Positions 1 through 64,000 of a stretch of DNA of 64,000 nucleotides are shown here, one piece after another. Below the pieces are notes generated by a model that saw only the letters and a list, made by a program, of their open reading frames with translations, had not been told where the DNA came from and ran no database searches. This DNA comes from Vulcanimicrobiota bacterium (lineage in GTDB: Bacteria; Vulcanimicrobiota; Vulcanimicrobiia; Vulcanimicrobiales; Vulcanimicrobiaceae). The stretch covers positions 14,985 through 78,984 of the forward strand of contig PLTN01000165.1 in the NCBI GenBank assembly GCA_003164495.1, written 5' to 3'. The position numbers were made by a program, and so were the translations under genes. Position 1 is the stretch's first letter. Every line of letters starts with the position of its first letter.

Positions 1-1862
1 GCTTCGGCCCACCACCCGTCGAGCTCCGAAAGATTGAGCCCGCCGTTGACCAAGACTTTCATCCCGCTCGTCCCGCTCGCTTCCCACGGCCGTCGGGGCG
101 TATTGATCCACACGTCGACGCCGCCGACCAGCTGTTCGGCGAGGAGAAGATCGTAGTCGGCCAGCAACGCGACCCGCGTGCGCAGCTCGGGTCGTTGCGC
201 GAACTCATACCATTGGCGGAGCAACTGCTTCCCCTGCACGTCGTGCGGATGGGCTTTGCCGGCAACGACGATCTGCGCGGGACGCTCGGGATTGGTAAGG
301 ATTCGGGCCAGCCGGTCGGGATCGCGCAACAGCAACGCGGTGCGCTTGTACTCCGTAAAGCGTCGCGCGAACCCGAGGGTCAGCACATCGGGGTCGAAGA
401 CGCGGCGCGCTTCGTCGATCCGTTCGACGGCAGCGCCCGACATCTCGAGCTGGCGGCTCAGCTTCCCGCGCGTCCAGTCGACGAAGTGCGCGCGATTGCG
501 CCGGCGCATCGTCCATAGCTCGACGGCCGGCAGTTGCTCGATTCGCTCGCTTACCGGCATGGGAACACCGCGCCAGCGGTCGCGCAAATTTAACGTAGTC
601 CAGAGCTCGTCGGCGGCTTCGCTGTCCCACGACGGAACGTGAATCCCGTTGGTGACGTGCCCGACGGGAATCTCGGCGAGCGGAACCTCCGGAAAGAGCG
701 GAGCGAACAAACCGCGGCTCACCTCACCGTGCAGCTCGCTGACGCCGTTCATGCGCGACGCACCGCGAATCGCGAGGTAGGTCATGTTGAATGCTTCGCC
801 GGCGTCGTTCGGGTGCTCGCGGCCGAGCGCGAGCAGCTGGTCGATTCCCACGTTCAGCTCCGCGGCGTACGGCGCGAGATACTTCACGGGAAAACTCGGA
901 TCGAAGCGATCGAACGCGGCGGCGACCGGCGTGTGCGTCGTGAACACGGTCCCCGCCCGCGCGACCGTCAACGCAACGTCGAATGGGACGCCGTGATCGT
1001 GGGCGATCCAGCGAGCGCGCTCGAGCACCGCGAACGCCGCGTGGCCTTCATTGAGATGACACACGTCGGGATCGAGGCCGAGTTCGTGTAGCAGACGCCA
1101 CCCGCCGAACCCCAGTGCGACTTCTTGCTGCCAGCGCACTTCCGGATCGGCGTCGTAAAGTTGCGCGGTGATCCCGCGGTCGGACGGCGTATTCGCCGGA
1201 TCGTTGCTATCCAAGAGGTAGAGCCAAAGGGCGCCGACGTTCACGGCCCACGCGCGCAGATAGACGACGCGCCCGGGGAACGAAAGCGGGATACGGATCC
1301 ACGCCCCGTCTTCACCGCGGACCCGTCGAATCGGCGCGTCGCTGGGATCGGTGAACGGGTAGAGCTCGCGCTGGTTCCCCTGCGCATCGAAGGCCTGCCG
1401 AAAGTAGCCCTGTTGGTAGAGCAGTCCGATGCCGACGACGGGCACGCCGAGATCGGTCGCCGACTTCATCAGGTCGGCGGCGAGGACTCCCAGACCGCCG
1501 GCGTAAATCGGCAACGCTTCACTGAGCCCGAACTCCATGCTGAAGTATGCCGTCAGTCCCAAGCTGCGCGCCGCCGCCGATTGCGGGAACCAGAGCGGTG
1601 CCCTGCTGCGTCGCTCGCGGTCGTCGAGCAGCGCCCGCACTTGCGTGCAGAACGTCTCGTCGGCAGCCAACGCCTGAAGCTCGCGCGAGCCGACCGAGGT
1701 GAGGACGGCCCACGCATTGCGCGAGGCCGCCCACAGCTCCGGGTTGAGCCGCATCCACACCTTGTCGGCGCGATGCGACGAGATCAGCCGCATGTCCAGT
1801 GCCAAATCTTCAAGCCCCCGCAGCGGCGTCGGGAGCTCGATCTCGGCGCGAAGATCAGCCAC
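1..1862 (-). CDS. glgP: alpha-glucan (glycogen) phosphorylase, C-terminus cut by window edge
   Basis: Releases glucose-1-phosphate from alpha-1,4-glucans in the cytoplasm. It is missing from the ORF track because its stop lies outside the window; I read it from the reverse strand. About 620 residues are present. An N-terminal DUF3417-like segment (DKVWMRLNPELW) is followed by the phosphorylase core: YFSMEFGLSEALPIYAGGLG, HLNEGHAAFA, FARRFTEYKR and, near residue 600, WEASGTSGMK, whose Lys corresponds to the PLP-binding lysine. Perhaps 200 residues are missing. The GTG start at 1862 lies 2 nt after the TAA of the upstream phosphoesterase gene, suggesting translational coupling. The family assignment (DUF3417-type GlgP) is secure. 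Confidence 0.93.
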   Translation of the reverse strand, partial: MADLRAEIELPTPLRGLEDLALDMRLISSHRADKVWMRLNPELWAASRNAWAVLTSVGSRELQALAADETFCTQVRALLDDRERRSRAPLWFPQSAAARSLGLTAYFSMEFGLSEALPIYAGGLGVLAADLMKSATDLGVPVVGIGLLYQQGYFRQAFDAQGNQRELYPFTDPSDAPIRRVRGEDGAWIRIPLSFPGRVVYLRAWAVNVGALWLYLLDSNDPANTPSDRGITAQLYDADPEVRWQQEVALGFGGWRLLHELGLDPDVCHLNEGHAAFAVLERARWIAHDHGVPFDVALTVARAGTVFTTHTPVAAAFDRFDPSFPVKYLAPYAAELNVGIDQLLALGREHPNDAGEAFNMTYLAIRGASRMNGVSELHGEVSRGLFAPLFPEVPLAEIPVGHVTNGIHVPSWDSEAADELWTTLNLRDRWRGVPMPVSERIEQLPAVELWTMRRRNRAHFVDWTRGKLSRQLEMSGAAVERIDEARRVFDPDVLTLGFARRFTEYKRTALLLRDPDRLARILTNPERPAQIVVAGKAHPHDVQGKQLLRQWYEFAQRPELRTRVALLADYDLLLAEQLVGGVDVWINTPRRPWEASGTSGMKVLVNGGLNLSELDGWWAE

Positions 1863-1864
1863 GA

Positions 1865-4234
1865 TTAATCGTCGTCATGGGCTGCAACCGTCGGACGACT
1901 TGGATCGAACGCGCCGAACGCCGGCTCCGGCGTGTGACCACGCACCGCGTGCCACAGAATATCGTTGAGAACGGCATCCGGAACGCGGTCTTCGTGCGAG
2001 AAATCGAGCGCGTTGGAGTCAGCAGCGCGATATGCGGTCACACCGTTCTTCGCATCCAGGTCCGTGCCGGGCGACAATACGTCGAATGGCAGCAGATCCG
2101 GCTTCGTGGTAAAGGCAGCGAACAGGGGGCGCGCGCCGGCATCGTAGGGTGTCATCGGCGGCAGCCCCAGCAACAACTCTATCGTGCGCAGCACGCTCGA
2201 GGTCGTGTAGCGCTCGTGCAGAACGCCGCCGGCGGTATACGGGCTCACGACATAGAGCGTCGAGCGCTGCTCATCAACGTGATCCGGTCCGTTCTGCGCG
2301 TCGTCTTCGAGAATGAAGATCGCGGTGCTCGCCCAGTCCGCGCTGTGCGAGATGGCATCGACGAGCATCCCGACGGCCTGATCGTTGTCGGCGACCATCG
2401 CCGCGGGCGTGTTCGCGCCGGTTCTGGTTCCGGCGGTATGATCGCGCCCAAAGCGCACGATTTCGAGCTGCGGCAGGGTGCGACTGCGCTCGAAGGCGTC
2501 GAATTCGCGCTTCCACTCGCGGAAGCGCGCGACGTCCGGGATGTTGAGGTCGAACGCCGCGAAGTCCGGGTCGACGCGTCCGACGAGTCCGCTCTCCATC
2601 GTCGATACCGGCATACGCGTCGCGGCGTCGCCGTCATCGTTCGCGCCCGCAGTAACGAACTCACCGTAGTCGCGCAACGCGACGTGATGGTGCGCCGCGT
2701 CATCCCAGACGTAACCGGCGTGCGGCACCGAGGCGTCCGCGCCGTCCTCGAAGTCGTAGAAGGCGCGCCGGCCGTCGTATTGCGGCGGCCACATCTTTTC
2801 AAGATAGTCGTTGGCAAAGGCAGCATTCGACCAGTTATGGCCATCGGCGCTCACGTGGGCGTCACAGAAAAAGCGGTCGAACGTACCAAAACGCGCGGCC
2901 AACGCATGCTCGTTGGGCGTGACGGCGCGACCGAACAAGACCAGTGCCAGATCGCCGTCGGCACCGCTCACGTCGCCGAGGACCTGATCGTACGTCCGGT
3001 TCTCTTTGATGATGTAGATGACGTGGCGGATCGGACCGTTTGCCCGCACGATCGGATCCGGGGGCGGCGTCGATCGCGCGAACGGCGCACCGAGTGATTC
3101 GACGGCGCCGAGGCCTGCCGCCAGCTCCGCGTCGGTCGGAATCGGAATGCGCCGCAGCGCGCCGACGAGGTTGTCGGCAACGTAGTCCGGGCTCGATGCC
3201 GATTCCGGACGGTAGGCGGGGTTGGCGTGTCCGCTCTCGCCTTTTCCGTCTGCGATCAGCAGCGCATTCGAGGCCGCTTCCACGGCCACTGCAGTCGGAT
3301 ACCAACCGGTCGGGATCGCGCCCAGCGCACGGAGTCCGCCGGCGGTTGTGCGGAACACCGCGACCGCGTTTGCCGCACCGCACGAAACATAGAGCCGGTG
3401 GCCGGCGAGCGCCAGCGCGTTCGGCGAATCGCCGACAAGGCCGCGAAGCGCGAACGGCAGCCGTGCGCGCTGGACGACGCGTTCGCGCGAAAGATCGATA
3501 ACCGCAATGTCGTCGTCATCGCTATCAGCGACATAGAGCCGGGAACCGTCGCGCAGCAGCGCCGCCGGGTGCAGCCCGACGCGAATTCGCGCGCGCACGC
3601 GACCGCCAGCGACATCGACGGCGTCGACAAACGATTCGGCGCGATCGGCGACGTATAGCGTTCTTCCGTCGTTGGCGAAGGCCAGGGCTGCGGGATGACG
3701 GCCGACCGCGATCACGCGCCGCAACATCCCGTCGTTCGCATCCACGAGCGCCACCGCATTGGCCAGATCACCGGCGACCGCGAGTTGCTTGCCGTTCGGC
3801 TCGCGCGCGATCGCCACCGGAAAGAACGGAACGGGGAGACTGATCGCCCGGTCGACACGTCCGTGGATCGGATCGACGTGCGCAATCTGCTCGCCAAAGG
3901 TCGCGGTATTGGGGATCCACATGCCGTCACTATCGACGTCGCGCAACGGCGCGCCGAACGCATTGCCCAGTACGATCGTCGATTGCACGGCAAGTGTGCG
4001 CGCATCGAGCATTCGCAACACCGGCTTGCGGTGCCCGGTCTCGAGCTCGAATGCGTGTTTGCCGTCGCGCGAAAGCACGATTCCGCTCGGTAACGTACCA
4101 ACCGTTTGCAGCGACGCCGGCGGCGCGGCGATATGCCAGCCGTTGGGCAACTCGATCGACGGGCCGAGCTGCGCCAACGCCCACGAGGAGCACGCGACGA
4201 TGGCGATGACAAGCGCTAAAACGGCACGTCGCAT
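1865..4234 (-). CDS. secreted beta-propeller (YncE-like) / phosphoesterase fusion protein
   Basis: A 789-residue exported protein. I start it at the ATG giving MRRAVLALVIAIVACSSWALA, a good Sec signal peptide, rather than the track start 22 codons upstream. Residues about 40-390 are repeated short beta-strand units of YVTN/YncE propeller type (GKHAFELE, SNALLIADGKGE). From about residue 400 a phosphoesterase-family (PF04185, acid phosphatase/phospholipase C-like) domain follows, with HVIYIIKENRTYDQVLGD, SADGHNW and FILEDDAQNGPDHVDEQR. Known relatives are annotated as bifunctional YncE/alkaline-phosphatase-superfamily proteins; the substrate is unknown. It is followed almost immediately by glgP, although the two functions are not obviously linked. 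Confidence 0.82.
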   Translation of the reverse strand: MRRAVLALVIAIVACSSWALAQLGPSIELPNGWHIAAPPASLQTVGTLPSGIVLSRDGKHAFELETGHRKPVLRMLDARTLAVQSTIVLGNAFGAPLRDVDSDGMWIPNTATFGEQIAHVDPIHGRVDRAISLPVPFFPVAIAREPNGKQLAVAGDLANAVALVDANDGMLRRVIAVGRHPAALAFANDGRTLYVADRAESFVDAVDVAGGRVRARIRVGLHPAALLRDGSRLYVADSDDDDIAVIDLSRERVVQRARLPFALRGLVGDSPNALALAGHRLYVSCGAANAVAVFRTTAGGLRALGAIPTGWYPTAVAVEAASNALLIADGKGESGHANPAYRPESASSPDYVADNLVGALRRIPIPTDAELAAGLGAVESLGAPFARSTPPPDPIVRANGPIRHVIYIIKENRTYDQVLGDVSGADGDLALVLFGRAVTPNEHALAARFGTFDRFFCDAHVSADGHNWSNAAFANDYLEKMWPPQYDGRRAFYDFEDGADASVPHAGYVWDDAAHHHVALRDYGEFVTAGANDDGDAATRMPVSTMESGLVGRVDPDFAAFDLNIPDVARFREWKREFDAFERSRTLPQLEIVRFGRDHTAGTRTGANTPAAMVADNDQAVGMLVDAISHSADWASTAIFILEDDAQNGPDHVDEQRSTLYVVSPYTAGGVLHERYTTSSVLRTIELLLGLPPMTPYDAGARPLFAAFTTKPDLLPFDVLSPGTDLDAKNGVTAYRAADSNALDFSHEDRVPDAVLNDILWHAVRGHTPEPAFGAFDPSRPTVAAHDDD

Positions 4235-4320
4235 GAAGTGTGCGTTCGGTGAAACGACGGTGCGCTCCCCGCAATTCGCTGAAGAATAGGGGGATAACAC
4301 AGCCTTAAGTCGCGCTGCCT

Positions 4321-4587
4321 ATGATGGTCTGCACACCCATGTTGCTCGTCAACAGCTTCCTCGCATTTCTCTTGCGCGGCGGCCCGGCTATGATCGCCCT
4401 GCTCTTTTGCTCGTTGTTGGCGATGGCGGTGATCATCGAGCGACTGCTGTTCTTCGCGCAGCAACACGTTGACGCGGAAACGTTGGTACGACAACTCGGC
4501 GCACGCATCGCGCTGAACGACATCAACGGTGCCATCGCGATCTGCGAGCAAAACCACGGGTTACTCCCACGCATCCTCGAGCAATGA
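4321..4587 (+). pseudogene. ExbB/TolQ/MotA-type proton channel, N-terminal fragment
   Basis: Open frame of 88 residues with one strong membrane segment (GGPAMIALLFCSLLAMAVIIERLLFF), then [30 protein letters not shown] and a TGA. This matches the first transmembrane helix and the following cytoplasmic region of ExbB/TolQ-family proteins. Full members have three helices and over 200 residues, so the rest is missing. Directly after the stop the same frame continues with unrelated sequence, pointing to a deletion junction rather than a natural short protein. Confidence 0.65.
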
Positions 4588-4740
4588 TGCGTACCTCGCG
4601 GGACCGGCACAACAGTTGCAGGCAGCCCCGCGGGCGAGGACACGAGCCATTTCCACGAAGCGACCCGCGATCGGGCGTTCTACGAATCGACGCAAACGTA
4701 CGGTCTACCCGTCGTTTATCCCGGCACATCGAAGACGTAG
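4588..4740 (+). pseudogene. C-terminal remnant of an unidentified gene
   Basis: Continues in the frame of the ExbB fragment after its TGA and ends at TAG 4738-4740. It translates as a plausible soluble protein tail ([17 protein letters not shown], then [12 protein letters not shown]) with no start codon of its own. The family is not recognised. Its position between two other truncated genes supports debris from a deletion. Confidence 0.4.
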
Positions 4741-4822
4741 CCATCGTCGCTCCGGAAGCCGGCCGCCTTCTCACCGCAGCCTTTCCTGAGTTGTCGCTCG
4801 CCTGTGCCGACCGATTGCTCAC

Positions 4823-5218
4823 CGAGAAGGCTTTGATGCAATCGTATGCCGCCGGGATACCGCACAGCATGCCTTGCATCCAAAACGTATCCCGCAGCGC
4901 CTGCGACACTGTTGATCCCGGCCGGTTGGCCCCGTAGAACGGCGCGCTCAGATCCTTGAAGAGCTGCGAGCGCTCGGCGTGCACGCCGGCCCGGAAGTTA
5001 TCGAACACATCGATCGGGGTACCGCCCGGGTTCGCGTCCGACTTCACCATGATCGGCGGCACCGAGCCGATGAGGACCGCTTTGGCGACGCGGCTCGATC
5101 CGTGGCGGCGCATATAGCGCACTACTTCGCCACCGCCCGTGGAGTGGCCGACGTGAATGGAGTCTTTCAGCTCCAATTTCTGCACGAGCGTCGCGAGATC
5201 GTCCGCGTACGTGTCACA
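4823..5218 (-). pseudogene. alpha/beta hydrolase (non-haem chloroperoxidase type), internal fragment
   Basis: The minus frame reads [20 protein letters not shown], then [19 protein letters not shown], ending with [21 protein letters not shown]. This is typical of cofactor-free chloroperoxidase/esterases of the alpha/beta-hydrolase fold and includes the nucleophile elbow GHSTGG. Upstream of DTYADD the frame does not match the family (oxyanion-loop region lost). After KAFS it turns into low-complexity arginine-rich shadow sequence, so the lid end, acid residue and catalytic His are gone. The track ORF 4523-5266 overstates its length. It is almost certainly inactive. Confidence 0.75.
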
Positions 5219-5265
5219 ATGCTCTGGCCGGCGTCTCGGCAAGATTTGCCCTCCGAAGCGGGACA

Positions 5266-5394
5266 TCGCACGCAGCCGTCCTCAAGGAGTGGGCGGTGAA
5301 CATGCTGCCCGGCTTCGTCGCGGTGCCGAGCGGTGCTCAGGCCATTCAGATCGCCCAAGAACGCGGGTATGCGCTCTATCCAGTCACGGACTAG
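5266..5394 (+). pseudogene. DsrE/F-like protein, C-terminal remnant
   Basis: The plus frame ending at TAG 5392-5394 reads [19 protein letters not shown] and AQERGYALYPVTD, which resembles the end of DsrE-family sulfur-carrier-like proteins (LPG-x-VPxG then an alpha helix ending GYAY). There is no start codon and the frame upstream is unrelated, so only the tail survives next to the broken hydrolase. The family call is tentative and rests on a short stretch. Confidence 0.4.
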
Positions 5395-5529
5395 GCGATG
5401 CAGCCCACGATGACAGGTTGAGGGCGGGGGCCGTCGGGTTCACCGGGGCGGTGTACCCATGCCGGAACTGGTGTAAGCCAAGCGGCCGACGCGGAATTTG
5501 TGGCCGACATCGCTAAGGTTTGCCGGGCC

Positions 5530-7749
5530 ATGTCAACGACGACGATCACCGATGCCAGCCGCGCGGCGCGCACCTTCCTTGCCGGCGAGGAAGCGCGCAT
5601 CGACGGCGATATCAAAGTCCGCGGAGAGGCGATCTATACCGCCGACTGTTCCCGCGAAGGGATGCTCTGGGGGGCGTTCGCCGAGTCGCCGTATCCGCGT
5701 GCCAAGATCGTCTCGATCGATGCGACGGCGGCGCTGGCGGTTCCGGGAGTGGTCGCAGTGCTCACGGGTCAAGACGTGGGCGAGCGCCGCTTCGGCAACC
5801 TGATCAGTGATTGGCCGGTACTCGCGTACGGCGAGGTCACGTTCGTCGGCGAATTCGTAGCCGCGGTTGCGGCCGAGACCCGTGAAGCGGCCGCCGAAGC
5901 GGTAGCGCAACTGGACATCACCTACGAGGAACTGCCGGCACAACTGGATGCGCTGGCGGCCATCAAGCCCGATGCGCCGCTCACGCACCCGAATGTGGCG
6001 TCGTTCAAGTACGCCGGGCCGCCGCGCTCGCCGATGCCGCACCCGAACATGCAGGGTCATGAGATCCACGTGAAGGGCGATCCGGACGCGGCCTTCGCCA
6101 AGGCCGATCGCGTCTTCGAGCGCACCTTCACGACGCCGCGGTATCATGCCGGTTATCTCGAGCCCCGCGCGACGCTGGTGTGGTTCGACGGCGGCGGCGT
6201 GCTCCACGTTGTTTCGAGTCACAAAGGACCGTTCAAGCTGCGCGATATCATGGCGCAGCTGCTCGAGGTCGACAAAGACCACGTCATCGTCGAGCCGAGT
6301 TACATCGGCGGCGAGTTCGGCGCCAAGGGGTTGGCGATCGAAGTTCCCCCGCTGGCGTTTCTTGCGCGTGCGACCGGACGGCCGATCAAGCACGTTCGTA
6401 CGTATCTCGAAGACGTGCGCTCGAGCCACGTGCGCCACGCGTCAACGACCCGCGTTCGGATCGCAGCGAGCAACGATGGAACGATGCAGGCGCTCGACTT
6501 CACGACGATCTTCGACGGCGGCGCGTACGGCGCGCAAAAGCCGGCGCCGGGCGTGCTGCCCGGACGGCCGCCGAAGCTGCCCTATCAACTCGCCAACATG
6601 CGGATGGAACGCGCCGCCGTGTACACCAACACGGTGCCGGCGGCATTCCTGCGCGCGCCCGGCGATCTGCAGATCATCTTTGCGCTCGAATCGATGATCG
6701 ACATCGTCGCGCACGAACTGCGGATCGATCCGCTCGAATTCCGGCTGAAGAACGCGATTGCCGACGGTGATACCGATATCGAAGGGAACCCGCTGACCGA
6801 GTCGCGCTCGCGCGAAGTCCTGGGCGCCTTACGCGAGGCGATGCACTGGGACGAGCCGCTCCCTGCCGGTCGCGGTCGCGGACTCGCGCTGAGCGCGCGG
6901 CACATCGCCGGCGGCGCGACGAGCTTCCTCGTCACCGTGCAACCCGACGGCGGGCTCGCAGTCCACACCGGCGCGGTCGAACCGGGCGTCGGCCAACACA
7001 CGGTGATCCAGCGTGTGCTCGCCGCCGAGCTCGGCATCGATCCCGAACGCATCACGGTGACGCGCGGCAACACGCGCGACGTTCCGCTCGACCCGGGGAT
7101 CGGCGGCAGCAAAGGCACGAACATCCTCAGTCACACCGCCGTCGATGCCGCGCAAAAAATTCGCGCGCTCTTTACCGAGGCGGGCGTCGACCATCTCGCA
7201 TGGAACGACGCGGTTCGGGCGGTGACGAAAGACGGGCCGGTAGTCCTCACCGCCGCGGGCTCGCAGGTGCACGCGCCGGGCCATGCGATGCATCTGAATT
7301 TCGGCGCGTACGGAGCGGATGTTTCGATCGACGCCGAGACCGGGACGATCAAGGTGAACGAGATCGTGTTCGTCGCCGACGTCGGACAGATCATCAATCC
7401 GATCGCGCACAAGGGGCAGATCGACGGTGGATTCCTCATGGGTCTCGGCAGCGCATTGACCGAGGAGATCGTTCTCGAAGACGGGCGCATCGTGAACGCC
7501 GCGCTCTCGGACTACAAACTCCCGACCCAGCGCGACATGCCGCCGTTCCGGGTGATCCAGCTACCACCGACCGGCGGTCCGGGCGCCTACGGTGCGAAAG
7601 CTGCCGGCGAGTTCAACACCTCAGGCGTCGCGCCCGCGATCGCAAACGCGATCGAAGCCGCCTGCGGTGTACGGCTCACGGCGCTTGGGATCACGTCGGA
7701 ACGAATCTACGACGCGCTCCACCAACTGCCGCAGACCGCGCGCTCGTAG
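5530..7749 (+). CDS. molybdopterin-binding large subunit of a xanthine-dehydrogenase/CO-dehydrogenase-type hydroxylase (orphan)
   Basis: 739 residues of the XdhA/CoxL family, which hydroxylate N-heterocycles, aldehydes or aryl-CoA at a Mo-pterin centre. I start at ATG 5530 (MSTTTITDA), not the upstream GTG. Recognisable segments: an a/b hammerhead near residues 20-130 (IKVRGEAIYTAD), GGEFGAKG (about 260), AFLRAPGDLQ (about 375), EPGVGQH (about 490) and the end segment GAYGAKAAGEFN with the catalytic Glu (about 695). No FAD or 2Fe-2S subunit gene is adjacent, unlike the three-subunit set at 15.7-19.4 kb. It could borrow those subunits or use another electron acceptor. It converges on a binding-protein gene with a 59 bp overlap. 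Confidence 0.88.
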   Translation: MSTTTITDASRAARTFLAGEEARIDGDIKVRGEAIYTADCSREGMLWGAFAESPYPRAKIVSIDATAALAVPGVVAVLTGQDVGERRFGNLISDWPVLAYGEVTFVGEFVAAVAAETREAAAEAVAQLDITYEELPAQLDALAAIKPDAPLTHPNVASFKYAGPPRSPMPHPNMQGHEIHVKGDPDAAFAKADRVFERTFTTPRYHAGYLEPRATLVWFDGGGVLHVVSSHKGPFKLRDIMAQLLEVDKDHVIVEPSYIGGEFGAKGLAIEVPPLAFLARATGRPIKHVRTYLEDVRSSHVRHASTTRVRIAASNDGTMQALDFTTIFDGGAYGAQKPAPGVLPGRPPKLPYQLANMRMERAAVYTNTVPAAFLRAPGDLQIIFALESMIDIVAHELRIDPLEFRLKNAIADGDTDIEGNPLTESRSREVLGALREAMHWDEPLPAGRGRGLALSARHIAGGATSFLVTVQPDGGLAVHTGAVEPGVGQHTVIQRVLAAELGIDPERITVTRGNTRDVPLDPGIGGSKGTNILSHTAVDAAQKIRALFTEAGVDHLAWNDAVRAVTKDGPVVLTAAGSQVHAPGHAMHLNFGAYGADVSIDAETGTIKVNEIVFVADVGQIINPIAHKGQIDGGFLMGLGSALTEEIVLEDGRIVNAALSDYKLPTQRDMPPFRVIQLPPTGGPGAYGAKAAGEFNTSGVAPAIANAIEAACGVRLTALGITSERIYDALHQLPQTARS

Positions 7750-8713
7750 CCATCAACTCCTGCGCGGGAAACGCGGCAAACCCGTTGTCCTTCGCTGAGG
7801 CATCGATCAACGGTTGCATCAGCGCGGGCGTCATCTGCTCCGCATAATGACCGCGCACCATCTTCGCGATGACGGCTGGATCCATTTTCGTAAATTTCAC
7901 GAAGATCGCTGCGCTCTGATCCGGATGACGATTCGCCCATAACGCCGTTTCGTGCATTGCCTGCGAGAAGCGCGCGACGGCGTCCGGGTTCGCTTGGATC
8001 CACGACGTATTGGCGAACCACGCCGCGACGAGGAAGTGTCGCGCAATGCTATCGAAGCCGTACGCCAGTGCACGGCCGCTCTTGAGCGCATCATCGAGAA
8101 ACGGTTCGGTGATGAAGGCTGCATCGACGCGACCGCTCGCGAGAGCTGCCGCCATCGATGGAAACGCCACCTCGATGAACCGCATCGTTGACGAGTCGCC
8201 GCCGTTTGTATCGATCCACGCGCACGTCGCCGTCATCGTCAAACCGTGCAGGCCGGCGACGGCGGCGATCTTCCCGTTGAGATCCCGCGCGACCCTCACG
8301 GGAGAAGCGGCCGGAACGAACAAACCGGCACCGCGCTGCATTTGCGGCGAGACGTACTCGCCACTCGGCGCGATGACGCGTAGCGGAATACCCTTGCTAT
8401 GGCTTGCGGCGAGCGTGTCGACCCCGCCATGCCCGATGTCGACGGCTCCCGAGGCCACCGCTGCCGCAATCGCGGGATTGTTCTGCATCGTCTGAATGTC
8501 GACCGCGAGCCCGGCCTTGGCCAGAAAGCCCATCTCGTCGGCAAAGTGAATCGCCGCCGCATCTTCGCTCGGCGGCACCGCCACGCGCAGTGTTCTGCTC
8601 GCCTGCGCCCGGGCTCGAACAGGTACCAGTTCGACGGCAGCAGCGGCCCCCAGCACTGCCATAGCCCGAGCACGCGAGACTTTAGAACGAGCGCCTTGGA
8701 CGTGACGGTTCAC
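7691..8713 (-). CDS. NMT1/THI5-like periplasmic substrate-binding protein (SBP1)
   Basis: 340 residues: a signal-peptide-like N-terminus (MAVLGAAAAVELVPVRARAQ), then the family core LRVAVPPSEDAAAIHFADE, FLAKAGLAVDIQTM, AVDIGHGGVDTLA and a final helix near MQPLIDASAKD. Such proteins bind small organic or sulfonate-type ligands for ABC importers. There is no lipobox Cys, so it is probably a free periplasmic protein. The 3' end overlaps the orphan Mo-hydroxylase gene tail to tail. The last 20 residues, rich in Arg/Ala, lie in the overlap and look like a read-through extension. No permease or ATPase gene is nearby. Confidence 0.85.
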   Translation of the reverse strand: MNRHVQGARSKVSRARAMAVLGAAAAVELVPVRARAQASRTLRVAVPPSEDAAAIHFADEMGFLAKAGLAVDIQTMQNNPAIAAAVASGAVDIGHGGVDTLAASHSKGIPLRVIAPSGEYVSPQMQRGAGLFVPAASPVRVARDLNGKIAAVAGLHGLTMTATCAWIDTNGGDSSTMRFIEVAFPSMAAALASGRVDAAFITEPFLDDALKSGRALAYGFDSIARHFLVAAWFANTSWIQANPDAVARFSQAMHETALWANRHPDQSAAIFVKFTKMDPAVIAKMVRGHYAEQMTPALMQPLIDASAKDNGFAAFPAQELMATSARSAAVGGARRRFVPT

Positions 8714-8728
8714 GTTACGCTTCTGCGG

Positions 8729-8955
8729 CTACGAGAATTCGGAGACCTCGTGCAACTCCGACGTACCGTCACCCGCGATCTCGAGGAAGCGGCGCGTCAA
8801 GGCAACGGCTTCGTCCCTCGAGTTCACCTTGAAAATGGCGAAGCCGCCGACGAGCTGCCCCATTGCCGCCATATGCTTCTCATCGGGCTCAGCGGCCCAA
8901 ACCGCGGGATCGGGTTTCCAAATCGGACCCCAGCCCGGCCCGTTCGGGTATGATA
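8729..8955 (-). pseudogene. YCII/DGPF-domain protein with internal deletion
   Basis: Not in the ORF track. The reverse frame from about 8955 to TAG 8729-8731 reads PDEKHMAAMGQLV directly joined to GGFAIFKVNSRDEAVALTRR, then FLEIAGDGTSELHEV. In YCII-related (DGPF) proteins the first motif is near the N-terminus and the second near the C-terminus, separated by roughly 35-40 residues that include the DGPFxExKE motif. Here they abut at a shared LV, consistent with a deletion between short repeats. An ATG exists at 8872, but the upstream part is also open. It is a probable dead gene. Confidence 0.6.
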
Positions 8956-8967
8956 GTGTTTAGTCGA

Positions 8968-9531
8968 ATGAAGGTCTTGATGTTAGCAGCCCTCATGGTT
9001 GCGATGGTCAGCGTGACGCATGCCGCGTCGGCCGCCGGCACGGTGCCGTTGCCGTTGCCCGCACCTCCGCCGCCGGGAGCACCCGTTGCGTCGACGCTCC
9101 GCGATGCGATGCTCGCAATCGAACGGGCGGCAGCCACCAACCCGACGGCTGCGCAAAACGCCGCCTTCTCGTATAACGCTGCGATCGAGGAATATAACGC
9201 TCACCAGTACGATCGGGCGCGCGCAAGCGCGTTGACCGCGATCAGCCAGTCAGCCGCACCGGCCCCGCCCGTTGCGCCGGTGGCACACGCTCCAAACGTC
9301 GCGCCTGCGTTTCCGGGGCCGCGCTATTACATTATTCCCGACGAGTTGCCCGCGACGCCGGCCAATGCTCAACGATACGTCGCCCTCGCTCATAACGCGA
9401 TGGCGAATTGCATTGCCCTGAAGGCCGCCGCTGCAGAGTATCGCGGAGCCCTCTCCGCGCTCAGCGCAAAACAGTACCGCGTCGCGATGGCGGATTCACG
9501 AAACATCGTTGACGACTGCACCGGCCATTAA
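8968..9531 (+). CDS. secreted Ala/Pro-rich protein of unknown function
   Basis: 187 residues from ATG 8968, chosen because MKVLMLAALMVAMVSVTHAASA is a clear Sec signal peptide; the track start lies 35 codons upstream in the YCII debris. A proline-rich stretch (LPLPAPPPPGAP) follows, then two helical segments with a repeated pattern (AAFSYNAAIEEYNAHQYDRA; LSAKQYRVAMADSRNI) that resemble degenerate TPR-like helices. There are two Cys (in MANCIAL and the final DDCTGH). The family is not recognised. It converges with galM with a 4 bp overlap. Confidence 0.6.
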   Translation: MKVLMLAALMVAMVSVTHAASAAGTVPLPLPAPPPPGAPVASTLRDAMLAIERAAATNPTAAQNAAFSYNAAIEEYNAHQYDRARASALTAISQSAAPAPPVAPVAHAPNVAPAFPGPRYYIIPDELPATPANAQRYVALAHNAMANCIALKAAAAEYRGALSALSAKQYRVAMADSRNIVDDCTGH

Positions 9532-10415
9532 AGAACGCCGAATCGGTAGACGGTGCTCGAGGTGAACGTTTCACCGGGGTGCAGCGTGGTGCTCGGAAAA
9601 TTCGGATGGTTCGGCGCGTCGGCGAAGTGCTGCGTCTCGAGCGCGATCGCGCCGGGCTTCCCGGTGAAGAGTTGCACGCCGGGCTGCGTCGTCTCGAGCA
9701 CGATCGTTCGGCCGGAGGCCGGGTCGCTCAACATTCCGGCATAACGCAGGGAACCGTCCCAGCCGTCGACCACGAAGTTGTAGTCGTAGCGTTCCGTTCC
9801 GACGGCGCGCTCGGTGCGAAAATCGCGCGTCGCATCGACCGGAACGATCTCGCCGGTCGGGATCGACGCATCGTCGACCGGCGTATACGCCGAGGCGGCG
9901 AGTTGCAGCCGATACGCCGAGATCGCTCGGCTCGAATCGCCGCTGAGGTTGAAGTAGACGTGATTGGTGAAATTCACGACCGTCGCTTTGCTGGTGGTTG
10001 CCGTGTAATCGAGCCGTAGCGCGTTGTCATCCGACCATGAATAACGAACCCGGCACTCCAACGCCCCGGGGAAGCCTTGATCGCCGTCGGGACTGTGCAG
10101 CACGAACGTTACGGTCGCGCCGGATTGTTCGGCGATGTCCCACGTCCGTTTGGAGAATCCGTCGGGGCCTCCGTGAAGCGTGTTCGGGCCTTCGTTTGTC
10201 GCGAGCGTATACGTCGTGCCGTCGAGCACAAACGATCCGCCGGCAATCCGGTTCGCATAGCGGCCGATAATTTTCCCAGCGCTGCCGCCGGCGTCGGCGC
10301 AAACATTCACGCCGTTGCCGTCGCGGCCGGGAACGACAATTGCCGTCATCGCGGCCCCAACCGGTGTAAGGGAAACACGATTGCCGGAGTGGTTCGTGAG
10401 CGTTAGTTCATCCAC
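9528..10415 (-). CDS. galM: aldose 1-epimerase (galactose mutarotase)
   Basis: Interconverts alpha and beta anomers of aldoses. Family motifs are GRYANRIAGG, NTLHGGPDGFSKRTW (substrate His), NFTNHVYFNLSG (catalytic His) and ALETQHFADAPNH (catalytic Glu). From the GTG at 10415 it has 295 residues, shorter than the usual ~340. The loop before GRYANRI is shortened and there is no signal peptide. The track start at 10541 would add 42 unrelated residues encoded over the HTH ORF in another frame, so I prefer GTG 10415, which lies 2 nt beyond the stop of that HTH ORF (reinitiation likely). Confidence 0.85.
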   Translation of the reverse strand: MDELTLTNHSGNRVSLTPVGAAMTAIVVPGRDGNGVNVCADAGGSAGKIIGRYANRIAGGSFVLDGTTYTLATNEGPNTLHGGPDGFSKRTWDIAEQSGATVTFVLHSPDGDQGFPGALECRVRYSWSDDNALRLDYTATTSKATVVNFTNHVYFNLSGDSSRAISAYRLQLAASAYTPVDDASIPTGEIVPVDATRDFRTERAVGTERYDYNFVVDGWDGSLRYAGMLSDPASGRTIVLETTQPGVQLFTGKPGAIALETQHFADAPNHPNFPSTTLHPGETFTSSTVYRFGVL

Positions 10416-10417
10416 GA

Positions 10418-10618
10418 CTACGCTGCCCGAAGCATTGCCTTCCGTATCGTCGGAGCGTCCAGTTTCGTGACGCGCTCTCGGAGTAGGCCGGCCTGACGGC
10501 CGTAGGCGGCGATCGTCTCGCGGCGATGCCCAGTCTCGCACTCGATGCGACGCAGGCTCTTGCCTTCGCGTAACAGGGCCAGAACGCGCGCCCGCTGGGC
10601 ATCAGTCAACGTGTTCAT
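10418..10618 (-). CDS. small helix-turn-helix protein, probably an IS21-type transposase N-terminal remnant
   Basis: 66 residues from ATG 10618: [46 protein letters not shown]. This is a homeodomain-like HTH of the kind at the N-terminus of IS21-family and related transposases. There is no catalytic DDE domain, no second IS gene and no terminal repeats in view. It ends 2 nt before the galM GTG, so either an IS fragment has been left at the 5' end of galM or this is a retained tiny DNA-binding protein. It is divergent from clpP. Confidence 0.5.
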
Positions 10619-10721
10619 GAGAGGCTTCTTCGCCCGAGTGCGGCGCCGGTGCCTGCGCCCAGTGGCCGCTTTTGAGTCGCGCCCGGATGTCTTTCGCACA
10701 GCGCCGCGTTATACTGCCCGC

Positions 10722-11321
10722 ATGCTCGTGCCCATCGTCGTCGAGCAAACCGCGCGCGGTGAACGCTCCTACGACATCTACTCCCGCCTGTTGCAAGACC
10801 GCATCGTGTTCGTCACTGGTATCGTAGATGACGACATGGCGAATCTCGTCATTGCACAGTTGCTTTTCCTTGAACGCGAAGACCCCGACCGCGAGATCGA
10901 CCTCTACATCAACAGCCCGGGAGGGAGCGTCAGCGCCGCCCTCGCCATATACGATACGATGCAGTTGATCAGGCCATCCGTCGCAACGATCTGCGCCGGC
11001 TTCGCGGCGTCAGCGGCTTCAGTGCTCCTAACCGGCGGCGCTCCCGGCAAGCGGATGGCGCTGCCTTACAGCAAGATCATGATCCACCAACCTTCGATCG
11101 GCCAGACCGGCGGCCAGGCGACCGACATAGAGATTACGGCGCGCGAGCTCGTCCGTACGCGGCGCATCATCGCCGAGATTTACGAGCGCACGACGCACAA
11201 ACCGATCGACGATGTCTTACGCGATCTCGAACGCGACTTCTATTTGACGGCCGGCGAGGCGCGCGACTACGGGATCGTCGACCGGATCCTCGACGGCACG
11301 AATCGTACCGACGACCAGTAA
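10722..11321 (+). CDS. clpP: ATP-dependent Clp protease proteolytic subunit
   Basis: 199 residues from ATG 10722 ([20 protein letters not shown]), the canonical ClpP start; the track ORF begins 59 codons too early. Features: [10 protein letters not shown] (oxyanion loop), catalytic Ser in [11 protein letters not shown] (about residue 97), His in MIHQP (about 122) and Asp in LERDFYL. It forms the tetradecameric peptidase working with Clp ATPases in the cytoplasm. No clpX or trigger factor gene is adjacent, so this may be a secondary paralogue. Confidence 0.95.
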
Positions 11322-11467
11322 TGTTTCGCAGGACGAGATGGCGCGATAGACACACACCCGGCTCCCAGGAAGCCGCGGTAAGCTAATAACCGAGGCTAGC
11401 GGTTTGCGATCACTCGGCGCTGGATATATAGCACCAAGCAGACGCTGGGACGCGGAGGAACTGACCC

Positions 11468-12076
11468 GTGATCGAGCCGGCCGAATCCGACTTTCAGGCA
11501 CCGTTCGGCCTCAGGTTGGCGACCCATAGCGATCTGCGGTCGATCGCTCGTCTTTTCGCCGAGGCCTTCACCGCCCATAAGGTTTCGTCGCTTTCGGCCG
11601 AATTACAGCAGAAGTTCATTGCGCTGCACGCACACCTGTGCGTTACATTGGTCGCCGCCGACCTCGAGACCGGGCGCGTGCTCGGATTCGCAATCGGCGG
11701 CCGGCACGAGCAGCTCGATCGTGCCCGGCAAGCGTTCATTTATGGCAATGTTGTTCCGCTCGCATTACACGCCCTGACGCGGAGGGAGACGTATCGCGAC
11801 GCCTATCGTCACCTGCCGAAGCGCACGTCGCGTCGTCAGCGCGCATCGCCGTGCGCGCGTCACGAACTTCGCTACCTCGCGGTCGCCGCCGATGAGCGAG
11901 GCTGCGGTATCGGCTCGGCGCTGCTGCAGGCAATGGAGCGCGAGATGCTCATCGACCAACCCTACTTTGTTTGGGCGCTGTCGGAGCGGGCTTCAACAAT
12001 TCAGTTTTACCTTCGCCACGGTTTCCGTGAAGAATACCGGATCGACGGCCACGTGCGGTTGATCAAGGGCGAATAG
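11468..12076 (+). CDS. GNAT-family N-acetyltransferase
   Basis: 202 residues from a GTG start. The N-terminal LRLATHSDLRSIARLFAEAF is the first GNAT helix. The acetyl-CoA pyrophosphate-binding motif A is LAVAADERGCGIGSALLQAM (about residues 140-160), and the C-terminal ERASTIQFYLRHGF is motif B. A central arginine-rich segment (residues 105-125) is an insertion. The substrate is unknown. The upstream sequence 11322-11467 contains a TATATA-like -10 stretch near 11431 but no convincing -35. Confidence 0.8.
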   Translation: MIEPAESDFQAPFGLRLATHSDLRSIARLFAEAFTAHKVSSLSAELQQKFIALHAHLCVTLVAADLETGRVLGFAIGGRHEQLDRARQAFIYGNVVPLALHALTRRETYRDAYRHLPKRTSRRQRASPCARHELRYLAVAADERGCGIGSALLQAMEREMLIDQPYFVWALSERASTIQFYLRHGFREEYRIDGHVRLIKGE

Positions 12077-12119
12077 CGTACGGCTGCAAAGGAGAAGCAG
12101 CGTAGGAGCTATTTTACTT

Positions 12120-12902
12120 ATGAACCGTATGCGCCCCATTGCTTGGCCGGTGATCATTGCGTTCGCATTCTTGTCACTGCTCGCCGGTTCGGCCGATGGG
12201 CAGACGACTCCGAGGATCGGGCTCGCGCTTACGCACGCGCTCAACAATGACGGAACGGGTTGCTCACCCGGTGAGCTGAACGCGATCGTGCAAAAAGCCG
12301 ACATTACAACGCTCGGAACCATTGGCAATTCGCAGGTCATTCTAGCCGGCGTGTCCGGTTCGTGCATTTGCGGTAACGTGAATTGTCCGTATGTCGTTCT
12401 GCGACTCGATGGTGCACGTAGTAGCGTTTTATTAGACACCTACGGGTACGCCGTCGCTCCGTTCGGCAAGGAGCGGCCGCTTCCGAACCTGCGTGAAGTT
12501 GCCCACGACAGTGCACTCGTCTCCGTCACGACGATCGACGCTTACCGGAACGGGAAATACGTAGCGATCGATACGCAGCGCGTTCGGGGCGACACGGGCG
12601 AAAGCAAGCCCGACACGATCCCGATTCAGTTTGCTCCGGGGACCACGTCCGCGACGCTGCATGGCCGCGTATCTGAGGGCTGGTACGACCAGTACACCTT
12701 CGCCGCGGCCGCGGGGCAGCGAATCACCGTCACTGGGCCGGCCGCACTCAGCTACTCGCTCTCGGCGGAATCATCAGACAAATCCATCGAGCTACGGCCC
12801 GGCTTGGCGGTCACACTTCCCAAGAGCGGACGGTATCGTTTGCTCGTCGACGGCGGCGGCGACACGGCGCAAGCATATCGCGCCACAATAACGATTCACT
12901 AG
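12120..12902 (+). CDS. secreted protein of unknown function
   Basis: 260 residues. A signal peptide (PVIIAFAFLSLLAGSADG) is followed by a cysteine-containing segment (GTGCSPGELNAIVQ, GSCICGNVNCPYVVLRLD) that could bind a metal or form disulfides. The C-terminal ~85 residues (TLHGRVSEGWYDQYTFAAAA, GRYRLLVDGGGD) resemble a bacterial pre-peptidase-like beta-sandwich. No catalytic motif was seen. It lies between the GNAT gene and the AAA ATPase gene on the same strand, with no evident functional link. Confidence 0.65.
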   Translation: MNRMRPIAWPVIIAFAFLSLLAGSADGQTTPRIGLALTHALNNDGTGCSPGELNAIVQKADITTLGTIGNSQVILAGVSGSCICGNVNCPYVVLRLDGARSSVLLDTYGYAVAPFGKERPLPNLREVAHDSALVSVTTIDAYRNGKYVAIDTQRVRGDTGESKPDTIPIQFAPGTTSATLHGRVSEGWYDQYTFAAAAGQRITVTGPAALSYSLSAESSDKSIELRPGLAVTLPKSGRYRLLVDGGGDTAQAYRATITIH

Positions 12903-12976
12903 GACCGCAAGGCCCCGAGTTCGCTATAGAGAAGTCGTGCGCGGTTGTTGCATCTTACAACCATCGGAACGAAGCT

Positions 12977-13804
12977 TTGAGCACGCACCACTTCCACGAC
13001 GATCACAGCGGACCGTTAGCGAACGGCAACCTCATTCGCTTTGATGAGCTCGCCGTGCAACTCGGCATGGATGCCGAGGGCCGTCACGTGCTCGTCGACG
13101 GCACCGAAGGCTCGATCATCGACGAGGTCACGCGCATCGTCGATCACCAATGGTCGTCCGACGTCCGCTACGGTCTCGTCAAAGGCTTCTTTTTGAGCGG
13201 TCCCCCGGGAGTTGGTAAGACGACGCTCGCCAAGCGGTTGGCGTACGAACTCGGGAAGACGCGTCAGACCGGTGGGCGCTCATCGGTGTTACTGGCGTTG
13301 GTCGATGGCGGCGAGATCGCGCGCTCGCGCTACGGCGAGAGCGAGGCGCGCATTCGCGACATCTTCTCACACGCGCGCACCGGCTTCGCATCCGCCGATG
13401 AACGCACCGTGTTGTTGTTTGATGACGTCGAGTCGATCCTCATGACGCGCGGCAGCACGACCGCCAAGGAATGGCACTTTTCGCAGGATAGCGTGTTCTT
13501 CCACGCGGTCGACGAACTCGATACGCGGCGGACGATCGTGGTGCTCACGACGAATCGGGCCGATTTAGTCGACGACGCTATACGCGATCGCTTTCTCGAG
13601 TACCACATCGATTATCCGGCTGAAGCGACGTTGCTTGCGATTGCCGCAAACCTCGCCCAACAGCAGGCGTTCTCACCCGCCCATACCGAGCAGTTACTGG
13701 CCACCGTCCGCGCCGGCCACAAGGCCGGCACGGTGCGCAGTATCCGCGACGTACAAGGCGCGGTCGTGCAGTTCTTCGTTCGCGTGGTAACGCGCCGAGG
13801 CTAA
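12977..13804 (+). CDS. single-domain AAA+ ATPase
   Basis: 275 residues from a TTG start. Walker A GPPGVGKTTLAKR (about residues 75-87), Walker B VLLFDDVESI (about 145), sensor 1 VVLTTNRADL, then RDRFLEYHIDYP with the candidate arginine finger. The N-terminal ~70 residues contain no recognised domain, and the C-terminal small helical lid is present (LLATVRAGHKAGTVRSIRDV). It resembles 26S-ATPase/spastin-like AAA modules used to remodel protein partners. It ends 4 nt from the convergent bicupin gene. The partner is unknown. Confidence 0.8.
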   Translation: MSTHHFHDDHSGPLANGNLIRFDELAVQLGMDAEGRHVLVDGTEGSIIDEVTRIVDHQWSSDVRYGLVKGFFLSGPPGVGKTTLAKRLAYELGKTRQTGGRSSVLLALVDGGEIARSRYGESEARIRDIFSHARTGFASADERTVLLFDDVESILMTRGSTTAKEWHFSQDSVFFHAVDELDTRRTIVVLTTNRADLVDDAIRDRFLEYHIDYPAEATLLAIAANLAQQQAFSPAHTEQLLATVRAGHKAGTVRSIRDVQGAVVQFFVRVVTRRG

Positions 13805-13807
13805 ACC

Positions 13808-14791
13808 TCAGCGTTCGCGGTGGCGCTCGATTGCGCCGTGCTCGATCGGTTTTCCGGTCTTGTCGTAGATGCGCTGGCTCGTGAACCCCTCGGGCCACAC
13901 TTCGGTGAACCAGCTGCGGATGCCGAATGCGATGCGCAGCTGCTTGATCGGATTCGGATTGTCGTTGGTGTGTTCGTGCTCCCACATCGCAGGGGGCACG
14001 TAGAGCACGTCGCCGGCTTCCCAGTGCACGACGCGTCCCTGCATCTCCGTATAGCCTTCGCCTTCAACGGCGTAGACCACGGCTTCGAGATGTTTGTGAC
14101 GGCCGCTATGATGATAGGCCGGCTCGATCCACAGATGGGTGATCGCTACGCTGGTCGTCCGAAAGCCATTCTTCGGCAGGGCTAGGTACTGCATGAAGTC
14201 GTGCTGGTTTTGCACCGCAGCAATATTCCCCTGAGCCGAATAGGACGGGTCGTTGACCGGGGCATCCTCAATGTGGATGATCGCCCGGCTGCCATCGGGA
14301 TAGTAGTGCGATTGTTCTGCCGGCGCCGGTTCCAGTTCCCCATTTGGTCCATGCGTTTCGAGCTGTTCGAGCCGGGCGACCCGCACGTAGCGCTCGAGAT
14401 CGAAGACCATGCCGGAGATGTAGAGCACGGGGACCTTGCCCGTGTTGAAGTGCTGATGTTCGGCGTAAAACGGGATCTGCAGCGTGCTGTGCTTGTGCCA
14501 ATCGAAACGCTGCCCGTTGACGATGCTATACCCCTCACCCTCCAAAATGTGGAGCGACTCTTCGCCATGCCGATGCTTTCCGGTGTGCCAGCCGACCGGG
14601 ATCTCGCCTTTGAGAACGTTGCTCCCCATCGTAGCGAAGCCGAGCTCGTTGGCAACCATAAGTTTGCACTTGACATCCTGCGGCGTTTCCACCCACGGAA
14701 TGTCGCGGTCACGAGCGACCAGCGGCGTGCAGTCGAGGGTCGTGTCGACCTGTTCGCGCGCCCTGAGCCAATCGTCGTAGAACGTCTTCAC
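13808..14791 (-). CDS. two-cupin protein, gentisate-dioxygenase-like
   Basis: 327 residues with two beta-barrel cupin domains, each with plausible metal ligands: residues about 65-125 (GWHTGKHRHGEESLHILEGE, EHQHFNTG) and about 225-300 (YHHSGRHKHLEAVVYAVEGE, WEHEHTND). The layout matches gentisate/1-hydroxy-2-naphthoate dioxygenases, which cleave aromatic rings with Fe(II). Last gene of the ubiD/Mo-hydroxylase operon; its ATG overlaps the stop of the binding-protein gene (ATGA). Ring cleavage of a hydroxylated aromatic acid is inferred from context. Confidence 0.75.
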   Translation of the reverse strand: MKTFYDDWLRAREQVDTTLDCTPLVARDRDIPWVETPQDVKCKLMVANELGFATMGSNVLKGEIPVGWHTGKHRHGEESLHILEGEGYSIVNGQRFDWHKHSTLQIPFYAEHQHFNTGKVPVLYISGMVFDLERYVRVARLEQLETHGPNGELEPAPAEQSHYYPDGSRAIIHIEDAPVNDPSYSAQGNIAAVQNQHDFMQYLALPKNGFRTTSVAITHLWIEPAYHHSGRHKHLEAVVYAVEGEGYTEMQGRVVHWEAGDVLYVPPAMWEHEHTNDNPNPIKQLRIAFGIRSWFTEVWPEGFTSQRIYDKTGKPIEHGAIERHRER

Positions 14792-15750
14792 TTGCCGCCT
14801 CCGGTATTCGCGATCAATTCGTGCGCGTCGAACGGCTTGTCGATAACGCCGTACTTTGCAGCCAGATTCACGACCGGTTGCAGGTCGGCTGCGTCCAGGC
14901 GATCGCCGATTTCCGCGCGCGGCATGTGACTGAGTACGTTGGGATCGATCCCCCAGAAGGGCGCCGTCAGCGGGACGGTCTCGGCGTGGTGCGTGTTCGT
15001 GTAACGTGCGGCTTCGCTCATCACTTCCGCAAACTTGCGAATGATATCGGGATGAGCCGCGATATACGCCGTCGATGCGAACCAGGCGGTCAGGAGATAG
15101 TGTTTACCGATGGCATCGTCGGGGCGCCCGACGATGTTGGCGCTGTTCGAAGCGAGCACGGTGGCGAGGCCCGGGTTGCTCATATTCGCGGCAACGATAC
15201 GTCCGTCTTGAAGCGCAGCCAGGATCGCGGACTGGGGCACCTCGATCACTTTCAGCGCCGACGAGTCCCCGCCCATACTGTCGACCCAATCGCGCAGTGC
15301 GAACTCGGAGAAGTCACGCAGCGCTTGGACCGCGACGACCTTGCCGGCCAAGTCTTTAGCCGAAGTGATACCGGCGCTTTTGCTCACGACGAGCGCGGAG
15401 ATCGGCGAATTTTGGAGCCAGAGTTCACCCGGTGCGACCGCTGCAATCGGCAGCTTGCGGAAGTGCGCGCTCACGAGCGGCAGGATGCTCGATTTTCCGA
15501 TATCGATCGACCCGCCGATCACCGCAGCGGTAACCGCGGAGCCACTGTTCATAGGGGCGATTTCGACGTCCAAGCCGGCTTTTTCAAACATGTGCGCGTG
15601 CTGCGCGTAGAGCAGCGGTGTGACGTCGTCGTTCACATTCGACGCGACATGCACGACGGTCAAGGCCGGTTGGCCGAGCGACGGCTGCCCGATGCCAAGC
15701 ACGACGGCCACGGCAAGCAAACATGAAAGTGGGCGGATCAGGGATTTCAC
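14788..15750 (-). CDS. NMT1/THI5-like periplasmic substrate-binding protein (SBP2)
   Basis: 320 residues with a signal peptide (CLLAVAVVLGIGQPSLG), VNDDVTPLLYAQHAHMFEKA, GLDVEIAPMNSGSAV, SIDIGKSSILPL and the terminal helix LQPVVNLAAKYGVIDKPF. It is very similar in layout to SBP6 at 35.4 kb and SBP4 at 26.5 kb (shared NDDVTxxLYA and ArgLys-SS-LPL-like pocket motif). It sits inside the ubiD/Mo-hydroxylase operon with 4 bp overlaps on both sides, so it probably delivers or senses that pathway's substrate. Confidence 0.88.
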   Translation of the reverse strand: MKSLIRPLSCLLAVAVVLGIGQPSLGQPALTVVHVASNVNDDVTPLLYAQHAHMFEKAGLDVEIAPMNSGSAVTAAVIGGSIDIGKSSILPLVSAHFRKLPIAAVAPGELWLQNSPISALVVSKSAGITSAKDLAGKVVAVQALRDFSEFALRDWVDSMGGDSSALKVIEVPQSAILAALQDGRIVAANMSNPGLATVLASNSANIVGRPDDAIGKHYLLTAWFASTAYIAAHPDIIRKFAEVMSEAARYTNTHHAETVPLTAPFWGIDPNVLSHMPRAEIGDRLDAADLQPVVNLAAKYGVIDKPFDAHELIANTGGGK

Positions 15751-18047
15751 GCGGTTACTCCAACGGTAGGCGATTTTTGTAGAAACAGCGCGCGATGCAC
15801 GCGCTGCGGGGAGATCGGAAGCTCCGTAATGCGCACGCCGACCGCATCATCGACGGCGTTGGCTACGGCTGCGGCGATCGGCAGAAGACCGCCCTCGGCA
15901 AAGCCCTTGGCGCCGAACGGTCCCGGACCGCGGCCCTGCTCCTGAAGAATCGAAACAAACGACACGGGAACGTCCTCGGCGAGCGGCACGCGATAGACGA
16001 GCGGATCGCCGTTCATCAAGATGCCGTCGTCAAAGACCATCTGCTCGAAGAGCGCTTGGGCAACACCCATCATTGCGGCGCCTTCGTCCTGTCCGCGGCA
16101 CACCAACGGGTTGATCGCTTTTCCCGCGTCGCCGCTGACGACGAGTTTCTCGATCGTCACCTTGCCGGTGCCCGGATCGACCGCAACGGCGACGGCCGCC
16201 CAGCCGATTTCCCAAAATACGCACGGGGAATCGAGCGGGGCACGTTCGTCGAGCGGCGCTTTCTGAAAACCGTCGGCGGCAAACTGGAAGCCGATATTGC
16301 CGAACTCCCGCAGCACGAGCTCGGCGATCGAATGACTCTCTTCTCCACGCACCGCGTGCCAGTTCTCGAGCCGCAGTTCGCTAGGATCGCAGCTCAATGC
16401 GGTTGCCGTGAAACGCAGCACCTCGTCGCGAACCCGCTCCGCCGCGGCGAGCACCGCTCGGCCCATCACAACGGTGGCGGAGCTCGCATTCGTGCCATGG
16501 TCGTAGGGCGACTGATCGGTGTCGATCGGCGAAATGATGACGCGGTCAACCGGCGTGCTCAGCACTTCGGCGGCAATTTGGCACAGCGAGGAACGCGCGC
16601 CCTGACCGGCTTCCACCGTGGCGCAATCGATCGTCACCTCGCCGCCGGTCGTGATCTTCACCCGCGCTTGCGCAGCTTTGTTGATGCCGCCGCCGTCCTT
16701 GAGGCCGATTGCAAACCCGACGCCGCGGTTGGGAGTGCGCTCGATCGCGCCGAGCTCGTCGATCACCAAGTCGAGACCGACGTGCAAATCGCTGTCGATG
16801 GCGGTTTCGCCCGGGACGAAGGGGTCGCCGAAGTGCAGCAAGTTCAGCGCGCGCATCGCGTACGGCGTGATCCCCAATCGCCGCGCGATCATGTCGATCT
16901 GGCTTTCACTTGCCCACGTCGCCTGTGCGCCGCCGAAGCCTCTAAAGGCGCCGGCTGGCGTCGTGTTCGTCATGACGCACGAACACCGGGTGTCGATAAA
17001 ATCGTACCGGTACGGGCCGGGAATACGATAGCCGCATTTTTCCGCAACCAGCGGGCTCGCGCCCGAATAGGCACCGGCGTCGAGAAAGATCTCGCTCTGC
17101 CGCGCCACGAGGCGGCCGTCCCGCATGACGCCGGTCCGCAGCCGCAGCAGCGCGGCGTGCTGGGAATTCGTGAAGAAGCTTTCTTCGAACGTCATGCACC
17201 AGCGCACCGGACGCCCCGTCATCTGCGAAAGCACGATCGCTACCGGCTCGGTTTTACAGTTGCTCTTCGCACCGAAACTGCCGCCGACCAGCGGCACGTT
17301 GACGCGCACCCGGTTCTCGGGCAATCGGAACATGCGCGCGAGTTCGCGCCGCAACGGAAACGGGTTTTGGGTGCTGGTCCATACCTCGATCTGCTTGCGC
17401 GTTGCCGACGCAATGCCGACGTACGGCTCGAGATGGAAATGTTGCATCCGCGAGAAGCGGAACTCGTCCTCGAAGACGTGATCGCAGCGGTCGAACGCCG
17501 CCGGATCGCCGGTTTGATATGCGAACTCGTACGAGACATTGGAGCGGGGACGAAGTGCGCCGCGTGCACCCGCGCCGTAACGCGGCACGGCGCCCGGCGG
17601 CGCCTCCGGGAAGAGCTCCGGCGCACCGTCGGCCAGCGCGGCATCAATCGTCGTAACGGCGGGAAGCACGCGGTAGACGACGTGAATGCGCTCGAGTGCC
17701 TCGGCCGCAGCGGCTTCGCTGTCGGCGGCGACGGCCGCCACGACGTCGCCGGCAAAGCGCACCGTATCGATCGCAACGATCGGCTGATCTTTGATGATGT
17801 AGCCGTAGTACGGCGTGATGCCGGACGGCAGGTCAGCTGCCGTCAGCACCGCGCGTACGCCGGGCACGGCCGCGGCTGCCGCGGTGTCGATCGAAACGAT
17901 GGCCGCGTGGGGATGTGGGCTCCGCAGCACCTTCGCATGCAGCATCCCCGCCACCGCGAGGTCGGCACCATACGTCGCGCCGCCGGTGGTTTTCGCTTCC
18001 GCGTCGCGCCGCCGGACGCGTTCGTCGAACGCGCTAGCCATCGGCAC
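15747..18047 (-). CDS. molybdopterin-binding subunit of three-subunit Mo-hydroxylase
   Basis: 766 residues of the XdhA/CoxL/HcrA family. Motifs: GATYGADLAVAGMLHAKVLR (hammerhead), VGGSFGAKSNCKTEP (about 275), GAFRGFGGAQ (about 370), VEAGQGARSS (about 485) and GPFGAKGFAEGG with the catalytic Glu (about 725). It hydroxylates an unactivated C-H of an aromatic or heteroaromatic substrate with water as oxygen source. Its start overlaps the end of the 2Fe-2S gene by 14 bp and its end overlaps SBP2 by 4 bp: one operon with ubiD. The substrate cannot be read from sequence. Confidence 0.92.
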   Translation of the reverse strand: MPMASAFDERVRRRDAEAKTTGGATYGADLAVAGMLHAKVLRSPHPHAAIVSIDTAAAAAVPGVRAVLTAADLPSGITPYYGYIIKDQPIVAIDTVRFAGDVVAAVAADSEAAAAEALERIHVVYRVLPAVTTIDAALADGAPELFPEAPPGAVPRYGAGARGALRPRSNVSYEFAYQTGDPAAFDRCDHVFEDEFRFSRMQHFHLEPYVGIASATRKQIEVWTSTQNPFPLRRELARMFRLPENRVRVNVPLVGGSFGAKSNCKTEPVAIVLSQMTGRPVRWCMTFEESFFTNSQHAALLRLRTGVMRDGRLVARQSEIFLDAGAYSGASPLVAEKCGYRIPGPYRYDFIDTRCSCVMTNTTPAGAFRGFGGAQATWASESQIDMIARRLGITPYAMRALNLLHFGDPFVPGETAIDSDLHVGLDLVIDELGAIERTPNRGVGFAIGLKDGGGINKAAQARVKITTGGEVTIDCATVEAGQGARSSLCQIAAEVLSTPVDRVIISPIDTDQSPYDHGTNASSATVVMGRAVLAAAERVRDEVLRFTATALSCDPSELRLENWHAVRGEESHSIAELVLREFGNIGFQFAADGFQKAPLDERAPLDSPCVFWEIGWAAVAVAVDPGTGKVTIEKLVVSGDAGKAINPLVCRGQDEGAAMMGVAQALFEQMVFDDGILMNGDPLVYRVPLAEDVPVSFVSILQEQGRGPGPFGAKGFAEGGLLPIAAAVANAVDDAVGVRITELPISPQRVHRALFLQKSPTVGVTA

Positions 18048-18549
18048 CCCGCTCTGCCGCCGCCAGCACCGCCTCGATGATCATCGCGTAGCCAGTGCAG
18101 CGGCAAACGTTCGAACTCAGCCATTCGATGACCGTCTGTCTCGTCGGATGGGGCTCACGGTCGAGCAATGCTTTCGCGATAACGATCATGCCCGAGGTGC
18201 AATAACCGCACTGGAACGCGCTGCGCGCAGCAAACGCTTCGCACAGCGGATGCGCGGCCGCGGCAATCCCCTCGATCGTGTCGACGTGGCGCCCATCGAT
18301 ACTGAACGCGAACGTCGAGCAACTTGCCTGCGGCACGCCGTCGATCAGCACCGAACAGCTACCGCATACGCCGCGCGAGCAGGCGAGTTTCGTTCCCTGC
18401 AAAGTGAGACGATCGTGCAGAAGTTCCCAGAGCGACATCCGGGCCGGTACGGTTTCCGTGTGTTCGACGCCGTTGAGAACAAAACGCAGCGCGGGCGTTT
18501 CGTCGCCGTCGAGACGGTCATCGATCAGATCAGAGACCGCCACGTGCAA
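18034..18549 (-). CDS. 2Fe-2S subunit of Mo-hydroxylase
   Basis: 171 residues. A plant-type ferredoxin domain carries CSRGVCGSCSVLIDGVPQASC (first cluster, about residues 57-77) and an all-helical domain carries the second-cluster Cys pairs in QCGYCTSG and NVCRCTGY. This is the usual small subunit passing electrons from the Mo site to FAD. The first ~20 residues (MHVAVSDLIDD...) precede the usual start of the domain and overlap the FAD-subunit gene by 20 bp. Confidence 0.95.
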   Translation of the reverse strand: MHVAVSDLIDDRLDGDETPALRFVLNGVEHTETVPARMSLWELLHDRLTLQGTKLACSRGVCGSCSVLIDGVPQASCSTFAFSIDGRHVDTIEGIAAAAHPLCEAFAARSAFQCGYCTSGMIVIAKALLDREPHPTRQTVIEWLSSNVCRCTGYAMIIEAVLAAAERGADG

Positions 18550-19381
18550 GCCTCGTCAATTGCCGGCCGAGCAACGTTCGCCCGACGTCACGGAGATAGG
18601 CGTTGGACGTAAGGTGATCGCACACGCCGGACGGCAATCCTTCGAACAACCGCGCCGCCAGCGCCTCGATGTCACCCGTGAGGTCGTCGCAGGTTCCCTC
18701 GAGCACGTAGGGTGCCATCGCCTCGGTGCCCAGGGCGACCCGCAACTGCAACCCTTTACCGCTGCGCCTCACCGCGAGTGCCTGCGTTATGATCGGCCGC
18801 ATGCCGCGCTCGTAATCGAATGCGCAAAGGTCGGCGAGCGGAATCTCCACGTGCGTCAATAGTTCGCGCGGCGCACCCTCTCGTTGGAGGTAAGACTGTA
18901 CGTTCCACAACCGTGACGCGTTGCCGTCGCGAACGCGAATCTGCGCGCCGAGTGCGGCTAGCAGCACCGGCATCTCGTAGCGCGTCCGGCGCGCCATCAC
19001 GTTGCCCCCGATCGTTGCCGTGAAGCGCACGCGGACGTTCGCGATGCGCGCCCACGCCGAAGCGAAGCTCGGCACGGCACGGCGAACCGTGTCGCTTTGC
19101 GACCCTCGCGCATGTGTAACGAGTGCGCCGATGCGCAGTACCTCGCCGTCGTCCTCGATAGCACTCAGTTCGCCGACGTCCGCGAGCGCCAGCACACGGC
19201 GCGGATTGAAGCCTTCATTGAAGCGCGCAACCATGTCGGTCCCGCCCGCCAGGATTGCCGGTGGGACCTGGTGCTGCATCAACGCCGCGACCGCGTCGTC
19301 AAGCGAGCGTGGCCGGATGACGGCGACGTCGCCGATGGTACGAAACGATGTAGAGATCAGACCGCCGTCGGTGCGTTTCAT
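18530..19381 (-). CDS. FAD-binding subunit of Mo-hydroxylase
   Basis: 283 residues of the CoxM/XdhB family. AILAGGTDMVARFNEG (FAD pyrophosphate loop, about 42-57), ATIGGNVMARRTRYEMPVLL (second FAD loop, about 120) and a C-terminal CoxM helical domain. It accepts electrons from the 2Fe-2S subunit. Its ATG is 12 nt after the UbiD stop. It completes the three-subunit enzyme encoded in the order FAD, FeS, Mo. Confidence 0.92.
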   Translation of the reverse strand: MKRTDGGLISTSFRTIGDVAVIRPRSLDDAVAALMQHQVPPAILAGGTDMVARFNEGFNPRRVLALADVGELSAIEDDGEVLRIGALVTHARGSQSDTVRRAVPSFASAWARIANVRVRFTATIGGNVMARRTRYEMPVLLAALGAQIRVRDGNASRLWNVQSYLQREGAPRELLTHVEIPLADLCAFDYERGMRPIITQALAVRRSGKGLQLRVALGTEAMAPYVLEGTCDDLTGDIEALAARLFEGLPSGVCDHLTSNAYLRDVGRTLLGRQLTRLARGGL

Positions 19382-19393
19382 CGGCGATCGGTA

Positions 19394-20890
19394 CTACATT
19401 TTCGGGAACGGCAGGCGATCGCGATACTTCGCTACCATGTCGTCGCGCGTCGAACGGGCGATGCGGTTGACCGGCGGGAACTTGTCGCGCCACTGCCATG
19501 GACGCACCGCGTAGAAGATCGCGCGCGAGTTCGTGTGCGGACCATTCGCTTGCATGTCCGGCGGCATGCGCGGATCGAGCGGCGTCGCCCAGGCATTCGG
19601 CACGAGATGGATGTCACCGACCGGATCGACACGCGTCGTCATCGCCCATATGACCTCGGACATGTTCGACGGATCGATGTCGTCGTCGACGATAACGACG
19701 AACCGGCCGTTGCGCGCAACAGCGTTGCAGCCGAGCGTGGCCATGCCTACTTGCTGGGCGTGACCGGCGTAGCGCTGTTCGATAGCGACGACCACGAAGA
19801 ATGAGTTGTGCACGAACACGCCCTTGATGCCCGGAACGCCCGCACCTTCGAGCTGCTCCCAAAGCACCCCGCCGTCGAAACGCACGGAATGATGCGGCGC
19901 GCCGGGCCATTGCGGCGCCATGTTGAGCAGAATCGGATCGTTGCGATGGTAGAGCGCTTTGACGCGAATCACCGGCTGTTCGTTACCGGTGCTGTCTTCG
20001 TCGACCGCGTAGTAGCCCGGCCACTCGCCGAACGGTCCCTCGGTGTGCGTTTGCTCGCTCGGCGGCGGGATCTCTCCCTCGATCGCGACTTCGGCGTGCG
20101 CCGCAATGGGCAGTCCGGTCACCGGACCGGTGATGACGTCGAGCGGATGGCCAAGCATGCCGCCGACGCGATCGAGCTCCGACACGCCGAATGCGAATTT
20201 CGTGTAAGCGAACGTGAAGACGAGCGGATCTCCACCGAAGGTCGCGACGACCGGGCAGGCTTTGCCGGCTTTCCAATACCGTTCAGCGATCAAGCGGCCT
20301 TGTTGGCCCGGGCTCATCCAAAGACCGAGCAGATCGGGCCCGTGCACTTGGATGCGATACGTGCCCATGTTGATAAAACCGCTTTCCGGATCGCGATTGA
20401 TCACGGTGTCGCCGGTTCCGATATAACGGCCGCCGTCGAGCGCATGCGCGCGCAACACCGGAAGTTTTAGTACGTCGATTTGCGAGCCGGTGAAAACGTT
20501 TTCCATCACCGGACCGCTCTCGACGACGCGCGGCGGAATCGGCGGGCTCGTCTTCATGCGGTTGGCGGCGATACGGACCATGTCCATCTTAGGAGTGTCG
20601 GGCGGAAAGCCCAGCGAAAGCGCCATACGGACACGCGAACCGGTTGGCAAACTGAGAACGCGATAGCCGCTCGGGTATCCGGGAATGTCATCGAACAAGA
20701 GCCCCGGCGGCTCCGGAATCAGCTCCGAAACGCTCTCCGTGAGCGCGCCGATCTCGAGATCCCAGTGCGCGTTCCGGATCGTTGTGATCTCGCCCGCGGC
20801 TTCACACTTCCGGAGAAACGAACGTAGTCCGTCGTAGGCAATTCCGTCCTGGCCGGACGCGGACGCCGTTTCATGCAGTACGTTCGTCAA
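19394..20890 (-). CDS. UbiD-family prenyl-FMN-dependent (de)carboxylase
   Basis: 498 residues, usual length for UbiD. Motifs: INRDPESGFINMGTYRIQVH (prFMN/Mn site region, about 180-200), EGEIPPPSEQTHTEGPFGEW (catalytic Glu region, about 270-290) and VVIVDDDIDPSNMSEVIWAM (about 400). UbiD enzymes decarboxylate or carboxylate aromatic, heteroaromatic or unsaturated acids and need UbiX-made prenyl-FMN; no ubiX is in the window. First gene of the six-gene minus operon, downstream of the operator at 20.92 kb. With a Mo-hydroxylase and a cupin dioxygenase behind it, degradation of an aromatic or heteroaromatic acid is the likely role. Confidence 0.92.
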   Translation of the reverse strand: MTNVLHETASASGQDGIAYDGLRSFLRKCEAAGEITTIRNAHWDLEIGALTESVSELIPEPPGLLFDDIPGYPSGYRVLSLPTGSRVRMALSLGFPPDTPKMDMVRIAANRMKTSPPIPPRVVESGPVMENVFTGSQIDVLKLPVLRAHALDGGRYIGTGDTVINRDPESGFINMGTYRIQVHGPDLLGLWMSPGQQGRLIAERYWKAGKACPVVATFGGDPLVFTFAYTKFAFGVSELDRVGGMLGHPLDVITGPVTGLPIAAHAEVAIEGEIPPPSEQTHTEGPFGEWPGYYAVDEDSTGNEQPVIRVKALYHRNDPILLNMAPQWPGAPHHSVRFDGGVLWEQLEGAGVPGIKGVFVHNSFFVVVAIEQRYAGHAQQVGMATLGCNAVARNGRFVVIVDDDIDPSNMSEVIWAMTTRVDPVGDIHLVPNAWATPLDPRMPPDMQANGPHTNSRAIFYAVRPWQWRDKFPPVNRIARSTRDDMVAKYRDRLPFPKM

Positions 20891-20920
20891 CGGAAACCCT
20901 CACGGTGGCGTATTCTGTGG

Positions 20921-20939
20921 TAGTTGCGTTTGACAACTA
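20921..20939. promoter_or_regulatory. MarR-type operator in divergent ubiD / SBP3 promoter
   Basis: TAGTTG-CGTTTGA-CAACTA is a perfect 6-bp inverted repeat with a 7-nt spacer. It overlaps a consensus-like -35 (TTGACA, 20930-20935) for the plus-strand gene and a TTGTCA -35-like element for ubiD. A near-identical site lies beside marR at 24458. Binding by that MarR is inference. Confidence 0.65.
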
Positions 20940-20959
20940 ATCAGCTTATCCTATGTAGC

Positions 20960-21928
20960 ATGGCTATCACGATCGGTAAGGCTCTCCGGCGTATGTTCGC
21001 CGCACTCGTCCTCTTGGCACCTCTGACATCGGGCGGTGCCGCGTACGCGCAATCATCACCGAGCCCGATTCACATCGGTACGGCTGCCAGCGATCTGGGG
21101 GCGCAAGTCTTCTACGCCGCCGACTTGGGCTACTTTCGCAATGCCGGCTTGCAACCGACGATTTCGCCGATATCGGGTGGACCGACGATCATGGCGGCGG
21201 TTGCTTCCGGCGATCTCGACGTCGGCTGGGGCAACGCGATCGATGTAACGGTGGCGCACCAGCGCGGCATTCCCATCACGATCATCGCAACGGCCACAGT
21301 TGAAGATCAAAGCGATCCGGGCACGGGTATCTTAGCGGTGACCAATGCGTCGGGCCTCAAGACCGCGAAGGACCTCACCGGAAAGACCATTGCACTCCTA
21401 TCGCTGCGCAATTTCACCGAACTTGCGACCCGGAACTGGATAGACAAGAACGGCGGAGACGCGAAGACCGTGCACTTCGTCGAATTGCCGTATAGTGAAA
21501 TGCCGGCGGCGCTGCAGGCCGGTCGCATCGACGCCGCAGTGCTCGACAACACCGCCGATCCGACGCTCGGAAAGCCGGGCGATCCGCTGCACGTGCTTTC
21601 AGCAGTGTTCTTCACCGTAGCGCCGCGTTTGGAAGGCGCAGTCTGGTACTCGACAACGACCTGGGTCGCGTCGCACCGGCAAGAAGCCAAGGCATTCGTG
21701 GCGGTTATGAAACAGACCGCGCTTTGGGCCAACGGCCATCATGACGACTCGGCGACGATTCTGGCGTCGCACATCTCGCGTACGGTCGATCAGATCAAGG
21801 GGTCGAAGCGTGTTATCTACGGCACCGATATTTCGCCGGCACTGGTTCAGCCTGAGCTCGATCTCGCATTCAAGTACGGCCTGCTGGCGCAACCGGTACA
21901 GGCACGCGACGTGATCACCAACCCATAG
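20960..21928 (+). CDS. NMT1/THI5-like periplasmic substrate-binding protein (SBP3)
   Basis: 322 residues from ATG 20960; a second ATG at 20993 is possible given the promoter position. Signal peptide KALRRMFAALVLLAPLTSGG; core IHIGTAASDLGAQVFYAADL, LQPTISPISGGPTIMAAVAS, DLDVGWGNAIDVTVAHQRG and end helix VQPELDLAFKYGLLAQPV. It is divergent from ubiD across the operator, so probably co-regulated with that pathway. The 3' end overlaps the convergent M24 gene by 14 bp. Confidence 0.87.
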   Translation: MAITIGKALRRMFAALVLLAPLTSGGAAYAQSSPSPIHIGTAASDLGAQVFYAADLGYFRNAGLQPTISPISGGPTIMAAVASGDLDVGWGNAIDVTVAHQRGIPITIIATATVEDQSDPGTGILAVTNASGLKTAKDLTGKTIALLSLRNFTELATRNWIDKNGGDAKTVHFVELPYSEMPAALQAGRIDAAVLDNTADPTLGKPGDPLHVLSAVFFTVAPRLEGAVWYSTTTWVASHRQEAKAFVAVMKQTALWANGHHDDSATILASHISRTVDQIKGSKRVIYGTDISPALVQPELDLAFKYGLLAQPVQARDVITNP

Positions 21929-23174
21929 CATGGCGCATGCGCGTCGGCACGTCGTTGAGCTCCTCGGCGCCGTCCGCGGTGACGAGCACGACGCCGCCGA
22001 TGTTCACGCGCTGCATGCCGATGCATGCGTTCGGTTCAAGCTCGAGCGTCATCCCGGGCAAAAGGACGAGGTCGCCGCGGCGGATACCCGCGGTGATCTT
22101 CCCTTCCGTGCGTTCTTCACGCGTGCCCGCGAGTTGCTCGCGGTTGACCGGCGTGAAGCCCGTCGCTCCGAACGTCAACGTGTGCAGGAGCGGTGTCTTG
22201 CTCCAAGCCCCGGCGCCGCGTAACGGCTCCTCCATCGCGTGCACGACCGACGCGAAGGTCACCCCCGGGCGCACCGCAGCAACGCCGGCTTCGTAGGCGC
22301 GGCGCGCGACTTCCGCGCATGTCGAGAGCACGTGGTCAATCGGATCGAGCGCGACCGACATCTGCACCTGAGATTCCTGACCGCCGTACATCGTGTGAAT
22401 TTCGGCTTGTACGACGTCCCCCGTCTGCAGTGTTCGCGGCGGCTCCGCGCGCAGTGCCCAGCGGGGCGCACCCCAGCCAATGTTGTCGGGACCTGATTGC
22501 AAGCTCATGTTGGGATACCGGGTCTCGCAACCCCAGCGATAGATTTCGCTCATGATCGCAGCGTACACTGTCGCCTCGTTTGCGCCGGGAACGCAGGCTT
22601 CGAGCATCGCCAGCGATGCCTGCTCGCTCACGCGCGCGGAAAATTTCAGCAACGCCAGCTCTTCGTCGCTCTTGACGAGCATGAAATCGGTGAAGGCTTG
22701 GGTGAAGTCGACCAGCTCGACGTTGCCGAGCGCTTCGGTGAGATGCCGGTGAAAGCCGTACGGGAGAAGACCCTCCATCTCGCCCGGTGCGGTCGGACCG
22801 AGGCCGACGATGCCGACGCGTCCGCCCGTCGGGGTGACTTCGGCGATTGCCGCCGCCGTCGCCGCGCCGCCGGCGACGAGGCGGTAGTCGTGAGCCCAGA
22901 GGGGTATGCCGCGCCGCTCGCTTTCGAATGCACGCGATAGTCGCGACGCCGAAAACGTCAGCACGATCGCGTCGCGCTCGAGCGGCAGCAACACTACCGA
23001 GTCGAGAAAGTCGTCGATCAGGTACGATTCCAGACGCTCGCGTCCGTTGAAGCTGCCGGCGACGATCGTATCGATCGCGCGGTCGCGCATGAGCGCACGC
23101 AAGCCGTTCCAGCGCCGGTCACGCTCCGCCAGCGTGAGGACGGGACCCGGCTCGGGCAGCGTTCGCGTCGTCAT
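21915..23174 (-). CDS. M24-fold (Xaa-Pro peptidase/creatinase-like) protein with altered metal ligands
   Basis: 419 residues from ATG 23174, which overlaps the Rieske stop (ATGA); the track start is 68 codons too early. N-terminal creatinase/prolidase domain (residues 1-150), then the pita-bread domain. The usual metal Asp positions read as GDVVQAEIHTMYGGQESQVQ, with Glu/Gln where metallopeptidases have Asp; the His segment is LLHTLTFGATGF and the last Glu sits in LELEPNACIG. This resembles non-peptidase creatinase-like hydrolases. Co-transcription with an aromatic oxygenase argues for a small-molecule amide or C-N substrate rather than a peptide. Confidence 0.8.
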   Translation of the reverse strand: MTTRTLPEPGPVLTLAERDRRWNGLRALMRDRAIDTIVAGSFNGRERLESYLIDDFLDSVVLLPLERDAIVLTFSASRLSRAFESERRGIPLWAHDYRLVAGGAATAAAIAEVTPTGGRVGIVGLGPTAPGEMEGLLPYGFHRHLTEALGNVELVDFTQAFTDFMLVKSDEELALLKFSARVSEQASLAMLEACVPGANEATVYAAIMSEIYRWGCETRYPNMSLQSGPDNIGWGAPRWALRAEPPRTLQTGDVVQAEIHTMYGGQESQVQMSVALDPIDHVLSTCAEVARRAYEAGVAAVRPGVTFASVVHAMEEPLRGAGAWSKTPLLHTLTFGATGFTPVNREQLAGTREERTEGKITAGIRRGDLVLLPGMTLELEPNACIGMQRVNIGGVVLVTADGAEELNDVPTRMRHAMGW

Positions 23175-24439
23175 TGCCGCCGATGCAGGGCGTTGAGTTG
23201 CTCTTCGATCTCGACAAAGGGGCGCACGTCGACGACCGGCGCGGGGGTCGCGTTCGGAATGTCCGATCGCTCGAGTCCGCCGTCGCTCAAGGTCCACGCC
23301 CGCGGAATCAGGTCGGCGCTGCGCGTCCAGTGCGTCAGCGGTTCGTTCCGTTGGAGAGCGATCAGTTCGCGATGCCACGCCTTGCGAATGGCGACCACAC
23401 CGGCGTCACCGCGACCGAGGCGCTCGTCGCGACGATCGACGACCTCCCCTTGACCGACTTGCGCGAGATCGTCCTGCAAGCGAACCAGGTCGACCCGATC
23501 GCGATCGACTTCCGCCAGGGTCGTCCGTCCGTCGAGAATCGCATCACAGACGTCCTGATGACGTTGATCGACGGTCTTGCGCCGCGCTTGGCGGCGCGCG
23601 TGAATGCGCTCGGCGGCTTCACCGACGGCGGGAACGCGATGAATGCTGAATTGCATGTGCCGCCGGTCGTCGATCGGCGTCCACCAGAACACCGACTCCT
23701 GCCATCCGATCTCCGGATCGGTCGGCAGCGCCGTCATGTAAAAGATGTTGGGCATGCCGAATTGCTGCACGCGCTTGGCGCCATCCGAACGCTCGTAGGA
23801 ATACGAAACACCCCAGGTCGACGGGTTTGCCTCGAGCCGTATTCCCTCACCGATGCCGGCGAACGACGCACGGTTGTCGGCGTGCACGAAGGCGACGTGG
23901 CTCATGTCGAGCGCGTTCTCGAGATTCTGAAAGTAGTTGCAATCGCGTGAGTAAGAGTCGACCTCGGTGAAGCCCTCGGACCACTCGAATTCGGGAATCA
24001 GCGGAAAGGCCGGCGGTTCACCCTCGCCGAGGTAGGCGAAGATGAGTCCGAGATACTCGCGAACCGGATACGACCGGACCGCGACCTTGTCGGCGAAAGC
24101 GTTGCTTTCCGCGGGTTGCTCGATACACGCGCCGTCTCCACCGAACTTCCAGCCGTGGTAGAAGCAGCGGATGGCATCGCCTTCGACGCGACCGATCGAG
24201 AGTTGCGCCATGCGGTGGGGGCAACGCGGATCGAGCAAGGAAACCGCTCCGCTCGCACCGCGGTAGATCACGAATGACTGCGACATGATCTGCAGCGGGC
24301 GCGGAACGCCCGGAATGAGATCAACGCTATGATAGATCGGTTGCCAGAAGCATCGCAGGTAGCGTCCCGCCAACGTCCCAGGTGCCGTTTGGACGTACAC
24401 CTGGTCTCGCAGCGTGAAGGGCTCGTCGACCGTCAGCAT
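23171..24439 (-). CDS. Rieske non-haem iron aromatic-ring oxygenase, alpha subunit
   Basis: 422 residues from ATG 24439, preceded by a GGTGAG ribosome site; the track starts 5 codons earlier at GTG. The Rieske motif CPHRMAQLSIG...CFYHGWKF lies near residues 75-100 and the mononuclear iron site NALDMSHVAFVH near 185. The length and single-chain layout fit phthalate 4,5-dioxygenase/vanillate demethylase-type oxygenases. No reductase or ferredoxin gene is adjacent. It probably oxygenates or demethylates an aromatic compound; expression is likely controlled by the operator just upstream. Confidence 0.9.
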   Translation of the reverse strand: MLTVDEPFTLRDQVYVQTAPGTLAGRYLRCFWQPIYHSVDLIPGVPRPLQIMSQSFVIYRGASGAVSLLDPRCPHRMAQLSIGRVEGDAIRCFYHGWKFGGDGACIEQPAESNAFADKVAVRSYPVREYLGLIFAYLGEGEPPAFPLIPEFEWSEGFTEVDSYSRDCNYFQNLENALDMSHVAFVHADNRASFAGIGEGIRLEANPSTWGVSYSYERSDGAKRVQQFGMPNIFYMTALPTDPEIGWQESVFWWTPIDDRRHMQFSIHRVPAVGEAAERIHARRQARRKTVDQRHQDVCDAILDGRTTLAEVDRDRVDLVRLQDDLAQVGQGEVVDRRDERLGRGDAGVVAIRKAWHRELIALQRNEPLTHWTRSADLIPRAWTLSDGGLERSDIPNATPAPVVDVRPFVEIEEQLNALHRRQ

Positions 24440-24457
24440 GAGTTTCTCACCCACAGG

Positions 24458-24476
24458 TAGTTGTTTTTGACAACAA
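24458..24476. promoter_or_regulatory. MarR-type operator in divergent Rieske / marR promoter
   Basis: TAGTTG-TTTTTGA-CAACAA matches the site at 20921 at 15 of the first 17 positions (TAGTTGnnTTTGACAAC). It covers a TTGACA -35-like hexamer (24467-24472) for marR. The location between marR and the Rieske gene is the classic place for an autoregulated MarR operator. Confidence 0.65.
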
Positions 24477-24525
24477 CTCTGTTTGGCGGTAGGACGCGGC
24501 CAATCCTTGCCCCAAGTTTACGCGG

Positions 24526-24978
24526 ATGGCCGTCCAAGCGTCGGAGATTTCCCTCGAGCGCAATCTCTCGTACAAACTTTCCCTTCTCACGTTCTTCATG
24601 GGCAGGGCATCGTACGACATCTACACGTCGCGTGGCTTAACGAACGGTCAGTGGAAGGTGCTGAGCGTGCTGGCTGCTTTCGGTCCGATGGCGGCAGTCG
24701 AAATCGGGAAGCACGTCACGCTCGACAAGGCGGCGATTTCACGCGCCGTGCGCCAGCTCCGGGAGCTCGGATTGACCGACAATCGCGATCGGGCGGACGA
24801 CGGCCGTAGCGTTGAAGTGCTCGTGACCGCCAAGGGACGGCGCACGTACGCTGCGATGAACGAAGAGATGGTCGAACTGCAGCGCCGTGTGTTCGCGGGC
24901 GTCAGCCGCGAACACGAGCAGGCGTTCTTTGGCGCTACAGAAACGCTGCTCGCCAATTTGCGTGAACTCACGGGCTGA
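24526..24978 (+). CDS. MarR-family transcriptional regulator
   Basis: 150 residues. The winged-helix region has LTNGQWKVLSVLAAFGPMAA, VEIGKHVTLDKAAISRAVRQ (recognition helix) and the wing NRDRADDGRSVEVLVTAKG, ending with dimerisation helices. MarR proteins are usually dimeric repressors released by aromatic ligands. It is transcribed divergently from the Rieske/M24 operon, with a palindromic site between. The same palindrome sits in front of ubiD and SBP3, so it probably controls both units. Confidence 0.92.
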   Translation: MAVQASEISLERNLSYKLSLLTFFMGRASYDIYTSRGLTNGQWKVLSVLAAFGPMAAVEIGKHVTLDKAAISRAVRQLRELGLTDNRDRADDGRSVEVLVTAKGRRTYAAMNEEMVELQRRVFAGVSREHEQAFFGATETLLANLRELTG

Positions 24979-25075
24979 CTTTCCTAATGAAGCTGATCGC
25001 CTTTGAAAGCGGAAAGAGCGTGCGCAGCCCTAAGAACGGCACGACGTAGAGCGCAGCCGGCTTCGTGAAATGGCC
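24968..25075 (-). pseudogene. C-terminal remnant of an unidentified gene
   Basis: The reverse frame ending at 24968 reads GHFTKPAALYVVPFLGLRTL, then FPLSKAISFIRKVSP. It looks like a genuine protein tail but has no start and is in a different frame from the acyltransferase whose sequence breaks off just upstream. It is consistent with a deletion that removed the acyltransferase C-terminus and most of a neighbouring gene. The family is not identified. It overlaps the marR 3' end by 11 bp. Confidence 0.4.
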
Positions 25076-26610
25076 GACGTCGGCCGCGCGTTGGAGTCGT
25101 TGCAGGTCGGGAATAGCGATCGGCCGAGCAGCGGCACGCCCTGATCGCGCGTCATCTGCCGAACGTTGACTGCCGGCTCGTACGTTGTCGCGAGACCCGT
25201 ATAAAGCCGCGCAGCGAAGGAATCGCCCCACACAAAGATGCTCCGCTCGCCCGAACGGCGCGGACGATAGCATTCCGCCGCGTAGGCGCTCGCGGGGACC
25301 AGTTCCGGCAGTGAACACGTCAGCGCGCGCGTTTCCGCTTTGTAGTCCTCGTTCACGACGACATAGCGGCGCAGCGGTTGCGGGATCCGCGCCGGAAAGC
25401 CGACAGCCCGGTTGTCGATCGACCCGACCGCCGCGACGGCGAGTAGTGCCGCCGCGAGACGGGGTACCCAGCGTTCGGGATGCGCCCCGAAACGAATCGG
25501 CCGTTCCACGAAAACGTACGTGACCTGGGCGAGCGCGAGCGCCGCTGCCACCGCAGCGATCCGTGCCGCAACGGAACTCTCGCCGAACGTCCCGATCGCG
25601 AGAAACGACAGCAACGGCCAGTGCCAAAGGTAGAGTGGGTAGCTGATCTTGCCGAGCCAAACCATCGGCTTCACGCCAAGCAAAGCCCGGGCAGGCCACG
25701 TCCCGGCGGCCGTTGCCATGAGGCCCGCTGTCGCGAGCGTCGGCAGCAGATTCCACCACGGCGGGCTCGAGCCGTCGGGCTGCAAGGCGATGGGGACCGC
25801 GACAGAAGCGACGATGATGACGAGACATCCGGCGGCGAGGGTCGAGGCCGTTCGCCCCGTGCGTCGCGTCGCACGCGTTCCGAGCGCGCACACCGCAGCG
25901 CCGAGCATCAGCTCCCAAAAGCGCGTGAACGGCAGATAGAACGCGGCGTTCGGTGAGTAGAAATCGACGATCACGACGTCGGCGGCAAACGATGCGACGG
26001 CAATGCCCAGGATGATCGGCACCATGCGCGCTCGCACCGCTGCCGCCCACATCATCACGAATGGCCAGACAAGGTAGAACTGTTCCTCGACGCTGAGCGA
26101 CCATAAGTGGAGCAGGGGCTTCGTCTGCGCAAACCGATCGAAGTAGACTGACTGCAGTACGAACTGGACGTTGGCGAAGAATAGCGCGCCGCCGGTTATG
26201 TTGGCACCAAGGAGCCGGTACTCGAGCGGCAACAGCATGAACCAGCCGGCGACGAACGATGCCGTAAGGACCAGCAGCAGCGCGGGTACGATCCGCCGGA
26301 TGCGGCGCGCATAGAACGCCGTAACGCGAAATATCCCCGCAGCAATCGCGTCCTGGATCAAGCCGGTAATCAGGTAGCCGGAGATGACGAAGAATATGTC
26401 GACGCCAAGAAAGCCGCCGGGCAGCAGGTTCGGAAACGCGTGAAACACGACGACCGCCGTAACGGCGATTGCGCGGAGCCCATCGATGTCGGCCCGATAA
26501 GGTCGCGCCGGGGCATCGCTCAGGGTACGATCAGCTATTGTGCTATGACCCGGTAGAAAGCATGTCGCGCGCCGAGAACGTCTTGGGGATGATCTTGTAC
26601 TTCGCGGCAA
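25030..26610 (-). CDS. OafA-type acyltransferase with truncated SGNH domain
   Basis: Membrane acyltransferase-3 domain with about ten transmembrane helices: YRADIDGLRAIAVTAVVVFH, FLGVDIFFVISGYLI, HLWSLSVEEQFYLVWPF, SYPLYLWHWPLLSF. These enzymes O-acetylate cell-surface sugars. An SGNH esterase-like domain begins (IFVWGDSFAARLYTGL) but ends after about 60 residues: beyond CNDSNA the frame becomes unrelated Arg/Ser-rich sequence, whereas intact SGNH domains run over 200 residues. The start is uncertain: ATG 26610 lies inside SBP4, and no ATG/GTG/TTG occurs closer to the domain. Probably damaged at both ends. Confidence 0.7.
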   Translation of the reverse strand: MPRSTRSSPRRSRRATCFLPGHSTIADRTLSDAPARPYRADIDGLRAIAVTAVVVFHAFPNLLPGGFLGVDIFFVISGYLITGLIQDAIAAGIFRVTAFYARRIRRIVPALLLVLTASFVAGWFMLLPLEYRLLGANITGGALFFANVQFVLQSVYFDRFAQTKPLLHLWSLSVEEQFYLVWPFVMMWAAAVRARMVPIILGIAVASFAADVVIVDFYSPNAAFYLPFTRFWELMLGAAVCALGTRATRRTGRTASTLAAGCLVIIVASVAVPIALQPDGSSPPWWNLLPTLATAGLMATAAGTWPARALLGVKPMVWLGKISYPLYLWHWPLLSFLAIGTFGESSVAARIAAVAAALALAQVTYVFVERPIRFGAHPERWVPRLAAALLAVAAVGSIDNRAVGFPARIPQPLRRYVVVNEDYKAETRALTCSLPELVPASAYAAECYRPRRSGERSIFVWGDSFAARLYTGLATTYEPAVNVRQMTRDQGVPLLGRSLFPTCNDSNARPTSAISRSRLRSTSCRS

Positions 26611-27505
26611 CGTCGATCACCGGCTGAATCTGCGAGGGGTCAAACGACAGCGCCGTTGATGTTTTGTGCATGATCGCGGCTGCATGCGCATCCATGCCGG
26701 AAAATGCGACCATCAAGGGTAGCGTTTCGGGAATGTGGGTGTTTGCGTATGCCGACGCTTGCGTCATTACTTTGGCGAAACGAGTCATTGCATCGCGATT
26801 CTTTGCGACGTAGTCGCGAGTTGCAAAAAATGCCGATTCGAGGATCGGTTTGGGCCCGTAGCCGTTGAGCATGTCGGTCAGCATCCGAAACTTGCCCGTT
26901 CCGAGGTCCTTCGACATATAGGGCTCGTTCGTCACGCCGGCATCGACGCGGCCTTGTTCGAGCGTCGACCCGAGCGTCGTCGTCGGAAGCTCGATGAAGC
27001 GCACCGTCGACGAGTCGCCGCCCAGCTCGTCGATCATCGCGCGAAGGCCGAGATATCCGATGTCACCGATAGCGGTGCATGCGACGACTTTGCCCTGCAG
27101 GTCCAGTGCCGATTTGAACGGCGAATTGGCCAAGACCATCACGCCGTCGTTCGCGTCGTCCTTTTGATGGATCGCCGACGGCGCGATCATCACGAACGGA
27201 ACCCCGCGCGCGTAGGCAGCGATGAGTGACACGAGGCTCGACTTCCCGACATCCATCGCGCCGGCGATGACCGACTGAGCGACGACGGCGCCGCTGGTCG
27301 CTCGGGTAATCTCGACGTCCAGCCCGGCCTTTTTAAAGAGACCGGCGCTCTGCGCGTAGAGAACGGGTCGCAGATCGTCTGAGGGGGACGAGATGAAACG
27401 AATCGTCGTAACGTCGGCCGGCGTCTGCGCCGGCGAGTTCCCGATCGCTGCTAGGAGCAGTACGGCTAGGGTCGCTGATGTGCGCAGTGCTTGAATCATT
27501 CTCAC
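26543..27505 (-). CDS. NMT1/THI5-like periplasmic substrate-binding protein (SBP4)
   Basis: 320 residues. Signal peptide TSATLAVLLLAAIGNSPAQ, core SPSDDLRPVLYAQSAGLFKK, AGLDVEITRATSGAV, AMDVGKSSLVSLIAAYARG and end helix IQPVIDVAAKYKIIPKTF. It belongs to the SBP2/SBP6 subgroup. It is followed by the damaged acyltransferase gene and preceded by GNAT/VOC debris, so its original pathway neighbours may have been lost. Confidence 0.87.
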   Translation of the reverse strand: MRMIQALRTSATLAVLLLAAIGNSPAQTPADVTTIRFISSPSDDLRPVLYAQSAGLFKKAGLDVEITRATSGAVVAQSVIAGAMDVGKSSLVSLIAAYARGVPFVMIAPSAIHQKDDANDGVMVLANSPFKSALDLQGKVVACTAIGDIGYLGLRAMIDELGGDSSTVRFIELPTTTLGSTLEQGRVDAGVTNEPYMSKDLGTGKFRMLTDMLNGYGPKPILESAFFATRDYVAKNRDAMTRFAKVMTQASAYANTHIPETLPLMVAFSGMDAHAAAIMHKTSTALSFDPSQIQPVIDVAAKYKIIPKTFSARDMLSTGS

Positions 27506-27623
27506 AGATTCGCTCCCAACTTGTCATCGCCGACCGGCGGCTAATCGGAGGTACTGTGTCCAGGACTTCGCCCCTTTTCACCTGCGGGGAGCGATCCGGT
27601 CTCTTTCGAAAGCATCGTATACC

Positions 27624-27768
27624 GTGGACATTCGCCTCCTGAATGAGGATGACGGCGCAGGCCTGGTGGCGCTTACGCCTAGAGTCTCTCGAGCAAGATC
27701 CACTTGCTTTCGGCAAGGCGCTTGAAGAGCATCAAGCGACCACGATGAAGCGGCACACCCCGCGCTAG
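27624..27768 (+). pseudogene. GNAT acetyltransferase N-terminal fragment with frameshift
   Basis: Frame from GTG 27624 reads VDIRLLNEDDG. After a one-base slip near 27655 the next frame gives AQAWWRLRLESLEQDPLAFG, KALEEHQATTMKR and a TAG at 27766. Together this is a typical GNAT N-terminus (RxLxxxDA.x...LRLEaLexdPxAFg). The acetyl-CoA-binding half is absent. It is broken by both a frameshift and a truncation. Confidence 0.65.
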
Positions 27769-27770
27769 CG

Positions 27771-27908
27771 TGCGACGATTATGACGCCCTCCTTGTGAAA
27801 CTGGCCGAACACAAAATCGCCGTTCTACCGGATCCGCTTCCGTTCGAAGGCTGGCCGCACTGCTACATATCCGATCCATTCGGCAATCGGATCGAGATTA
27901 TTGGTTAA
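27771..27908 (+). pseudogene. glyoxalase/VOC-superfamily C-terminal fragment
   Basis: Immediately after the GNAT fragment, in another frame, the sequence reads DYDALLVKLAEHKIAVLPDP and GWPHCYISDPFGNRIEIIG followed by TAA. This is the final beta-alpha-beta-beta-beta unit of a VOC-fold protein (DPxGNxIEI signature). No start or N-terminal half is present. It overlaps the SBP5 stop by 4 bp, end to end. Confidence 0.7.
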
Positions 27909-28837
27909 TGCTTCCAGACGAGTTCGGCGACGGTCATCGGGCGGCTGATGAACTTGTACTTGTACGCGTCGTCGAGGATCGGTTGCATCGGCGCGTAGTC
28001 GAAGGTCGGGGCGTAGAACGTTTTGCCGAGATCGACGGGGCGTCCGAGGTTCTTCGTGACGATCGCCGTGGCTTGCGCGCGATTGCTCACGTCGTTTGCC
28101 CAGCGCGCAGTGGCCCCCATGACGTCGGCGTAGGCTTTTGCGGCGGCCTGATTCTGGGCAATCCAATCGGTCGTCGCAAACCAGCCGGTCGAGATGATGC
28201 GCGGGCCGATCGCTTCCACCGGGTTGGCCAGCAGGCGCACTTGGGACGCCCAGAGCGTCAAGAACGGATCGACCATCAACGTCGCTGCGACGGTTCCGCG
28301 CTGCAATGCCGCGAGCATCTCGGGCGGCGTAACCTCGACCAGTTGGACGCGCTTCGAATCGGCGCCGTTCTTGTCGAGCCAGACCTTGACGCTCATCGCG
28401 AGGATGCCTTGGATGCTCAGCACCCCCACGGTCTTGCCTTCAAGATCCTTTGCACTGTGGATCGGGCTGTCGCTCGCGACCGTCAGTCCCGTATTTGCCG
28501 CGCTGGCCACGGACACGATCGACGGCGCGACGAGCGTTACCGGAACGCCGTGGTCGCGCGCCTGTGCGACGGTGACGACGTTGCCGCACGCGAAATCGAG
28601 CGAATGCCCGATCAGCGCCGCGGCCGCTGCCGAGCCGTTCGGAAAGAGCTGCGCATTAACGTCGAGGCCCGCCTTCGCAAACAGTCCGATCTCTTGGGCA
28701 AACCAGGCTTCGTAGCCATCGTCGCTGCTAACGCCGGCATGGAGCGCCATAGCGGCTCCTCCGCGTGCAGACAACGCGGCCAGCAGCGCCGTGCCGCCGA
28801 AACCCGCAACAAACGAACGACGTGAGAAAGCGCTCAT
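27905..28837 (-). CDS. NMT1/THI5-like periplasmic substrate-binding protein (SBP5)
   Basis: 310 residues from ATG 28837; the track start at 29356 runs antisense through the SDR gene. The N-terminus SRRSFVAGFGGTALLAALSA is Tat-like (SRRSF). Core: AWFAQEIGLFAKAGLDVNAQ, SLDFACGNVVTVAQARDHG, SAKDLEGKTVGVLSIQG and end helix MQPILDDAYKYKFISRPM. It is divergent from an SDR gene 85 bp away, with which it may share a regulator. Confidence 0.87.
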   Translation of the reverse strand: MSAFSRRSFVAGFGGTALLAALSARGGAAMALHAGVSSDDGYEAWFAQEIGLFAKAGLDVNAQLFPNGSAAAAALIGHSLDFACGNVVTVAQARDHGVPVTLVAPSIVSVASAANTGLTVASDSPIHSAKDLEGKTVGVLSIQGILAMSVKVWLDKNGADSKRVQLVEVTPPEMLAALQRGTVAATLMVDPFLTLWASQVRLLANPVEAIGPRIISTGWFATTDWIAQNQAAAKAYADVMGATARWANDVSNRAQATAIVTKNLGRPVDLGKTFYAPTFDYAPMQPILDDAYKYKFISRPMTVAELVWKH

Positions 28838-28921
28838 GGGCACCTCGCTTTTGCGCCGGGATGGATTAGAGGGGTTCCACTTCCGACGAGGCGAGTTACC
28901 GACCTGTAGGAGGCGATCAAA

Positions 28922-29767
28922 ATGCACGACCAGCTGACGCCAGAAACCGGATTGAAAGGGCGCGTTGCCGTTGTCACGGGTGCCGTCAGCGGCATGGGCC
29001 GCGTCATTGCCCTCGAGCTCGCACGGCGCGGGGCCAAACTCGCGGCGGTCGACGTCGACGCGGCGCGGCTCGAACGCCTCAAAGAAGAAATCGGCGCGAA
29101 TGAGGCTACGTTTCTTGCTCTCCCGACCGACATTTCGCACGCCGATGATTGCCGCCGCGCGGTCGAACGTACGGTCGCGGCCTTTGGTGGTCTCGCGATC
29201 CTCGTCAACTGCGCCGGTGTCTCCATGGATCCGGCGATCCCCGCCGGAAAACAACATCCGGTGAAGTTTTGGGAAACCGACCCCGCCGGCTGGGAACGGA
29301 TTCAGGCGATCAACAGCGCGGGTCCGTACTACATGACGCGGTTCGCCGTCGAACACATGTTGGCCAACGGCTGGGGACGGATCATCAACGTCACCACGAG
29401 CTTCGATACGATGCTCGCGCGCGGTATGAGCGCATACGGCGCGTCTAAGGCTGCACTGGAAGCCGGAAGCGCCGTCTGGGCCAAGGAACTCGACGGGAGC
29501 GGTGTTTCCGTCAACGTCGTCGTCCCGGGTGGAATGACCAACACGCCATTTCTGCCGGAAGAATTCCGCAGCCCATCGATCCTCCAGCCTGAGATCATGG
29601 CGCCCGTCGTCGCGTGGCTCGCTTCACCGGAGTCGAATGGGGTCAACGGCCGTCGCTTCATTGCGAAGTTTTGGGACGCATCAATCAACTCGACCGAGGC
29701 CGCAGCGAAATGCAGCGCACCGATCGCGTGGGAGGGCGAAGCCGTGATCGCGGGCCGATCGAAGTAA
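28922..29767 (+). CDS. short-chain dehydrogenase/reductase
   Basis: 281 residues with a strong GGAGG ribosome site 9 nt upstream of the ATG. Rossmann glycine motif TGAVSGMG (about residue 20), NCAGVS in place of NNAG (about 97), YGASK catalytic Tyr/Lys (about 172) and a C-terminal substrate loop (NTPFLPEEF). DVDAARLE after beta-2 suggests NAD(H) preference. It oxidises or reduces an alcohol/ketone of unknown identity. It is divergent from SBP5 and convergent with the cupin gene. Confidence 0.9.
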   Translation: MHDQLTPETGLKGRVAVVTGAVSGMGRVIALELARRGAKLAAVDVDAARLERLKEEIGANEATFLALPTDISHADDCRRAVERTVAAFGGLAILVNCAGVSMDPAIPAGKQHPVKFWETDPAGWERIQAINSAGPYYMTRFAVEHMLANGWGRIINVTTSFDTMLARGMSAYGASKAALEAGSAVWAKELDGSGVSVNVVVPGGMTNTPFLPEEFRSPSILQPEIMAPVVAWLASPESNGVNGRRFIAKFWDASINSTEAAAKCSAPIAWEGEAVIAGRSK

Positions 29768-29771
29768 GCGT

Positions 29772-30176
29772 TTAGCTCTTGCCTGACTCGTATTGTTCGT
29801 CCGTGACCTTTTCGAGCCAGTCGACGTTCCGTCCATCGAGGCTTTCCTGGATCGCGATGTGCGTCATCGCGGTGGTCGGAGCTGCGCCGTGCCAATGTTT
29901 CTCGGCCGGTGCGATCATCACGATATCGCCGGGGCGGATTTCTTCGATCGGTCCGCCCCAGCGCTGGACTCGCCCGCAACCGAACGTCACGATGAGCGTT
30001 TGGCCCAGCGGATGCGTATGCCAATCCGATCGAGCACAGGGCTCGAAGGTGACGATGCCGGCAGACGTGCGTGCCGGATCGGCCATCTGAAATTGGGGAT
30101 CGATGCGCACGGTTCCGGTAAAGTGCTCTGCCGGTGCTTTAGCGGAGGATTGTGAACCAGCTCGTTTGATTTCCAT
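29772..30176 (-). CDS. single-domain cupin protein
   Basis: 134 residues. One cupin barrel with motif 1 [20 protein letters not shown] (about 53-72) and motif 2 [16 protein letters not shown] (about 97-112), retaining His ligands for a metal. Such small cupins resemble those annotated as (R)-mandelonitrile-lyase-like or carboxymuconolactone-associated. It lies 8 nt downstream of an SDR gene, so they form a two-gene operon; the reaction is unknown. Confidence 0.78.
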
Positions 30177-30184
30177 GACTGAAG

Positions 30185-30937
30185 CTAGTGCATCACCGAG
30201 CCGCCGTCGACGAGCAGCGTTTGGCCGGTAACGAAATCGCTTTCGGCGGAGAGAAAGAACGTGAGGGCGCCGATGAGGTCTTCGGGTTCTTCTTCGCGTT
30301 TGATCGCGCGCGTGGCTTTGTTGGCGGCGATGTCTTCGCTTGTGTAGGTTTCTCGCACGGCGGCACTCACGGTCAGTCCCGGCGCAATGCAGTTGACCAG
30401 GATGTTGTCGGCGCCCAGTTCACGGGCGATGACGCGCGTCATCGCCACGACCGCGCCTTTGGAAGCCACATAGTGCAGTAACAACGGCGTGCCCTTGAAG
30501 AGCGTGCCCGACGCGATGTTGACGATCTTGCCGTACTTCTGTTTGCGCATCGCCGGCACGACCGCTTTGACGCACTCGAACACACCGCGCGTGTTGACCG
30601 CCATGACCTTGTCCCATTCCGCCGAATCGATCTCCATGAACGGCTTGAGCGTCAGCGAACCGAACATCGCGGCGTTGTTCACGAGGCCGTGCACGGTGCC
30701 GTAGGCATCGACGGTCGCTTTGACCATCGCCGCCACCGCGCTCGGCGACGTGACGTCGGTGACCATGCTGATCGCCGTGCCGCCCGCGGCGCGAATCTCA
30801 TCGGCCACGCTGCGCGGTTCCGTCAGATCGCAGATGCTCAGGCTCGCGCCTTCGGCCGCCAGCGCCTTGGCATAGACGGCACCGATCCCCTGAGCTGCAC
30901 CCGTCACGATAATCGACCGGTCGTTCAATCGCCCCAT
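30185..30937 (-). CDS. short-chain dehydrogenase/reductase
   Basis: 250 residues, classical [11 protein letters not shown] (about 12), CDLTEPRS after beta-2 (NAD preference), NNAAMFGS (about 87), [20 protein letters not shown] with the catalytic Tyr/Lys (about 155) and LVDGGSVMH at the end. Upstream of the cupin gene in the same operon. It is close in layout to FabG-like and 2,5-dichloro-diol dehydrogenase-type enzymes; the substrate is unknown. Confidence 0.9.
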
Positions 30938-30938
30938 A

Positions 30939-31067
30939 TTAGGCGGAAATGTACCCGAAGTAACTCCGTAAAGCCTCGCCCGCGGTCTTTTCGATGTGCG
31001 CGATGCGCTCGAGAGCCAAATCGATGTCGGCCAGCACGACCGCGTCGATTGCCGCGCCGGTGATCAA
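30939..31067 (-). other. short ORF or gene remnant upstream of SDR
   Basis: The reverse frame from TTG 31067 to TAA 30939 encodes 42 residues: LITGAAIDAVVLADIDLALE, then RIAHIEKTAGEALRSYFGYI. It is helical and looks coding, and the frame also extends upstream without a clear start over the 5' region of the aldolase gene. It may be the tail of a lost enzyme gene or a small peptide translated 1 nt before the SDR ATG. The family is not recognised. Confidence 0.35.
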
Positions 31068-31123
31068 GCGGCGTTCGTTATTGGTTGAACGGGTACGCGA
31101 CCGCCCGCCGCGAAGGGCGCCGT

Positions 31124-31885
31124 GTGACGACGTTCGAGGCCGGTCAACTTCAGGATCTTCGTCAGCGTTTGGCTGACGCGTGCTGCGTACTGGGCGTGCT
31201 CGGTCTTGCGAGCGGGAACACGGGGCATCTCAGCGTGCGGGTCCCCGATTCCGACAACCTGCTGATCCGCGCGCGCGGCCCGGCCGAGGCCGGGGTGCGC
31301 TATACGACCGTCGACGAAATTCTCGAGGTGACGCCCGACGGCGAGATCGCGAGCGGCGCGAAAGAGGGCCTGTATCCGCCCCAGGAAGTGTTTATCCACA
31401 CCGAGGTGTACCGCGCCCGCAACGACGTCGTTTCCGTGGTGCACGTGCATCCGCCGACGGTCGTGCTGTTCACGGTCACCGGCGTTCCGCTGCTCCCGAT
31501 CTTCGGCGCCTACGATCCCTCGGCGCTCAAGCTGATGCTCGAAGGCATCCCGACCTACGAGCGCAGCGTGCTCATCTCGAACCCGCAGCTCGGCCACGAT
31601 CTCGCCGCGACGCTCGGCGCGAAGCACGTGTGCATGATGCGCGGCCACGGCATCACCGCGACCGGGACGACGATCGAAGAAGCCGCCCTGCGTGCCATCT
31701 CGCTCAACGAATTGGCCGAGATGAACTATCGCGCACGGCTCCTCGGCGATCCGCAGCCGATCTCCGACGAGGACATCGCGACCTTCAATCGCGCCCTCGG
31801 CGAACCCGGAAAGCCGATCAGCGCCAACCGCACCGAAGCGATGTGGCGCTACTACCTGCGTTCCACGGGGATCGCCGGCGGCTAG
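31124..31885 (+). CDS. class II aldolase/adducin-family protein
   Basis: 253 residues from GTG 31124 (VTTFEAGQLQDLRQRLADAC); TTG 31085 in the track is also in frame. Zn site HVHPPT (about 110), active-site GLYPPQEVFIHTEVYRAR (about 90), RGHGITATGTTIEEAALRAI with the third His (about 185) and the usual N-terminal GNTGHLSVR. This family includes fuculose/ribulose phosphate aldolases and aromatic-pathway decarboxylases. First gene of a four-gene operon with a decarboxylase-like protein, a monooxygenase and a ring-cleaving VOC enzyme, so aldol cleavage or decarboxylation of an aromatic-pathway intermediate is likely. Confidence 0.88.
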   Translation: MTTFEAGQLQDLRQRLADACCVLGVLGLASGNTGHLSVRVPDSDNLLIRARGPAEAGVRYTTVDEILEVTPDGEIASGAKEGLYPPQEVFIHTEVYRARNDVVSVVHVHPPTVVLFTVTGVPLLPIFGAYDPSALKLMLEGIPTYERSVLISNPQLGHDLAATLGAKHVCMMRGHGITATGTTIEEAALRAISLNELAEMNYRARLLGDPQPISDEDIATFNRALGEPGKPISANRTEAMWRYYLRSTGIAGG

Positions 31886-31886
31886 A

Positions 31887-32819
31887 TTGATACGGGTCGC
31901 CTGCCGCCGGCACGACTGGAGTAACGCGCTCTTCGACGGCCGCGTCATCGTGCCGGACGTCGAATTCGTCCCCGACGCCCACCTCGGGCTCGAAGCGCTG
32001 CTCGACGAGCCGGCGGCCGTCGACTTCATGGAATGCGGGCTGGTCAATTATTACTGGGCGCGCAGTCAGGGTGCGCCGGTGATCGCGCTGCCGGTGTTTC
32101 TGCGCGCCGCGTTTCGTCATTCGTATATCTTCGTCAACGACGCCGTACGCGTCGATCATCCGCGCGATCTCGAAGGCAAGCGGGTGGGAACGCGTTACGG
32201 CATGACCGCCAACGTGTGGGCGCGGGCGCTGCTCCAGCATCAGTACGGCGTGCAGCTCGAAAAAATCCGCTGGCTGAACAAAGAAACGCGGACCCCGGCG
32301 CCCTACGCGTTACCGCCGGGGATGGTGTTGGAAGCCGCCGGCACGGACGCCGACTTGCCCGCGCTGCTGGCCGCCGGAGCGATCGATGCGCTCGTGCATC
32401 CCGACGTAGTCCCCACGCGGCTCTTCGCTCACGGCAACATCAAGCGGCTCTTCTCGAACGCACCGGCCGAAGAACGCGCTTACTATCGCGCGACCGGAAT
32501 CGTTCCGGTGATGAACGTGATCGTGCTTCGCGAACGCGATCTGCGCGAGCGGCTCGATGTCGTGCGCGCGGTCTTCGAGGCGTTTTGCCGCGCGAAGAGC
32601 ATCGGGCTCGCGGCCATGGAAGACGTGCGCGACTCGGGCCTATTGTGGTACTACGAATCGCTCGAAGCGCAGCTCGCGCTGATCGGCCCCGATCCCGCCC
32701 CGTACGCGCTGGACAAGATGACGCCGGCGCTCACCGCATTCGTGAGCTACGGGCTCGAACAGGGCGTCTTCACGAAGCCCCTTGCGCTCGATGAGCTGTT
32801 CTGGGAAGAGCGCGCGTGA
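31887..32819 (+). CDS. 4,5-dihydroxyphthalate-decarboxylase-like protein (cytoplasmic periplasmic-binding-fold)
   Basis: 310 residues from TTG 31887, 1 nt after the aldolase stop. No signal peptide. Segments DGRVIVPDVEFVPDAHLGLE, FMECGLVNYY, LPVFLRAAFRHSYIFVND, DLEGKRVGTRYGMTANVWAR and KPLALDELFWEE match the Pht5 type, a binding-protein-like fold used as a decarboxylase. It overlaps the monooxygenase gene by 4 bp. It probably acts on an aromatic dicarboxylic or hydroxy acid, but binding-only homologues exist. Confidence 0.78.
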   Translation: MIRVACRRHDWSNALFDGRVIVPDVEFVPDAHLGLEALLDEPAAVDFMECGLVNYYWARSQGAPVIALPVFLRAAFRHSYIFVNDAVRVDHPRDLEGKRVGTRYGMTANVWARALLQHQYGVQLEKIRWLNKETRTPAPYALPPGMVLEAAGTDADLPALLAAGAIDALVHPDVVPTRLFAHGNIKRLFSNAPAEERAYYRATGIVPVMNVIVLRERDLRERLDVVRAVFEAFCRAKSIGLAAMEDVRDSGLLWYYESLEAQLALIGPDPAPYALDKMTPALTAFVSYGLEQGVFTKPLALDELFWEERA

Positions 32820-34465
32820 TGCACGGAGATGCACCGCACGTCGCGATCGTCGGCGGCGGACCGGTCGGCTTGGCGACGGCGATCGAACTCGGGTTACGCG
32901 GAATCAGCTGCGTCGTGCTCGAGCAGGGCGACGGGCAAGTCGGCAATGCGAAGTTCGTCGACATCAACATGCGCACGATGGAGTTCTGCCGGCGCTGGGG
33001 CATTGCCGATGAAGTGCGCGATCGCGGCTTCAATCCCGACTACGCGCAAGACCTGATCTACGTCACCACGCTCACCGGCTATCTGCTCGGCCGCCAGCCG
33101 TTTCCCGCGTTTTCGCAGTTCCGCACGCCGCCGACGACGCCCGAACGCATCGCACGTTGTCCGCAAACGATCTTCGATCCGATCCTGCGCCGCACGGCCG
33201 AAGCGTTGCCGGCGGTGCGCTTGCGCTACCAAACGCGCTGCGAGCGCGTGAGCCAAGACGGCGACGGCGTGACGCTGACGCTCGTCGATACGGCGACCGG
33301 CAAACGCGAAGAACTGCGGGCCGGCTACGTGGCGTGCTGCGAGGGCGCGAATTCGAGCATTCGCGAGACGCTGGGCATCGGACTCGATGGCGCCGGCACG
33401 CTCTCGCTCAACGCGAACGTGGTGTTCTTCAGCGAAGAGTTCTTGCGCGTGCACGATAAGGGACCCGGGTTCTATACGGCAATCGGGCCCGAAGGGCGCT
33501 GGGCGAGCGTGCTAGCGATCGACGGCGGTACGCTGTGGCGATTGCAGCTGACCAAGCCGTTCGAAACGACGGTCTTCCCGAAAGCCGATGCGGAGGCGTG
33601 GGTGCGGCGCTTCATGGGACGCGACTTCGCCTTCGAGGTGCGCTCGGCGATCGTGTGGTCGCGGCGCGAAGTCGTTGCCGCCAGCTACCGGTCCGGGCGC
33701 GTGTTCTTGCTCGGCGACGCGGCGCATCAGCTCTCACCGACCGGCGGCTTCGGTCTCAACACCGGCATCGGCGACGTGACGAATCTCGCCTGGAAGCTCG
33801 CCGCGGTGATCGACGGCTGGGGCGGCCCGGAACTCTTGCCGTCGTATGAAGCGGAGCGCAAGCCGATCGGAACGCAGAACGTTGCGGCCGCGACCGGGCG
33901 CTGGCAGCACAATGAAGCTGTCGGCGGCACGCCGGGTCCGGCAATCTTGGAGAGCGGCGCCGAGGGCGACCGCGTGCGCGCGGACGTCAGCGCGGCGCTG
34001 CAGCGCATCCTCGATCGCGCCAACTGCGGCTACGACTACGGACCGCGCTACGAGGACGCGGGCATGCAGCTCGGCTACTCCTACGAGAACTCACCCGTGA
34101 TCGTGCCCGACGGAACCCCGCCGCCGCTGAACGATCACCGCACGTACTACCCGATCGCGCGGCCCGGCATCCGGGCCCCGCACTTTTGGCTCGACGAGCG
34201 CACGTCGATCCTCGACCTCTTCGGCACGGGTTTCGTGCTGCTGCGCTTGAGCCGCCACGCGCCCGCAGCCGATGTCTTTGTTGCCGCAGCGGCGAAGCGC
34301 GGTGTACCATTGACGGTGCACTCGTTCGACATCCCGCAGCTCTTCCACATCTATAACCGGCAACTCGTGCTGGTGCGGCCCGACGGACATGTGGCCTGGC
34401 GCTCGGACGAGCTGCCCACCGATGCGCAACACGTGCTCGACGTCGTTCGCGGAAGCGCCGCATAA
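32816..34465 (+). CDS. FAD-dependent aromatic monooxygenase (PheA/TfdB type)
   Basis: 549 residues. N-terminal FAD motif VGGGPVGLATAIELGLRG (about 9-26), a DG-like segment GYVACCEGANSSIRETLG (about 168), the second FAD motif GDAAHQLSPTGGFGLNTGIG (about 300) and a C-terminal thioredoxin-like dimerisation domain (from about 445), as in phenol hydroxylases. Uses NAD(P)H and O2 to hydroxylate a phenolic ring, making a catechol for the extradiol-type enzyme encoded 10 nt downstream. Start ATG overlaps the previous stop (ATGA). Confidence 0.92.
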   Translation: MMHGDAPHVAIVGGGPVGLATAIELGLRGISCVVLEQGDGQVGNAKFVDINMRTMEFCRRWGIADEVRDRGFNPDYAQDLIYVTTLTGYLLGRQPFPAFSQFRTPPTTPERIARCPQTIFDPILRRTAEALPAVRLRYQTRCERVSQDGDGVTLTLVDTATGKREELRAGYVACCEGANSSIRETLGIGLDGAGTLSLNANVVFFSEEFLRVHDKGPGFYTAIGPEGRWASVLAIDGGTLWRLQLTKPFETTVFPKADAEAWVRRFMGRDFAFEVRSAIVWSRREVVAASYRSGRVFLLGDAAHQLSPTGGFGLNTGIGDVTNLAWKLAAVIDGWGGPELLPSYEAERKPIGTQNVAAATGRWQHNEAVGGTPGPAILESGAEGDRVRADVSAALQRILDRANCGYDYGPRYEDAGMQLGYSYENSPVIVPDGTPPPLNDHRTYYPIARPGIRAPHFWLDERTSILDLFGTGFVLLRLSRHAPAADVFVAAAAKRGVPLTVHSFDIPQLFHIYNRQLVLVRPDGHVAWRSDELPTDAQHVLDVVRGSAA

Positions 34466-34475
34466 GGAAAAGCTC

Positions 34476-35411
34476 ATGGATTTCACGATCAGACGTGCCG
34501 GACACGTGGTGCTTCGCGTCACCGACCTGCCGCGCGCGAAACAATTTCTCGAAGACGTGGTCGGTTTCCAGACCTACGGCCAAGAGGGTTCGTTCTATTT
34601 CCTCACCGCGAACCCGGTGAGCAACCACCACATGATCGCGGTGCGCAGCGGAAAGAGCGGCGAACGCCTGCCCGATCCGCGCCAAATCGGCATGGTCAGC
34701 ATCTCCTACGAAGTGAACACCTTCGACGAACTGCGGCGCATCTATCAGCGCATCAAAGAACAAGGGCCGGCCTTCGGTGCAACGCTGCTGCGCAGCGAAG
34801 ACTTCGGCTCGATCACCAACTTCGTTGCCGCCGATCACGACGGTAACCAGCTCGAATTCTACTGCCGCCGCCGCGCTGACGATCAAACCGACCTCGACGC
34901 GCCTGTGGCCGCCGAGGATCCGAAGCGCTTACCGAACCTGCGCTCCGGCATCCGTCGCACCAGCCACCTGACCTTGCGGTGCACGGATCTCGCCGCGTCG
35001 CAAGCGTTCTATCGCGAGATGCTGCACCTGGTTCCGATTGCCGAAGCGAACGGCCGCGTATATCTCGCGAGCGCGCCGGATGCCCAGCCCGTCCTCGCGC
35101 TCGAACAATCGTCCGACGCCGATGCGCCCTTGCCGACCCCAAAGAAGATGTACGGCATGGAGCACTTCTCCATGGAACTCGCGTCGTTTGCGGACCTGCA
35201 AAATGCGTACCGTCATCTGAAGGGCAACGGCGTCGACGTGCACCACACGATGGATCACGGCGTGACCAACAGCGTCTACCTCATCGACCCCGACGGCAAC
35301 CTCATCGAGATCTATCACGACGTGCCGCGCGCCGAGTATGCGAATCCCGATAACCCGTTCGGCTCGTTCGGGTCGCTCGACGATCGTCTCGACGGCGCGC
35401 CTGCGCTTTAG
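34476..35411 (+). CDS. extradiol catechol dioxygenase-like VOC protein
   Basis: 311 residues from ATG 34476; the track start is 29 codons early, within the previous gene. Two VOC modules: residues 1-135 (GHVVLRVTDLPRAKQFLEDV; DHDGNQLEFY) and 155-300 (SHLTLRCTDLAASQAFYREM; GMEHFSMELAS; DPDGNLIEIYHDV). The C-terminal module keeps His, His and Glu for Fe(II) as in type I extradiol dioxygenases. It probably cleaves the catechol formed by the upstream monooxygenase. Last gene of the operon; 4 bp convergent overlap with SBP6. Confidence 0.87.
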   Translation: MDFTIRRAGHVVLRVTDLPRAKQFLEDVVGFQTYGQEGSFYFLTANPVSNHHMIAVRSGKSGERLPDPRQIGMVSISYEVNTFDELRRIYQRIKEQGPAFGATLLRSEDFGSITNFVAADHDGNQLEFYCRRRADDQTDLDAPVAAEDPKRLPNLRSGIRRTSHLTLRCTDLAASQAFYREMLHLVPIAEANGRVYLASAPDAQPVLALEQSSDADAPLPTPKKMYGMEHFSMELASFADLQNAYRHLKGNGVDVHHTMDHGVTNSVYLIDPDGNLIEIYHDVPRAEYANPDNPFGSFGSLDDRLDGAPAL

Positions 35412-36355
35412 GCCAGGCGGGCGATGAAATCGCGCGCTTCAAAGCGCGCTTCGATGACCTTGTATTTCGCGGCGACATCGATCAACGGCTGAATCAGTCC
35501 GGGATCGAGCGAGGTCGCGAACTCCGTGCGCGACATGGCGGCGATGGTGACCGGATCCATCTTGGTGAACGATGCCAGCAGCTCGACGGTTTGTGCCTGA
35601 TGCGTGTTGCAGTAGGCCGACGCCGCTTGCATCACTTGCGCGAACGAGCGCACTACGGCCGCGTTCTTCCCGAGATAATCGGCGGTCGAAAACCACGCCG
35701 ACTGCATCAAGCGGGTTCCGATCGACGAGAGATGGTAGCCGAGCACGCGCACGGTGCCGCCCTTGAGGGCTTGCGCCAGATAGGGATTTTGCAGCGTTCC
35801 GGCTACAACGTGCCCGCTGGCAAGTTCGGCGACGACGGCCGATCCCGGCATCTCGATGTACTGCACGAGTTTCGAATTGGCGCCGTTGGCGTCGATCCAG
35901 TTGCGCAAGCTGAGGTTGTCGAGGTCGCCGAGCGCGGGGCACGAGATGGTCTTGCCTTCGAGATCCTTCGCCGTGCGCAGCGGTGACTTCGCCGGCACGA
36001 CCAGCGCTGAATCCGGAGCGCTGCCGAGATAGAGTCCCGACGGCGCGACCAGCATGAAACCGATCCCTTTTCCGCGGGCCGCGATCAGGGGCAACATGCT
36101 CGAGCGCCCGATGTCGACGGCACCCCCGGCAACCGCCGAGCTGATCGCCGACCCGCTGTTCAACGTGCTGAGCGTTACGTCGAGGCCGGCTTTGCGAAAG
36201 GCGTCTTGCTGGATCGCGTAGAGCGCGGCCGTCACATCGTCGTTGGCCGTCGACGCGAGCCGGACCGGCGTGAGCGCCGGCGTGGTTTGCGCCAGGCCTC
36301 GTCCCGCCGTCGCGGCGACGAAGGCCCCAGTCAGCAATGCCTGCTTGCGGTTCAT
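35408..36355 (-). CDS. NMT1/THI5-like periplasmic substrate-binding protein (SBP6)
   Basis: 315 residues from ATG 36355, which overlaps the amidohydrolase stop (ATGA); the track ORF 35408-36799 is over-extended. Signal peptide QALLTGAFVAATAGRGLAQ, core TANDDVTAALYAIQQDAFRK, AGLDVTLSTLNSGSAI, AVDIGRSSMLPLIAARGKG and end helix IQPLIDVAAKYKVIEARF. Same subgroup as SBP2 and SBP4. Last gene of the seven-gene minus operon that contains the CDC48-like ATPase. Confidence 0.88.
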   Translation of the reverse strand: MNRKQALLTGAFVAATAGRGLAQTTPALTPVRLASTANDDVTAALYAIQQDAFRKAGLDVTLSTLNSGSAISSAVAGGAVDIGRSSMLPLIAARGKGIGFMLVAPSGLYLGSAPDSALVVPAKSPLRTAKDLEGKTISCPALGDLDNLSLRNWIDANGANSKLVQYIEMPGSAVVAELASGHVVAGTLQNPYLAQALKGGTVRVLGYHLSSIGTRLMQSAWFSTADYLGKNAAVVRSFAQVMQAASAYCNTHQAQTVELLASFTKMDPVTIAAMSRTEFATSLDPGLIQPLIDVAAKYKVIEARFEARDFIARLA

Positions 36356-37281
36356 GCGGCGAAGAGCTTGCGCGCGTTTCCGCTTTGGATCGCGATCACG
36401 TCGTGCTCCGGGAGACCGGCCATTTCCAGGTAGTGCACCGCTTGAGCATACGAATCGTCCGTCCAGTACGGGTAGTCCGAACCGAACATGATACGGTCGA
36501 TACCGAACGCATCGACGGCATGGGCCAGCGAACGCGGTTCGCCGTTGGCGGTGTCGTACCAGAACTTTCGCATCTGCACGCTCGGCAGTTCTTCGCCCGC
36601 TACGCTGCGGATGCCGCCCCGGTCGAGACGATAGCGCAGGAACGGCAGCATGCCGCCGAGATGCGGCAAGATGATCTTCAGTTGCGGATAGCGGCGCGGA
36701 AATCCGGCCTGCATCAACTGCATCGCGCACACGGCGTCTTCCACCGGTGCACCCAGCGGCCAGGTGAGCCGGCTCTCGGCAATCAGCGGCGACTCGCACG
36801 CGAAGCCCGGCGGATGGATGAACACCACCGCGGCACGCCGGTTCAGCTCGACGAAGACCGGCTCGAACGCAGGGTCGGCGAGCGAGCGCGCGTTGACGCT
36901 GGTCGTAAACGTCACGCCGTCGGCGTGCAGTTCGTCGACCGCGCGCCGCAGCTCCGTCAGCGCGGCGTCGACGTGCGGCATCGGCAGCGCGGCGAAGAAG
37001 CCGAAGCGCGCGGGATATTTGCGGCGCAGCTCCGCGTGTTCATCGTTGATGAACTGGGCCGCGCGGACCGCATCGCGTTCGTTCTCGAGGTAGGGCGTCG
37101 CCGCCGACATCGAGAGCATCTGGCGCGCAACGTTGCTGTCGTCCATGACGGCCAGCCGCTCGGCCACGCCGGCGTCCGCCGCCGGCGAGACGACCCGCCG
37201 CGCATCGAAAAGAATCCGCCTATCGCAGCCGAGCTGCTCCAGCAGATCGATGTACGTGCCGCTGAAGTGATGCACGTGCAC
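36352..37281 (-). CDS. amidohydrolase-family (ACMSD-like) metal-dependent decarboxylase/hydrolase
   Basis: 309 residues from GTG 37281. The HxHH metal motif is at the very N-terminus (MHVHHF), with VFIHPPGF (about 165), KIILPHLGG (about 212) and MFGSDYPYW with the metal Asp (about 267). This matches the ACMSD/gamma-resorcylate-decarboxylase branch, which decarboxylates aromatic acids or ring-cleavage products using Zn or Mn. The frame upstream reads LIDVHVHHF, so the usual first residues exist but have no standard start codon before the GTG. Overlaps SBP6 by 4 bp. Confidence 0.85.
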   Translation of the reverse strand: MHVHHFSGTYIDLLEQLGCDRRILFDARRVVSPAADAGVAERLAVMDDSNVARQMLSMSAATPYLENERDAVRAAQFINDEHAELRRKYPARFGFFAALPMPHVDAALTELRRAVDELHADGVTFTTSVNARSLADPAFEPVFVELNRRAAVVFIHPPGFACESPLIAESRLTWPLGAPVEDAVCAMQLMQAGFPRRYPQLKIILPHLGGMLPFLRYRLDRGGIRSVAGEELPSVQMRKFWYDTANGEPRSLAHAVDAFGIDRIMFGSDYPYWTDDSYAQAVHYLEMAGLPEHDVIAIQSGNARKLFAA

Positions 37282-37323
37282 ATCGATGAGACCGTGACCG
37301 TTGCTGATGGTGCGCCTTTTTTT

Positions 37324-38283
37324 CTAGGTGAAGATCTTGGTGCGAAGATCGACGGGTGTCGTGAGGAGGCCGGTTTGCGTCATGAGCGCAGTTAGGCGCG
37401 GCAAGTCGCTCGGCACGACGTCGGCATGGGCCGGGATCGGCTTCATCTGCGCGACGAGCTCGGGTGTAATACCGCTGAAGCCGGCGACGAGTTTGATGAA
37501 GGGCTCCTTGCCGGCGTTGGCGTTGCACCACGCGGCGCCGCGCTTGTATGCACGCACGAACGCGCGTATATCGTTGCCGCGTCGCGCTGCGAGTTCCGGC
37601 GTAATGGCGAAGAATCCGACCGGCCCGTTCGGGTAGACGCGGCTCAAGGCCCAGTCGAGCAACTCGATCGCGGGATCGGCTAAGCCCACCGTCATGAACG
37701 GATCGAGCACCAGCGCCGCGTCGACGCGCTTCGCCTTGAGCGCATCGACCATCGACGGCAGCGGAACCTCGATGATTTGCACCTTGTCGGGATCGCCGCC
37801 GGTCGCTTTGACCCACGCCGTCACGAACATCCACTGCACGTCGCGCAGCGCGTTCACGCCGACGACCTTGCCCTCGAGATCCTTGCCCGTCTTCAGCGGC
37901 TCGCCTTTGCGCTTGAGCAGCGCGCCGGGATCCGGCGGATGCGCGCCGATCGGGGCACCCTCGAGGATAATCCGCAGATCGATGCCCTTCGTAATCGCCT
38001 GAACGATGCTCGTTCCGTTGGCGTAGATCATATCGTAGGAGCCGCCGACGACCGCCGGAATACCGGCCGCGCCGCCGCGCACGATGAACGGGCTGCACGC
38101 CAGGTTTTCCGCCGTGAAGTAACCCTGCTGGTCGGCAGCATAGTACGGCGCAACATCCCAGATCGGAACCAGGGCAACGCGCAGCGGAATCGCGTCGGCG
38201 CGTGCGGCGCGCGGCAACGCACTGCCGGCGAGCGCGGCCGCCATGGTAGCGAGACTTCCGCGGCGCGAAATGCGTGAGGTCAT
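37324..38283 (-). CDS. NMT1/THI5-like periplasmic substrate-binding protein (SBP7)
   Basis: 319 residues from ATG 38283, overlapping the AAA stop (ATGA). Tat-like N-terminus (SRISRRGSLATMAAALAGSA). Core VALVPIWDVAPYYAADQQGY, FTAENLACSPFIVRGGAAG and YDMIYANGTSIVQAITKG; ends VDLRTKIFT. It is a close partner of SBP8 (same VDPxMTVG, KATGGDPDKV and DLRTKxF segments), which is divergently encoded at the head of the operon. Confidence 0.88.
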   Translation of the reverse strand: MTSRISRRGSLATMAAALAGSALPRAARADAIPLRVALVPIWDVAPYYAADQQGYFTAENLACSPFIVRGGAAGIPAVVGGSYDMIYANGTSIVQAITKGIDLRIILEGAPIGAHPPDPGALLKRKGEPLKTGKDLEGKVVGVNALRDVQWMFVTAWVKATGGDPDKVQIIEVPLPSMVDALKAKRVDAALVLDPFMTVGLADPAIELLDWALSRVYPNGPVGFFAITPELAARRGNDIRAFVRAYKRGAAWCNANAGKEPFIKLVAGFSGITPELVAQMKPIPAHADVVPSDLPRLTALMTQTGLLTTPVDLRTKIFT

Positions 38284-40415
38284 GTTGGCTCCTTCACGGT
38301 ATCGATAGCTTTGAGTAGATCCACAGTGGTCGTTGCGACCGCGCCCGCATAGCCGGTGCGCCGGAGGGCGAGGCGTTTGGCGCGCGCGCACAGTTCGCGC
38401 AGTTGCGCGCCCGAAAAGCCTTCGGTGAGCGGCACCAGTTCGTCGATGGACGCGTCGACGTTCGCACCGGCGAGAAACAGCTTCAGGATCGCGCGGCGTC
38501 CGGCCGCATCGGGGAGCGGCACGTGCACGTGCGTTCCGAACCGTCCCGGACGCAAGATGGCCGGATCGACGAGGTCGATGCGGTTGGTTGCGGCCAGCAC
38601 GACGATGCCCGAGAGCGGTTCGATGCCGTCGAGTTCCGCGAGCAATTGGTTGACGACACGTTCGGTCGTCATCGAACCGCTATGATCGCCCCGAATCGGC
38701 GTGATCGAATCGAGCTGGTCGAAGAAGATCACGGCCGGCGCAACTTGGCGCGCGATCCGGAAGATGTGCCGCACGGCTTCTTCCGATTCGCCGAGCCACT
38801 TGGTGAACAGCTCCGGCCCGTTGACGGCGATGAAGTTCACGCCGCATTCGTTGGCGACGGCTTGCGCGAGCAGAGTCTTTCCGGTGCCCGGTGCGCCGTA
38901 GAGCAGCACGCCGGAATGTGCGGCAAGCCCCATCTCGGCCAGCACGTCCGGTTTGTGCAGCGGCATCTCGACGAGTTCGCGCAGCTCTTCGCGCAGCGCA
39001 TCCATTCCCCCGACGTCGGCCCACGTGACGTCGGGACGCGAGATCAGCGTTTCACGCAAGGCCGACGGCCGCACGTGCGCGAGCGCGTGCTCGAAGTCGG
39101 AGCGCGAGACCGTGATCTGCTCGGATTGCAGACGAAACGCCGCGCGGTGATCGGCCAGCATCGAGGTGTTGCGGCGCAGCGCGGAGAGGCCCGCCTCGCG
39201 GCAGAGCTCCATCAAGTCGGCGCCGACGAAGCCGTGCGTGCGGTACGCGACATCGTCGAGCGCGGCCAGCGCGTCGGGCGCCAGCGGCATCTCGCGCGTG
39301 TGGATATCCAGCACTTCACGCCGTCCGGCGATATCGGGCGGCCCGATGAAAATCTCGCGATCGAAGCGGCCCGGCCGGCGAAACGCGGGATCGACGCTGT
39401 CGAGCCGGTTCGTCGTCGCTACGACGACCACGGCATCGACGCGCGTCAAGCCGTCCATCAACGAGAGCAATTGCGTGACGACACGGATATCGGCGTGCGC
39501 GCCCGTTTCGCCGCGCTTGGGTGCGATCGCATCGAGCTCGTCGATGAAGATGATCGACGGTGCGTGGTGTCCGGCCTCGCCGAAGATCCGCCGCAGGTTG
39601 CCTTCGGTCTCGCCGGCGTAGGTGCCGATGATGTCGGGGCCGTTGATGTAGTAGAACCGCGCCTCGACCTCGTTCGCGATCGCGCGCGCCATGCGCGTCT
39701 TGCCGGCGCCCGGCGGACCGTAGAGGATGATGCCGCGCGGCGCGGTGATGCCGAGCTGCTGGTAGACGTGCGGAAACTTGAGCGGCAACTGCACCAGCTC
39801 GCGCACCGCGCGGATCTGCGTGCCCAGTCCGCCCACGTCTTCGAACGTGACGTCCATCGCGCCGTCGGGCACGTGCGCATCGGCGTACTGCAGCACGATC
39901 TGCGTGTCGGGCGTGACGTAGCCGGGGCCGTCGTCGACCGTCACGACTTGATAGGTCGTCCCCGAGGTCGTGCCAGGGAAAGGCAGATACAGCACCGCAT
40001 CGCGGCTCACGGCCGTGCGGTCGGCGCTCAGCAGTGCGGTCAGGTGCGGAACGAGATCGTGCGCGGTCGAGACGTCGGCCGCCGGCAGCAGCTCCACGCG
40101 CTTCGCCGGCCGGAGCTCGATCGGCTCGATCTCCACCGATTCGTTGAGCCGCGCCTTGAGTGCTTGGCGCAGAAAGCGATCCATGCGCGCGGTATCGCCC
40201 GCTCCGTCGGCGGCGGCCGGATCGAGCCGCGCGACCGCGCTGCGCCCGCGCTCGGTCGCAACGCGTACCGTGTCGCCGGCCGACAAGCCGAGCTGTTGCA
40301 TCAGCGCCGCATCGAGCTGGATGCGTTGCCGTGCGCCCGCCGTTGCCGCGCCCGCGAGGTTGTCGACGGTGGCGTGCACGTGCGGGATGCCGGAGTGCGT
40401 GTGCGCGTGCGTCAA
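38280..40415 (-). CDS. CDC48/p97-like double AAA+ ATPase with Gln in the D2 Walker B
   Basis: 711 residues. N-terminal CDC48-type barrel domain (residues about 25-190: RIQLDAALMQQLGLSAGDTV), then two AAA modules. D1: GPPGAGKTRMAR (about 235), IIFIDELDAIAP (about 290), RRPGRFDREI arginine fingers. D2: GAPGTGKTLLAQ (about 507), VIFFDQLDSI, LRPGRFGTHV. Gln567 (codon CAG) replaces the Walker B Glu; in AAA proteins this change normally allows ATP binding but blocks hydrolysis. CDC48 homologues unfold or extract proteins. It is embedded in a catabolic operon: 4 nt from the cupin stop and overlapping SBP7 by 4 bp, so it is probably co-translated with them. The role there is unknown. Confidence 0.92.
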   Translation of the reverse strand: MTHAHTHSGIPHVHATVDNLAGAATAGARQRIQLDAALMQQLGLSAGDTVRVATERGRSAVARLDPAAADGAGDTARMDRFLRQALKARLNESVEIEPIELRPAKRVELLPAADVSTAHDLVPHLTALLSADRTAVSRDAVLYLPFPGTTSGTTYQVVTVDDGPGYVTPDTQIVLQYADAHVPDGAMDVTFEDVGGLGTQIRAVRELVQLPLKFPHVYQQLGITAPRGIILYGPPGAGKTRMARAIANEVEARFYYINGPDIIGTYAGETEGNLRRIFGEAGHHAPSIIFIDELDAIAPKRGETGAHADIRVVTQLLSLMDGLTRVDAVVVVATTNRLDSVDPAFRRPGRFDREIFIGPPDIAGRREVLDIHTREMPLAPDALAALDDVAYRTHGFVGADLMELCREAGLSALRRNTSMLADHRAAFRLQSEQITVSRSDFEHALAHVRPSALRETLISRPDVTWADVGGMDALREELRELVEMPLHKPDVLAEMGLAAHSGVLLYGAPGTGKTLLAQAVANECGVNFIAVNGPELFTKWLGESEEAVRHIFRIARQVAPAVIFFDQLDSITPIRGDHSGSMTTERVVNQLLAELDGIEPLSGIVVLAATNRIDLVDPAILRPGRFGTHVHVPLPDAAGRRAILKLFLAGANVDASIDELVPLTEGFSGAQLRELCARAKRLALRRTGYAGAVATTTVDLLKAIDTVKEPT

Positions 40416-40419
40416 ACGC

Positions 40420-40938
40420 TCAACCCTGTTTCGCGCGGTCGTATTCGGGCGCGTTTTCGAGCTGTTCGAAACCGGTGCCGCGATCGACGCTCGCGCATTG
40501 GAGAAAGTTCGGTTCGACGGCGATGAGTTTCGCCGTGATCTCGGGATCCGTGTTGAAGTGCTGCACGGTGATGCCGGGCTTGCGCAACGGCAGGTTCAGC
40601 GCGTCGCCGGCCTTCCATGGATGCTTCACGCCGTCGAGCACGGTGTAGCCTTGCCCGGCGACGACATAGATCACCTGATCGCCGCCGAACAGCAGCCGTC
40701 CCGAACGGCTCCCCGGCGGAATCTCTTGCGAGTACACGAGGTAGCACGAGAGGATCGTGTCTTTGATGCCCGGATGCATGTACCAGCGCATCAAGCCCTG
40801 GCGGTTCAACTCGAGCGGCAGCTGCGACTCCTTGATGACCTGAATGCCGTTCTTGCGCGCTTCGCGCTGTTCGTCGCGAAGCTCGAAGATCTGATCCCAA
40901 AAGTTCTGCTCGGCCAGCCGTTGCGTGCGATCACTCAC
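40420..40938 (-). CDS. cupin-fold protein lacking the metal-binding histidines
   Basis: 172 residues. Cupin core GGDQVIYVVAGQGYTVLDGV (about 88-107), GDALNLPLRKPG and ITVQHFNTD. The motif 1 His pair is replaced (GSRSGRLLFGGDQ, versus GKHRHQGGL in the neighbouring cupin), so it may not bind metal through that motif. Start overlaps the previous cupin stop by 8 bp. The two proteins look like the halves of a bicupin such as that at 13.8 kb, with this half degenerate; a heteromeric complex is inferred. Confidence 0.75.
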   Translation of the reverse strand: MSDRTQRLAEQNFWDQIFELRDEQREARKNGIQVIKESQLPLELNRQGLMRWYMHPGIKDTILSCYLVYSQEIPPGSRSGRLLFGGDQVIYVVAGQGYTVLDGVKHPWKAGDALNLPLRKPGITVQHFNTDPEITAKLIAVEPNFLQCASVDRGTGFEQLENAPEYDRAKQG

Positions 40939-41443
40939 GATAGTCTACCGCCGTTTCGAGTTGTGTCATCTCCGAGGCGACGTAATCGCGCAACGGAAAG
41001 TGGATGAACGCGATCCAGAGCGCCGGGTGCGCCGGATCGCTGTTGAAGTGCTGATGCTCGACCCCGCCTTTTTCCAACGGCAGCAAGACCAGATCGCCCT
41101 TTTCCCAATCGACGCGCTCGCCGTTGATCACGGAATAGCCCTTGCCGTCGATCACGTAGATCACGAGGCCGCCTTGGTGGCGGTGCTTGCCCGACTTCGT
41201 GTGGATCTCGTGCGTGAAAACGGCCCAATGCTGCAGCGGGGTGTCGGGAATCAGGAACGGATCGAGGTACGGACGCAACAGCCCCTGACGCGTCTGCTCT
41301 TGCGGACAGTCCTCCAGCCGCAGAACGACGCGACCGACGGTTTGCCGCTCGGTGCGCTCCTTATCATAGGTGACGGCCACCTCGTAAGCGCTTTGGGTCG
41401 GGCGTTCGCGTTCTCGCGAGCGCGTGCGTTCGGATTCAGCCAT
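40931..41443 (-). CDS. metal-binding cupin-fold protein
   Basis: 170 residues with a charged, probably disordered N-terminus (SERTRSRERERPTQ). The cupin motif GKHRHQGGLVIYVIDGKGYS (about 96-115) and GGVEHQHFNSDP (about 137) keep the His ligands. It shares the pattern HQHFN and GxGYSxxNGxRxDW with the N-terminal half of the bicupin at 13.8 kb. It overlaps the partner cupin gene by 8 bp. A dioxygenase or isomerase role in the same pathway as the neighbouring amidohydrolase is inference. Confidence 0.78.
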   Translation of the reverse strand: MAESERTRSRERERPTQSAYEVAVTYDKERTERQTVGRVVLRLEDCPQEQTRQGLLRPYLDPFLIPDTPLQHWAVFTHEIHTKSGKHRHQGGLVIYVIDGKGYSVINGERVDWEKGDLVLLPLEKGGVEHQHFNSDPAHPALWIAFIHFPLRDYVASEMTQLETAVDYRE

Positions 41444-41470
41444 GACGTCTTTCCGCGTTACTTAGGTACC

Positions 41471-42214
41471 TTAGAGTTCTCCTTTGCCGCGCCCCCACGT
41501 CGCGAGCGCGCCGCCGTCCACGCGCAAATCTTCGCCGGTGATGAACGAGGCATCGTCGGACACCAAGAACGCGATCGCGTTGGCGAGGTCTTGCGGTTCA
41601 CCCAAACGTCCGAGCGGAATTTCATCCCACGTGGAATGCTTGGGCCCGGTGCGCGTCGGCGTGGCCGAGTTGACACGGATGTTGTAGGGCGCGAGATCTT
41701 GTGCCATCGCGCGCGCCATGTTGAGCGCGCCGCCTTTGGCCGTGCAGTAGGCGAACGCATCGGGACGCCCGCGGTGCCCCGAGGTCGACGCGACGAGCAC
41801 GATCGATCCGGGGCGCTTCAACTCGATCAGCCGTTCGGCGACCGCCTTCGCGCACAAGAACGAACCGGTCAGCACGACGTTGAGGATCCGTTGGAATTCT
41901 TCCAGGCTCGTTTTGAGGATGCCGTTCTTTCCCGGCGTCGTTGGGTTGGTGACCAGGATATCGATCGGGCCGAACGCGTCTTCGGCGATTTTCAAGAAAC
42001 CGCGCACGGCCTCGGGATCGGTAACGTTGCCGGGAGCAGCAACTGCGCGACCGCCCTCGCGCTGCACCGCGTCCACGACTTCCAATGCGACGCTCTCAAC
42101 CAAGTTGTTGCACACGACCGCCGCGCCTTTGGCGGCCAGCGTTCGCGCAATCGCTTGTCCGATGTTCGGTCCCGCGCCGGTAACGAGCGCGACCCGACCT
42201 GAAAGTTGGCCCAT
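41471..42214 (-). CDS. short-chain dehydrogenase/reductase with atypical NNAG motif
   Basis: 247 residues from ATG 42214 (MGQLSGRVALVTGAGPNIGQ); the track start is 79 codons upstream. Glycine motif TGAGPNIG, catalytic YCTAK (about 158) and C-terminal ITGEDLRVDGG. The conserved NNAG is replaced by TNPTTPG (about 92). First gene of the minus operon with two cupins, the CDC48-like ATPase, two binding proteins and the amidohydrolase. It is divergent from SBP8 over a 78 bp gap. Confidence 0.88.
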   Translation of the reverse strand: MGQLSGRVALVTGAGPNIGQAIARTLAAKGAAVVCNNLVESVALEVVDAVQREGGRAVAAPGNVTDPEAVRGFLKIAEDAFGPIDILVTNPTTPGKNGILKTSLEEFQRILNVVLTGSFLCAKAVAERLIELKRPGSIVLVASTSGHRGRPDAFAYCTAKGGALNMARAMAQDLAPYNIRVNSATPTRTGPKHSTWDEIPLGRLGEPQDLANAIAFLVSDDASFITGEDLRVDGGALATWGRGKGEL

Positions 42215-42292
42215 ACGGTCGGCATTTGTTGATGCTATCTGCGCACCTTCTCGATCTGAAGGGGACGGCGCCACCGTACTGAAGGCGTCGTC

Positions 42293-43252
42293 ATGCCGCT
42301 TCATGTCAGCCGGCGAAACGCGCTGCTCGGCGCAAGCGCAACGCTCGCCGCGTTGTCGGTTCCCGCGCCGGTACTGGCCGAGCCGGCGCTGCTGCACGTT
42401 TCGACGGTCGCGATCTTCGACGTCGCGAAATATTACGCGGCCGACGCGCAAGGCTACTTCGCCGCCGAAAACCTGGCGGTGACGACCGAACCCGTGCAGA
42501 GCGGCGCGGCGGGGGTTCCGGCGCTCATGAACGGCCAGTTCGACGTGCTCTACAACAACGTTGCATCGACGATTTCCGCAATCGATCGCGGCTTCGACTT
42601 GCGCGTCGTCATGGGCGGCAGCCCGAACGGCTCGAAGCCGCCCGGTCAGTCGGCCCTGATGAAGCGGCGCGGCGACGCCATTCGCAGCGGCAAGGATCTC
42701 GAAGGCAAAACCGTCGGCGTCAACGGCGTTCGCGGCATCAATTGGGTGCTCACGCGCTCGTGGGTCAAGCTAACCGGCGGCGATCCCGAGAAAGTCAGCT
42801 TTCTCGAACTCCCTAACTCCGTGCTGATCGATTCGATCAAAGCCAAGCGTATCGATGCCGCATACGTGGTCGATCCGTACATGACCGTCGGCCGCACCGA
42901 TCCCGACATCGAAGGCTTCGGCTGGCCGCAGAGTTCCGTCTATCGCGGGGGCGTCAACGGGCTGTGGGTCGTGACGCGGGCGAGCACCGATCAGCGGCCC
43001 GACGTGATCCGTGCGTTCGTGCGCGCGTTGATCCGCGGCGCGGGCTGGGTCAACGCCAACCTCGGCAACGACAGCTACTTCAAACTGGTTTCCGGCTTCA
43101 CCAAGATCGACCCGGCGATCGCAGCGAAGATGGTGCTCGAACCGGCCAGCACGTCGATCTCGGCAACGCAAATTCAGCCGATGGTAAAATTGATGCGCGA
43201 CAACGGTCTGATCGCCGGAGATATCGATCTTCGCACGAAGATGTTCGTCTGA
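42293..43252 (+). CDS. NMT1/THI5-like periplasmic substrate-binding protein (SBP8)
   Basis: 319 residues. Tat-like N-terminus (VSRRNALLGASATLAALSVP). Core VSTVAIFDVAKYYAADAQGY, FAAENLAVTTEPVQSG, FDVLYNNVASTISAIDRG; ends IDLRTKMFV. Nearest window relative is SBP7. Its stop overlaps the DUF35 gene start (TGATG), so the two are co-translated. It is the only NMT1-type binding protein here directly coupled to an acyl-CoA-handling gene on the same strand. Confidence 0.88.
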   Translation: MPLHVSRRNALLGASATLAALSVPAPVLAEPALLHVSTVAIFDVAKYYAADAQGYFAAENLAVTTEPVQSGAAGVPALMNGQFDVLYNNVASTISAIDRGFDLRVVMGGSPNGSKPPGQSALMKRRGDAIRSGKDLEGKTVGVNGVRGINWVLTRSWVKLTGGDPEKVSFLELPNSVLIDSIKAKRIDAAYVVDPYMTVGRTDPDIEGFGWPQSSVYRGGVNGLWVVTRASTDQRPDVIRAFVRALIRGAGWVNANLGNDSYFKLVSGFTKIDPAIAAKMVLEPASTSISATQIQPMVKLMRDNGLIAGDIDLRTKMFV

Positions 43253-43626
43253 TGTTCGCACCCCTGTGGGATGGAACCGCACGCAAGGAACTGCTCCTGC
43301 AGCGTTGCAGCGCATGCGGGGCGTTCCGCCATCCGCCCAGTCCGATCTGCCGGAGCTGCTTGAGCGATCAGCATGAATGGGTCGCGGCGAGCGGCCGCGG
43401 TACGGTGTACACCTACGCCGTCGTGCGTCAGGCACTCGGGCGGGGCTGGGAAGAGAAGGTACCCTACGTCGTCGCCGTGATCGAGCTCGACGAAGGGCCG
43501 CGTTTTCTCACCAACGTCGTCAACGTCGACCCGGACGCAGTGCAGATCGGCATGCCGGTCGAGGTCGTCTATCTCGAACGCGCCGACGCGGCAACGTTGC
43601 CGCTCTTCCAACCGCGGAGCGCTTAA
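43252..43626 (+). CDS. Zn-ribbon/OB-fold DUF35 protein
   Basis: 124 residues. Rubredoxin-like Zn ribbon RCSACGAFRHPPSPICRSC (about 19-37), then an OB fold (GRGTVYTYAVVRQALG; VVAVIELDEGPRFLTNVV). DUF35 proteins partner thiolase-like enzymes, as in the steroid aldolase Ltp2-ChsH2 or acetone/acetoacetyl systems. A thiolase-like gene without the nucleophilic Cys lies at 46.9-48.1 kb in the convergent operon, the obvious candidate partner. The track shows this region only in a wrong frame (42964-43626). Confidence 0.87.
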   Translation: MFAPLWDGTARKELLLQRCSACGAFRHPPSPICRSCLSDQHEWVAASGRGTVYTYAVVRQALGRGWEEKVPYVVAVIELDEGPRFLTNVVNVDPDAVQIGMPVEVVYLERADAATLPLFQPRSA

Positions 43627-44567
43627 GCGCGCCAGATCAGCGACGCGGCCGAGGTTTTATCGAGGCCGATGTACTTGCTCGAGAAGTCCAGCACGGGCTG
43701 AATCATTGCCGGTTGGATCGGCTTTTCGCCGTAGACGGCGCGAGGCGAGCTCTGGATCGCGTCGGCCGTCATGCCGACGTACTTCGCGAGAATCGCCGCG
43801 GACTCGGGATGGTGCGCATTGGCCCACTTCGCCGTCTGCAGCATTACGTCGACGAAACGCCGCGCCGTATCGCGGTTGGCGTTCAGCCAATCGGCCTTGG
43901 CGTACCAGCCGGTCACCATGTAGCCGCGCCCGATCGCCGCCTGCGGATCGCCGAGAATCTTGATCTGACCCTGAGCGCGCGCCGCCGACGTGAACGGTTC
44001 GACCAGCATCGCGGCATCGATGCGCCCTTGCGCCAGCGCCGCGCCGACGCCGGAGAACGGCACTTCGATCAGCTTTACCGATTTCGAATCGCCGCCGTTG
44101 GCATCGATCCACGCGGCGATCGCCACTTGGGTGAGATCGCCGAGGCCGTTCACCGCAACCGTTTTGCCGTTCAAGTCGGCGCCGTTTTTGATGGTCGAGT
44201 TCGGCGCAACTACGATCGCCGCTTGCGACGGCGGACCGTCGTAAACGTTGCCTTCGGCGATCACGCGCATGTCGATGCCCTTGTTGTGCGCCAGCGCGAT
44301 CGAGACGACCGTGCTCGTCATGATGTCGAGCGAACCGCCGACGATCGCCGCGATCAGCGACGCCGAGGTCCGCATCGGCGAGATCTCGGCACTGAGTCCC
44401 GCCGCGGTGAACATGCCGAGATCTTGCGCGTAGAGATGCTGTGCGGTCGCGTCGGTCGGCGCGGCACCGATGCGGATCGTCGCCAAATCGGCGCCGCGGA
44501 CGATCGCCGGCGCGGCCGCGAGCGCGGCGATACCGGTGAGTGCGGCGGCGCGTGAGTACGAGGCCAT
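43623..44567 (-). CDS. NMT1/THI5-like periplasmic substrate-binding protein (SBP9)
   Basis: 314 residues. Signal peptide AAALTGIAALAAAPAIVRGA, core IRIGAAPTDATAQHLYAQDL, GMFTAAGLSAEISPM, SLDIMTSTVVSIALAHNKG and end helix IQPVLDFSSKYIGLDKTS. It ends the eight-gene acyl-CoA operon. The start ATG shares one base with the CoA-transferase stop (TGATG). The 3' end overlaps DUF35 by 4 bp, convergent. Confidence 0.88.
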   Translation of the reverse strand: MASYSRAAALTGIAALAAAPAIVRGADLATIRIGAAPTDATAQHLYAQDLGMFTAAGLSAEISPMRTSASLIAAIVGGSLDIMTSTVVSIALAHNKGIDMRVIAEGNVYDGPPSQAAIVVAPNSTIKNGADLNGKTVAVNGLGDLTQVAIAAWIDANGGDSKSVKLIEVPFSGVGAALAQGRIDAAMLVEPFTSAARAQGQIKILGDPQAAIGRGYMVTGWYAKADWLNANRDTARRFVDVMLQTAKWANAHHPESAAILAKYVGMTADAIQSSPRAVYGEKPIQPAMIQPVLDFSSKYIGLDKTSAASLIWRA

Positions 44568-45775
44568 CAGTTTGTCCTTTCAGCTCCGAACGCGTTCCGG
44601 CTACGCAACGACGCGATTTCCGCCGCGTCCAAGCCCAGCCAGTCGCGCAGTACCTCCTCGGTGTGTTCGCCTAACGCACACGGCGCGGTGAACGCTTCCA
44701 CCGTGCTCTTGCTGAACGTGAACGGCACCGAGGGCGCGACGAGCGGCTTCTTCCGCTCGCCGGGCACAGGCCGGTACGCGCCGCCCGAATCCGGCGACTC
44801 GACGACGTCGTCGACGCGACGCATCCGTTCGGCCGGAATGCCGGCAACCTGCAGTTGCCGCTCGACGTCGGTGTTGAGGCGGCCGCGCGTCCACGCCTCG
44901 ATCGCGGCATCGAGTTCGTCGTGATGCCGCATCCGGCCGACCACGCTTGCGAAGCGTTCATCGGCAGCGAGGTCGGGGCGGCCGATGGCCTTCGCAAGCG
45001 CGAGCCACTGTTCGTCCGTTTCGGCGACGATCACGCACCACTCGTCGTTGCCGCCGCACGGATAGGCCCCTTGCGGCGCTGCGCTGCTCGAACGGTTGCC
45101 CCAGCGCTTCGGCGGGCGGCCCGAGACCGCCGACGCCATCAAGAGCGCGCCGACCGTCGCGACGCTGCACTCGAATTGACTCAAGTCGATGTTGCGGCCG
45201 CGGCCGGTTTCTTCGCGCTCCGTTAGCGCGCCCAGCACCGCGATGATGCCGTGCAAACCGCCGATGTAGTCGTTCCAGGAGTTGGAGATCGCGGTCGGCG
45301 GATCGCCCTCGGCTCCGGTCGTGAGCATGAGACCCGTGTACGCTTGCAGGTTCATGTTCATGCTGGTCCACGACTTGCGCGGACCCGTATGGCCGTACCC
45401 CGAGAGGCTGATGTAGATCAGGCGCGGGTTGTCTCGGCTGAGCGTTTCGTAGTCGAGTTTCAGGCGGCGCATCACGCCGGCGCTGAAGTTCTCGACGATC
45501 ACGTCGGCACCCATCGCCAGCCGCGTTGCAACGGCGTGCCCGGCTTCACTCTTGAGGTCGAGCGCGATCGAGCGTTTGTTGCGATGCGCGTAGGTCGCGC
45601 GATGGCGGTCGCCCGGATCGCGCGAGGGGCTCTCCACGTGCACTACGTCGGCGCCGAGATCGGCCAGCGTGCGCGTGCAAAACGGGCCCGCGAAAACGTG
45701 GGTGAAGTCGAAGACTTTCAGCCCGGCAATCGGGCTGACACCGGACGCCTCACGCGCCCGTTCGTGCGCGATCAC
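44567..45775 (-). CDS. class III (CaiB/BaiF) CoA-transferase
   Basis: 402 residues. N-terminal LKVFDFTHVFAGPFCTRTLA, DLGADVVHVESPSRDPGDRH, NKRSIALDLKSEAG and the catalytic Asp segment ISNSWNDYIGGLHGI (about 170). The C-terminal domain is complete. These enzymes move CoA between carboxylic acids and activate acids for degradation. It overlaps the BNR protein gene by 4 bp (ATGA). In contrast to the second CoA-transferase homologue in this operon, it keeps the Asp. Confidence 0.92.
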   Translation of the reverse strand: MIAHERAREASGVSPIAGLKVFDFTHVFAGPFCTRTLADLGADVVHVESPSRDPGDRHRATYAHRNKRSIALDLKSEAGHAVATRLAMGADVIVENFSAGVMRRLKLDYETLSRDNPRLIYISLSGYGHTGPRKSWTSMNMNLQAYTGLMLTTGAEGDPPTAISNSWNDYIGGLHGIIAVLGALTEREETGRGRNIDLSQFECSVATVGALLMASAVSGRPPKRWGNRSSSAAPQGAYPCGGNDEWCVIVAETDEQWLALAKAIGRPDLAADERFASVVGRMRHHDELDAAIEAWTRGRLNTDVERQLQVAGIPAERMRRVDDVVESPDSGGAYRPVPGERKKPLVAPSVPFTFSKSTVEAFTAPCALGEHTEEVLRDWLGLDAAEIASLRSRNAFGAERTN

Positions 45776-46875
45776 GCCGGGACGGGCAACAGGTTCTTGT
45801 AGTGATAGATCTTCGAGACCGGTCCGAGCGAACTCGCGATCTGCGTCCAGTGCTCGGCCGCATCGTCGGTTTCGTAGACCTCACCATCGGTATTGCCGAC
45901 GAAGAGCGAGAAACCGCCCGGATAGATCGCCAGGCTCATCGCTTCGATGTTCGCCCGCCGGTCTTCGGCGAGGCCCGCGCTCGAATCGACCCACGTGTGT
46001 CCGCGGTCGCGCGATTTCATCACGGTCGGGTCGGCGCGGTTCACTTTTTTCCAGTGTCCGGGATACATCATCGCCCCCGAGACGAACATCATCTCCGGAT
46101 CGAGCGGTGAAACGAACGTGTGGTCGGGATAACCGACGCGGAACGACGTGTCGGTGATCTGTTCCCATTTCTCACCGCTGTCGAGACTGTGGTAGGTGCC
46201 CATGCCGGTGGTGAGCCACACCTCGTTCGTGTTCACCGGGTGCATGGTGAGCTGGTGCACGTCGCGGTAGTTGTGATCTTCGGGCTTCGAGTAATCTTTT
46301 TGTTCGATCCACGTCGCGCCGCCGTCGGTCGTGCGCATGAGTGCGCCCTGTTCGACCAGCGCCCAGACCATGTTCGGATCGGCGAGGCTCACCGTGATCG
46401 ACTTCACGTGCGGGATGTGCGGCTTGCCCGGAAAGACCCACTTGTCGCAATCGGGCGCTTCTTTCACGCCGGTTTGCTCGACCCACGTCAGGCCGTAATC
46501 ATCGCTGCGGAAGATCGACGCCGGCTCGGTACCCGCATACAGCACGACCCGGTCGCCGTGGTGCGCATACGCGACGGAGAACACGTGATCGATCGTGAGC
46601 CCGTTCATGCGGCGTTCCCACGTCTCGCCGTTGTCGCCGCTGTAGTAGAGGCCGCCGTTCTCGTGAAAACCGGCGAAGATGCCGCCGCGCTTCGGCTCGA
46701 TCATGATCGAGCTGCAGTGCTTGCCCTCGAGCTTGTGTCCACGGTTCTGCCATGCTGCACCGGGCCGCTCGCGCTCGAGTACGCTGATGCCCTCGACCGT
46801 TGCGACCAGCAACTTCGTCACGGCATCGTTGCCGCGCGTCGTGTTTTGTCCGTTTGGAGAAAGACAGGCGATCAT
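45772..46875 (-). CDS. BNR/Asp-box repeat beta-propeller protein
   Basis: 367 residues without a signal peptide. At least four Asp-box-type motifs: SGDNGETWERR, RSDDYGLTWVEQ, RTTDGGATWIEQ, HSLDSGEKWEQI, spread through a sialidase/VPS10-like propeller. No sialidase arginine triad is evident. A possible alternative start is GTG 46821 (VTKLLVATVEG). Placement between a CoA-transferase and a thiolase-like gene in the same operon is unexpected; a scaffold or non-hydrolytic role is conceivable. Confidence 0.75.
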   Translation of the reverse strand: MIACLSPNGQNTTRGNDAVTKLLVATVEGISVLERERPGAAWQNRGHKLEGKHCSSIMIEPKRGGIFAGFHENGGLYYSGDNGETWERRMNGLTIDHVFSVAYAHHGDRVVLYAGTEPASIFRSDDYGLTWVEQTGVKEAPDCDKWVFPGKPHIPHVKSITVSLADPNMVWALVEQGALMRTTDGGATWIEQKDYSKPEDHNYRDVHQLTMHPVNTNEVWLTTGMGTYHSLDSGEKWEQITDTSFRVGYPDHTFVSPLDPEMMFVSGAMMYPGHWKKVNRADPTVMKSRDRGHTWVDSSAGLAEDRRANIEAMSLAIYPGGFSLFVGNTDGEVYETDDAAEHWTQIASSLGPVSKIYHYKNLLPVPA

Positions 46876-46890
46876 GCGAAGGCTCCCATG

Positions 46891-48051
46891 TTAGGCTTGG
46901 TGGTTTCCGAGGATGAGACACGCGTTGACGCCGGTCACCGCGCACTGTCCGCTGACGATGGCGGTTTCCGCGTCCGCGACCTGACGCGCACCGGCGCTGC
47001 CGCGCATCTGCGTGGCCGCTTCGGTGATGTGAAAGAACCCGCTGGCGTTGACTTGCGAGAGCAACCCGCCGCTCGTATTCACCGGCAATTCGCCGCCGAG
47101 TTCGATGCGGCCGTTCTCGACGAACGGTCCGCCTTCGCCCTTTTCGCAAAAGCCGTAGTCTTCGAGCGTCACGAGCACGACCGACGTGAAGCAATCGTAG
47201 AGCTCCGCCACGTCGATATCCTTGGGCCCGAGGCCCGACATCGCGTAGGCTTGGCGCGACGCGCCCTTGGCGGCCGTGGTCGTCATCGACGCCGCGTACT
47301 GGATGTCGGCATGCGAGGCGTGCTGGCCGAGGCCGAGCACGTAGACCGGCCGCTGCGCCAGGTCGCGCGCGCGTTCGGCCGACGTCACGATCACGGCGCC
47401 CGCGCCGTCGGTCGTGCCGCAGCAATCGAGGCGGTGGAACGGATCGACGATCATGCGCGACTCTTGGTGCTCGGCCAGCGTGATCGGCGTGCGCCAGACG
47501 GCGTTGGGCGTCAGGGCGCCGTGCTTGCGGCACGCCACCGCGATCGCACCGAACTGTTCGCTCGTGGTTCCGAATTCGTACATGTGACGGCGCGCCGGCA
47601 ACGCGTACTGGATCGGCGCACCGACCAAGCCGTACGGACGCTCGAGATCGTCGACCCAGTTCCGGTGCGCGGCGTGCATCTCTTTGGCCGAACCGCGCGA
47701 ACTCGACGAATCGCCGTTCACGCACAGGACCGTCGTGCAGTAGCCGGCTTCGAGCGCAGCCACCGCGGCCAGGATCATCGACACCGACGACGCGCCGCTG
47801 AGGCCGACGTCGGTGATGTACGACGGCTGCAGACCGAGCTGGTAGGCCAGGACCGCGGAGTAGTTGTCCATGTTCGCGCTGTGCGCGGGCCGCGCGATCA
47901 CGCTATCGATCGCCGCCTTCGGTAAACCCGCGTCGGCAATCGCGCGCGTGGCCGCCTCGAGGTGCAGTTCCATACCGGAGCGGCCCGTGCGCTGTCCGAC
48001 GTCGGACTCGCCGACGCCCACGATCGCGTACTTGCCGCTCAGGCTAGTCAT
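46891..48051 (-). CDS. thiolase-like (SCP-x/Ltp2 type) protein lacking the nucleophilic Cys
   Basis: 386 residues from ATG 48051 (MTSLSGKYAIVGVGESDVGQ); the track start is 71 codons early. Thiolase fold with DVGLSGASSVSMILAAVAAL where condensing thiolases have CxSG, so the Cys nucleophile is absent (Gly/Leu). YDCFTSVVLVTLEDYGFCEK and LPVNTSGGLLSQVNASGF are typical of SCP-x/Ltp-type members, some of which are retro-aldolases working with DUF35 partners. Flanked by MaoC-like and CoA-transferase genes; overlaps the MaoC-like gene by 4 bp. An aldolase on a CoA thioester is the best inference. Confidence 0.85.
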   Translation of the reverse strand: MTSLSGKYAIVGVGESDVGQRTGRSGMELHLEAATRAIADAGLPKAAIDSVIARPAHSANMDNYSAVLAYQLGLQPSYITDVGLSGASSVSMILAAVAALEAGYCTTVLCVNGDSSSSRGSAKEMHAAHRNWVDDLERPYGLVGAPIQYALPARRHMYEFGTTSEQFGAIAVACRKHGALTPNAVWRTPITLAEHQESRMIVDPFHRLDCCGTTDGAGAVIVTSAERARDLAQRPVYVLGLGQHASHADIQYAASMTTTAAKGASRQAYAMSGLGPKDIDVAELYDCFTSVVLVTLEDYGFCEKGEGGPFVENGRIELGGELPVNTSGGLLSQVNASGFFHITEAATQMRGSAGARQVADAETAIVSGQCAVTGVNACLILGNHQA

Positions 48052-48545
48052 GGCGTAACGGCGTCCCAAACGTGGCGGCTGACCGGCCAGTCGACGCACG
48101 GCAACAGGATCGTGCACGTACCGCGCAAGATCTGCTCGCCCTTTTGATTGCGGCCGTCGAACTCGCACACGATCCAGGGCGATTCCGGATCGCTCGATTT
48201 CTCGATCACCTTGGCCGAGAAGATGTGCATGTCGCCTTCGTAGGTCGACGTGCGGTGACGGCAATCCATCTTGCGCAGAAAGCCGCGCGGGCCGGCCCAG
48301 TCCATCAACGCGCGCGTGAGCAAGCTCTGGCGCTGCTGGCCGCTCACGACGATCGACGGCGCGCCGCGAAATTCGCGCACGTAGTCGCGATCGAGGTGCA
48401 ACAGTCCGGCGTTTTCTTGCACGGCCGCCCAGAACACGGCGCTCAGCAGCGTGTGCGGCCCGAATTCGCGCGGCGGGATCTCGGTACCGACCGCGACGTC
48501 CTCGAAATACCGCTGCTCGACCTCAACCGGATCGGGATGCCTCAT
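48048..48545 (-). CDS. MaoC/hot-dog acyl-CoA hydratase-like protein
   Basis: 165 residues from ATG 48545; the track start is about 100 codons upstream, antisense to nothing real but inside the CoA-transferase gene. VEQRYFEDVAVGTEIPPREF at the N-terminus, a hot-dog helix (AGLLHLDRDYVREFRGAPSI) and a C-terminal beta sheet (CEFDGRNQKGEQILRGTCTI). It resembles the FAS1-like or MaoC dehydratase half-domain. With the second hot-dog protein at 49.7 kb it may form a heterodimeric hydratase, as ChsH1-ChsH2 do. Confidence 0.78.
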   Translation of the reverse strand: MRHPDPVEVEQRYFEDVAVGTEIPPREFGPHTLLSAVFWAAVQENAGLLHLDRDYVREFRGAPSIVVSGQQRQSLLTRALMDWAGPRGFLRKMDCRHRTSTYEGDMHIFSAKVIEKSSDPESPWIVCEFDGRNQKGEQILRGTCTILLPCVDWPVSRHVWDAVTP

Positions 48546-49669
48546 ATCACGCTCCGTTCGAACATTAGCACGCATTCTTCTTCCGTATAACCGAGTTCGC
48601 GCAAGATCTCGGCGTTGGCCGAACCCAGCCGCGGCGCGGTCGCCATCTCGCGATCCCAGATCGTGGCCAGCGCGCCGCGCGGGAAGAGCATGTGCCCGTG
48701 CGCCGGGTGATCGATCTCGACCAGAAACCGCCGGTCGATCAGCTGGGCATCTTCGGCGAGATCGAGCGAGGTCGCGATCGGCGCCGCCGGGATGTGGCGG
48801 CTCTGCGCCTCGCTCACCACCTCGAGTTTGGTGGATCCGCTCGCCCACGTTCCGATGCGGTCGAGCAACTCGTCGCGCCGGGCCAGCCGCGCTTCGTACT
48901 TGCCGAGCGTCTCATCGTTGGTCAGCACGGGATCGTCCATCCATTCGAGCAGCATCCGCCACTGTTCGCGCGAGTCCATCAAGCTCAGCATCCAGAAGCC
49001 GTCGCTGCTCGGCAGCGCGCCGGCGAGCGCCGTCACCGAACCGCGCGCGCCGCTGCGCTCGACGCGGCGTCCGCGCGCCATGTAGTTCTCGATACCGTGA
49101 TCGAGAAACGATTCGAAGCATTGCTGGATGTCGACCGTTACGGTTTGACCTTCGCCCGTCATCCGATGCACGAGCAGCGCCGACGCCGCCGCAATCATCA
49201 CCCAGAGCCCGGTTGCGGCGTACATGATGTGCCCGCCCATCAACACCGGTGCGCGATCCGGATGACCGGTGATCGAGAGCAAGCCCGAACGCGCGTACGC
49301 GCACAACTCCGGCCGTTCGTCTTCCGTGATCAGCACCAGCACGAGGCCGGGGTTGAGCGCGCGCAGTTCGGCTTCTGGAATCGGCAGCGGCAAACTCGCC
49401 ACGATCGTATCGGCTGTTTGCGCGAGCCGCACGAACGCTTCACGCCCGGCCGCCGTCGTGACGTCGAGCGCAACGCTGCGTTTGCCGGTGTTGAAGAACT
49501 GATGGTACGCGCCGTCTTCGATATCGGGTACACCGCCGAGGAATGGGCCTTGGCGGCGCACCGCATCGCCGCCGGGCGGCTCGAGACGGATCACGTCATG
49601 GCCCTGCTCGGCCAACAGCCGGGTTGCATAGACGCCGGCTTGACGCGAGAGATCGAGCACCCGTCCCAA
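48542..49669 (-). CDS. class III CoA-transferase homologue missing the catalytic Asp
   Basis: 375 residues from TTG 49669, 2 nt after the preceding stop. Family features: RVLDLSRQAGVYATRLLAEQ, GHDVIRLEPPGGDAV, FNTGKRSVALDVTTAAGREA and MTGEGQTVTVDIQQCF. At the position of the active-site Asp (DxxTG in the family) the sequence reads IMYAATGLW, placing Tyr there; the codon is TAC. It is slightly short at the N-terminus. It may be a non-catalytic subunit of the other CoA-transferase, or use other chemistry. Confidence 0.85.
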   Translation of the reverse strand: MGRVLDLSRQAGVYATRLLAEQGHDVIRLEPPGGDAVRRQGPFLGGVPDIEDGAYHQFFNTGKRSVALDVTTAAGREAFVRLAQTADTIVASLPLPIPEAELRALNPGLVLVLITEDERPELCAYARSGLLSITGHPDRAPVLMGGHIMYAATGLWVMIAAASALLVHRMTGEGQTVTVDIQQCFESFLDHGIENYMARGRRVERSGARGSVTALAGALPSSDGFWMLSLMDSREQWRMLLEWMDDPVLTNDETLGKYEARLARRDELLDRIGTWASGSTKLEVVSEAQSRHIPAAPIATSLDLAEDAQLIDRRFLVEIDHPAHGHMLFPRGALATIWDREMATAPRLGSANAEILRELGYTEEECVLMFERSVI

Positions 49670-49671
49670 TG

Positions 49672-50199
49672 TCAGCTCGCTTTAAACGACGTCAGCTCGA
49701 GCTTTGCGTCGTGATTGAGTTGACGGAGGACGAGTTCGCCGTGTTGATTGCGGATTTCGAATTCCGAAACGATCAGGATCATCGGCCGGCCGTCGCGCGT
49801 GCGGCGCGCCAGCAGATCGACCAGTTTCGTCGTGACCGTAAGCCGGTCACCGACATAGACCGGACGCAGCCACTCGTAGACTTGGCCCGCGTTGCGCGTG
49901 TTCTTGAACGACGGCGGCAACTGGAGCGGACCCCAATCCAGACCCGGCCGTTGGCCGACCGGTACCTGAATGCGGCGAAAGAGAATGACGACGAAGATCG
50001 GCGGCACGACGACGCCGTTGTAACCCATGCTGCGCGCGTAGGCCGCGTCGCGATAGATCGGGTTCGTCTCGCCGATGACGGAGACGAAGTGCCGCACATC
50101 GGACGCGCTGATCTCCTCGGGGATCTCGAGCGGCTGCGTCGTGAATCCGATGCACGCACGCATCTCGTCGGTGATGAGCGATTCGATATCGTCAACCAC
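49672..50199 (-). CDS. MaoC/FAS1-like hot-dog dehydratase-domain protein
   Basis: 175 residues. CIGFTTQPLEIPEEISASDV, RHFVSVIGETNPIYRDAAYA (substrate-binding helix with the acidic residue), NGVVVPPIFVVILFRR and LRPVYVGDRLTVTTKLVDLL. This is the N-terminal FAS1-like (hydroxyacyl-ACP/CoA dehydratase) hot-dog type. Six nt after the LivK-like stop. Together with the hot-dog protein at 48.0 kb it probably hydrates or dehydrates an acyl-CoA. Confidence 0.85.
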   Translation of the reverse strand: MVDDIESLITDEMRACIGFTTQPLEIPEEISASDVRHFVSVIGETNPIYRDAAYARSMGYNGVVVPPIFVVILFRRIQVPVGQRPGLDWGPLQLPPSFKNTRNAGQVYEWLRPVYVGDRLTVTTKLVDLLARRTRDGRPMILIVSEFEIRNQHGELVLRQLNHDAKLELTSFKAS

Positions 50200-50205
50200 G
50201 ATGCG

Positions 50206-51399
50206 CTACTTGCCGGGTAACGGGTCGCCGCCGGCTTTGCTCACCGCGGTAAAGGAACCGTCTTTTTGTTCGTACTTCACCATGACGATGTTCTTCGAAC
50301 CGAGTCCACGTTGCGGTTCGGCTTTGAAATCGTACGGCCCGTTCACGCCGGTGAAGCCTTGCAGGTTGCTGACATACGCTTTGAGTTTCGCCGCCGAGGC
50401 ATCGGGTCCGAGCTTGCGCAGCGCGTCGACCATGATCAAGCCCGGATCCCAGGCCGAGATCTCGATCATGTCGGGCTTCGCATTGAGCGGCGCGAGCGCG
50501 TTCGTCAAGGTTTCGACCGCGGCTTTCGTGGCCGGATTCATCGACGCTTCACCGGCGTAATACGGCACCGATGCGAACAGCAGATTGGTTGGCAGCTTCG
50601 GTCCATATTGTTTGAAGAAGCCGGCGTTGAGGTTGCCCGGTGAAGTGGCCGTGGGCAAGTCGATGTTCAAATCTTGCGCGCTGCGGAAGAGCGTGCCGGC
50701 CGCCGTACCCGTGGCCCAAATGACCAGCACGTCGGGTTTCGCGGTTTTGATCCGCTCCATTTGCGCGGCGGCGCTGAGGTCGCCGGGCGTGAAGTACTCG
50801 TGCGCGACGATTTGGATCGACTTGTTTTCCGGTAACCCGGCCGCGTAGAGCAGCGCCTTCTCCGCGTCCTGACCGCCGGCATCGGAGGCCACCACGTAGG
50901 CGAGCTTCTTCAAGCCGCGTTCGCGGAAGTAGCGCAGCGTTACGACGAACTGCGGTTCGTATGGAAAGAGCGTAAGGAAGTTGTAGCTCCCGGGCGTCGG
51001 ATGCCCGGCGTTCGCCAAGCAGTAGAGGAACGGTCCGTTTTGTTCGATGAGCGGAGCGATCGCGGCGCAGGCATCGGGGCTCGAGGGACCCATGATGAGC
51101 GGTACGTTCTTGGCGATCAGGCCCTGCGCGAGCTGCAGCGCAACTTTCGGATCGGACTGATCGTCGGCGAAGACGAACGAGAGCTGCCGCCCGCGGATGC
51201 CGCCGGTCTTGTTGGTGTATGTCTCCAGTGCTTTGAGCGCTTGCTGGTCGGTCTGCGCGACGAACGCGAGCCGGCCGGTCAGTGGCAAGATCACGTTGAT
51301 CTCGTACGGGTCGGCAGCGCCTACCGGCGAGCCCAACGCGGCGAGTGACGCAGCGGTGATGACCAGTGCAATTAATTTGCGAAAATACCCAGGAGCCAT
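50206..51399 (-). CDS. LivK-type periplasmic binding protein (branched-chain amino acid/amide family)
   Basis: 397 residues from ATG 51399, with signal peptide KLIALVITAASLAALGSPVG; the track start is 23 codons early. Type I periplasmic-binding fold: INVILPLTGRLAFVAQTDQQ, NKTGGIRGRQLSFVFADDQS, IMGPSSPDACAAIAPLIEQ, and VRVE-like C-terminal segments. Homologues bind amino acids, amides, urea or aromatic acids. First gene of the acyl-CoA operon and divergent from a fused LivH-LivM permease, its probable partner. No LivG/LivF ATPases are in the window. Confidence 0.9.
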   Translation of the reverse strand: MAPGYFRKLIALVITAASLAALGSPVGAADPYEINVILPLTGRLAFVAQTDQQALKALETYTNKTGGIRGRQLSFVFADDQSDPKVALQLAQGLIAKNVPLIMGPSSPDACAAIAPLIEQNGPFLYCLANAGHPTPGSYNFLTLFPYEPQFVVTLRYFRERGLKKLAYVVASDAGGQDAEKALLYAAGLPENKSIQIVAHEYFTPGDLSAAAQMERIKTAKPDVLVIWATGTAAGTLFRSAQDLNIDLPTATSPGNLNAGFFKQYGPKLPTNLLFASVPYYAGEASMNPATKAAVETLTNALAPLNAKPDMIEISAWDPGLIMVDALRKLGPDASAAKLKAYVSNLQGFTGVNGPYDFKAEPQRGLGSKNIVMVKYEQKDGSFTAVSKAGGDPLPGK

Positions 51400-51422
51400 A
51401 GCAACGAGGTTACAAGCAGGTC

Positions 51423-51434
51423 TGACTAAAGTCA
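51423..51434. promoter_or_regulatory. inverted repeat in livK / livHM divergent promoter
   Basis: TGACT-AA-AGTCA, a perfect 5-bp inverted repeat centred in the 56 bp gap between the divergent binding-protein and permease genes. A short operator for a regulator encoded elsewhere is possible. The site is short, so chance occurrence cannot be excluded. Confidence 0.35.
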
Positions 51435-51455
51435 AGTCGAGCCGGCGGAGTTTGC

Positions 51456-53354
51456 ATGCAGCAAGCACTTGAGATCATTGTGGGAGGACTGCTGCAAGGC
51501 GGCGCGTTTGCGCTCGTAGCTCTGGGCTTCGCGCTGATCTATCGCGTCACCGGAATGCTCAATCTCGCGCAGGGTGCCTTCGTCATCGTCGGCGCGCTCT
51601 TGCTCTACACGTTTCACCAAGTGCTGGCGTGGCCGCTGGCGCTGGCGTTTCTCGCATCGCTGTTCATTTCGGTGATCATCGGAACCGTGCTGGCGCAGTT
51701 CGTCTTGGAACCGGCACTGCGAAAATTGCCGCCGGGCGGTTCGATCATGATCACGGCCGGACTGCTGACGCTCTTCGAAGGCGCGATTCTGTTGACGTGG
51801 GGCAGTCAGCCCTATCAGCTCGATCCGTTCACCGGTTCGCGCTCGTACGAAGTTTTCGGCATCCTCTTCCCGACGCAAGCACCGTGGGACGCAGGCGGCA
51901 CGGTGCTCATCGTCGCCGCGATGTGGTACGTGCTGCAGAAAACGCGCTTCGGCATGGCGTTGCGCGCCTGTTCGGAAAATCACGCCGCGGCCGCGCTGAT
52001 GGGGATCGACGTGCGAAGGATGACGATCGCATCGTTCGCCGCCGCAGCCGGGATCGGCGCGATTGCCGGCATGCTGATCGGGCCGATCATCTCGCTTGAA
52101 TTCAGCGGCGGCGGCATCTTCTCGACATCGGGCTTCATCGCGCTCTCGATCGGCGGCGCCGCATCGTTCTTCGGCCCGATCGTCGGCGGACTCAGCCTCG
52201 GTTTGATCGAGCAAGGCGCGGCCGGCTACATCTCGTCGATGTTCTCGACGACGATCGCGCTCATACTCTTGCTCGTCATGCTCGTCGTGCGCCCGACCGG
52301 ACTCATCGCGGGCCGCATTCACCGCCGCGAAGACGTGCGCGACGTTCCGAAAAATCAGAGCAGCGTTTCGACGCGCCTCAACGGCACCCAAAAGCGCGCC
52401 CTGGGCGCCGTGGCGCTGCTGGCGATCGTTTTCGCGCCGTTCCTCGTGAGCGCGCAACTGCTGAGCTCGCTCGTGATCGCCGGCATCATCTACATCGCGC
52501 TGCTCGGACTCGACGTGCTGATGGGCTATTGCGGTTTGGTCAGCCTCGGCAACGCGGCGTTCATGGCGACCGGCGGTTACACCGCCGCGATCTGCTGCAT
52601 CGACTTCCACCTCGCACCGCTGCTGGGCATGCTTGCCGGGCTCGTGGTTTCGCTCGTCTGCGCGAGCATTCTGTCGTTCGTGACGGTGAAGCTGCGCGGG
52701 CTCTACATGGCGCTCGCAACGCTGTCGTTCGGCCTCTTGATCGATTCGCTCGCGCTCGGCATGCGCGATTGGACGGGTGGTCCGTCCGGACTGCCCGGCA
52801 TTCCGAGTTTCTCGATCGGCAGTTTGGTGTTTGCCAGTCCGACGGCCAACTACTATCTGGTGTGGGGCATCGTCGTCGTGAGCTTGGTGGCGCTGGCGAA
52901 CGCGATGCGTTCGGACTTCGGCCGCGCGCTGCGCGCCATCCACACGGACCAAACAGCGGCGCTCTCACTCGGCGTCGACGTGCCGCGCTACAAACTCTAC
53001 GCCTTCCTGATCGGCGCGGCGTTCGCGTCGATCTCCGGCAGCCTGCTCGCGTTCGACTTCCACTTCATCTCACCGACGATGGTGAGCACGGATCAGTCGT
53101 TTCTGCTGGTGACGATGTTGATCATCGGCGGTGAAGCGACGCTCGTGGGCCCGGTGATCGGCGTCATCCTGTTGACGCTCTTGCCGACGCTCTTCCAGTT
53201 CTTGGATACGTATAAAACGATGGCGTCGGGGCTCTTGCTCGTTGCCGCGCTGCTGTATTTCCCAAGCGGCCTCTACGGCGGGTTCACCTCGCTCGTCCGC
53301 CGCCTCTCCGGCACTCCCCGCACCCCGAGCCCAACCGTCCTCACGGCAGATTGA
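51456..53354 (+). CDS. fused LivH-LivM ABC permease
   Basis: 632 residues, two permease domains in one chain. LivH part: residues about 1-285 (VGGLLQGGAFALVALGFALI, EAA-like loop ALRACSENHAAAALMGIDV). LivM part: about 325-610 (GLDVLMGYCGLVSLGNAAFM, LRGLYMALATLSFGLL, loop ALRAIHTDQTAALSLGVDV). They are joined by a polar linker (RIHRREDVRDVPKNQSSVST). About 16-18 membrane helices. It forms the channel for the LivK-like protein encoded divergently. The two ATPase subunits must come from elsewhere. Confidence 0.92.
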   Translation: MQQALEIIVGGLLQGGAFALVALGFALIYRVTGMLNLAQGAFVIVGALLLYTFHQVLAWPLALAFLASLFISVIIGTVLAQFVLEPALRKLPPGGSIMITAGLLTLFEGAILLTWGSQPYQLDPFTGSRSYEVFGILFPTQAPWDAGGTVLIVAAMWYVLQKTRFGMALRACSENHAAAALMGIDVRRMTIASFAAAAGIGAIAGMLIGPIISLEFSGGGIFSTSGFIALSIGGAASFFGPIVGGLSLGLIEQGAAGYISSMFSTTIALILLLVMLVVRPTGLIAGRIHRREDVRDVPKNQSSVSTRLNGTQKRALGAVALLAIVFAPFLVSAQLLSSLVIAGIIYIALLGLDVLMGYCGLVSLGNAAFMATGGYTAAICCIDFHLAPLLGMLAGLVVSLVCASILSFVTVKLRGLYMALATLSFGLLIDSLALGMRDWTGGPSGLPGIPSFSIGSLVFASPTANYYLVWGIVVVSLVALANAMRSDFGRALRAIHTDQTAALSLGVDVPRYKLYAFLIGAAFASISGSLLAFDFHFISPTMVSTDQSFLLVTMLIIGGEATLVGPVIGVILLTLLPTLFQFLDTYKTMASGLLLVAALLYFPSGLYGGFTSLVRRLSGTPRTPSPTVLTAD

Positions 53355-53379
53355 CTATCGAACGTATGTTCGATATAAT
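53351..53379 (+). promoter_or_regulatory. imuB promoter with LexA (SOS) box in the spacer
   Basis: TTGACT (53351-53356) and TATAAT (53374-53379) are separated by 17 nt. The spacer holds CGAACGTATGTTCG (53359-53372), a perfect match to the Gram-positive-type LexA consensus CGAAC-N4-GTTCG. ATG follows 9 nt after TATAAT, so the transcript is probably leaderless. The 19-mer TATCGAACGTATGTTCGAT is identical to that before dnaE2. Confidence 0.88.
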
Positions 53380-53388
53380 CGGCGCCCC

Positions 53389-54867
53389 ATGCCGATTGTC
53401 TGCGTCTGGATCCCGGCGTTCCGGCTCGCCGTTGCCCGGCTGAACGGGTCCGTCGACCTGAACGACCCCGTGATCGTGGCCGACAAGCTCGAACGCGGCC
53501 GGGTCGTCGACTGCTCCTTGCCGGCGGCGGTCCTCGGGGTTCGGCCGGGGATGACGCTCGTGCAAGCGCAGGCCGTGGCCAACGAGGCCCGGACGGTGGT
53601 CGACGATCGCGAGCGGGACGCGGCGGTCTGGGCCGACGTGCTCGAGGCGCTCGATGCCGCCTCGCCGCTGGTCGAAGACGCGGGCTGGGGCCGGGCCTTC
53701 CTTGAGATGCACGGCATCGAGGGCAGTGCCTACGGCTGGATCGGGGCGGTCCGCAACGCGCTGGCCGGGTTCGATCTGCCGCTGCGGGTGGGTCTGGGGC
53801 CGAACCCGTTCGTCGCGCGCGCGGCGGCGATGCTCGGCGACGGGGCGATCTGCGACGGCGACCCGGCGGCCTTCCTCACCGCTCTGCCGCTGGAATTGCT
53901 CGATTGCGGCGACGACGTCTGCGACCGGCTGCGCTTGCTCGGGGTCGCCACGCTCGGCGATCTGGCCGCGCTGCCGCACGGGCCGTTCGTGCGCCGCTTC
54001 GGCCCGGCGTCGGGACGCTGGCACGAGTGGGCGCGCGGAATCGACCGCCGGTGCTTGCGTCCGCGGCCGCGCGCCTTGCGGATCGACCGCAGCAGCTACG
54101 GCGAGGGCGAGGCCACTTCCGAAGAAGCCGTGCTCTTTGCGCTGCGCTCGCTGGTCAACCGCGTCGTCGACGATCTGGGCGCGGCGGGGAAACGCGCGGG
54201 GCGGCTCGTGCTCGCGCTCGAGTGCGAGAACGGCGACGTCCGCGAACTGACGACGCGCGTCGCGCAACCCACCGCGGTACCGGCAACGCTGTTCAACCTG
54301 CTGCGGGCACGCCTCGAGGGCGTCGTCCTCGACGCGCCCGTCACCGGTTTGCGTCTCGTCGCCGAGGGACTCGAAGACGGCGGCGTGCCGCTCGCGCTCT
54401 TCGCCGCCGGCGATCCGGATCCGGATGCGCTCGGCGTCGTCCTCGCGCGACTCGATGCCGCATTCGGCGACGGCGGCGCATTGCGCACGCGCATCGTGAA
54501 CGGCCCGCGCGTCGAGCGGCGCTTCGCGCACGACCCGTTCACGCTCGAACCGTTGGTGACGAAAAGCTGGACCGCCGCCGCGCCGGCACCGTTACCGCAA
54601 ACGGCAACACTGCAATTCCATCCCATTGCACCGCAAACCGTCGCCGTGCGCGTGATCGGCGGCGCACCACGATTCGTCGGCACGCCCGCGCAAACGGTAC
54701 TCGATGCGGCCGGCCCGTGGCGCGTTGAAGAAGCGTGGTGGGCAAGCGCAGTCGGAGCCGGCGAGCCGCTGGTGCGCGATGAATACGACGTGCTGCTCGA
54801 CGACGGCTCGCTCGTCCGCATCGCGCACGAATCGAGTACCTGGAGCATCCGCGGGGTCTACGATTAA
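53389..54867 (+). CDS. imuB: ImuB-type Y-family DNA polymerase homologue
   Basis: 492 residues from ATG 53389 (MPIVCVWIPAFRLAVARLN); the track start is 49 codons early. UmuC-like palm/finger region (VCSLPAAVLGVRPGMTLVQA; SPLVEDAGWGRAFLEMHGI), where the catalytic acidic triad is not intact, as expected for ImuB. Helix-hairpin-helix DRLRLLGVATLGDLAALPHG (about 185) and a C-terminal ImuB extension. ImuB is a non-catalytic adaptor that recruits DnaE2 to the sliding clamp in SOS mutagenesis. imuA is not in the window; dnaE2 is 5.8 kb downstream behind the same SOS box. Confidence 0.88.
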   Translation: MPIVCVWIPAFRLAVARLNGSVDLNDPVIVADKLERGRVVDCSLPAAVLGVRPGMTLVQAQAVANEARTVVDDRERDAAVWADVLEALDAASPLVEDAGWGRAFLEMHGIEGSAYGWIGAVRNALAGFDLPLRVGLGPNPFVARAAAMLGDGAICDGDPAAFLTALPLELLDCGDDVCDRLRLLGVATLGDLAALPHGPFVRRFGPASGRWHEWARGIDRRCLRPRPRALRIDRSSYGEGEATSEEAVLFALRSLVNRVVDDLGAAGKRAGRLVLALECENGDVRELTTRVAQPTAVPATLFNLLRARLEGVVLDAPVTGLRLVAEGLEDGGVPLALFAAGDPDPDALGVVLARLDAAFGDGGALRTRIVNGPRVERRFAHDPFTLEPLVTKSWTAAAPAPLPQTATLQFHPIAPQTVAVRVIGGAPRFVGTPAQTVLDAAGPWRVEEAWWASAVGAGEPLVRDEYDVLLDDGSLVRIAHESSTWSIRGVYD

Positions 54868-54916
54868 GGTCCGCTTGCGACTTCGCGCGTTGACGTACGC
54901 AACCAGACGTGCGACA

Positions 54917-56275
54917 ATGACATGTCACCAGCGCGATCGTTCGTTCTCTTTTGCCGATCAATTGCGCATTTTTGAAAGACGAACGATCATTTCACCCTTC
55001 GATAGCCTTGGGCTGCGACCGCAGCTTCTGCGTGCCGTGGCGGAGCTTGGGTTCACCGAGCCTACCCCCGTCCAAACCGCCTCGATTCCGCCCGCGTTGA
55101 GCGGACGCGATCTGCTTGCCAGCGCCGCCACCGGCAGCGGCAAATCGGCCGCCTTCGGGTTGCCGCTCGTGCAAATGCTGATGGATCTGCCGCGCGGTAC
55201 GACGCGCGCACTGATTCTCGCACCGACGCGCGAACTCGCCGCCCAAATCACCGCGCACCTCACCGCGTTCGCCAAGCATACGACCGTCAAAGTTGCGGCC
55301 GTGTACGGCGGCGTCGGTTTCGGTCAGCAAGCCTCCGCATTCAAACGCGGCACCGACATCATCGTCGCGACGCCCGGACGTTTGCTCGATCATCTTGCGC
55401 AGAAAACCGCCTCGCTCGACAACATCTCGTTTCTCGTCATCGACGAAGCGGATCGCATGCTCGACATGGGCTTTCTGCCCACCGTGCGCCGCATTCTGCG
55501 CGTGCTTCCGACCAAACGTCAGACCCTGTTCTTCTCGGCCACGATCCCGCCGGAAATTGCAGCGCTCAGCAAAGACATGCTGCAGAACCCGCACCGCGTC
55601 GACCTCGCGCCCGCGAAAGGTCCGGCCGTCGGCATCACGCAGACGGTGTACACCGTCGGTCAGATGCAGAAGAACGATATGCTCCTCGAGCTGCTCAAAG
55701 ACAACAATATCTTCAGCGCGATCGTGTTCACGCGCACCAAAGCGCGTGCCAATCGCCTCGCGGCGCATCTTCTCAAGCACGACGTTGAAGCCGACCGCAT
55801 TCACGGCGACCGTTCGCAAGCCCAGCGCACGCGCGCGCTGCAAGACTTCAAGCGCGGGAAATTCCGCGTGCTGGTCGCGACCGATATCGCGGCGCGCGGC
55901 ATCGACATCGCCGAGCTCGGACACGTGATCAACTTCGACGTGCCGATGGTGCCCGAAGATTACGTCCATCGCGTCGGCCGCACCGCGCGCGCATCGGCAA
56001 CCGGCGATGCGATCACGTTCGTCGCCGCCGACGAAGAGAAGTACTTCGCGCAGATCGAGAAAGTGCTCGGCAAGCGCCTCGACCGCGCGAAAACGCCGGA
56101 CCTCCCGCCGGTCGCGCAGAATCCCGTGCGTTACACGGACGACGTTCCGGGCGCCCAGCGTCCGCGCTCGCCGCGTCCGCCGCGGAACGCACACGCACCG
56201 GCCGCCGCTGCGAGCTCCTCGCCGCGCCGCGAATTCCGTTCGCTGCCGCCGAGCAAGAGCGGCCGGCCCCGCTAA
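54917..56275 (+). CDS. rhlE: DEAD-box RNA helicase, RhlE-like
   Basis: 452 residues from ATG 54917; a shorter start is possible because the family usually begins near SPFDSLGLRPQLLRAVAELG. Motifs: Q motif TPVQTASIP, motif I ATGSGKS, Ia PTRELAAQ, motif II DEAD (VIDEADRMLDMGF), motif III SAT, motif V ATDIAARGIDI and motif VI HRVGRTAR. The basic Pro/Arg-rich tail after about residue 400 likely binds RNA. Acts in rRNA maturation or RNA decay. Independent of the neighbouring SOS genes. Confidence 0.93.
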   Translation: MTCHQRDRSFSFADQLRIFERRTIISPFDSLGLRPQLLRAVAELGFTEPTPVQTASIPPALSGRDLLASAATGSGKSAAFGLPLVQMLMDLPRGTTRALILAPTRELAAQITAHLTAFAKHTTVKVAAVYGGVGFGQQASAFKRGTDIIVATPGRLLDHLAQKTASLDNISFLVIDEADRMLDMGFLPTVRRILRVLPTKRQTLFFSATIPPEIAALSKDMLQNPHRVDLAPAKGPAVGITQTVYTVGQMQKNDMLLELLKDNNIFSAIVFTRTKARANRLAAHLLKHDVEADRIHGDRSQAQRTRALQDFKRGKFRVLVATDIAARGIDIAELGHVINFDVPMVPEDYVHRVGRTARASATGDAITFVAADEEKYFAQIEKVLGKRLDRAKTPDLPPVAQNPVRYTDDVPGAQRPRSPRPPRNAHAPAAAASSSPRREFRSLPPSKSGRPR

Positions 56276-57264
56276 AGCGCGAGCAGTTGTTCGGCGAAGA
56301 TCTTCTCGACCGAGGGGATCTTCACGGCCAGCTCTTGTTCGCCGAGATACGTGCGAATCGTATCGAGTACGGCACGCGAGGCGGTAACGCCGTACGGATA
56401 GATATCCGATCCGAGCGCATCGCGCGCCGCGGGTTCGATTAGCCCGAGCCGCGCATAGGGCTCCGCTTCGACGATGTGCCGGGCGAGAGTGCGCCGCTTC
56501 GCCTCGAGGAACGTATCGTAGATTTCGCGCGCGAGCCACGGATGCGCTTCGTGCAGTTCGCGGCGAACGATGAAGCAGTGATTGATCGGGAAGAGCCCGG
56601 TCTTCGCGTAGTAGCGCCGCGCCTCGGCGATCGGGTCGGGGAACAAGCGCCGCAGTTCGGGTTGCGCGTTCAAATCGACGCCGCTGCGATCGACGGCACC
56701 CAAGGCACTGATGTAGTGCAGCGTTCCGTGCAGCTCGCCCGCCAGCAGCATCTGCGCGATGCTGCTGTTCTCGGGAATGTAGGTGAGCTGCACGCCGGGC
56801 GGCGGCTGGAAGTTGGTCGCCGACGCGTGGCTCTTCTCGCCGCCGCGTTCCATGAAGTAGTGCATCTCGCGCATGCCCACGCCGAACTCGTGCTGCAAGA
56901 TCCCGCGTTCCCAAAGGGCGGCCGTTTGCTGGAATTCGGGTACGCCTAAACGCTTGCCGCGCAGATCGGCCGGCGTCGTGATGCCCGAATCGACGCGCAC
57001 CATCATCTCGGTGTGAAAGAAGCGCCGCGCGGTGAAAATCGGCAGCGCCACCCACTCGCGATGACCGAGCGACGCGCTGATGAACAGCGACGAGAGCGAC
57101 ATCTCGGAGATATCGAACTGCGCGAACTTCAACTGACGCCAGAAGATCTCGCCCGGTTCGAGCACGGAGATCTCCGGCTCGACGCGTTCCCACGGCACCG
57201 TGCCGTCGATCACCGGCCGCGTACGTTCGTTGTTCGTCACGGCCATGCTCAGTTTGAGTTTCAC
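56272..57264 (-). CDS. 4,5-dihydroxyphthalate-decarboxylase-like protein (second copy)
   Basis: 330 residues from GTG 57264 (VKLKLSMAVTNNERTRPVID), the usual start for the family; the track start is 41 codons early. KFAQFDISEMSLSSLFISAS, REWVALPIFTARRFFHTEMM, DLRGKRLGVPEFQQTAALWE and PINHCFIVRRELHEAHPWLA. No signal peptide. It is distantly related to the gene at 31.9 kb. It lies 10 nt downstream of an aldo/keto reductase gene, so the two are probably one operon. 4 bp convergent overlap with rhlE. Confidence 0.82.
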   Translation of the reverse strand: MKLKLSMAVTNNERTRPVIDGTVPWERVEPEISVLEPGEIFWRQLKFAQFDISEMSLSSLFISASLGHREWVALPIFTARRFFHTEMMVRVDSGITTPADLRGKRLGVPEFQQTAALWERGILQHEFGVGMREMHYFMERGGEKSHASATNFQPPPGVQLTYIPENSSIAQMLLAGELHGTLHYISALGAVDRSGVDLNAQPELRRLFPDPIAEARRYYAKTGLFPINHCFIVRRELHEAHPWLAREIYDTFLEAKRRTLARHIVEAEPYARLGLIEPAARDALGSDIYPYGVTASRAVLDTIRTYLGEQELAVKIPSVEKIFAEQLLAL

Positions 57265-57274
57265 GAGAGGCCGC

Positions 57275-58234
57275 TTATCCCGGCGCGAGCGGGGTGAGGA
57301 TCTGGTCCATCTGCTGGAAGATGGCCGGATCGATCTGAAGGTCGGCGGCGGCCACGTTGTCGTCGACCTGCTCCGGCCGCGTCGCACCGACGATCACCGC
57401 CGACACGATCGTATCGCGTAAGCACCACGCGAGCGCGAGTTGGGCCATCGTGCAGCCGGCGCGTTCGGCCAGCGGTTTGATGCGCTGCACCGCATCGAGC
57501 ACCGGCTGCGTGAAGTAGTCAGCCATCATGCCGGCCGCGTTCGACGCCGCGCGCGTGCCCGGCGGTACGGCCCGCGCCGAGGTGTACTTGCCGCTGAGAA
57601 TGCCTTGCGCGAGCGGCGACCACACAACGTTTCCCAGCCCGAATTCACGGCAGGCCGGAAAGACGTCGCGCTGCACGTTGCGCCAGAGCGCGCTGTACTG
57701 CGGCTGATTGCTGATCGGAATCGCCCAGCCGCGCTCGGCCGCCAGCGTACAGGCGGCGGTGATCTGATCGGCGTTCCATTCCGAGACGCCCCAGTAGAGA
57801 ATCTTGCCGGCGCGCACGAGATCGTTCATCGCGCCGCACGTTTCATCGAGCGGCGTATCTTGGTCGTAACGATGGCATTGGTAGAGGTCGACGTATTCGA
57901 CGTCGAGTCGCCGCAAGCTCGCATCGATCTGCATGCGGATGTGCTTGCGCGAGAGCCCCGCGTCGTTCGGTCCGTCGCCCATCGGGAAGTAGACCTTGGT
58001 CGCCAGCACGATCGAATCGCGCGCGAAATCCTTGATCGCCCGGCCGACGACTTCTTCCGCCCCGCCGCGCGCATAGACGTTGGCCGTATCGAAGAACGTC
58101 ACGCCCAGCTCGTACGCCCGCCGCATACACGCCCGCGCCGTCGCTTCTTCCACGCTGCCGCCATAGGTCAACCACGACCCAAGCCCCACCGTGGAAACCT
58201 GCATCCCCCAACGCCCGATCGGTCGATACTGCAT
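57275..58234 (-). CDS. aldo/keto reductase (voltage-gated K+ channel beta-like)
   Basis: 319 residues. Catalytic residues: Asp in FFDTANVY and the adjacent Tyr (about 50), Lys in VLATKVYFP (about 79), His in LYQCHRYD (about 120). NADPH-binding segment GATRPEQVDDNVAA near the C-terminus. The TIM barrel is complete. The Kv-beta/YghZ-like branch reduces aldehydes and ketones with NADPH. First gene of a two-gene minus operon with the decarboxylase-like gene. Confidence 0.92.
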   Translation of the reverse strand: MQYRPIGRWGMQVSTVGLGSWLTYGGSVEEATARACMRRAYELGVTFFDTANVYARGGAEEVVGRAIKDFARDSIVLATKVYFPMGDGPNDAGLSRKHIRMQIDASLRRLDVEYVDLYQCHRYDQDTPLDETCGAMNDLVRAGKILYWGVSEWNADQITAACTLAAERGWAIPISNQPQYSALWRNVQRDVFPACREFGLGNVVWSPLAQGILSGKYTSARAVPPGTRAASNAAGMMADYFTQPVLDAVQRIKPLAERAGCTMAQLALAWCLRDTIVSAVIVGATRPEQVDDNVAAADLQIDPAIFQQMDQILTPLAPG

Positions 58235-58264
58235 ACGTGCCTGTTCCTACGACGTACCCCCATT

Positions 58265-58306
58265 GTCATCCCGAGCGGAGCGCCGCAGGGCGCGTAGTCG
58301 AGGGAC
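58265..58306 (+). repeat. dispersed repeat, copy 1
   Basis: GTCATCCCGAGCGGAGCGCC followed by a variable middle and AGTCGAGGGAC. The first 20 nt are identical to the copy inside dnaE2 at 62225, and the same end motif (GTCGAGGGAC) closes both. The form GTCATCCCGAG...TCGAGGGAC resembles REP-like intergenic repeats common in some soil bacteria. Confidence 0.75.
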
Positions 58307-58407
58307 AGCGAGCATCTTTCCATTCGCCAGTGCAATGCCGGCGCACGTTGTTGTTACACCACTCGTCCGCCCTACGGCGTCCGAGCTCGGCGACGACGGT
58401 TAGGGCG

Positions 58408-58431
58408 GTCCCTCGACAAGCTCGGGATGGC
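58408..58431 (-). repeat. dispersed repeat, inverted partial copy
   Basis: GTCCCTCGACAAGCTCGGGATG on the plus strand, which in reverse complement reads CATCCCGAGCTTGTCGAGGGAC, i.e. the start and end motifs of the repeat with a short middle. With copy 1 it forms an inverted pair flanking about 100 bp. Confidence 0.65.
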
Positions 58432-58483
58432 ATGGGGGCAACGCTACATTGTCCATTCCCCGAACGCCGCGCAGCGCCGAACG

Positions 58484-58499
58484 GCTACATTTATGTAGC
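58484..58499 (-). terminator. possible hairpin after the MFS gene
   Basis: GCTACAT-TT-ATGTAGC, a perfect 7-bp inverted repeat starting 1 nt beyond the MFS stop codon. The loop is only 2 nt and no clear T-tract follows in the direction of transcription, so a terminator is only one possibility. Confidence 0.3.
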
Positions 58500-58500
58500 T

Positions 58501-60018
58501 TTACTCGGCGCCGCCGTGGGCCATTGCGGGAGCGGCTCCGGCTGTCTTGTTCGGCTTCATGAAGAACACGAAGACCAGGGCGAACAAGAATACGAAGGCG
58601 CAAATTCGGAAGAGGTAGTCGTAGGCGATCACCGTTGCCGACTGCAGGATCAGGCCGTTGATCTGGCCCATCGAGGCTCCGTGGCTCTGCGTTACGCCGC
58701 CGGCGAGGGCCATCCAGGCGATGGTCGTTTCGCTGGCGAGTAGCGTCGTCAACACCGCGATGCCGACGCTCGCGCCGAGCTGGCGCACCAGCATGGAGAT
58801 GCCGGTCGCGCTCGCGAGTTCGTTCTTCGGCAGCGGCGAGAGCATCGCGGTCGTTACCGGCACGAACATCAAGCCCATACCGAGGCCCTGAATCATACGC
58901 GGCCAGAAGATATCGCCGACGCCGGCGTATTGGTTGAGATCGCCGAGCGCCCAACACGACCAGGCGGAGAGCACGAGACCGAGTGCGGTGAGGATGCGCA
59001 CGTCGATGAATTGCATCAACCGGCCGACGACGATCATCGACGCCGCCGTCGCAAGGGCGCCGGGCAGCAACGCTAGGCCCGTGTCGTACGCGGTCATGCC
59101 CATCGACGTTTGAAAGAAGAGCGGCATGATCAGCGAGGTGCCGTAGAGCCCGAAGCCGACGACGACGAGCAGCAAGTTCCCGAAAACGAATGTCGGAAAC
59201 CGGAACGATCGCAAATCGACCAGCGGATGCTTGTCGTGCAGCGACTTGTAGATGAACCACGCGCTCGCCGCGACCGAGACGGCCGTGAGGATGACGATGG
59301 TGGGCGAATCGTACCAGTCGTCGTGCTGGCCACGCTCGAGCACGTACTGAATCGCGCCGATACCGGTTGAGAGCAAGGCGAGCCCGAGCCAATCGATGCC
59401 GCCCTTGGGCTTCTCGAGATAACTCGGATCGGGGATGAACGCGATCGTCATGAAGAACGCCGCGATGCCGATCGGAATGTTCACCAAGAATAAGAGCGGC
59501 CAGGTGGCGTTGTCGATGATGTAGCCGCCGATCAGCGGTCCGAGCGCCGGACCCACCATCGCACCGATGCCGAAGATCGCCGTGGCCATGCCGCGTTTAC
59601 CGGGCGGAAACGTTTCGAAGATGATCGCTTGCGCCGTCGGCTGCAGCGCGCCGCCGCCGAAGCCTTGCAGAATGCGGTAGAACGTCAGTTGCCACACGGT
59701 CGTGGCCGTGCCGCACAGGAACGACGCGATCGTGAAGATCGCAACGCAGCCGGCGTAGAAACGCTTGCGGCCGAATTTCGCGGTGAGCCAGCCGTTGAGC
59801 GGCATCGTGATGACGCTCGCGAGCAGATAGCCGGTGACGACCCAGGCGGCATCGTCGAGCGACGCGCCGAGCGTTCCGGCGATCGTGTTCAGGCCGACGT
59901 TGACGACCGTGCCGTCGACGATCGCCATGATCATGCCGAGCATGACCGTGAGCGAAATCAGATACGGCGAGGTGGCCCGACGTGCCGGAGCAGGCGCGAC
60001 CGCCAGCGTCGCGCTCAT
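58501..60018 (-). CDS. DHA2-family (EmrB/QacA-like) MFS multidrug transporter
   Basis: 505 residues, about 14 membrane helices. DHA2 signatures: MLGMIMAIVDGTVVNVGLNT (helix 1, motif D1), LDDAAWVVTGYLLASVITMP, GWLTAKFGRKRFY (motif A, loop 2-3), GFGGGALQPTAQAIIFETFP and GPALGPLIGGYI (motif C). Proton-driven drug efflux at the inner membrane. The ATG follows the padR TAG directly with no gap, so it is co-translated with and regulated by PadR. Confidence 0.93.
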   Translation of the reverse strand: MSATLAVAPAPARRATSPYLISLTVMLGMIMAIVDGTVVNVGLNTIAGTLGASLDDAAWVVTGYLLASVITMPLNGWLTAKFGRKRFYAGCVAIFTIASFLCGTATTVWQLTFYRILQGFGGGALQPTAQAIIFETFPPGKRGMATAIFGIGAMVGPALGPLIGGYIIDNATWPLLFLVNIPIGIAAFFMTIAFIPDPSYLEKPKGGIDWLGLALLSTGIGAIQYVLERGQHDDWYDSPTIVILTAVSVAASAWFIYKSLHDKHPLVDLRSFRFPTFVFGNLLLVVVGFGLYGTSLIMPLFFQTSMGMTAYDTGLALLPGALATAASMIVVGRLMQFIDVRILTALGLVLSAWSCWALGDLNQYAGVGDIFWPRMIQGLGMGLMFVPVTTAMLSPLPKNELASATGISMLVRQLGASVGIAVLTTLLASETTIAWMALAGGVTQSHGASMGQINGLILQSATVIAYDYLFRICAFVFLFALVFVFFMKPNKTAGAAPAMAHGGAE

Positions 60019-60495
60019 CTATTCGTGCGTCAGCAATGCGTAGAGATCGCGGCGCGTACGTTCGAGAATCGCCAACGCCTGCGTGTACATTTCAACGTTG
60101 CGCGTTCGGCCGATTTCTTTGAGCACCATCTTGATGCCGACCATCGTCTGCACGCTGCGCGCGATCAGCGATACGGCACCTTTGGTCTCGGGCGACGCGT
60201 CATCCGAGGGAGTCGTCTCGCGGTGCTTGGCCAGCAGCTCGCTGCCTTTGTCCGTGATCGTGTAGACGCGCTTGCCGTCGATGTCTTGGCCGGTGAGGAA
60301 GTCGCCCTCTTCGAGCATTTGCAGCGCCGGGTAAATCGAGCCCGGGCTCGGGCGGAAGCCGCGCTTCTCTTCGATCGTGAGCATGATGTCGTAGCCGTGC
60401 CGCGGACCGTCCCACAGGATCTCGAGGATGTCGTACTTGATGCTGCCGCGTTCGGACTCACCGAACGGGCGGCGCCCGCGGTGATGATGCTGCAT
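60019..60495 (-). CDS. PadR-family transcriptional regulator
   Basis: 158 residues from ATG 60495, which has a GGAGGG ribosome site 8 nt upstream; the track start is 28 codons early, inside the promoter. His-rich start MQHHHRGRR, winged helix GSIKYDILEILWDGPRHGYD, GFRPSPGSIYPALQMLEEGD (typical PadR recognition helix), wing DGKRVYTITDKG, C-terminal dimer helices. PadR proteins repress drug or phenolic-acid genes and respond to ligands. It is the first gene of the padR-MFS operon and probably autoregulatory. Confidence 0.92.
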   Translation of the reverse strand: MQHHHRGRRPFGESERGSIKYDILEILWDGPRHGYDIMLTIEEKRGFRPSPGSIYPALQMLEEGDFLTGQDIDGKRVYTITDKGSELLAKHRETTPSDDASPETKGAVSLIARSVQTMVGIKMVLKEIGRTRNVEMYTQALAILERTRRDLYALLTHE

Positions 60496-60514
60496 GGAGT
60501 GTCCCTCCGGTTTG

Positions 60515-60526
60515 TCGATATATCGA
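60515..60526. promoter_or_regulatory. palindrome in padR leader
   Basis: TCGATATATCGA, a perfect 12-bp palindrome 20 nt upstream of the padR ATG, between the promoter and the ribosome site. Possible second operator for PadR. Confidence 0.45.
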
Positions 60527-60543
60527 ATCATGTTGATAAAACC

Positions 60544-60573
60544 GACATTATCCGATATGTCGAAACATGTCAA
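60544..60573 (-). promoter_or_regulatory. padR promoter with GACAT-N8-ATGTC operator
   Basis: On the minus strand TTGACA (60568-60573) is followed by a GATAAT/TAATGT -10 region 15-17 nt downstream. Between them lies the inverted repeat GACAT-TATCCGAT-ATGTC (plus-strand 60544-60561), the ATGT...ACAT-type arms known for PadR operators. A second pair, ATGT-CGAA-ACAT (60557-60568), overlaps it. Autorepression is inferred. Confidence 0.6.
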
Positions 60574-60591
60574 GAACAACCGGAATCCTTC

Positions 60592-60620
60592 TTGTTATCG
60601 AACGTATGTTCGATTACGAT
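60592..60620 (+). promoter_or_regulatory. dnaE2 promoter with LexA (SOS) box in the spacer
   Basis: TTGTTA (60592-60597), 17 nt, TACGAT (60615-60620), with CGAACGTATGTTCG at 60599-60612 inside the spacer. The geometry is the same as the imuB promoter and the SOS box is identical. ATG is 8 nt after the -10, so a leaderless transcript is likely. Weaker hexamers than imuB. Confidence 0.85.
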
Positions 60621-60628
60621 AGCGGCCC

Positions 60629-63600
60629 ATGGCAGCCGCCGCGCGCTACGCCGAACTCCACGCCTGGTCGAACTTCACGTTTCTCGAGGGCTCCTCGCAC
60701 CCGGAAGAACTCGTCGGCGCGGCCGTCGCGGCGGGCTTGGCCGGGATCGCGCTGACCGACCGTGACGGGCTCTACGGCGCCGTGCGGTTCGCGAAAGCCG
60801 CCAAAGAGCACAAACTGCCCGCCATCTGCGGCGCCGAGCTAACGCTCGAGACGGCCGACCCGGAACCGATCCGGCCCAGCCGCCCCGCGCGTGCGGCAAG
60901 CGAGGTGCCGACGCATACGCCGCGGATCGTCCTACTCGCCGAGAACGCGCGCGGTTACGCGAACTTGTGCGAATTGCTTTCGCTCGCGCAGTTGCGTGGA
61001 CGCAAGCGCGATGCGCGCGCGCGGCTCGACGATTTCAGCGGCCGCACCGACGGCATCATCGCGCTCTCCGGCGGCGCGAACGGCCTGGTGGAGAAAGCGC
61101 TGCTCGCACGCGACGACGACGGCGCGCTCGCGATCGGCGCGCGCTTACGCGATCTTTTCCCGGGCCGCTTCTATCTCGAACTGCAGCATCACTTACGGCC
61201 CGAGGACGGCGCCCTCGTGCAAGCGCTCACGGCGCTCGCGGGACGGCTCGACGTGCCGTACGTCGCGACCAACGGCGTCGCCTACGTCGACCACGAGGAC
61301 GCGCAGTTATGCGACGTGCTCACGTGCGTGAAATACAAAGCCACGCTCGCCGGCGCCGGCACGCTCTTACGCCCGAATGCGGAATACGCGCTCAAGACGC
61401 CCGAGCAGATGACGCGACTCTTTCACGCCTATCCGCGCGCGATCGCGAACACGCTGGCGATCGCGGAGCGCTGCACGTTCCGGCTCGAAAAGCTCGCCGG
61501 GCAGTTTCCGTACTTTCCGGTTCCCGAAGGCGAAGCGAGCCATCACTCCTATCTGCGCACGCTGGTCTACGAGGGCGCGCGTAAACGCTACGGCTGGCCG
61601 TTTTCATCGAAGGTCGAGCGCCAGCTCGAGTACGAGCTCGGCATCATCGCGCGCATGGATCTCTCGGGCTACTTCCTCGTGGTGTGGGACATCTCGCGCG
61701 AAGCCCGCGCGCTCGGCGTCCTCGGACAAGGCCGCGGTTCGGCGGCCAACTCGGCGGTGTGTTACGCGCTCGGGATCACGGCGGTCGATCCGATCGACGG
61801 CGACTTGCTCTTCGAGCGCTTCTTGAGCGAAGAACGCAACGAGATCCCCGACATCGACATCGATTTCGCGCATCAGGATCGGGAGCAGGTGCTGCAGTAC
61901 GTCTACAACCGCTACGGACGCCATCACGCCGCGATGGTCGCCGAGGTCATCACGTACCGCACGCGCTCGGCGATTCGCGACGTCGGCAAGGCCCTGGGGC
62001 TCTCGCTCGGTCAAGTCGATCAGATCGTGCGCGAATACGACGCCACGGAGTCCTTGGCCGAAACGGTCGGCGTCGCACCGCCGGCGGCGGGGAAAGCACT
62101 GCCGGCATCGGTCGAACGGCGGCGCGACTTCGATGCGGGCAGCAACATCGTGCCCTCGCGCGGCACGCCCGTTGCTCCCGGCTTCGACGCGGTCGACGAC
62201 ACCCGGTCCAGCACCTACGTTCCTGTCATCCCGAGCGGAGCGCCCTCAACTCGAAGTCGAGGGACGATCGGCGGGGAAACCGGTGCGCTGCTGTTGCGGC
62301 TATGCCGGCGCGTCAACGGCTTTCCGCGCCACATGGGCATCCACTCCGGCGGGATGATCATCACGCGCGATCCGCTGATGAGCGTCGCACCGATCGAGTG
62401 GGCATCGATGCGCGACCGCACGATCGTGCAGTGGGACAAGGACGATCTGAGCGACCTCGGGCTGATCAAGATCGACCTGCTGGGCCTGGGCATGCTCTCG
62501 CTCCTGCGCGACGCGTTCGCGCTGCACGCACGCTGTTATCCCGAGCGCCCCCCGCTCTCGCTCGAAACGATTCCGATCGACGACAAACCCACCTACGAGA
62601 TGCTCTGCCGCGCCGATTCGATCGGCGTCTTCCAAGTCGAGTCGCGCGCGCAGCAATCGATGCTGCCGCGCTTGAAGCCGAAGTGTTTCTACGACATCGT
62701 CATGCAGGTCGCGATCATTCGCCCGGGCCCGATTCAGGGCGACATGATCCATCCGTTCCTGCGCCGGCGCAACGGCATGGAACCGGTGACCTATCCGCAT
62801 CCGTCGCTCAAACCGATTCTCGAACGCACGCTCGGCGTGCCGTTGTTTCAAGAGCAAGGGATGCGGATGGCGATGGAAACCGCCGGTTTCTCGGGCGGCG
62901 AAGCCGATGAGTTGCGCCGCGCGATGGGTCACAAACGCTCGCGCGACCGGATGGCCCACATCTATCCGCGCTTGGTGAACGGCATGGTGAGCAACGGCAT
63001 CGAACGCGAGGTCGCCGAGCGGCTCTTCCACATGCTCGAAGGCTTCGCCGACTACGGCTTTCCCGAATCGCACGCCGCGAGTTTCGCGCTGCTCGCCTAT
63101 GCGTCGGCGTACGTGAAGTGCCACGAGCCGGCGATCTTTTGCGCCGCGATCCTCAACGTGCAGCCGATGGGCTTCTACTCGACCGAAGTGCTGGTGAACG
63201 ATGCGCGCCGGCATGGGGTTGTCGTGCGGCCGGTCGAGGTAAACGCCAGCGAGTGGTGGAGCTTCGTCGAACCCGACGGCGCACTGCGCTTGGGCTTTCA
63301 CCTCGTGCGCGGCATGGGCGAGGTGCAACGCGAGCACGTCGAGCGCGCGCTCCTCGAACGCCGGCCGTTCGAGGATCTGCTCGATTTCACGCGCCGCACG
63401 AAGCTGGCTCGCGAACCGCTCGAGAACCTCGCCGCGGGCGGGGCCTTCGCGCCATGGTACCCGGCACGACGTGATGCGATCTGGGCGTTGCGCGCGCTGA
63501 ACGAACGCGAAGCGCGCGGAGAACTGGGACGCGCGATGGAGATCGACGACGAACCGCCGCCGCAGTTGCTCGCGCTGAGCGCGATCGAACGTACCGCGCT

Positions 63601-63994
63601 CGACATCGCCGCCACCGGCGTCGCCGACGTTCAGCCGATCGCGCACTTTCGCGCCGAACTCGATGCGCGCCGCGTGCTCGCCGCCGAGCGATTGCCGGCG
63701 ATGCCCCAGAACCTCGTGTGCAAGGTCGGCGGCCTCGTGATCACGCGCCAGCGTCCCGGCACCGCGAAGGGTTTCGTGTTCCTCACCATCGAGGACGAGA
63801 CGGGGCTGGTCAACGTGATCGTGCGCCCCGACATCTATGAGAAGTACCGCCGCACGATCCGCGCCTCCCAATGCCTGATCATCGAGGGCGTGTTGCAAAA
63901 AGAGTCGGGCGCGATCGATGTGATCATGAAACGCTGCTGGCATTTCGATACCTCGGGTACGACCGACAAGGTCCGGGCGCGCAATTTTCATTAA
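60629..63994 (+). CDS. dnaE2: error-prone DNA polymerase III alpha subunit DnaE2
   Basis: 1121 residues, complete. PHP domain at the N-terminus (ELHAWSNFTFLEGSSHPEEL), palm with PDIDIDFAHQDRE (catalytic Asp pair, about residue 408), GQGRGSAANSAVCYALG, KIDLLGLGML (about 613), HHH and a C-terminal OB fold (VFLTIEDETGLVNVIVRP). Lacks the long C-terminal region of replicative DnaE, as DnaE2 does. SOS-induced translesion polymerase acting with ImuB and the clamp. Residues about 490-550 are a low-similarity insertion containing a genomic repeat (see 62225). Start chosen at ATG 60629, 16 nt after the SOS box. Confidence 0.94.
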   Translation: MAAAARYAELHAWSNFTFLEGSSHPEELVGAAVAAGLAGIALTDRDGLYGAVRFAKAAKEHKLPAICGAELTLETADPEPIRPSRPARAASEVPTHTPRIVLLAENARGYANLCELLSLAQLRGRKRDARARLDDFSGRTDGIIALSGGANGLVEKALLARDDDGALAIGARLRDLFPGRFYLELQHHLRPEDGALVQALTALAGRLDVPYVATNGVAYVDHEDAQLCDVLTCVKYKATLAGAGTLLRPNAEYALKTPEQMTRLFHAYPRAIANTLAIAERCTFRLEKLAGQFPYFPVPEGEASHHSYLRTLVYEGARKRYGWPFSSKVERQLEYELGIIARMDLSGYFLVVWDISREARALGVLGQGRGSAANSAVCYALGITAVDPIDGDLLFERFLSEERNEIPDIDIDFAHQDREQVLQYVYNRYGRHHAAMVAEVITYRTRSAIRDVGKALGLSLGQVDQIVREYDATESLAETVGVAPPAAGKALPASVERRRDFDAGSNIVPSRGTPVAPGFDAVDDTRSSTYVPVIPSGAPSTRSRGTIGGETGALLLRLCRRVNGFPRHMGIHSGGMIITRDPLMSVAPIEWASMRDRTIVQWDKDDLSDLGLIKIDLLGLGMLSLLRDAFALHARCYPERPPLSLETIPIDDKPTYEMLCRADSIGVFQVESRAQQSMLPRLKPKCFYDIVMQVAIIRPGPIQGDMIHPFLRRRNGMEPVTYPHPSLKPILERTLGVPLFQEQGMRMAMETAGFSGGEADELRRAMGHKRSRDRMAHIYPRLVNGMVSNGIEREVAERLFHMLEGFADYGFPESHAASFALLAYASAYVKCHEPAIFCAAILNVQPMGFYSTEVLVNDARRHGVVVRPVEVNASEWWSFVEPDGALRLGFHLVRGMGEVQREHVERALLERRPFEDLLDFTRRTKLAREPLENLAAGGAFAPWYPARRDAIWALRALNEREARGELGRAMEIDDEPPPQLLALSAIERTALDIAATGVADVQPIAHFRAELDARRVLAAERLPAMPQNLVCKVGGLVITRQRPGTAKGFVFLTIEDETGLVNVIVRPDIYEKYRRTIRASQCLIIEGVLQKESGAIDVIMKRCWHFDTSGTTDKVRARNFH
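62225..62266 (+). repeat. dispersed repeat inside dnaE2
   Basis: GTCATCCCGAGCGGAGCGCC then TCAACTCGA and AGTCGAGGGAC. Its first 20 nt equal the intergenic copy at 58265. It is read in frame as VIPSGAPSTRSRGT, without disrupting the gene, between the palm and the RRVNGFPRHMGIHSGG segment, where normal DnaE2 proteins have a short spacer. Confidence 0.78.
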
Positions 63995-64000
63995 TACTGC

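Follow-up and report, generated by a model that had tools for sequence, protein, structure and literature searches.

We propose that four genes at positions 31124–35411 of a 64,000-nucleotide stretch of DNA from a Vulcanimicrobiota bacterium (hereafter the window) make up a meta-cleavage module linked to decarboxylation. Its substrate would be an aromatic carboxylate or dicarboxylate bearing a hydroxyl group, in the manner of hydroxyphthalate, hydroxyisophthalate or salicylate; we assign this reading a probability of roughly one half. The strongest evidence for a single catabolic theme is the repeated assembly of the same gene families, with exchangeable oxygenases, at other loci.

Organization of the operon and its facing gene set

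The four genes lie head to tail on the same strand, separated by intergenic gaps of +1, −4 and +10 nt, and converge with a facing set (38391–35411) that encodes a solute-binding protein (SBP), an Amidohydro_2 protein and a second SBP. The features are as follows:

31124–31885, plus strand: gene 1 (ALD), class II aldolase/adducin fold, putative PhtC-type decarboxylase (NCBIfam NF053537; conserved E101, H120, H122 and H188, numbered from a TTG start at 31085)
31887–32819, plus strand: gene 2 (PHT5-like), highly diverged 4,5-dihydroxyphthalate-decarboxylase fold with Asn210 (matches 9jp7 by sequence and fold)
32816–34465, plus strand: gene 3 (FMO), class A FAD-dependent aromatic monooxygenase (FAD_binding_3 and Rng_hyd_C; PRK06126)
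34476–35411, plus strand: gene 4 (VOC), two-domain type I extradiol-dioxygenase-like protein (metal triad and PS00082-like motif; HpaD and catechol 2,3-dioxygenase models best, below cut-off)
35411–36361 (up to 36799), minus strand: NMT1/THI5-type SBP of the facing set (Pfam NMT1)
36352–37281, minus strand: amidohydrolase resembling ACMSD, OpaD and 5-carboxyvanillate decarboxylase (PDB matches; HxH...H...H...D metal site)
37324–38391, minus strand: second NMT1/THI5-type SBP of the facing set (Pfam NMT1)

That these are four overlapping or adjacent genes, as the original prediction held, is confirmed by their coordinates, by a strong third-position GC bias of the coding type in every one of them (0.79–0.85) and by clear family assignments in Pfam and the PDB: class II aldolase/adducin, NMT1-like/4,5-dihydroxyphthalate-decarboxylase fold, FAD_binding_3 with Rng_hyd_C, and two glyoxalase/dioxygenase domains. 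The 1-nt and −4-nt spacings suggest translational coupling. Gene 1 has an alternative TTG start at 31085; the GTG at 31124 is preferred because the orthologue in a sister species of the same genus begins at the matching residue, with its N-terminus MSTFEPG... aligning with VTTFEAG.... A promoter and terminator scan identified no regulator or promoter, and Rfam and tRNA scans returned no match. Pfam and curated models likewise detected no hydrolase, hydratase, isomerase or dehydrogenase of the normal meta pathway in the operon or the facing set, in agreement with the earlier claim that the usual hydrolase and isomerase steps are missing. A complete meta-cleavage pathway—with hydrolase or dehydrogenase, hydratase and aldolase beside the dioxygenase—is thus not encoded by these two gene sets.

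The nearest PDB matches of the facing amidohydrolase are 5-carboxyvanillate decarboxylase (LigW) and ACMSD, and its metal site comprises HVH at residues 2–4 together with HP, PHLGG and GSD motifs; these matches support the ACMSD-like decarboxylase predicted for the convergent set. Its frame opens at a GTG directly before the HxH motif and the upstream in-frame codons read ...LIDVHVHH, so that translation possibly begins slightly upstream, at a codon other than ATG, unless a sequence error is involved. We also observed seven NMT1/THI5-type SBP genes in the window (14788–15750, 26543–27505, 27905–29356, 42293–43252 and 43623–44567, plus the two of the facing set), with no cognate permease or ATPase noticed beside them.

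Assignment of the four proteins

Pfam identifies gene 1 as class II aldolase/adducin and nothing more specific, and the original prediction gave it an aldol-cleavage step. This assignment does not hold. Gene 1 passes the NCBIfam equivalog model NF053537 for PhtC, a 3,4-dihydroxyphthalate decarboxylase, at 215.1 bits against a cut-off of 200, and it stays below about 80 bits against the other class II aldolase (sugar aldolase) models, whose cut-offs range from 137 to 400; these scores speak against a lower-pathway or sugar aldolase. The sister-species orthologue scores 224 bits against the PhtC model, and class II aldolases of comparable clusters elsewhere reach 56–115 bits, short of the cut-off. 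Moreover, all four metal and catalytic residues (E101, H120, H122 and H188) are shared with PhtC of the Arthrobacter keyseri pht operon, to which gene 1 is 36% identical. In that operon, phtC stands last after the dioxygenase genes and a Rieske dioxygenase makes the PhtC substrate, whereas here an FMO is present without a Rieske oxygenase or a dihydrodiol dehydrogenase. Plasmid relatives of gene 1 were found in phthalate-type clusters, and the best plasmid match by E-value (Peribacillus, 38%) adjoins a ring-hydroxylating dioxygenase and a Gfo/Idh/MocA dehydrogenase. Meta-pathway aldolases belong to other folds (HpcH/HpaI, DmpG, RraA). There is also precedent for decarboxylation in both folds: the class II aldolase DhbB is involved in the decarboxylation of 3-carboxy-2-hydroxymuconate semialdehyde (CHMS), and the amidohydrolase OpaD decarboxylates CHMS in another strain (PMC6362003). 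Given the curated model, the residues and this precedent, gene 1 is best read as a decarboxylase-type enzyme of the PhtC group, and the facing amidohydrolase, too, is best read as a decarboxylase. The labels class II 'aldolase' and 'ABC substrate-binding protein' can mask aromatic decarboxylases, a common misreading that is corrected here.

The sole PDB sequence match of gene 2 was 9jp7, a 4,5-dihydroxyphthalate decarboxylase (E = 5.7e-39). Its AlphaFold model (pLDDT 91) aligned with 9jp7 at a TM-score of 0.88 and an E-value of 2e-28, well above SBPs, Thi5 and MqnD; since 9jp7 outscores all SBPs by fold and no signal peptide is evident, an SBP identity was rejected. The reading frame is intact. 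In a 106-sequence alignment that includes four Pht5 proteins from clear phthalate-type operons, gene 2 carries Asn210 where His is invariant in the 105 relatives and Ala74 where Arg is conserved in 96%, and it has lost several further near-invariant residues. Its branch in the tree, at 2.34, is by far the longest (median 0.25), and it falls as a lone branch outside the clade of phthalate-operon Pht5 proteins, its exact placement being unsure owing to branch length. Compared with Pht5 (9jp7 and the phthalate operons of Polaromonas, Acidovorax, Variovorax and Marinibacterium), gene 2 thus shares the fold, 32% identity and the lack of an evident signal peptide, and differs by His210Asn, Arg74Ala and other substitutions. 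The replacement of His210 by Asn is a strong hint at altered function, not proof of it. In the original prediction gene 2 was a 'decarboxylase-like' protein performing a decarboxylation; the fold bears this out, while the loss of the invariant His and other near-invariant residues, along with the extreme divergence, makes the activity doubtful and the least secure step of the scheme. The decarboxylase fold has probably been kept with a changed substrate or reaction, and a Pht5-fold member without the His offers a change of function that can be put to the test. The window encodes a further Pht5-like paralogue at 56272–57387, in a distinct, well-supported clade.

Gene 3 contains FAD_binding_3 and Rng_hyd_C domains (Pfam) with GxGxxG and GD motifs, and it scores 583 bits against PRK06126 (cut-off 445); this class A FMO family membership and these motifs are consistent with the predicted hydroxylation by a flavin monooxygenase. 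RebC is its best PDB match, 2,4-dichlorophenol and 2-hydroxybiphenyl monooxygenases are matched too, and the family includes biosynthetic as well as catabolic hydroxylases. Gene 3 is about 40–44% identical to the FMOs of several plasmid loci and 51% identical to an FMO copy near a PHT5 gene in genome G061.

Gene 4 consists of two VOC domains, of which the C-terminal one keeps the metal site H164/H230/E278 and the catalytic His261, and in the N-terminal one the second His is lost. All positions of the PS00082 pattern are matched except the first. The best curated extradiol models are HpaD and catechol 2,3-dioxygenase, with a top score of 67.8 against a cut-off of 321.4, and gene 4 stays far short of the curated cut-offs of every extradiol model, HpaD, C23O and BphC among them. 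We scanned 385 genomes from the class that includes G061, 149 from the bacterium's own phylum and 399 from the order to which a Ramlibacter genome (locus L148) belongs, and recovered one two-domain relative and a few single-domain ones; a DNA-pattern search of named genomes found none. The subfamily is rare. The two-domain relative, in G061 (52% and 42% identical by halves), is encoded in two frames in that draft; the same locus holds genes for a Rieske oxygenase, a class II aldolase and an RraA-like protein, and one whose product, on inspection of its sequence by eye, is an HpcH-like aldolase. The single-domain relatives in Burkholderiales stand in clusters not evidently devoted to meta cleavage, beside unrelated enzymes. 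Judged by its residues, gene 4 encodes a type I extradiol-like protein, rare and diverged, whose His-His-Glu triad is intact; this lends support to the predicted ring cleavage.

Recurrent clustering and genomic history

The window's genome, a 5.37-Mb draft with 84% completeness and 7% contamination, contains 24 PHT5-like, 20 class II aldolase and 17 FMO family matches. PHT5 and ALD genes neighbor each other within 2 kb in five pairs, against 0.5 expected under Poisson, uniform placement—an approximate figure. Several of these pairs adjoin LigXa-type Rieske oxygenases, a LigB dioxygenase, a catechol-dioxygenase-like VOC protein or an FAA hydrolase; one locus (C240) carries FMO, ALD, extradiol-like VOC, LigXa Rieske and PHT5 genes, and another (C8) carries LigB, amidohydrolase, Rieske, ALD, PHT5 and FAA hydrolase genes. 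Among 80 PHT5 loci of other genomes, even with their flanks truncated, a nearby ALD occurs in at least 17, an FMO in at least 13 and an amidohydrolase in at least 16. FMO, PHT5, ALD and amidohydrolase genes stand together in six Rhizobiales loci (Ensifer and others), with LigXa-type Rieske genes in those examined. These clusters have four families in common with the operon and its facing set; they differ in gene order and direction, in the presence of the Rieske genes and in an FMO that is only about 34% identical, and no relative of gene 4 was found beside them. The HR28 cluster (L145, contig BEIE01000001.1) has the order HpaB-VOC-PHT5-ALD-amidohydrolase-VOC, with HpaB in the place of the FMO, two extradiol-type VOC genes and branched-chain-type ABC genes. 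At two further loci (L149 and L126) PHT5 is followed by FMO, as in the window. This repeated clustering of Pht5-like, class II aldolase, FMO or Rieske, and amidohydrolase genes, both here and in other phyla, supports a functional linkage and agrees with the aromatic (di)carboxylate context originally proposed. Our literature search found no description of a PHT5-ALD-amidohydrolase set. Such a recurrent, largely unannotated module could process polycarboxylated aromatics—for example, lignin- or humus-derived acids—in uncultured bacteria.

A single contig of the sister genome carries collinear genes at 79–86% DNA identity, which argues that the window's contig is native, and composition gave no sign of recent foreign origin. 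Similarity to the sister species ends with the final base of gene 1 (31885) and picks up again at 53351; the intervening block was not found as a block in the sister genome, where the gene 1 orthologue stands without genes 2–4. This break at the gene 1 stop codon implies that genes 2–4 were gained here or lost in the sister, and because the sister keeps gene 1 without them, gene 1 may work on its own. The 385 + 149 + 399 genomes scanned yielded no orthologous four-gene operon, and the operon is young or lineage-specific.

Proposed pathway and competing explanations

In the pathway that we favor, the FMO would hydroxylate the ring to yield a catechol carboxylate. Gene 1 would decarboxylate either the dihydroxy acid before cleavage, in the manner of PhtC, or the carboxylated ring-fission product after it, in the manner of DhbB. 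Extradiol cleavage of the catechol ring would fall to gene 4, and a second decarboxylation, of the OpaD or ACMSD kind, to the facing amidohydrolase, with the facing-set SBPs possibly serving uptake. Gene 2, with its retained fold and His210-to-Asn exchange, would probably act on another substrate or in another reaction. The lower-pathway steps (hydrolase or hydratase, and a true aldolase) would be supplied by other loci: FAA-hydrolase and HpcH/HpaI genes are present in other regions of the genome, and the 'shortened' meta route of the original prediction is overstated on account of these candidates. Several aspects limit our confidence in the module, namely the distance of gene 4 from curated cut-offs, the biosynthetic members of the gene 3 family, the missing His of gene 2, the solitary gene 1 of the sister species and the lack of an identified regulator or promoter.

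One close comparison is the 2,3-dihydroxybenzoate meta pathway (dhb of P. reinekei MT1 and opa of Pseudomonas PTH10), in which a type I extradiol enzyme is followed by a DhbB or OpaD decarboxylase, as may be the case here. The dhb and opa clusters carry lower-pathway genes, whereas the present operon is devoid of these and adds an FMO and a PHT5-like gene. In the compact hcdABC operon of Pseudomonas mandelii 7HK4, an FMO of class A occurs together with a type I extradiol enzyme (PMC6222606); the FMO–extradiol pairing is alike, but the third hcd gene encodes a hydrolase and no decarboxylase-type genes are present. Flavonoid catabolism (fde/ifc) was rejected as a template: the FMO acts first in both, but no matching decarboxylase set appeared in the papers found.

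Three other explanations were weighed. A shortened yet complete meta pathway, with gene 2 decarboxylating, gene 3 hydroxylating, gene 4 cleaving the ring and gene 1 performing aldol cleavage, fits the gene order and the superfamily-level family names; it is very improbable in view of the PhtC-type scores of gene 1 set against its low sugar aldolase scores, the different folds of meta aldolases, the HpcH/HpaI genes elsewhere in the genome and the missing His of gene 2. The genes might instead modify or detoxify a phenolic metabolite, with the FMO as a tailoring hydroxylase, gene 4 as a non-cleaving glyoxalase-like VOC protein and genes 1 and 2 trimming carboxyls. The biosynthetic enzyme RebC as best FMO match would agree with this, as would the strong divergence of gene 4 and the unrelated neighbors of its single-domain relatives; we regard it as rather unlikely, since the genes that recur alongside are catabolic (Rieske LigXa, LigB, FAA hydrolase, IclR), gene 4 retains the complete extradiol triad together with the catalytic His, and the two-domain protein nearest to it is encoded among RraA-like and HpcH-like genes in a locus of the aromatic-acid type.

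Finally, the genes could be chance neighbors—an old stand-alone PhtC-type gene 1 behind which a separate PHT5-FMO-VOC cassette landed, the two acting on different substrates and gene 2 perhaps decaying. The exact end of sister synteny at the gene 1 stop codon, the orthologue lacking genes 2–4, and the extreme branch and lost conserved residues of gene 2 all speak for such a history; we nevertheless deem it unlikely, as the 1-nt and −4-nt spacings suggest coupling, ALD–PHT5 pairing recurs at other loci above chance, and gene 2 keeps an intact frame and a confidently predicted fold. The decarboxylation-linked module remains our preferred reading. A bolder extension of it, offered tentatively, has two parts. 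Gene 2 would be neofunctionalised, having gained a new reaction or substrate after His loss; and the PHT5, class II aldolase and amidohydrolase genes that recur together, combined with exchangeable enzymes for ring activation (FMO, HpaB or Rieske) and ring opening (VOC or LigB), may constitute a general module for polycarboxylated aromatics that has not been described before and that has grown in this genome to 24 copies of PHT5 and 20 of class II aldolase.

Two further observations concern other parts of the window. A cupin gene at 29772–30176, located between two SDR genes, matches the NCBIfam (R)-mandelonitrile lyase model at 192 bits (cut-off 140). At 15747–20890, molybdopterin dehydrogenase subunits adjoin a UbiD-type decarboxylase gene, possibly forming a further aromatic-acid module.

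Follow-up and report, generated by a model that had tools for sequence, protein, structure and literature searches.

A dispersed REP sequence within the open reading frame of dnaE2 in a Vulcanimicrobiota bacterium and its recurrence across Eremiobacterota

Introduction

How does a dispersed palindromic repeat come to lie inside the open reading frame of an error-prone DNA polymerase, and does it alter the enzyme? The question is raised by the dnaE2 gene of a Vulcanimicrobiota bacterium, located in a window of 64,000 nucleotides taken from a draft genome of 5.37 Mb. An initial annotation of this window had noticed the repeat within the gene, and the observation stands: the copy lies in a frame that runs from start to end without stops (Table 1). 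According to the explanation that we consider very likely, a REP sequence (TGTC-tagged, 42 nt long, and usually arranged in head-to-head pairs) was inserted in the ancestor of the genus into a disordered loop in the thumb of DnaE2, and has since been inherited as a passive spacer of 14 codons.

Table 1. Features of the window, REP-bearing reading frames elsewhere in the genome, and REP sites in dnaE2 genes
Feature	Location	Strand	Remarks
dnaE2	60629..63994	+	ImuC-type error-prone DNA polymerase III alpha; intact at 1121 aa, no internal stops
DnaE2 hypervariable loop	62066..62272	+	About residues 480-548, about 70 codons; between two conserved helices; thumb region
In-frame REP copy in dnaE2	62225..62265	+	41 nt; residues 533-546; arms match genomic REP consensus; orthologous copy in congener
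Intergenic REP	58265..58306	+	Consensus form, 42 nt
Intergenic REP	58408..58431	-	Short 24-nt form GCCATCCCGAGCTTGTCGAGGGAC; head-to-head partner of the 58265 copy
Hydantoinase A ORF	This genome		Head-to-head REP pair inside; orthologue in congener without the pair
GH38 mannosidase ORF	This genome		Single REP inside
Thioredoxin-like ORF	This genome		Single REP inside
livM-livG	G000:C101:17461-17551 (L011)		REP pair between, one open frame through both
REP in thumb loop	Window, L172		VIPSG..SRGT
REP in thumb loop	L164, L191		LRQAQ; reverse orientation
REP in thumb loop	L187, L188		VMLSLSKH
REP in thumb loop	L205		CHPEERAAGAPRR
REP in thumb loop	L219		CHPELVEGP
REP near residue 640	L186		CHPEQSRG
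REP near residue 640	L197		CHPERSRRAQDD
REP near residue 910	L164, L191		VTLSLSKG
REP in PHP-domain loop near residue 80	L160		CHPEPVEG
REP in PHP-domain loop near residue 80	L201		RHPELVEG

The dispersed REP family

The initial annotation had reported two further copies of the element upstream of dnaE2, one of them inverted, and both were found (Table 1). Their distance of only about 4 kb from the dnaE2 copy had been pointed out, but with some 140 copies genome-wide this proximity carries little weight. A genome-wide search allowing up to 2 mismatches, a count that had been proposed as a check, returned 141 matches against 2 for the reversed pattern. For the 18-mer of the repeat at up to 3 mismatches, 0.29 matches are expected per window and 2 exact copies were observed; together with the genome-wide count, this rules out a low-complexity coincidence, which had been raised as a possible objection.

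In stretches taken around about 100 copies, 53 copies are exactly 42 nt long, with the consensus GTCATYCCGAGCGGAGCGCCGNAGGGCGCGYAGTCGAGGRAC, and a short form of 24 nt, GTCATCCCGAGCTTGTCGAGGGAC, is likewise common in this genome. The TGTC tag is present in 28 of 30 copies examined, a T preceding nearly every copy. Covariation argues for a conserved hairpin: among 32 distinct 42-mers, four pairs vary on both sides and 99.4% of cells are paired, and none of 500 shuffles attains the covariation score. The stem is interrupted (4 + 2 + 5 bp) and encloses a loop of 4 nt, with T5 paired to A41 and A4 facing C42. A stable hairpin was not supported when the element was folded as single-stranded DNA. The 3' end of the consensus reads GGGAC or GGAAC, followed by variable bases, and no unpaired CCA tail was found on it.

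Inverted pairs separated by no more than 600 bp are almost always oriented head to head (51 of 54). The REP-associated transposase that the initial annotation had envisaged did not turn up: the Y1 (TnpA-REP) profile, PF01797, is absent from this genome (G000), its congener (G001) and every REP-rich relative (G002, G006, G010 and G021). Many head-to-head pairs, including that of the window (58265-58431) and others in the same genome, measure 140-210 bp, and motifs such as GCGAGATAATC and CCAGGGCAACT recur in their flanks. What moves may therefore be a larger, MITE-like element, and the dnaE2 copy would then represent just one end of it.

The dnaE2 copy and its loop

The dnaE2 product scores 1247 bits against the NCBIfam model for error-prone DNA polymerases (NF004225, cut-off 939) and contains PHP, DNA_pol3_alpha, finger, HHH_6 and OB domains; a separate dnaE1 is present in the same genome (G000:C27). 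Close dnaE2 relatives that bear a name come nearly all from the Eremiobacterota (WPS-2/Vulcanimicrobiota). DnaE2 with the REP codons is presumably an active enzyme.

The REP copy consists of three segments, GTCATCCCGAGCGGAGCG-CCCTCAACTCGA-AGTCGAGGGAC, and its 41 nt, GTCATCCCGAGCGGAGCGCCCTCAACTCGAAGTCGAGGGAC, would be read as VIPSGAPSTRSRGT. All 18 bases of the left arm and 11 bases of the right arm agree with the consensus, their order and spacing being as expected, and the central third is degenerate. The initial annotation had described about 60 codons of low similarity with the repeat among them. This stretch does not represent a single insertion: the REP accounts for only 14 of the roughly 70 codons of the loop, and the loop is also present in relatives, where it measures 65-207 aa between fixed motifs. 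Nor does the loop belong to the palm, as had been proposed: when aligned with E. coli DnaE, it falls between residues 461 and 493, in the thumb region. In an AlphaFold model of DnaE2 (34 sequences, mean pLDDT 83), pLDDT falls below 50 only at residues 78-93, 499-544 and 700-705 and at the C-terminus. The two main stretches, 78-93 and 499-544, are both REP sites, and the REP codons of this dnaE2 close the second of them. The thumb loop is thus predicted to be disordered.

Age of the insertion

In the sole congener compared (G001; dnaE2 at L172, 89-90% identical), the same codons are occupied by GTCATTCCGAGCGGAGTGCGTGCAGCGCAGAGTCGAGGAAC, also 41 nt long. An apparent frameshift in this congeneric gene was dismissed, as it corresponds to an assembly gap with nn. 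Because the congener has a REP at the same place, the insertion probably predates the split of the two species, and since the most abundant REPs of the congener are of other subtypes, its dnaE2 copy seems to have been inherited and not to be a new insertion. The initial annotation had held that an insert shared by all relatives, with the intergenic copies derived from it, would speak against the entry of a mobile repeat; the insert is shared within the genus, but is missing from relatives beyond it. In the absence of a known empty site among members of the genus, we infer the insertion step, which would have taken place in the genus ancestor, from these more distant relatives, whose loops are not alignable residue by residue. 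The arms of the two congeneric copies differ in a coordinated manner (CCC/GGG versus TCC/GGA), so that stem complementarity is kept, and the differences are synonymous (ATC/ATT, GGG/GGA). These changes may reflect compensation, gene conversion or a second insertion at one place.

Recurrence in dnaE2 genes of Eremiobacterota

REP sequence is found in 12 of 57 Eremiobacterota dnaE2 genes, a count that leaves out a possible partial copy (L212); the loops of most others are REP-free. The sites fall into four coil or disordered places (approximately residues 77-95, 480-546, 637-648 and 905-915), and the repeats are present in both orientations and in several reading frames (Table 1). Compared with its close relatives, the gene at L160 shows a gain of about 24 nt and a loss of 6 nt, in frame. 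The carriers are dispersed across the tree and correspond to about ten to twelve events if L164 and L191 are taken separately. Each carrier genome tested contains 5-148 exact-pattern REPs, against 0 for the reversed control. REP insertion in dnaE2 is therefore recurrent and tolerated. Because several reading frames are in use, no particular peptide is being kept, and the term domesticated, used at first for the repeat and implying a function, finds no support in relatives, which have different REP peptides, in several frames and at four loops, or no REP at all.

REPs in other genes

The initial annotation had asked whether copies also lie in other reading frames, and they do. On the stretches around about 100 copies, a subset of the approximately 140 in the genome, four further ORFs hold REPs or are bridged by them, none of which is a repair gene (Table 1). 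The livM-livG case is possibly a gene fusion or a lost stop codon.

Control genes were taken from 30 REP-bearing genomes, a selection biased towards dnaE2 carriers and REP-rich genomes. No REP was found in dnaE1 (0/27) or rpoB (0/30), three rpoB matches having been discarded as codons of the conserved peptide RYAEEY. By comparison, REPs are present in uvrA in 3 of 28 genomes and in carB in 4 of 28, always in an open frame, and two of the four carB copies share a common site. One further match in carB (L300) and one in uvrA (L283) were left uncounted, as they look like antisense half-site chance matches. Fisher tests of dnaE2 gave p = 0.008 against dnaE1, p = 0.56 against carB and p = 0.37 against uvrA, rough values given that related genes are non-independent. 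Specificity for repair genes was dropped as a firm claim in view of the metabolic gene carB, which weakens the special status suggested for repair genes.

The gene for the replicative polymerase, dnaE1, of genome G042 (L261, ORF 1498-5040) is interrupted after ...ETYGVA by CLKHDAQVWMADGSRKPIERVQPGD...LLGLLIGDGSL...GVVTHN and resumes with CYQEQVM; by eye, this is an apparent intein.

Relation to known palindromic repeats

CGTC-tagged REPs, for which TGTC is a listed tag variant, have no dedicated transposase and are mostly intergenic, some copies being intragenic and in frame (Di Nocera et al. 2013, PMC3733652). They are characterized by a stem of 8-9 bp that opens with a paired A and T, a loop of 4-5 nt and a 3' tail that is mostly CCA (PMC3733652). 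DnaE2 and UvrA of other bacteria are explicitly among the REP-tagged proteins, and intragenic REPs were proposed to find seats in flexible linkers and loops or, alternatively, to help in creating mutators (Di Nocera et al. 2013, PMC3733652). The repeat of the window fits a REP that is nearest to this CGTC/TGTC superfamily. The TGTC tag, the covarying palindromic stem, the 4-nt loop, the predominance of head-to-head dimers, the in-frame intragenic minority and the lack of a Y1 transposase (PF01797) accompanying the repeats are all shared. By contrast, Eremiobacterota/Vulcanimicrobiota lie outside the five phyla from which CGTC repeats were listed, interruptions replace the continuous stem, the first stem A is unpaired and no CCA tail was found.

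Two other systems bear a more limited resemblance. Rickettsia palindromic elements (RPE) are also small palindromic repeats lying in frame in the ORFs of likely functional proteins, and are likened to the present repeat by way of insertion only: here the host belongs to a lineage mostly of soil and bog, to judge from sample sources, and is not obligate intracellular, and the intragenic copies are a minority. The GTAG REPs and REPINs associated with TnpA-REP (RAYT) are likewise short palindromes dispersed in high copy number and in inverted pairs; however, the tag here is TGTC, with no GTAG, and neither this genome nor its REP-rich relatives encode a Y1 transposase.

REPs that keep the reading frame, those of DnaE2 and UvrA among them, have thus been known since 2013. 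Titles and abstracts in the literature held nothing relevant on palindromic repeats of Eremiobacterota, and the new elements are the phylum, a tally across many dnaE2 genes, the coincidence of the sites with predicted disorder, and the metabolic control set against repair-gene specificity. In-frame REP insertion, including that in DnaE2, is thereby extended to Eremiobacterota with a count (12/57, four loops, roughly ten events, none in dnaE1 or rpoB). The contribution of REPs to new protein loops can thus be measured, and the neutrality of such insertions becomes testable.

Origin and effect of the dnaE2 copy

In the explanation preferred here, REPs would land in many genomic places. Because the length of the unit is almost divisible by three and stops are missing from most of the six frames, a fraction of random insertions would survive in frame; those in flexible loops would be tolerated, and those in structured parts purged. 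The dnaE2 copy would stem from the REP population of the genome, by insertion, and, given that no REP peptide is conserved, its own peptide presumably does nothing in DnaE2. It is extremely unlikely that the loop evolved REP-like letters by itself. The 3' end of the copy, SRGT-IGG, does overlap the ancestral family motif RGP-IGG, and the right arm is possibly part host sequence, but a chance origin is disfavoured by the agreement of both arms with the consensus in order and spacing, by the different REP subtype at the same codons in the congener, by the other lineages, in which this loop harbours REPs of the type dispersed in the respective genome, and by the genome copy counts.

REPs are known mRNA elements, and the embedded hairpin could act in the dnaE2 mRNA, through stability, pausing or attenuation, and not via the peptide. 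The complementary outer arms kept in both congeneric copies, together with the synonymous nature of their differences, are consistent with such a role. However, the element is decayed in its centre, and as RNA the dnaE2 copy shows no folding advantage over shuffles (z -0.02), the intergenic copy being somewhat better (z -1.79); we therefore regard a function in the mRNA as very unlikely. An adaptive change, in which the REP was selected for altered mutagenesis (compare Di Nocera et al. 2013 on replication and repair genes), would agree with its presence in 12 of 57 dnaE2 genes although coding regions are mostly without REPs, with the finding that uvrA is also struck, and with the REP-tagged DnaE2 published for other bacteria (PMC3733652). 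It is nevertheless quite improbable: carB is struck at a similar rate, no peptide is conserved, given the varied frames, orientations and loops of the insertions, and the sites are predicted to be disordered or coil. Moreover, the 50 genomes counted contain 3 exact-pattern copies in dnaE2, where an even spread over whole genomes would give 1.6, and hence show no strong excess over intergenic density. It is very improbable that DnaE2 loops recurrently gain REPs because loop lengthening tunes the mutator polymerase, a selfish repeat then shaping the mutation rate of its host.

Other repeats in the same loops

Short tandem peptide repeats, such as HPDVTAD, CANASDA, GDTGRQ, DTKGAER and GGAQGDI, adjoin REP codons in the dnaE2 thumb loop (L187, L188), in uvrA (L278, L284) and in carB (L311). 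The same loops therefore grow by tandem duplication too, sometimes of REP pieces. Finally, the dnaE2 thumb loops of L177 and L194 share the stretch PAFRRSHGRRESKSGE.ATS.GCEVAG, which does not match this REP type and may represent another repeat family or common ancestry.
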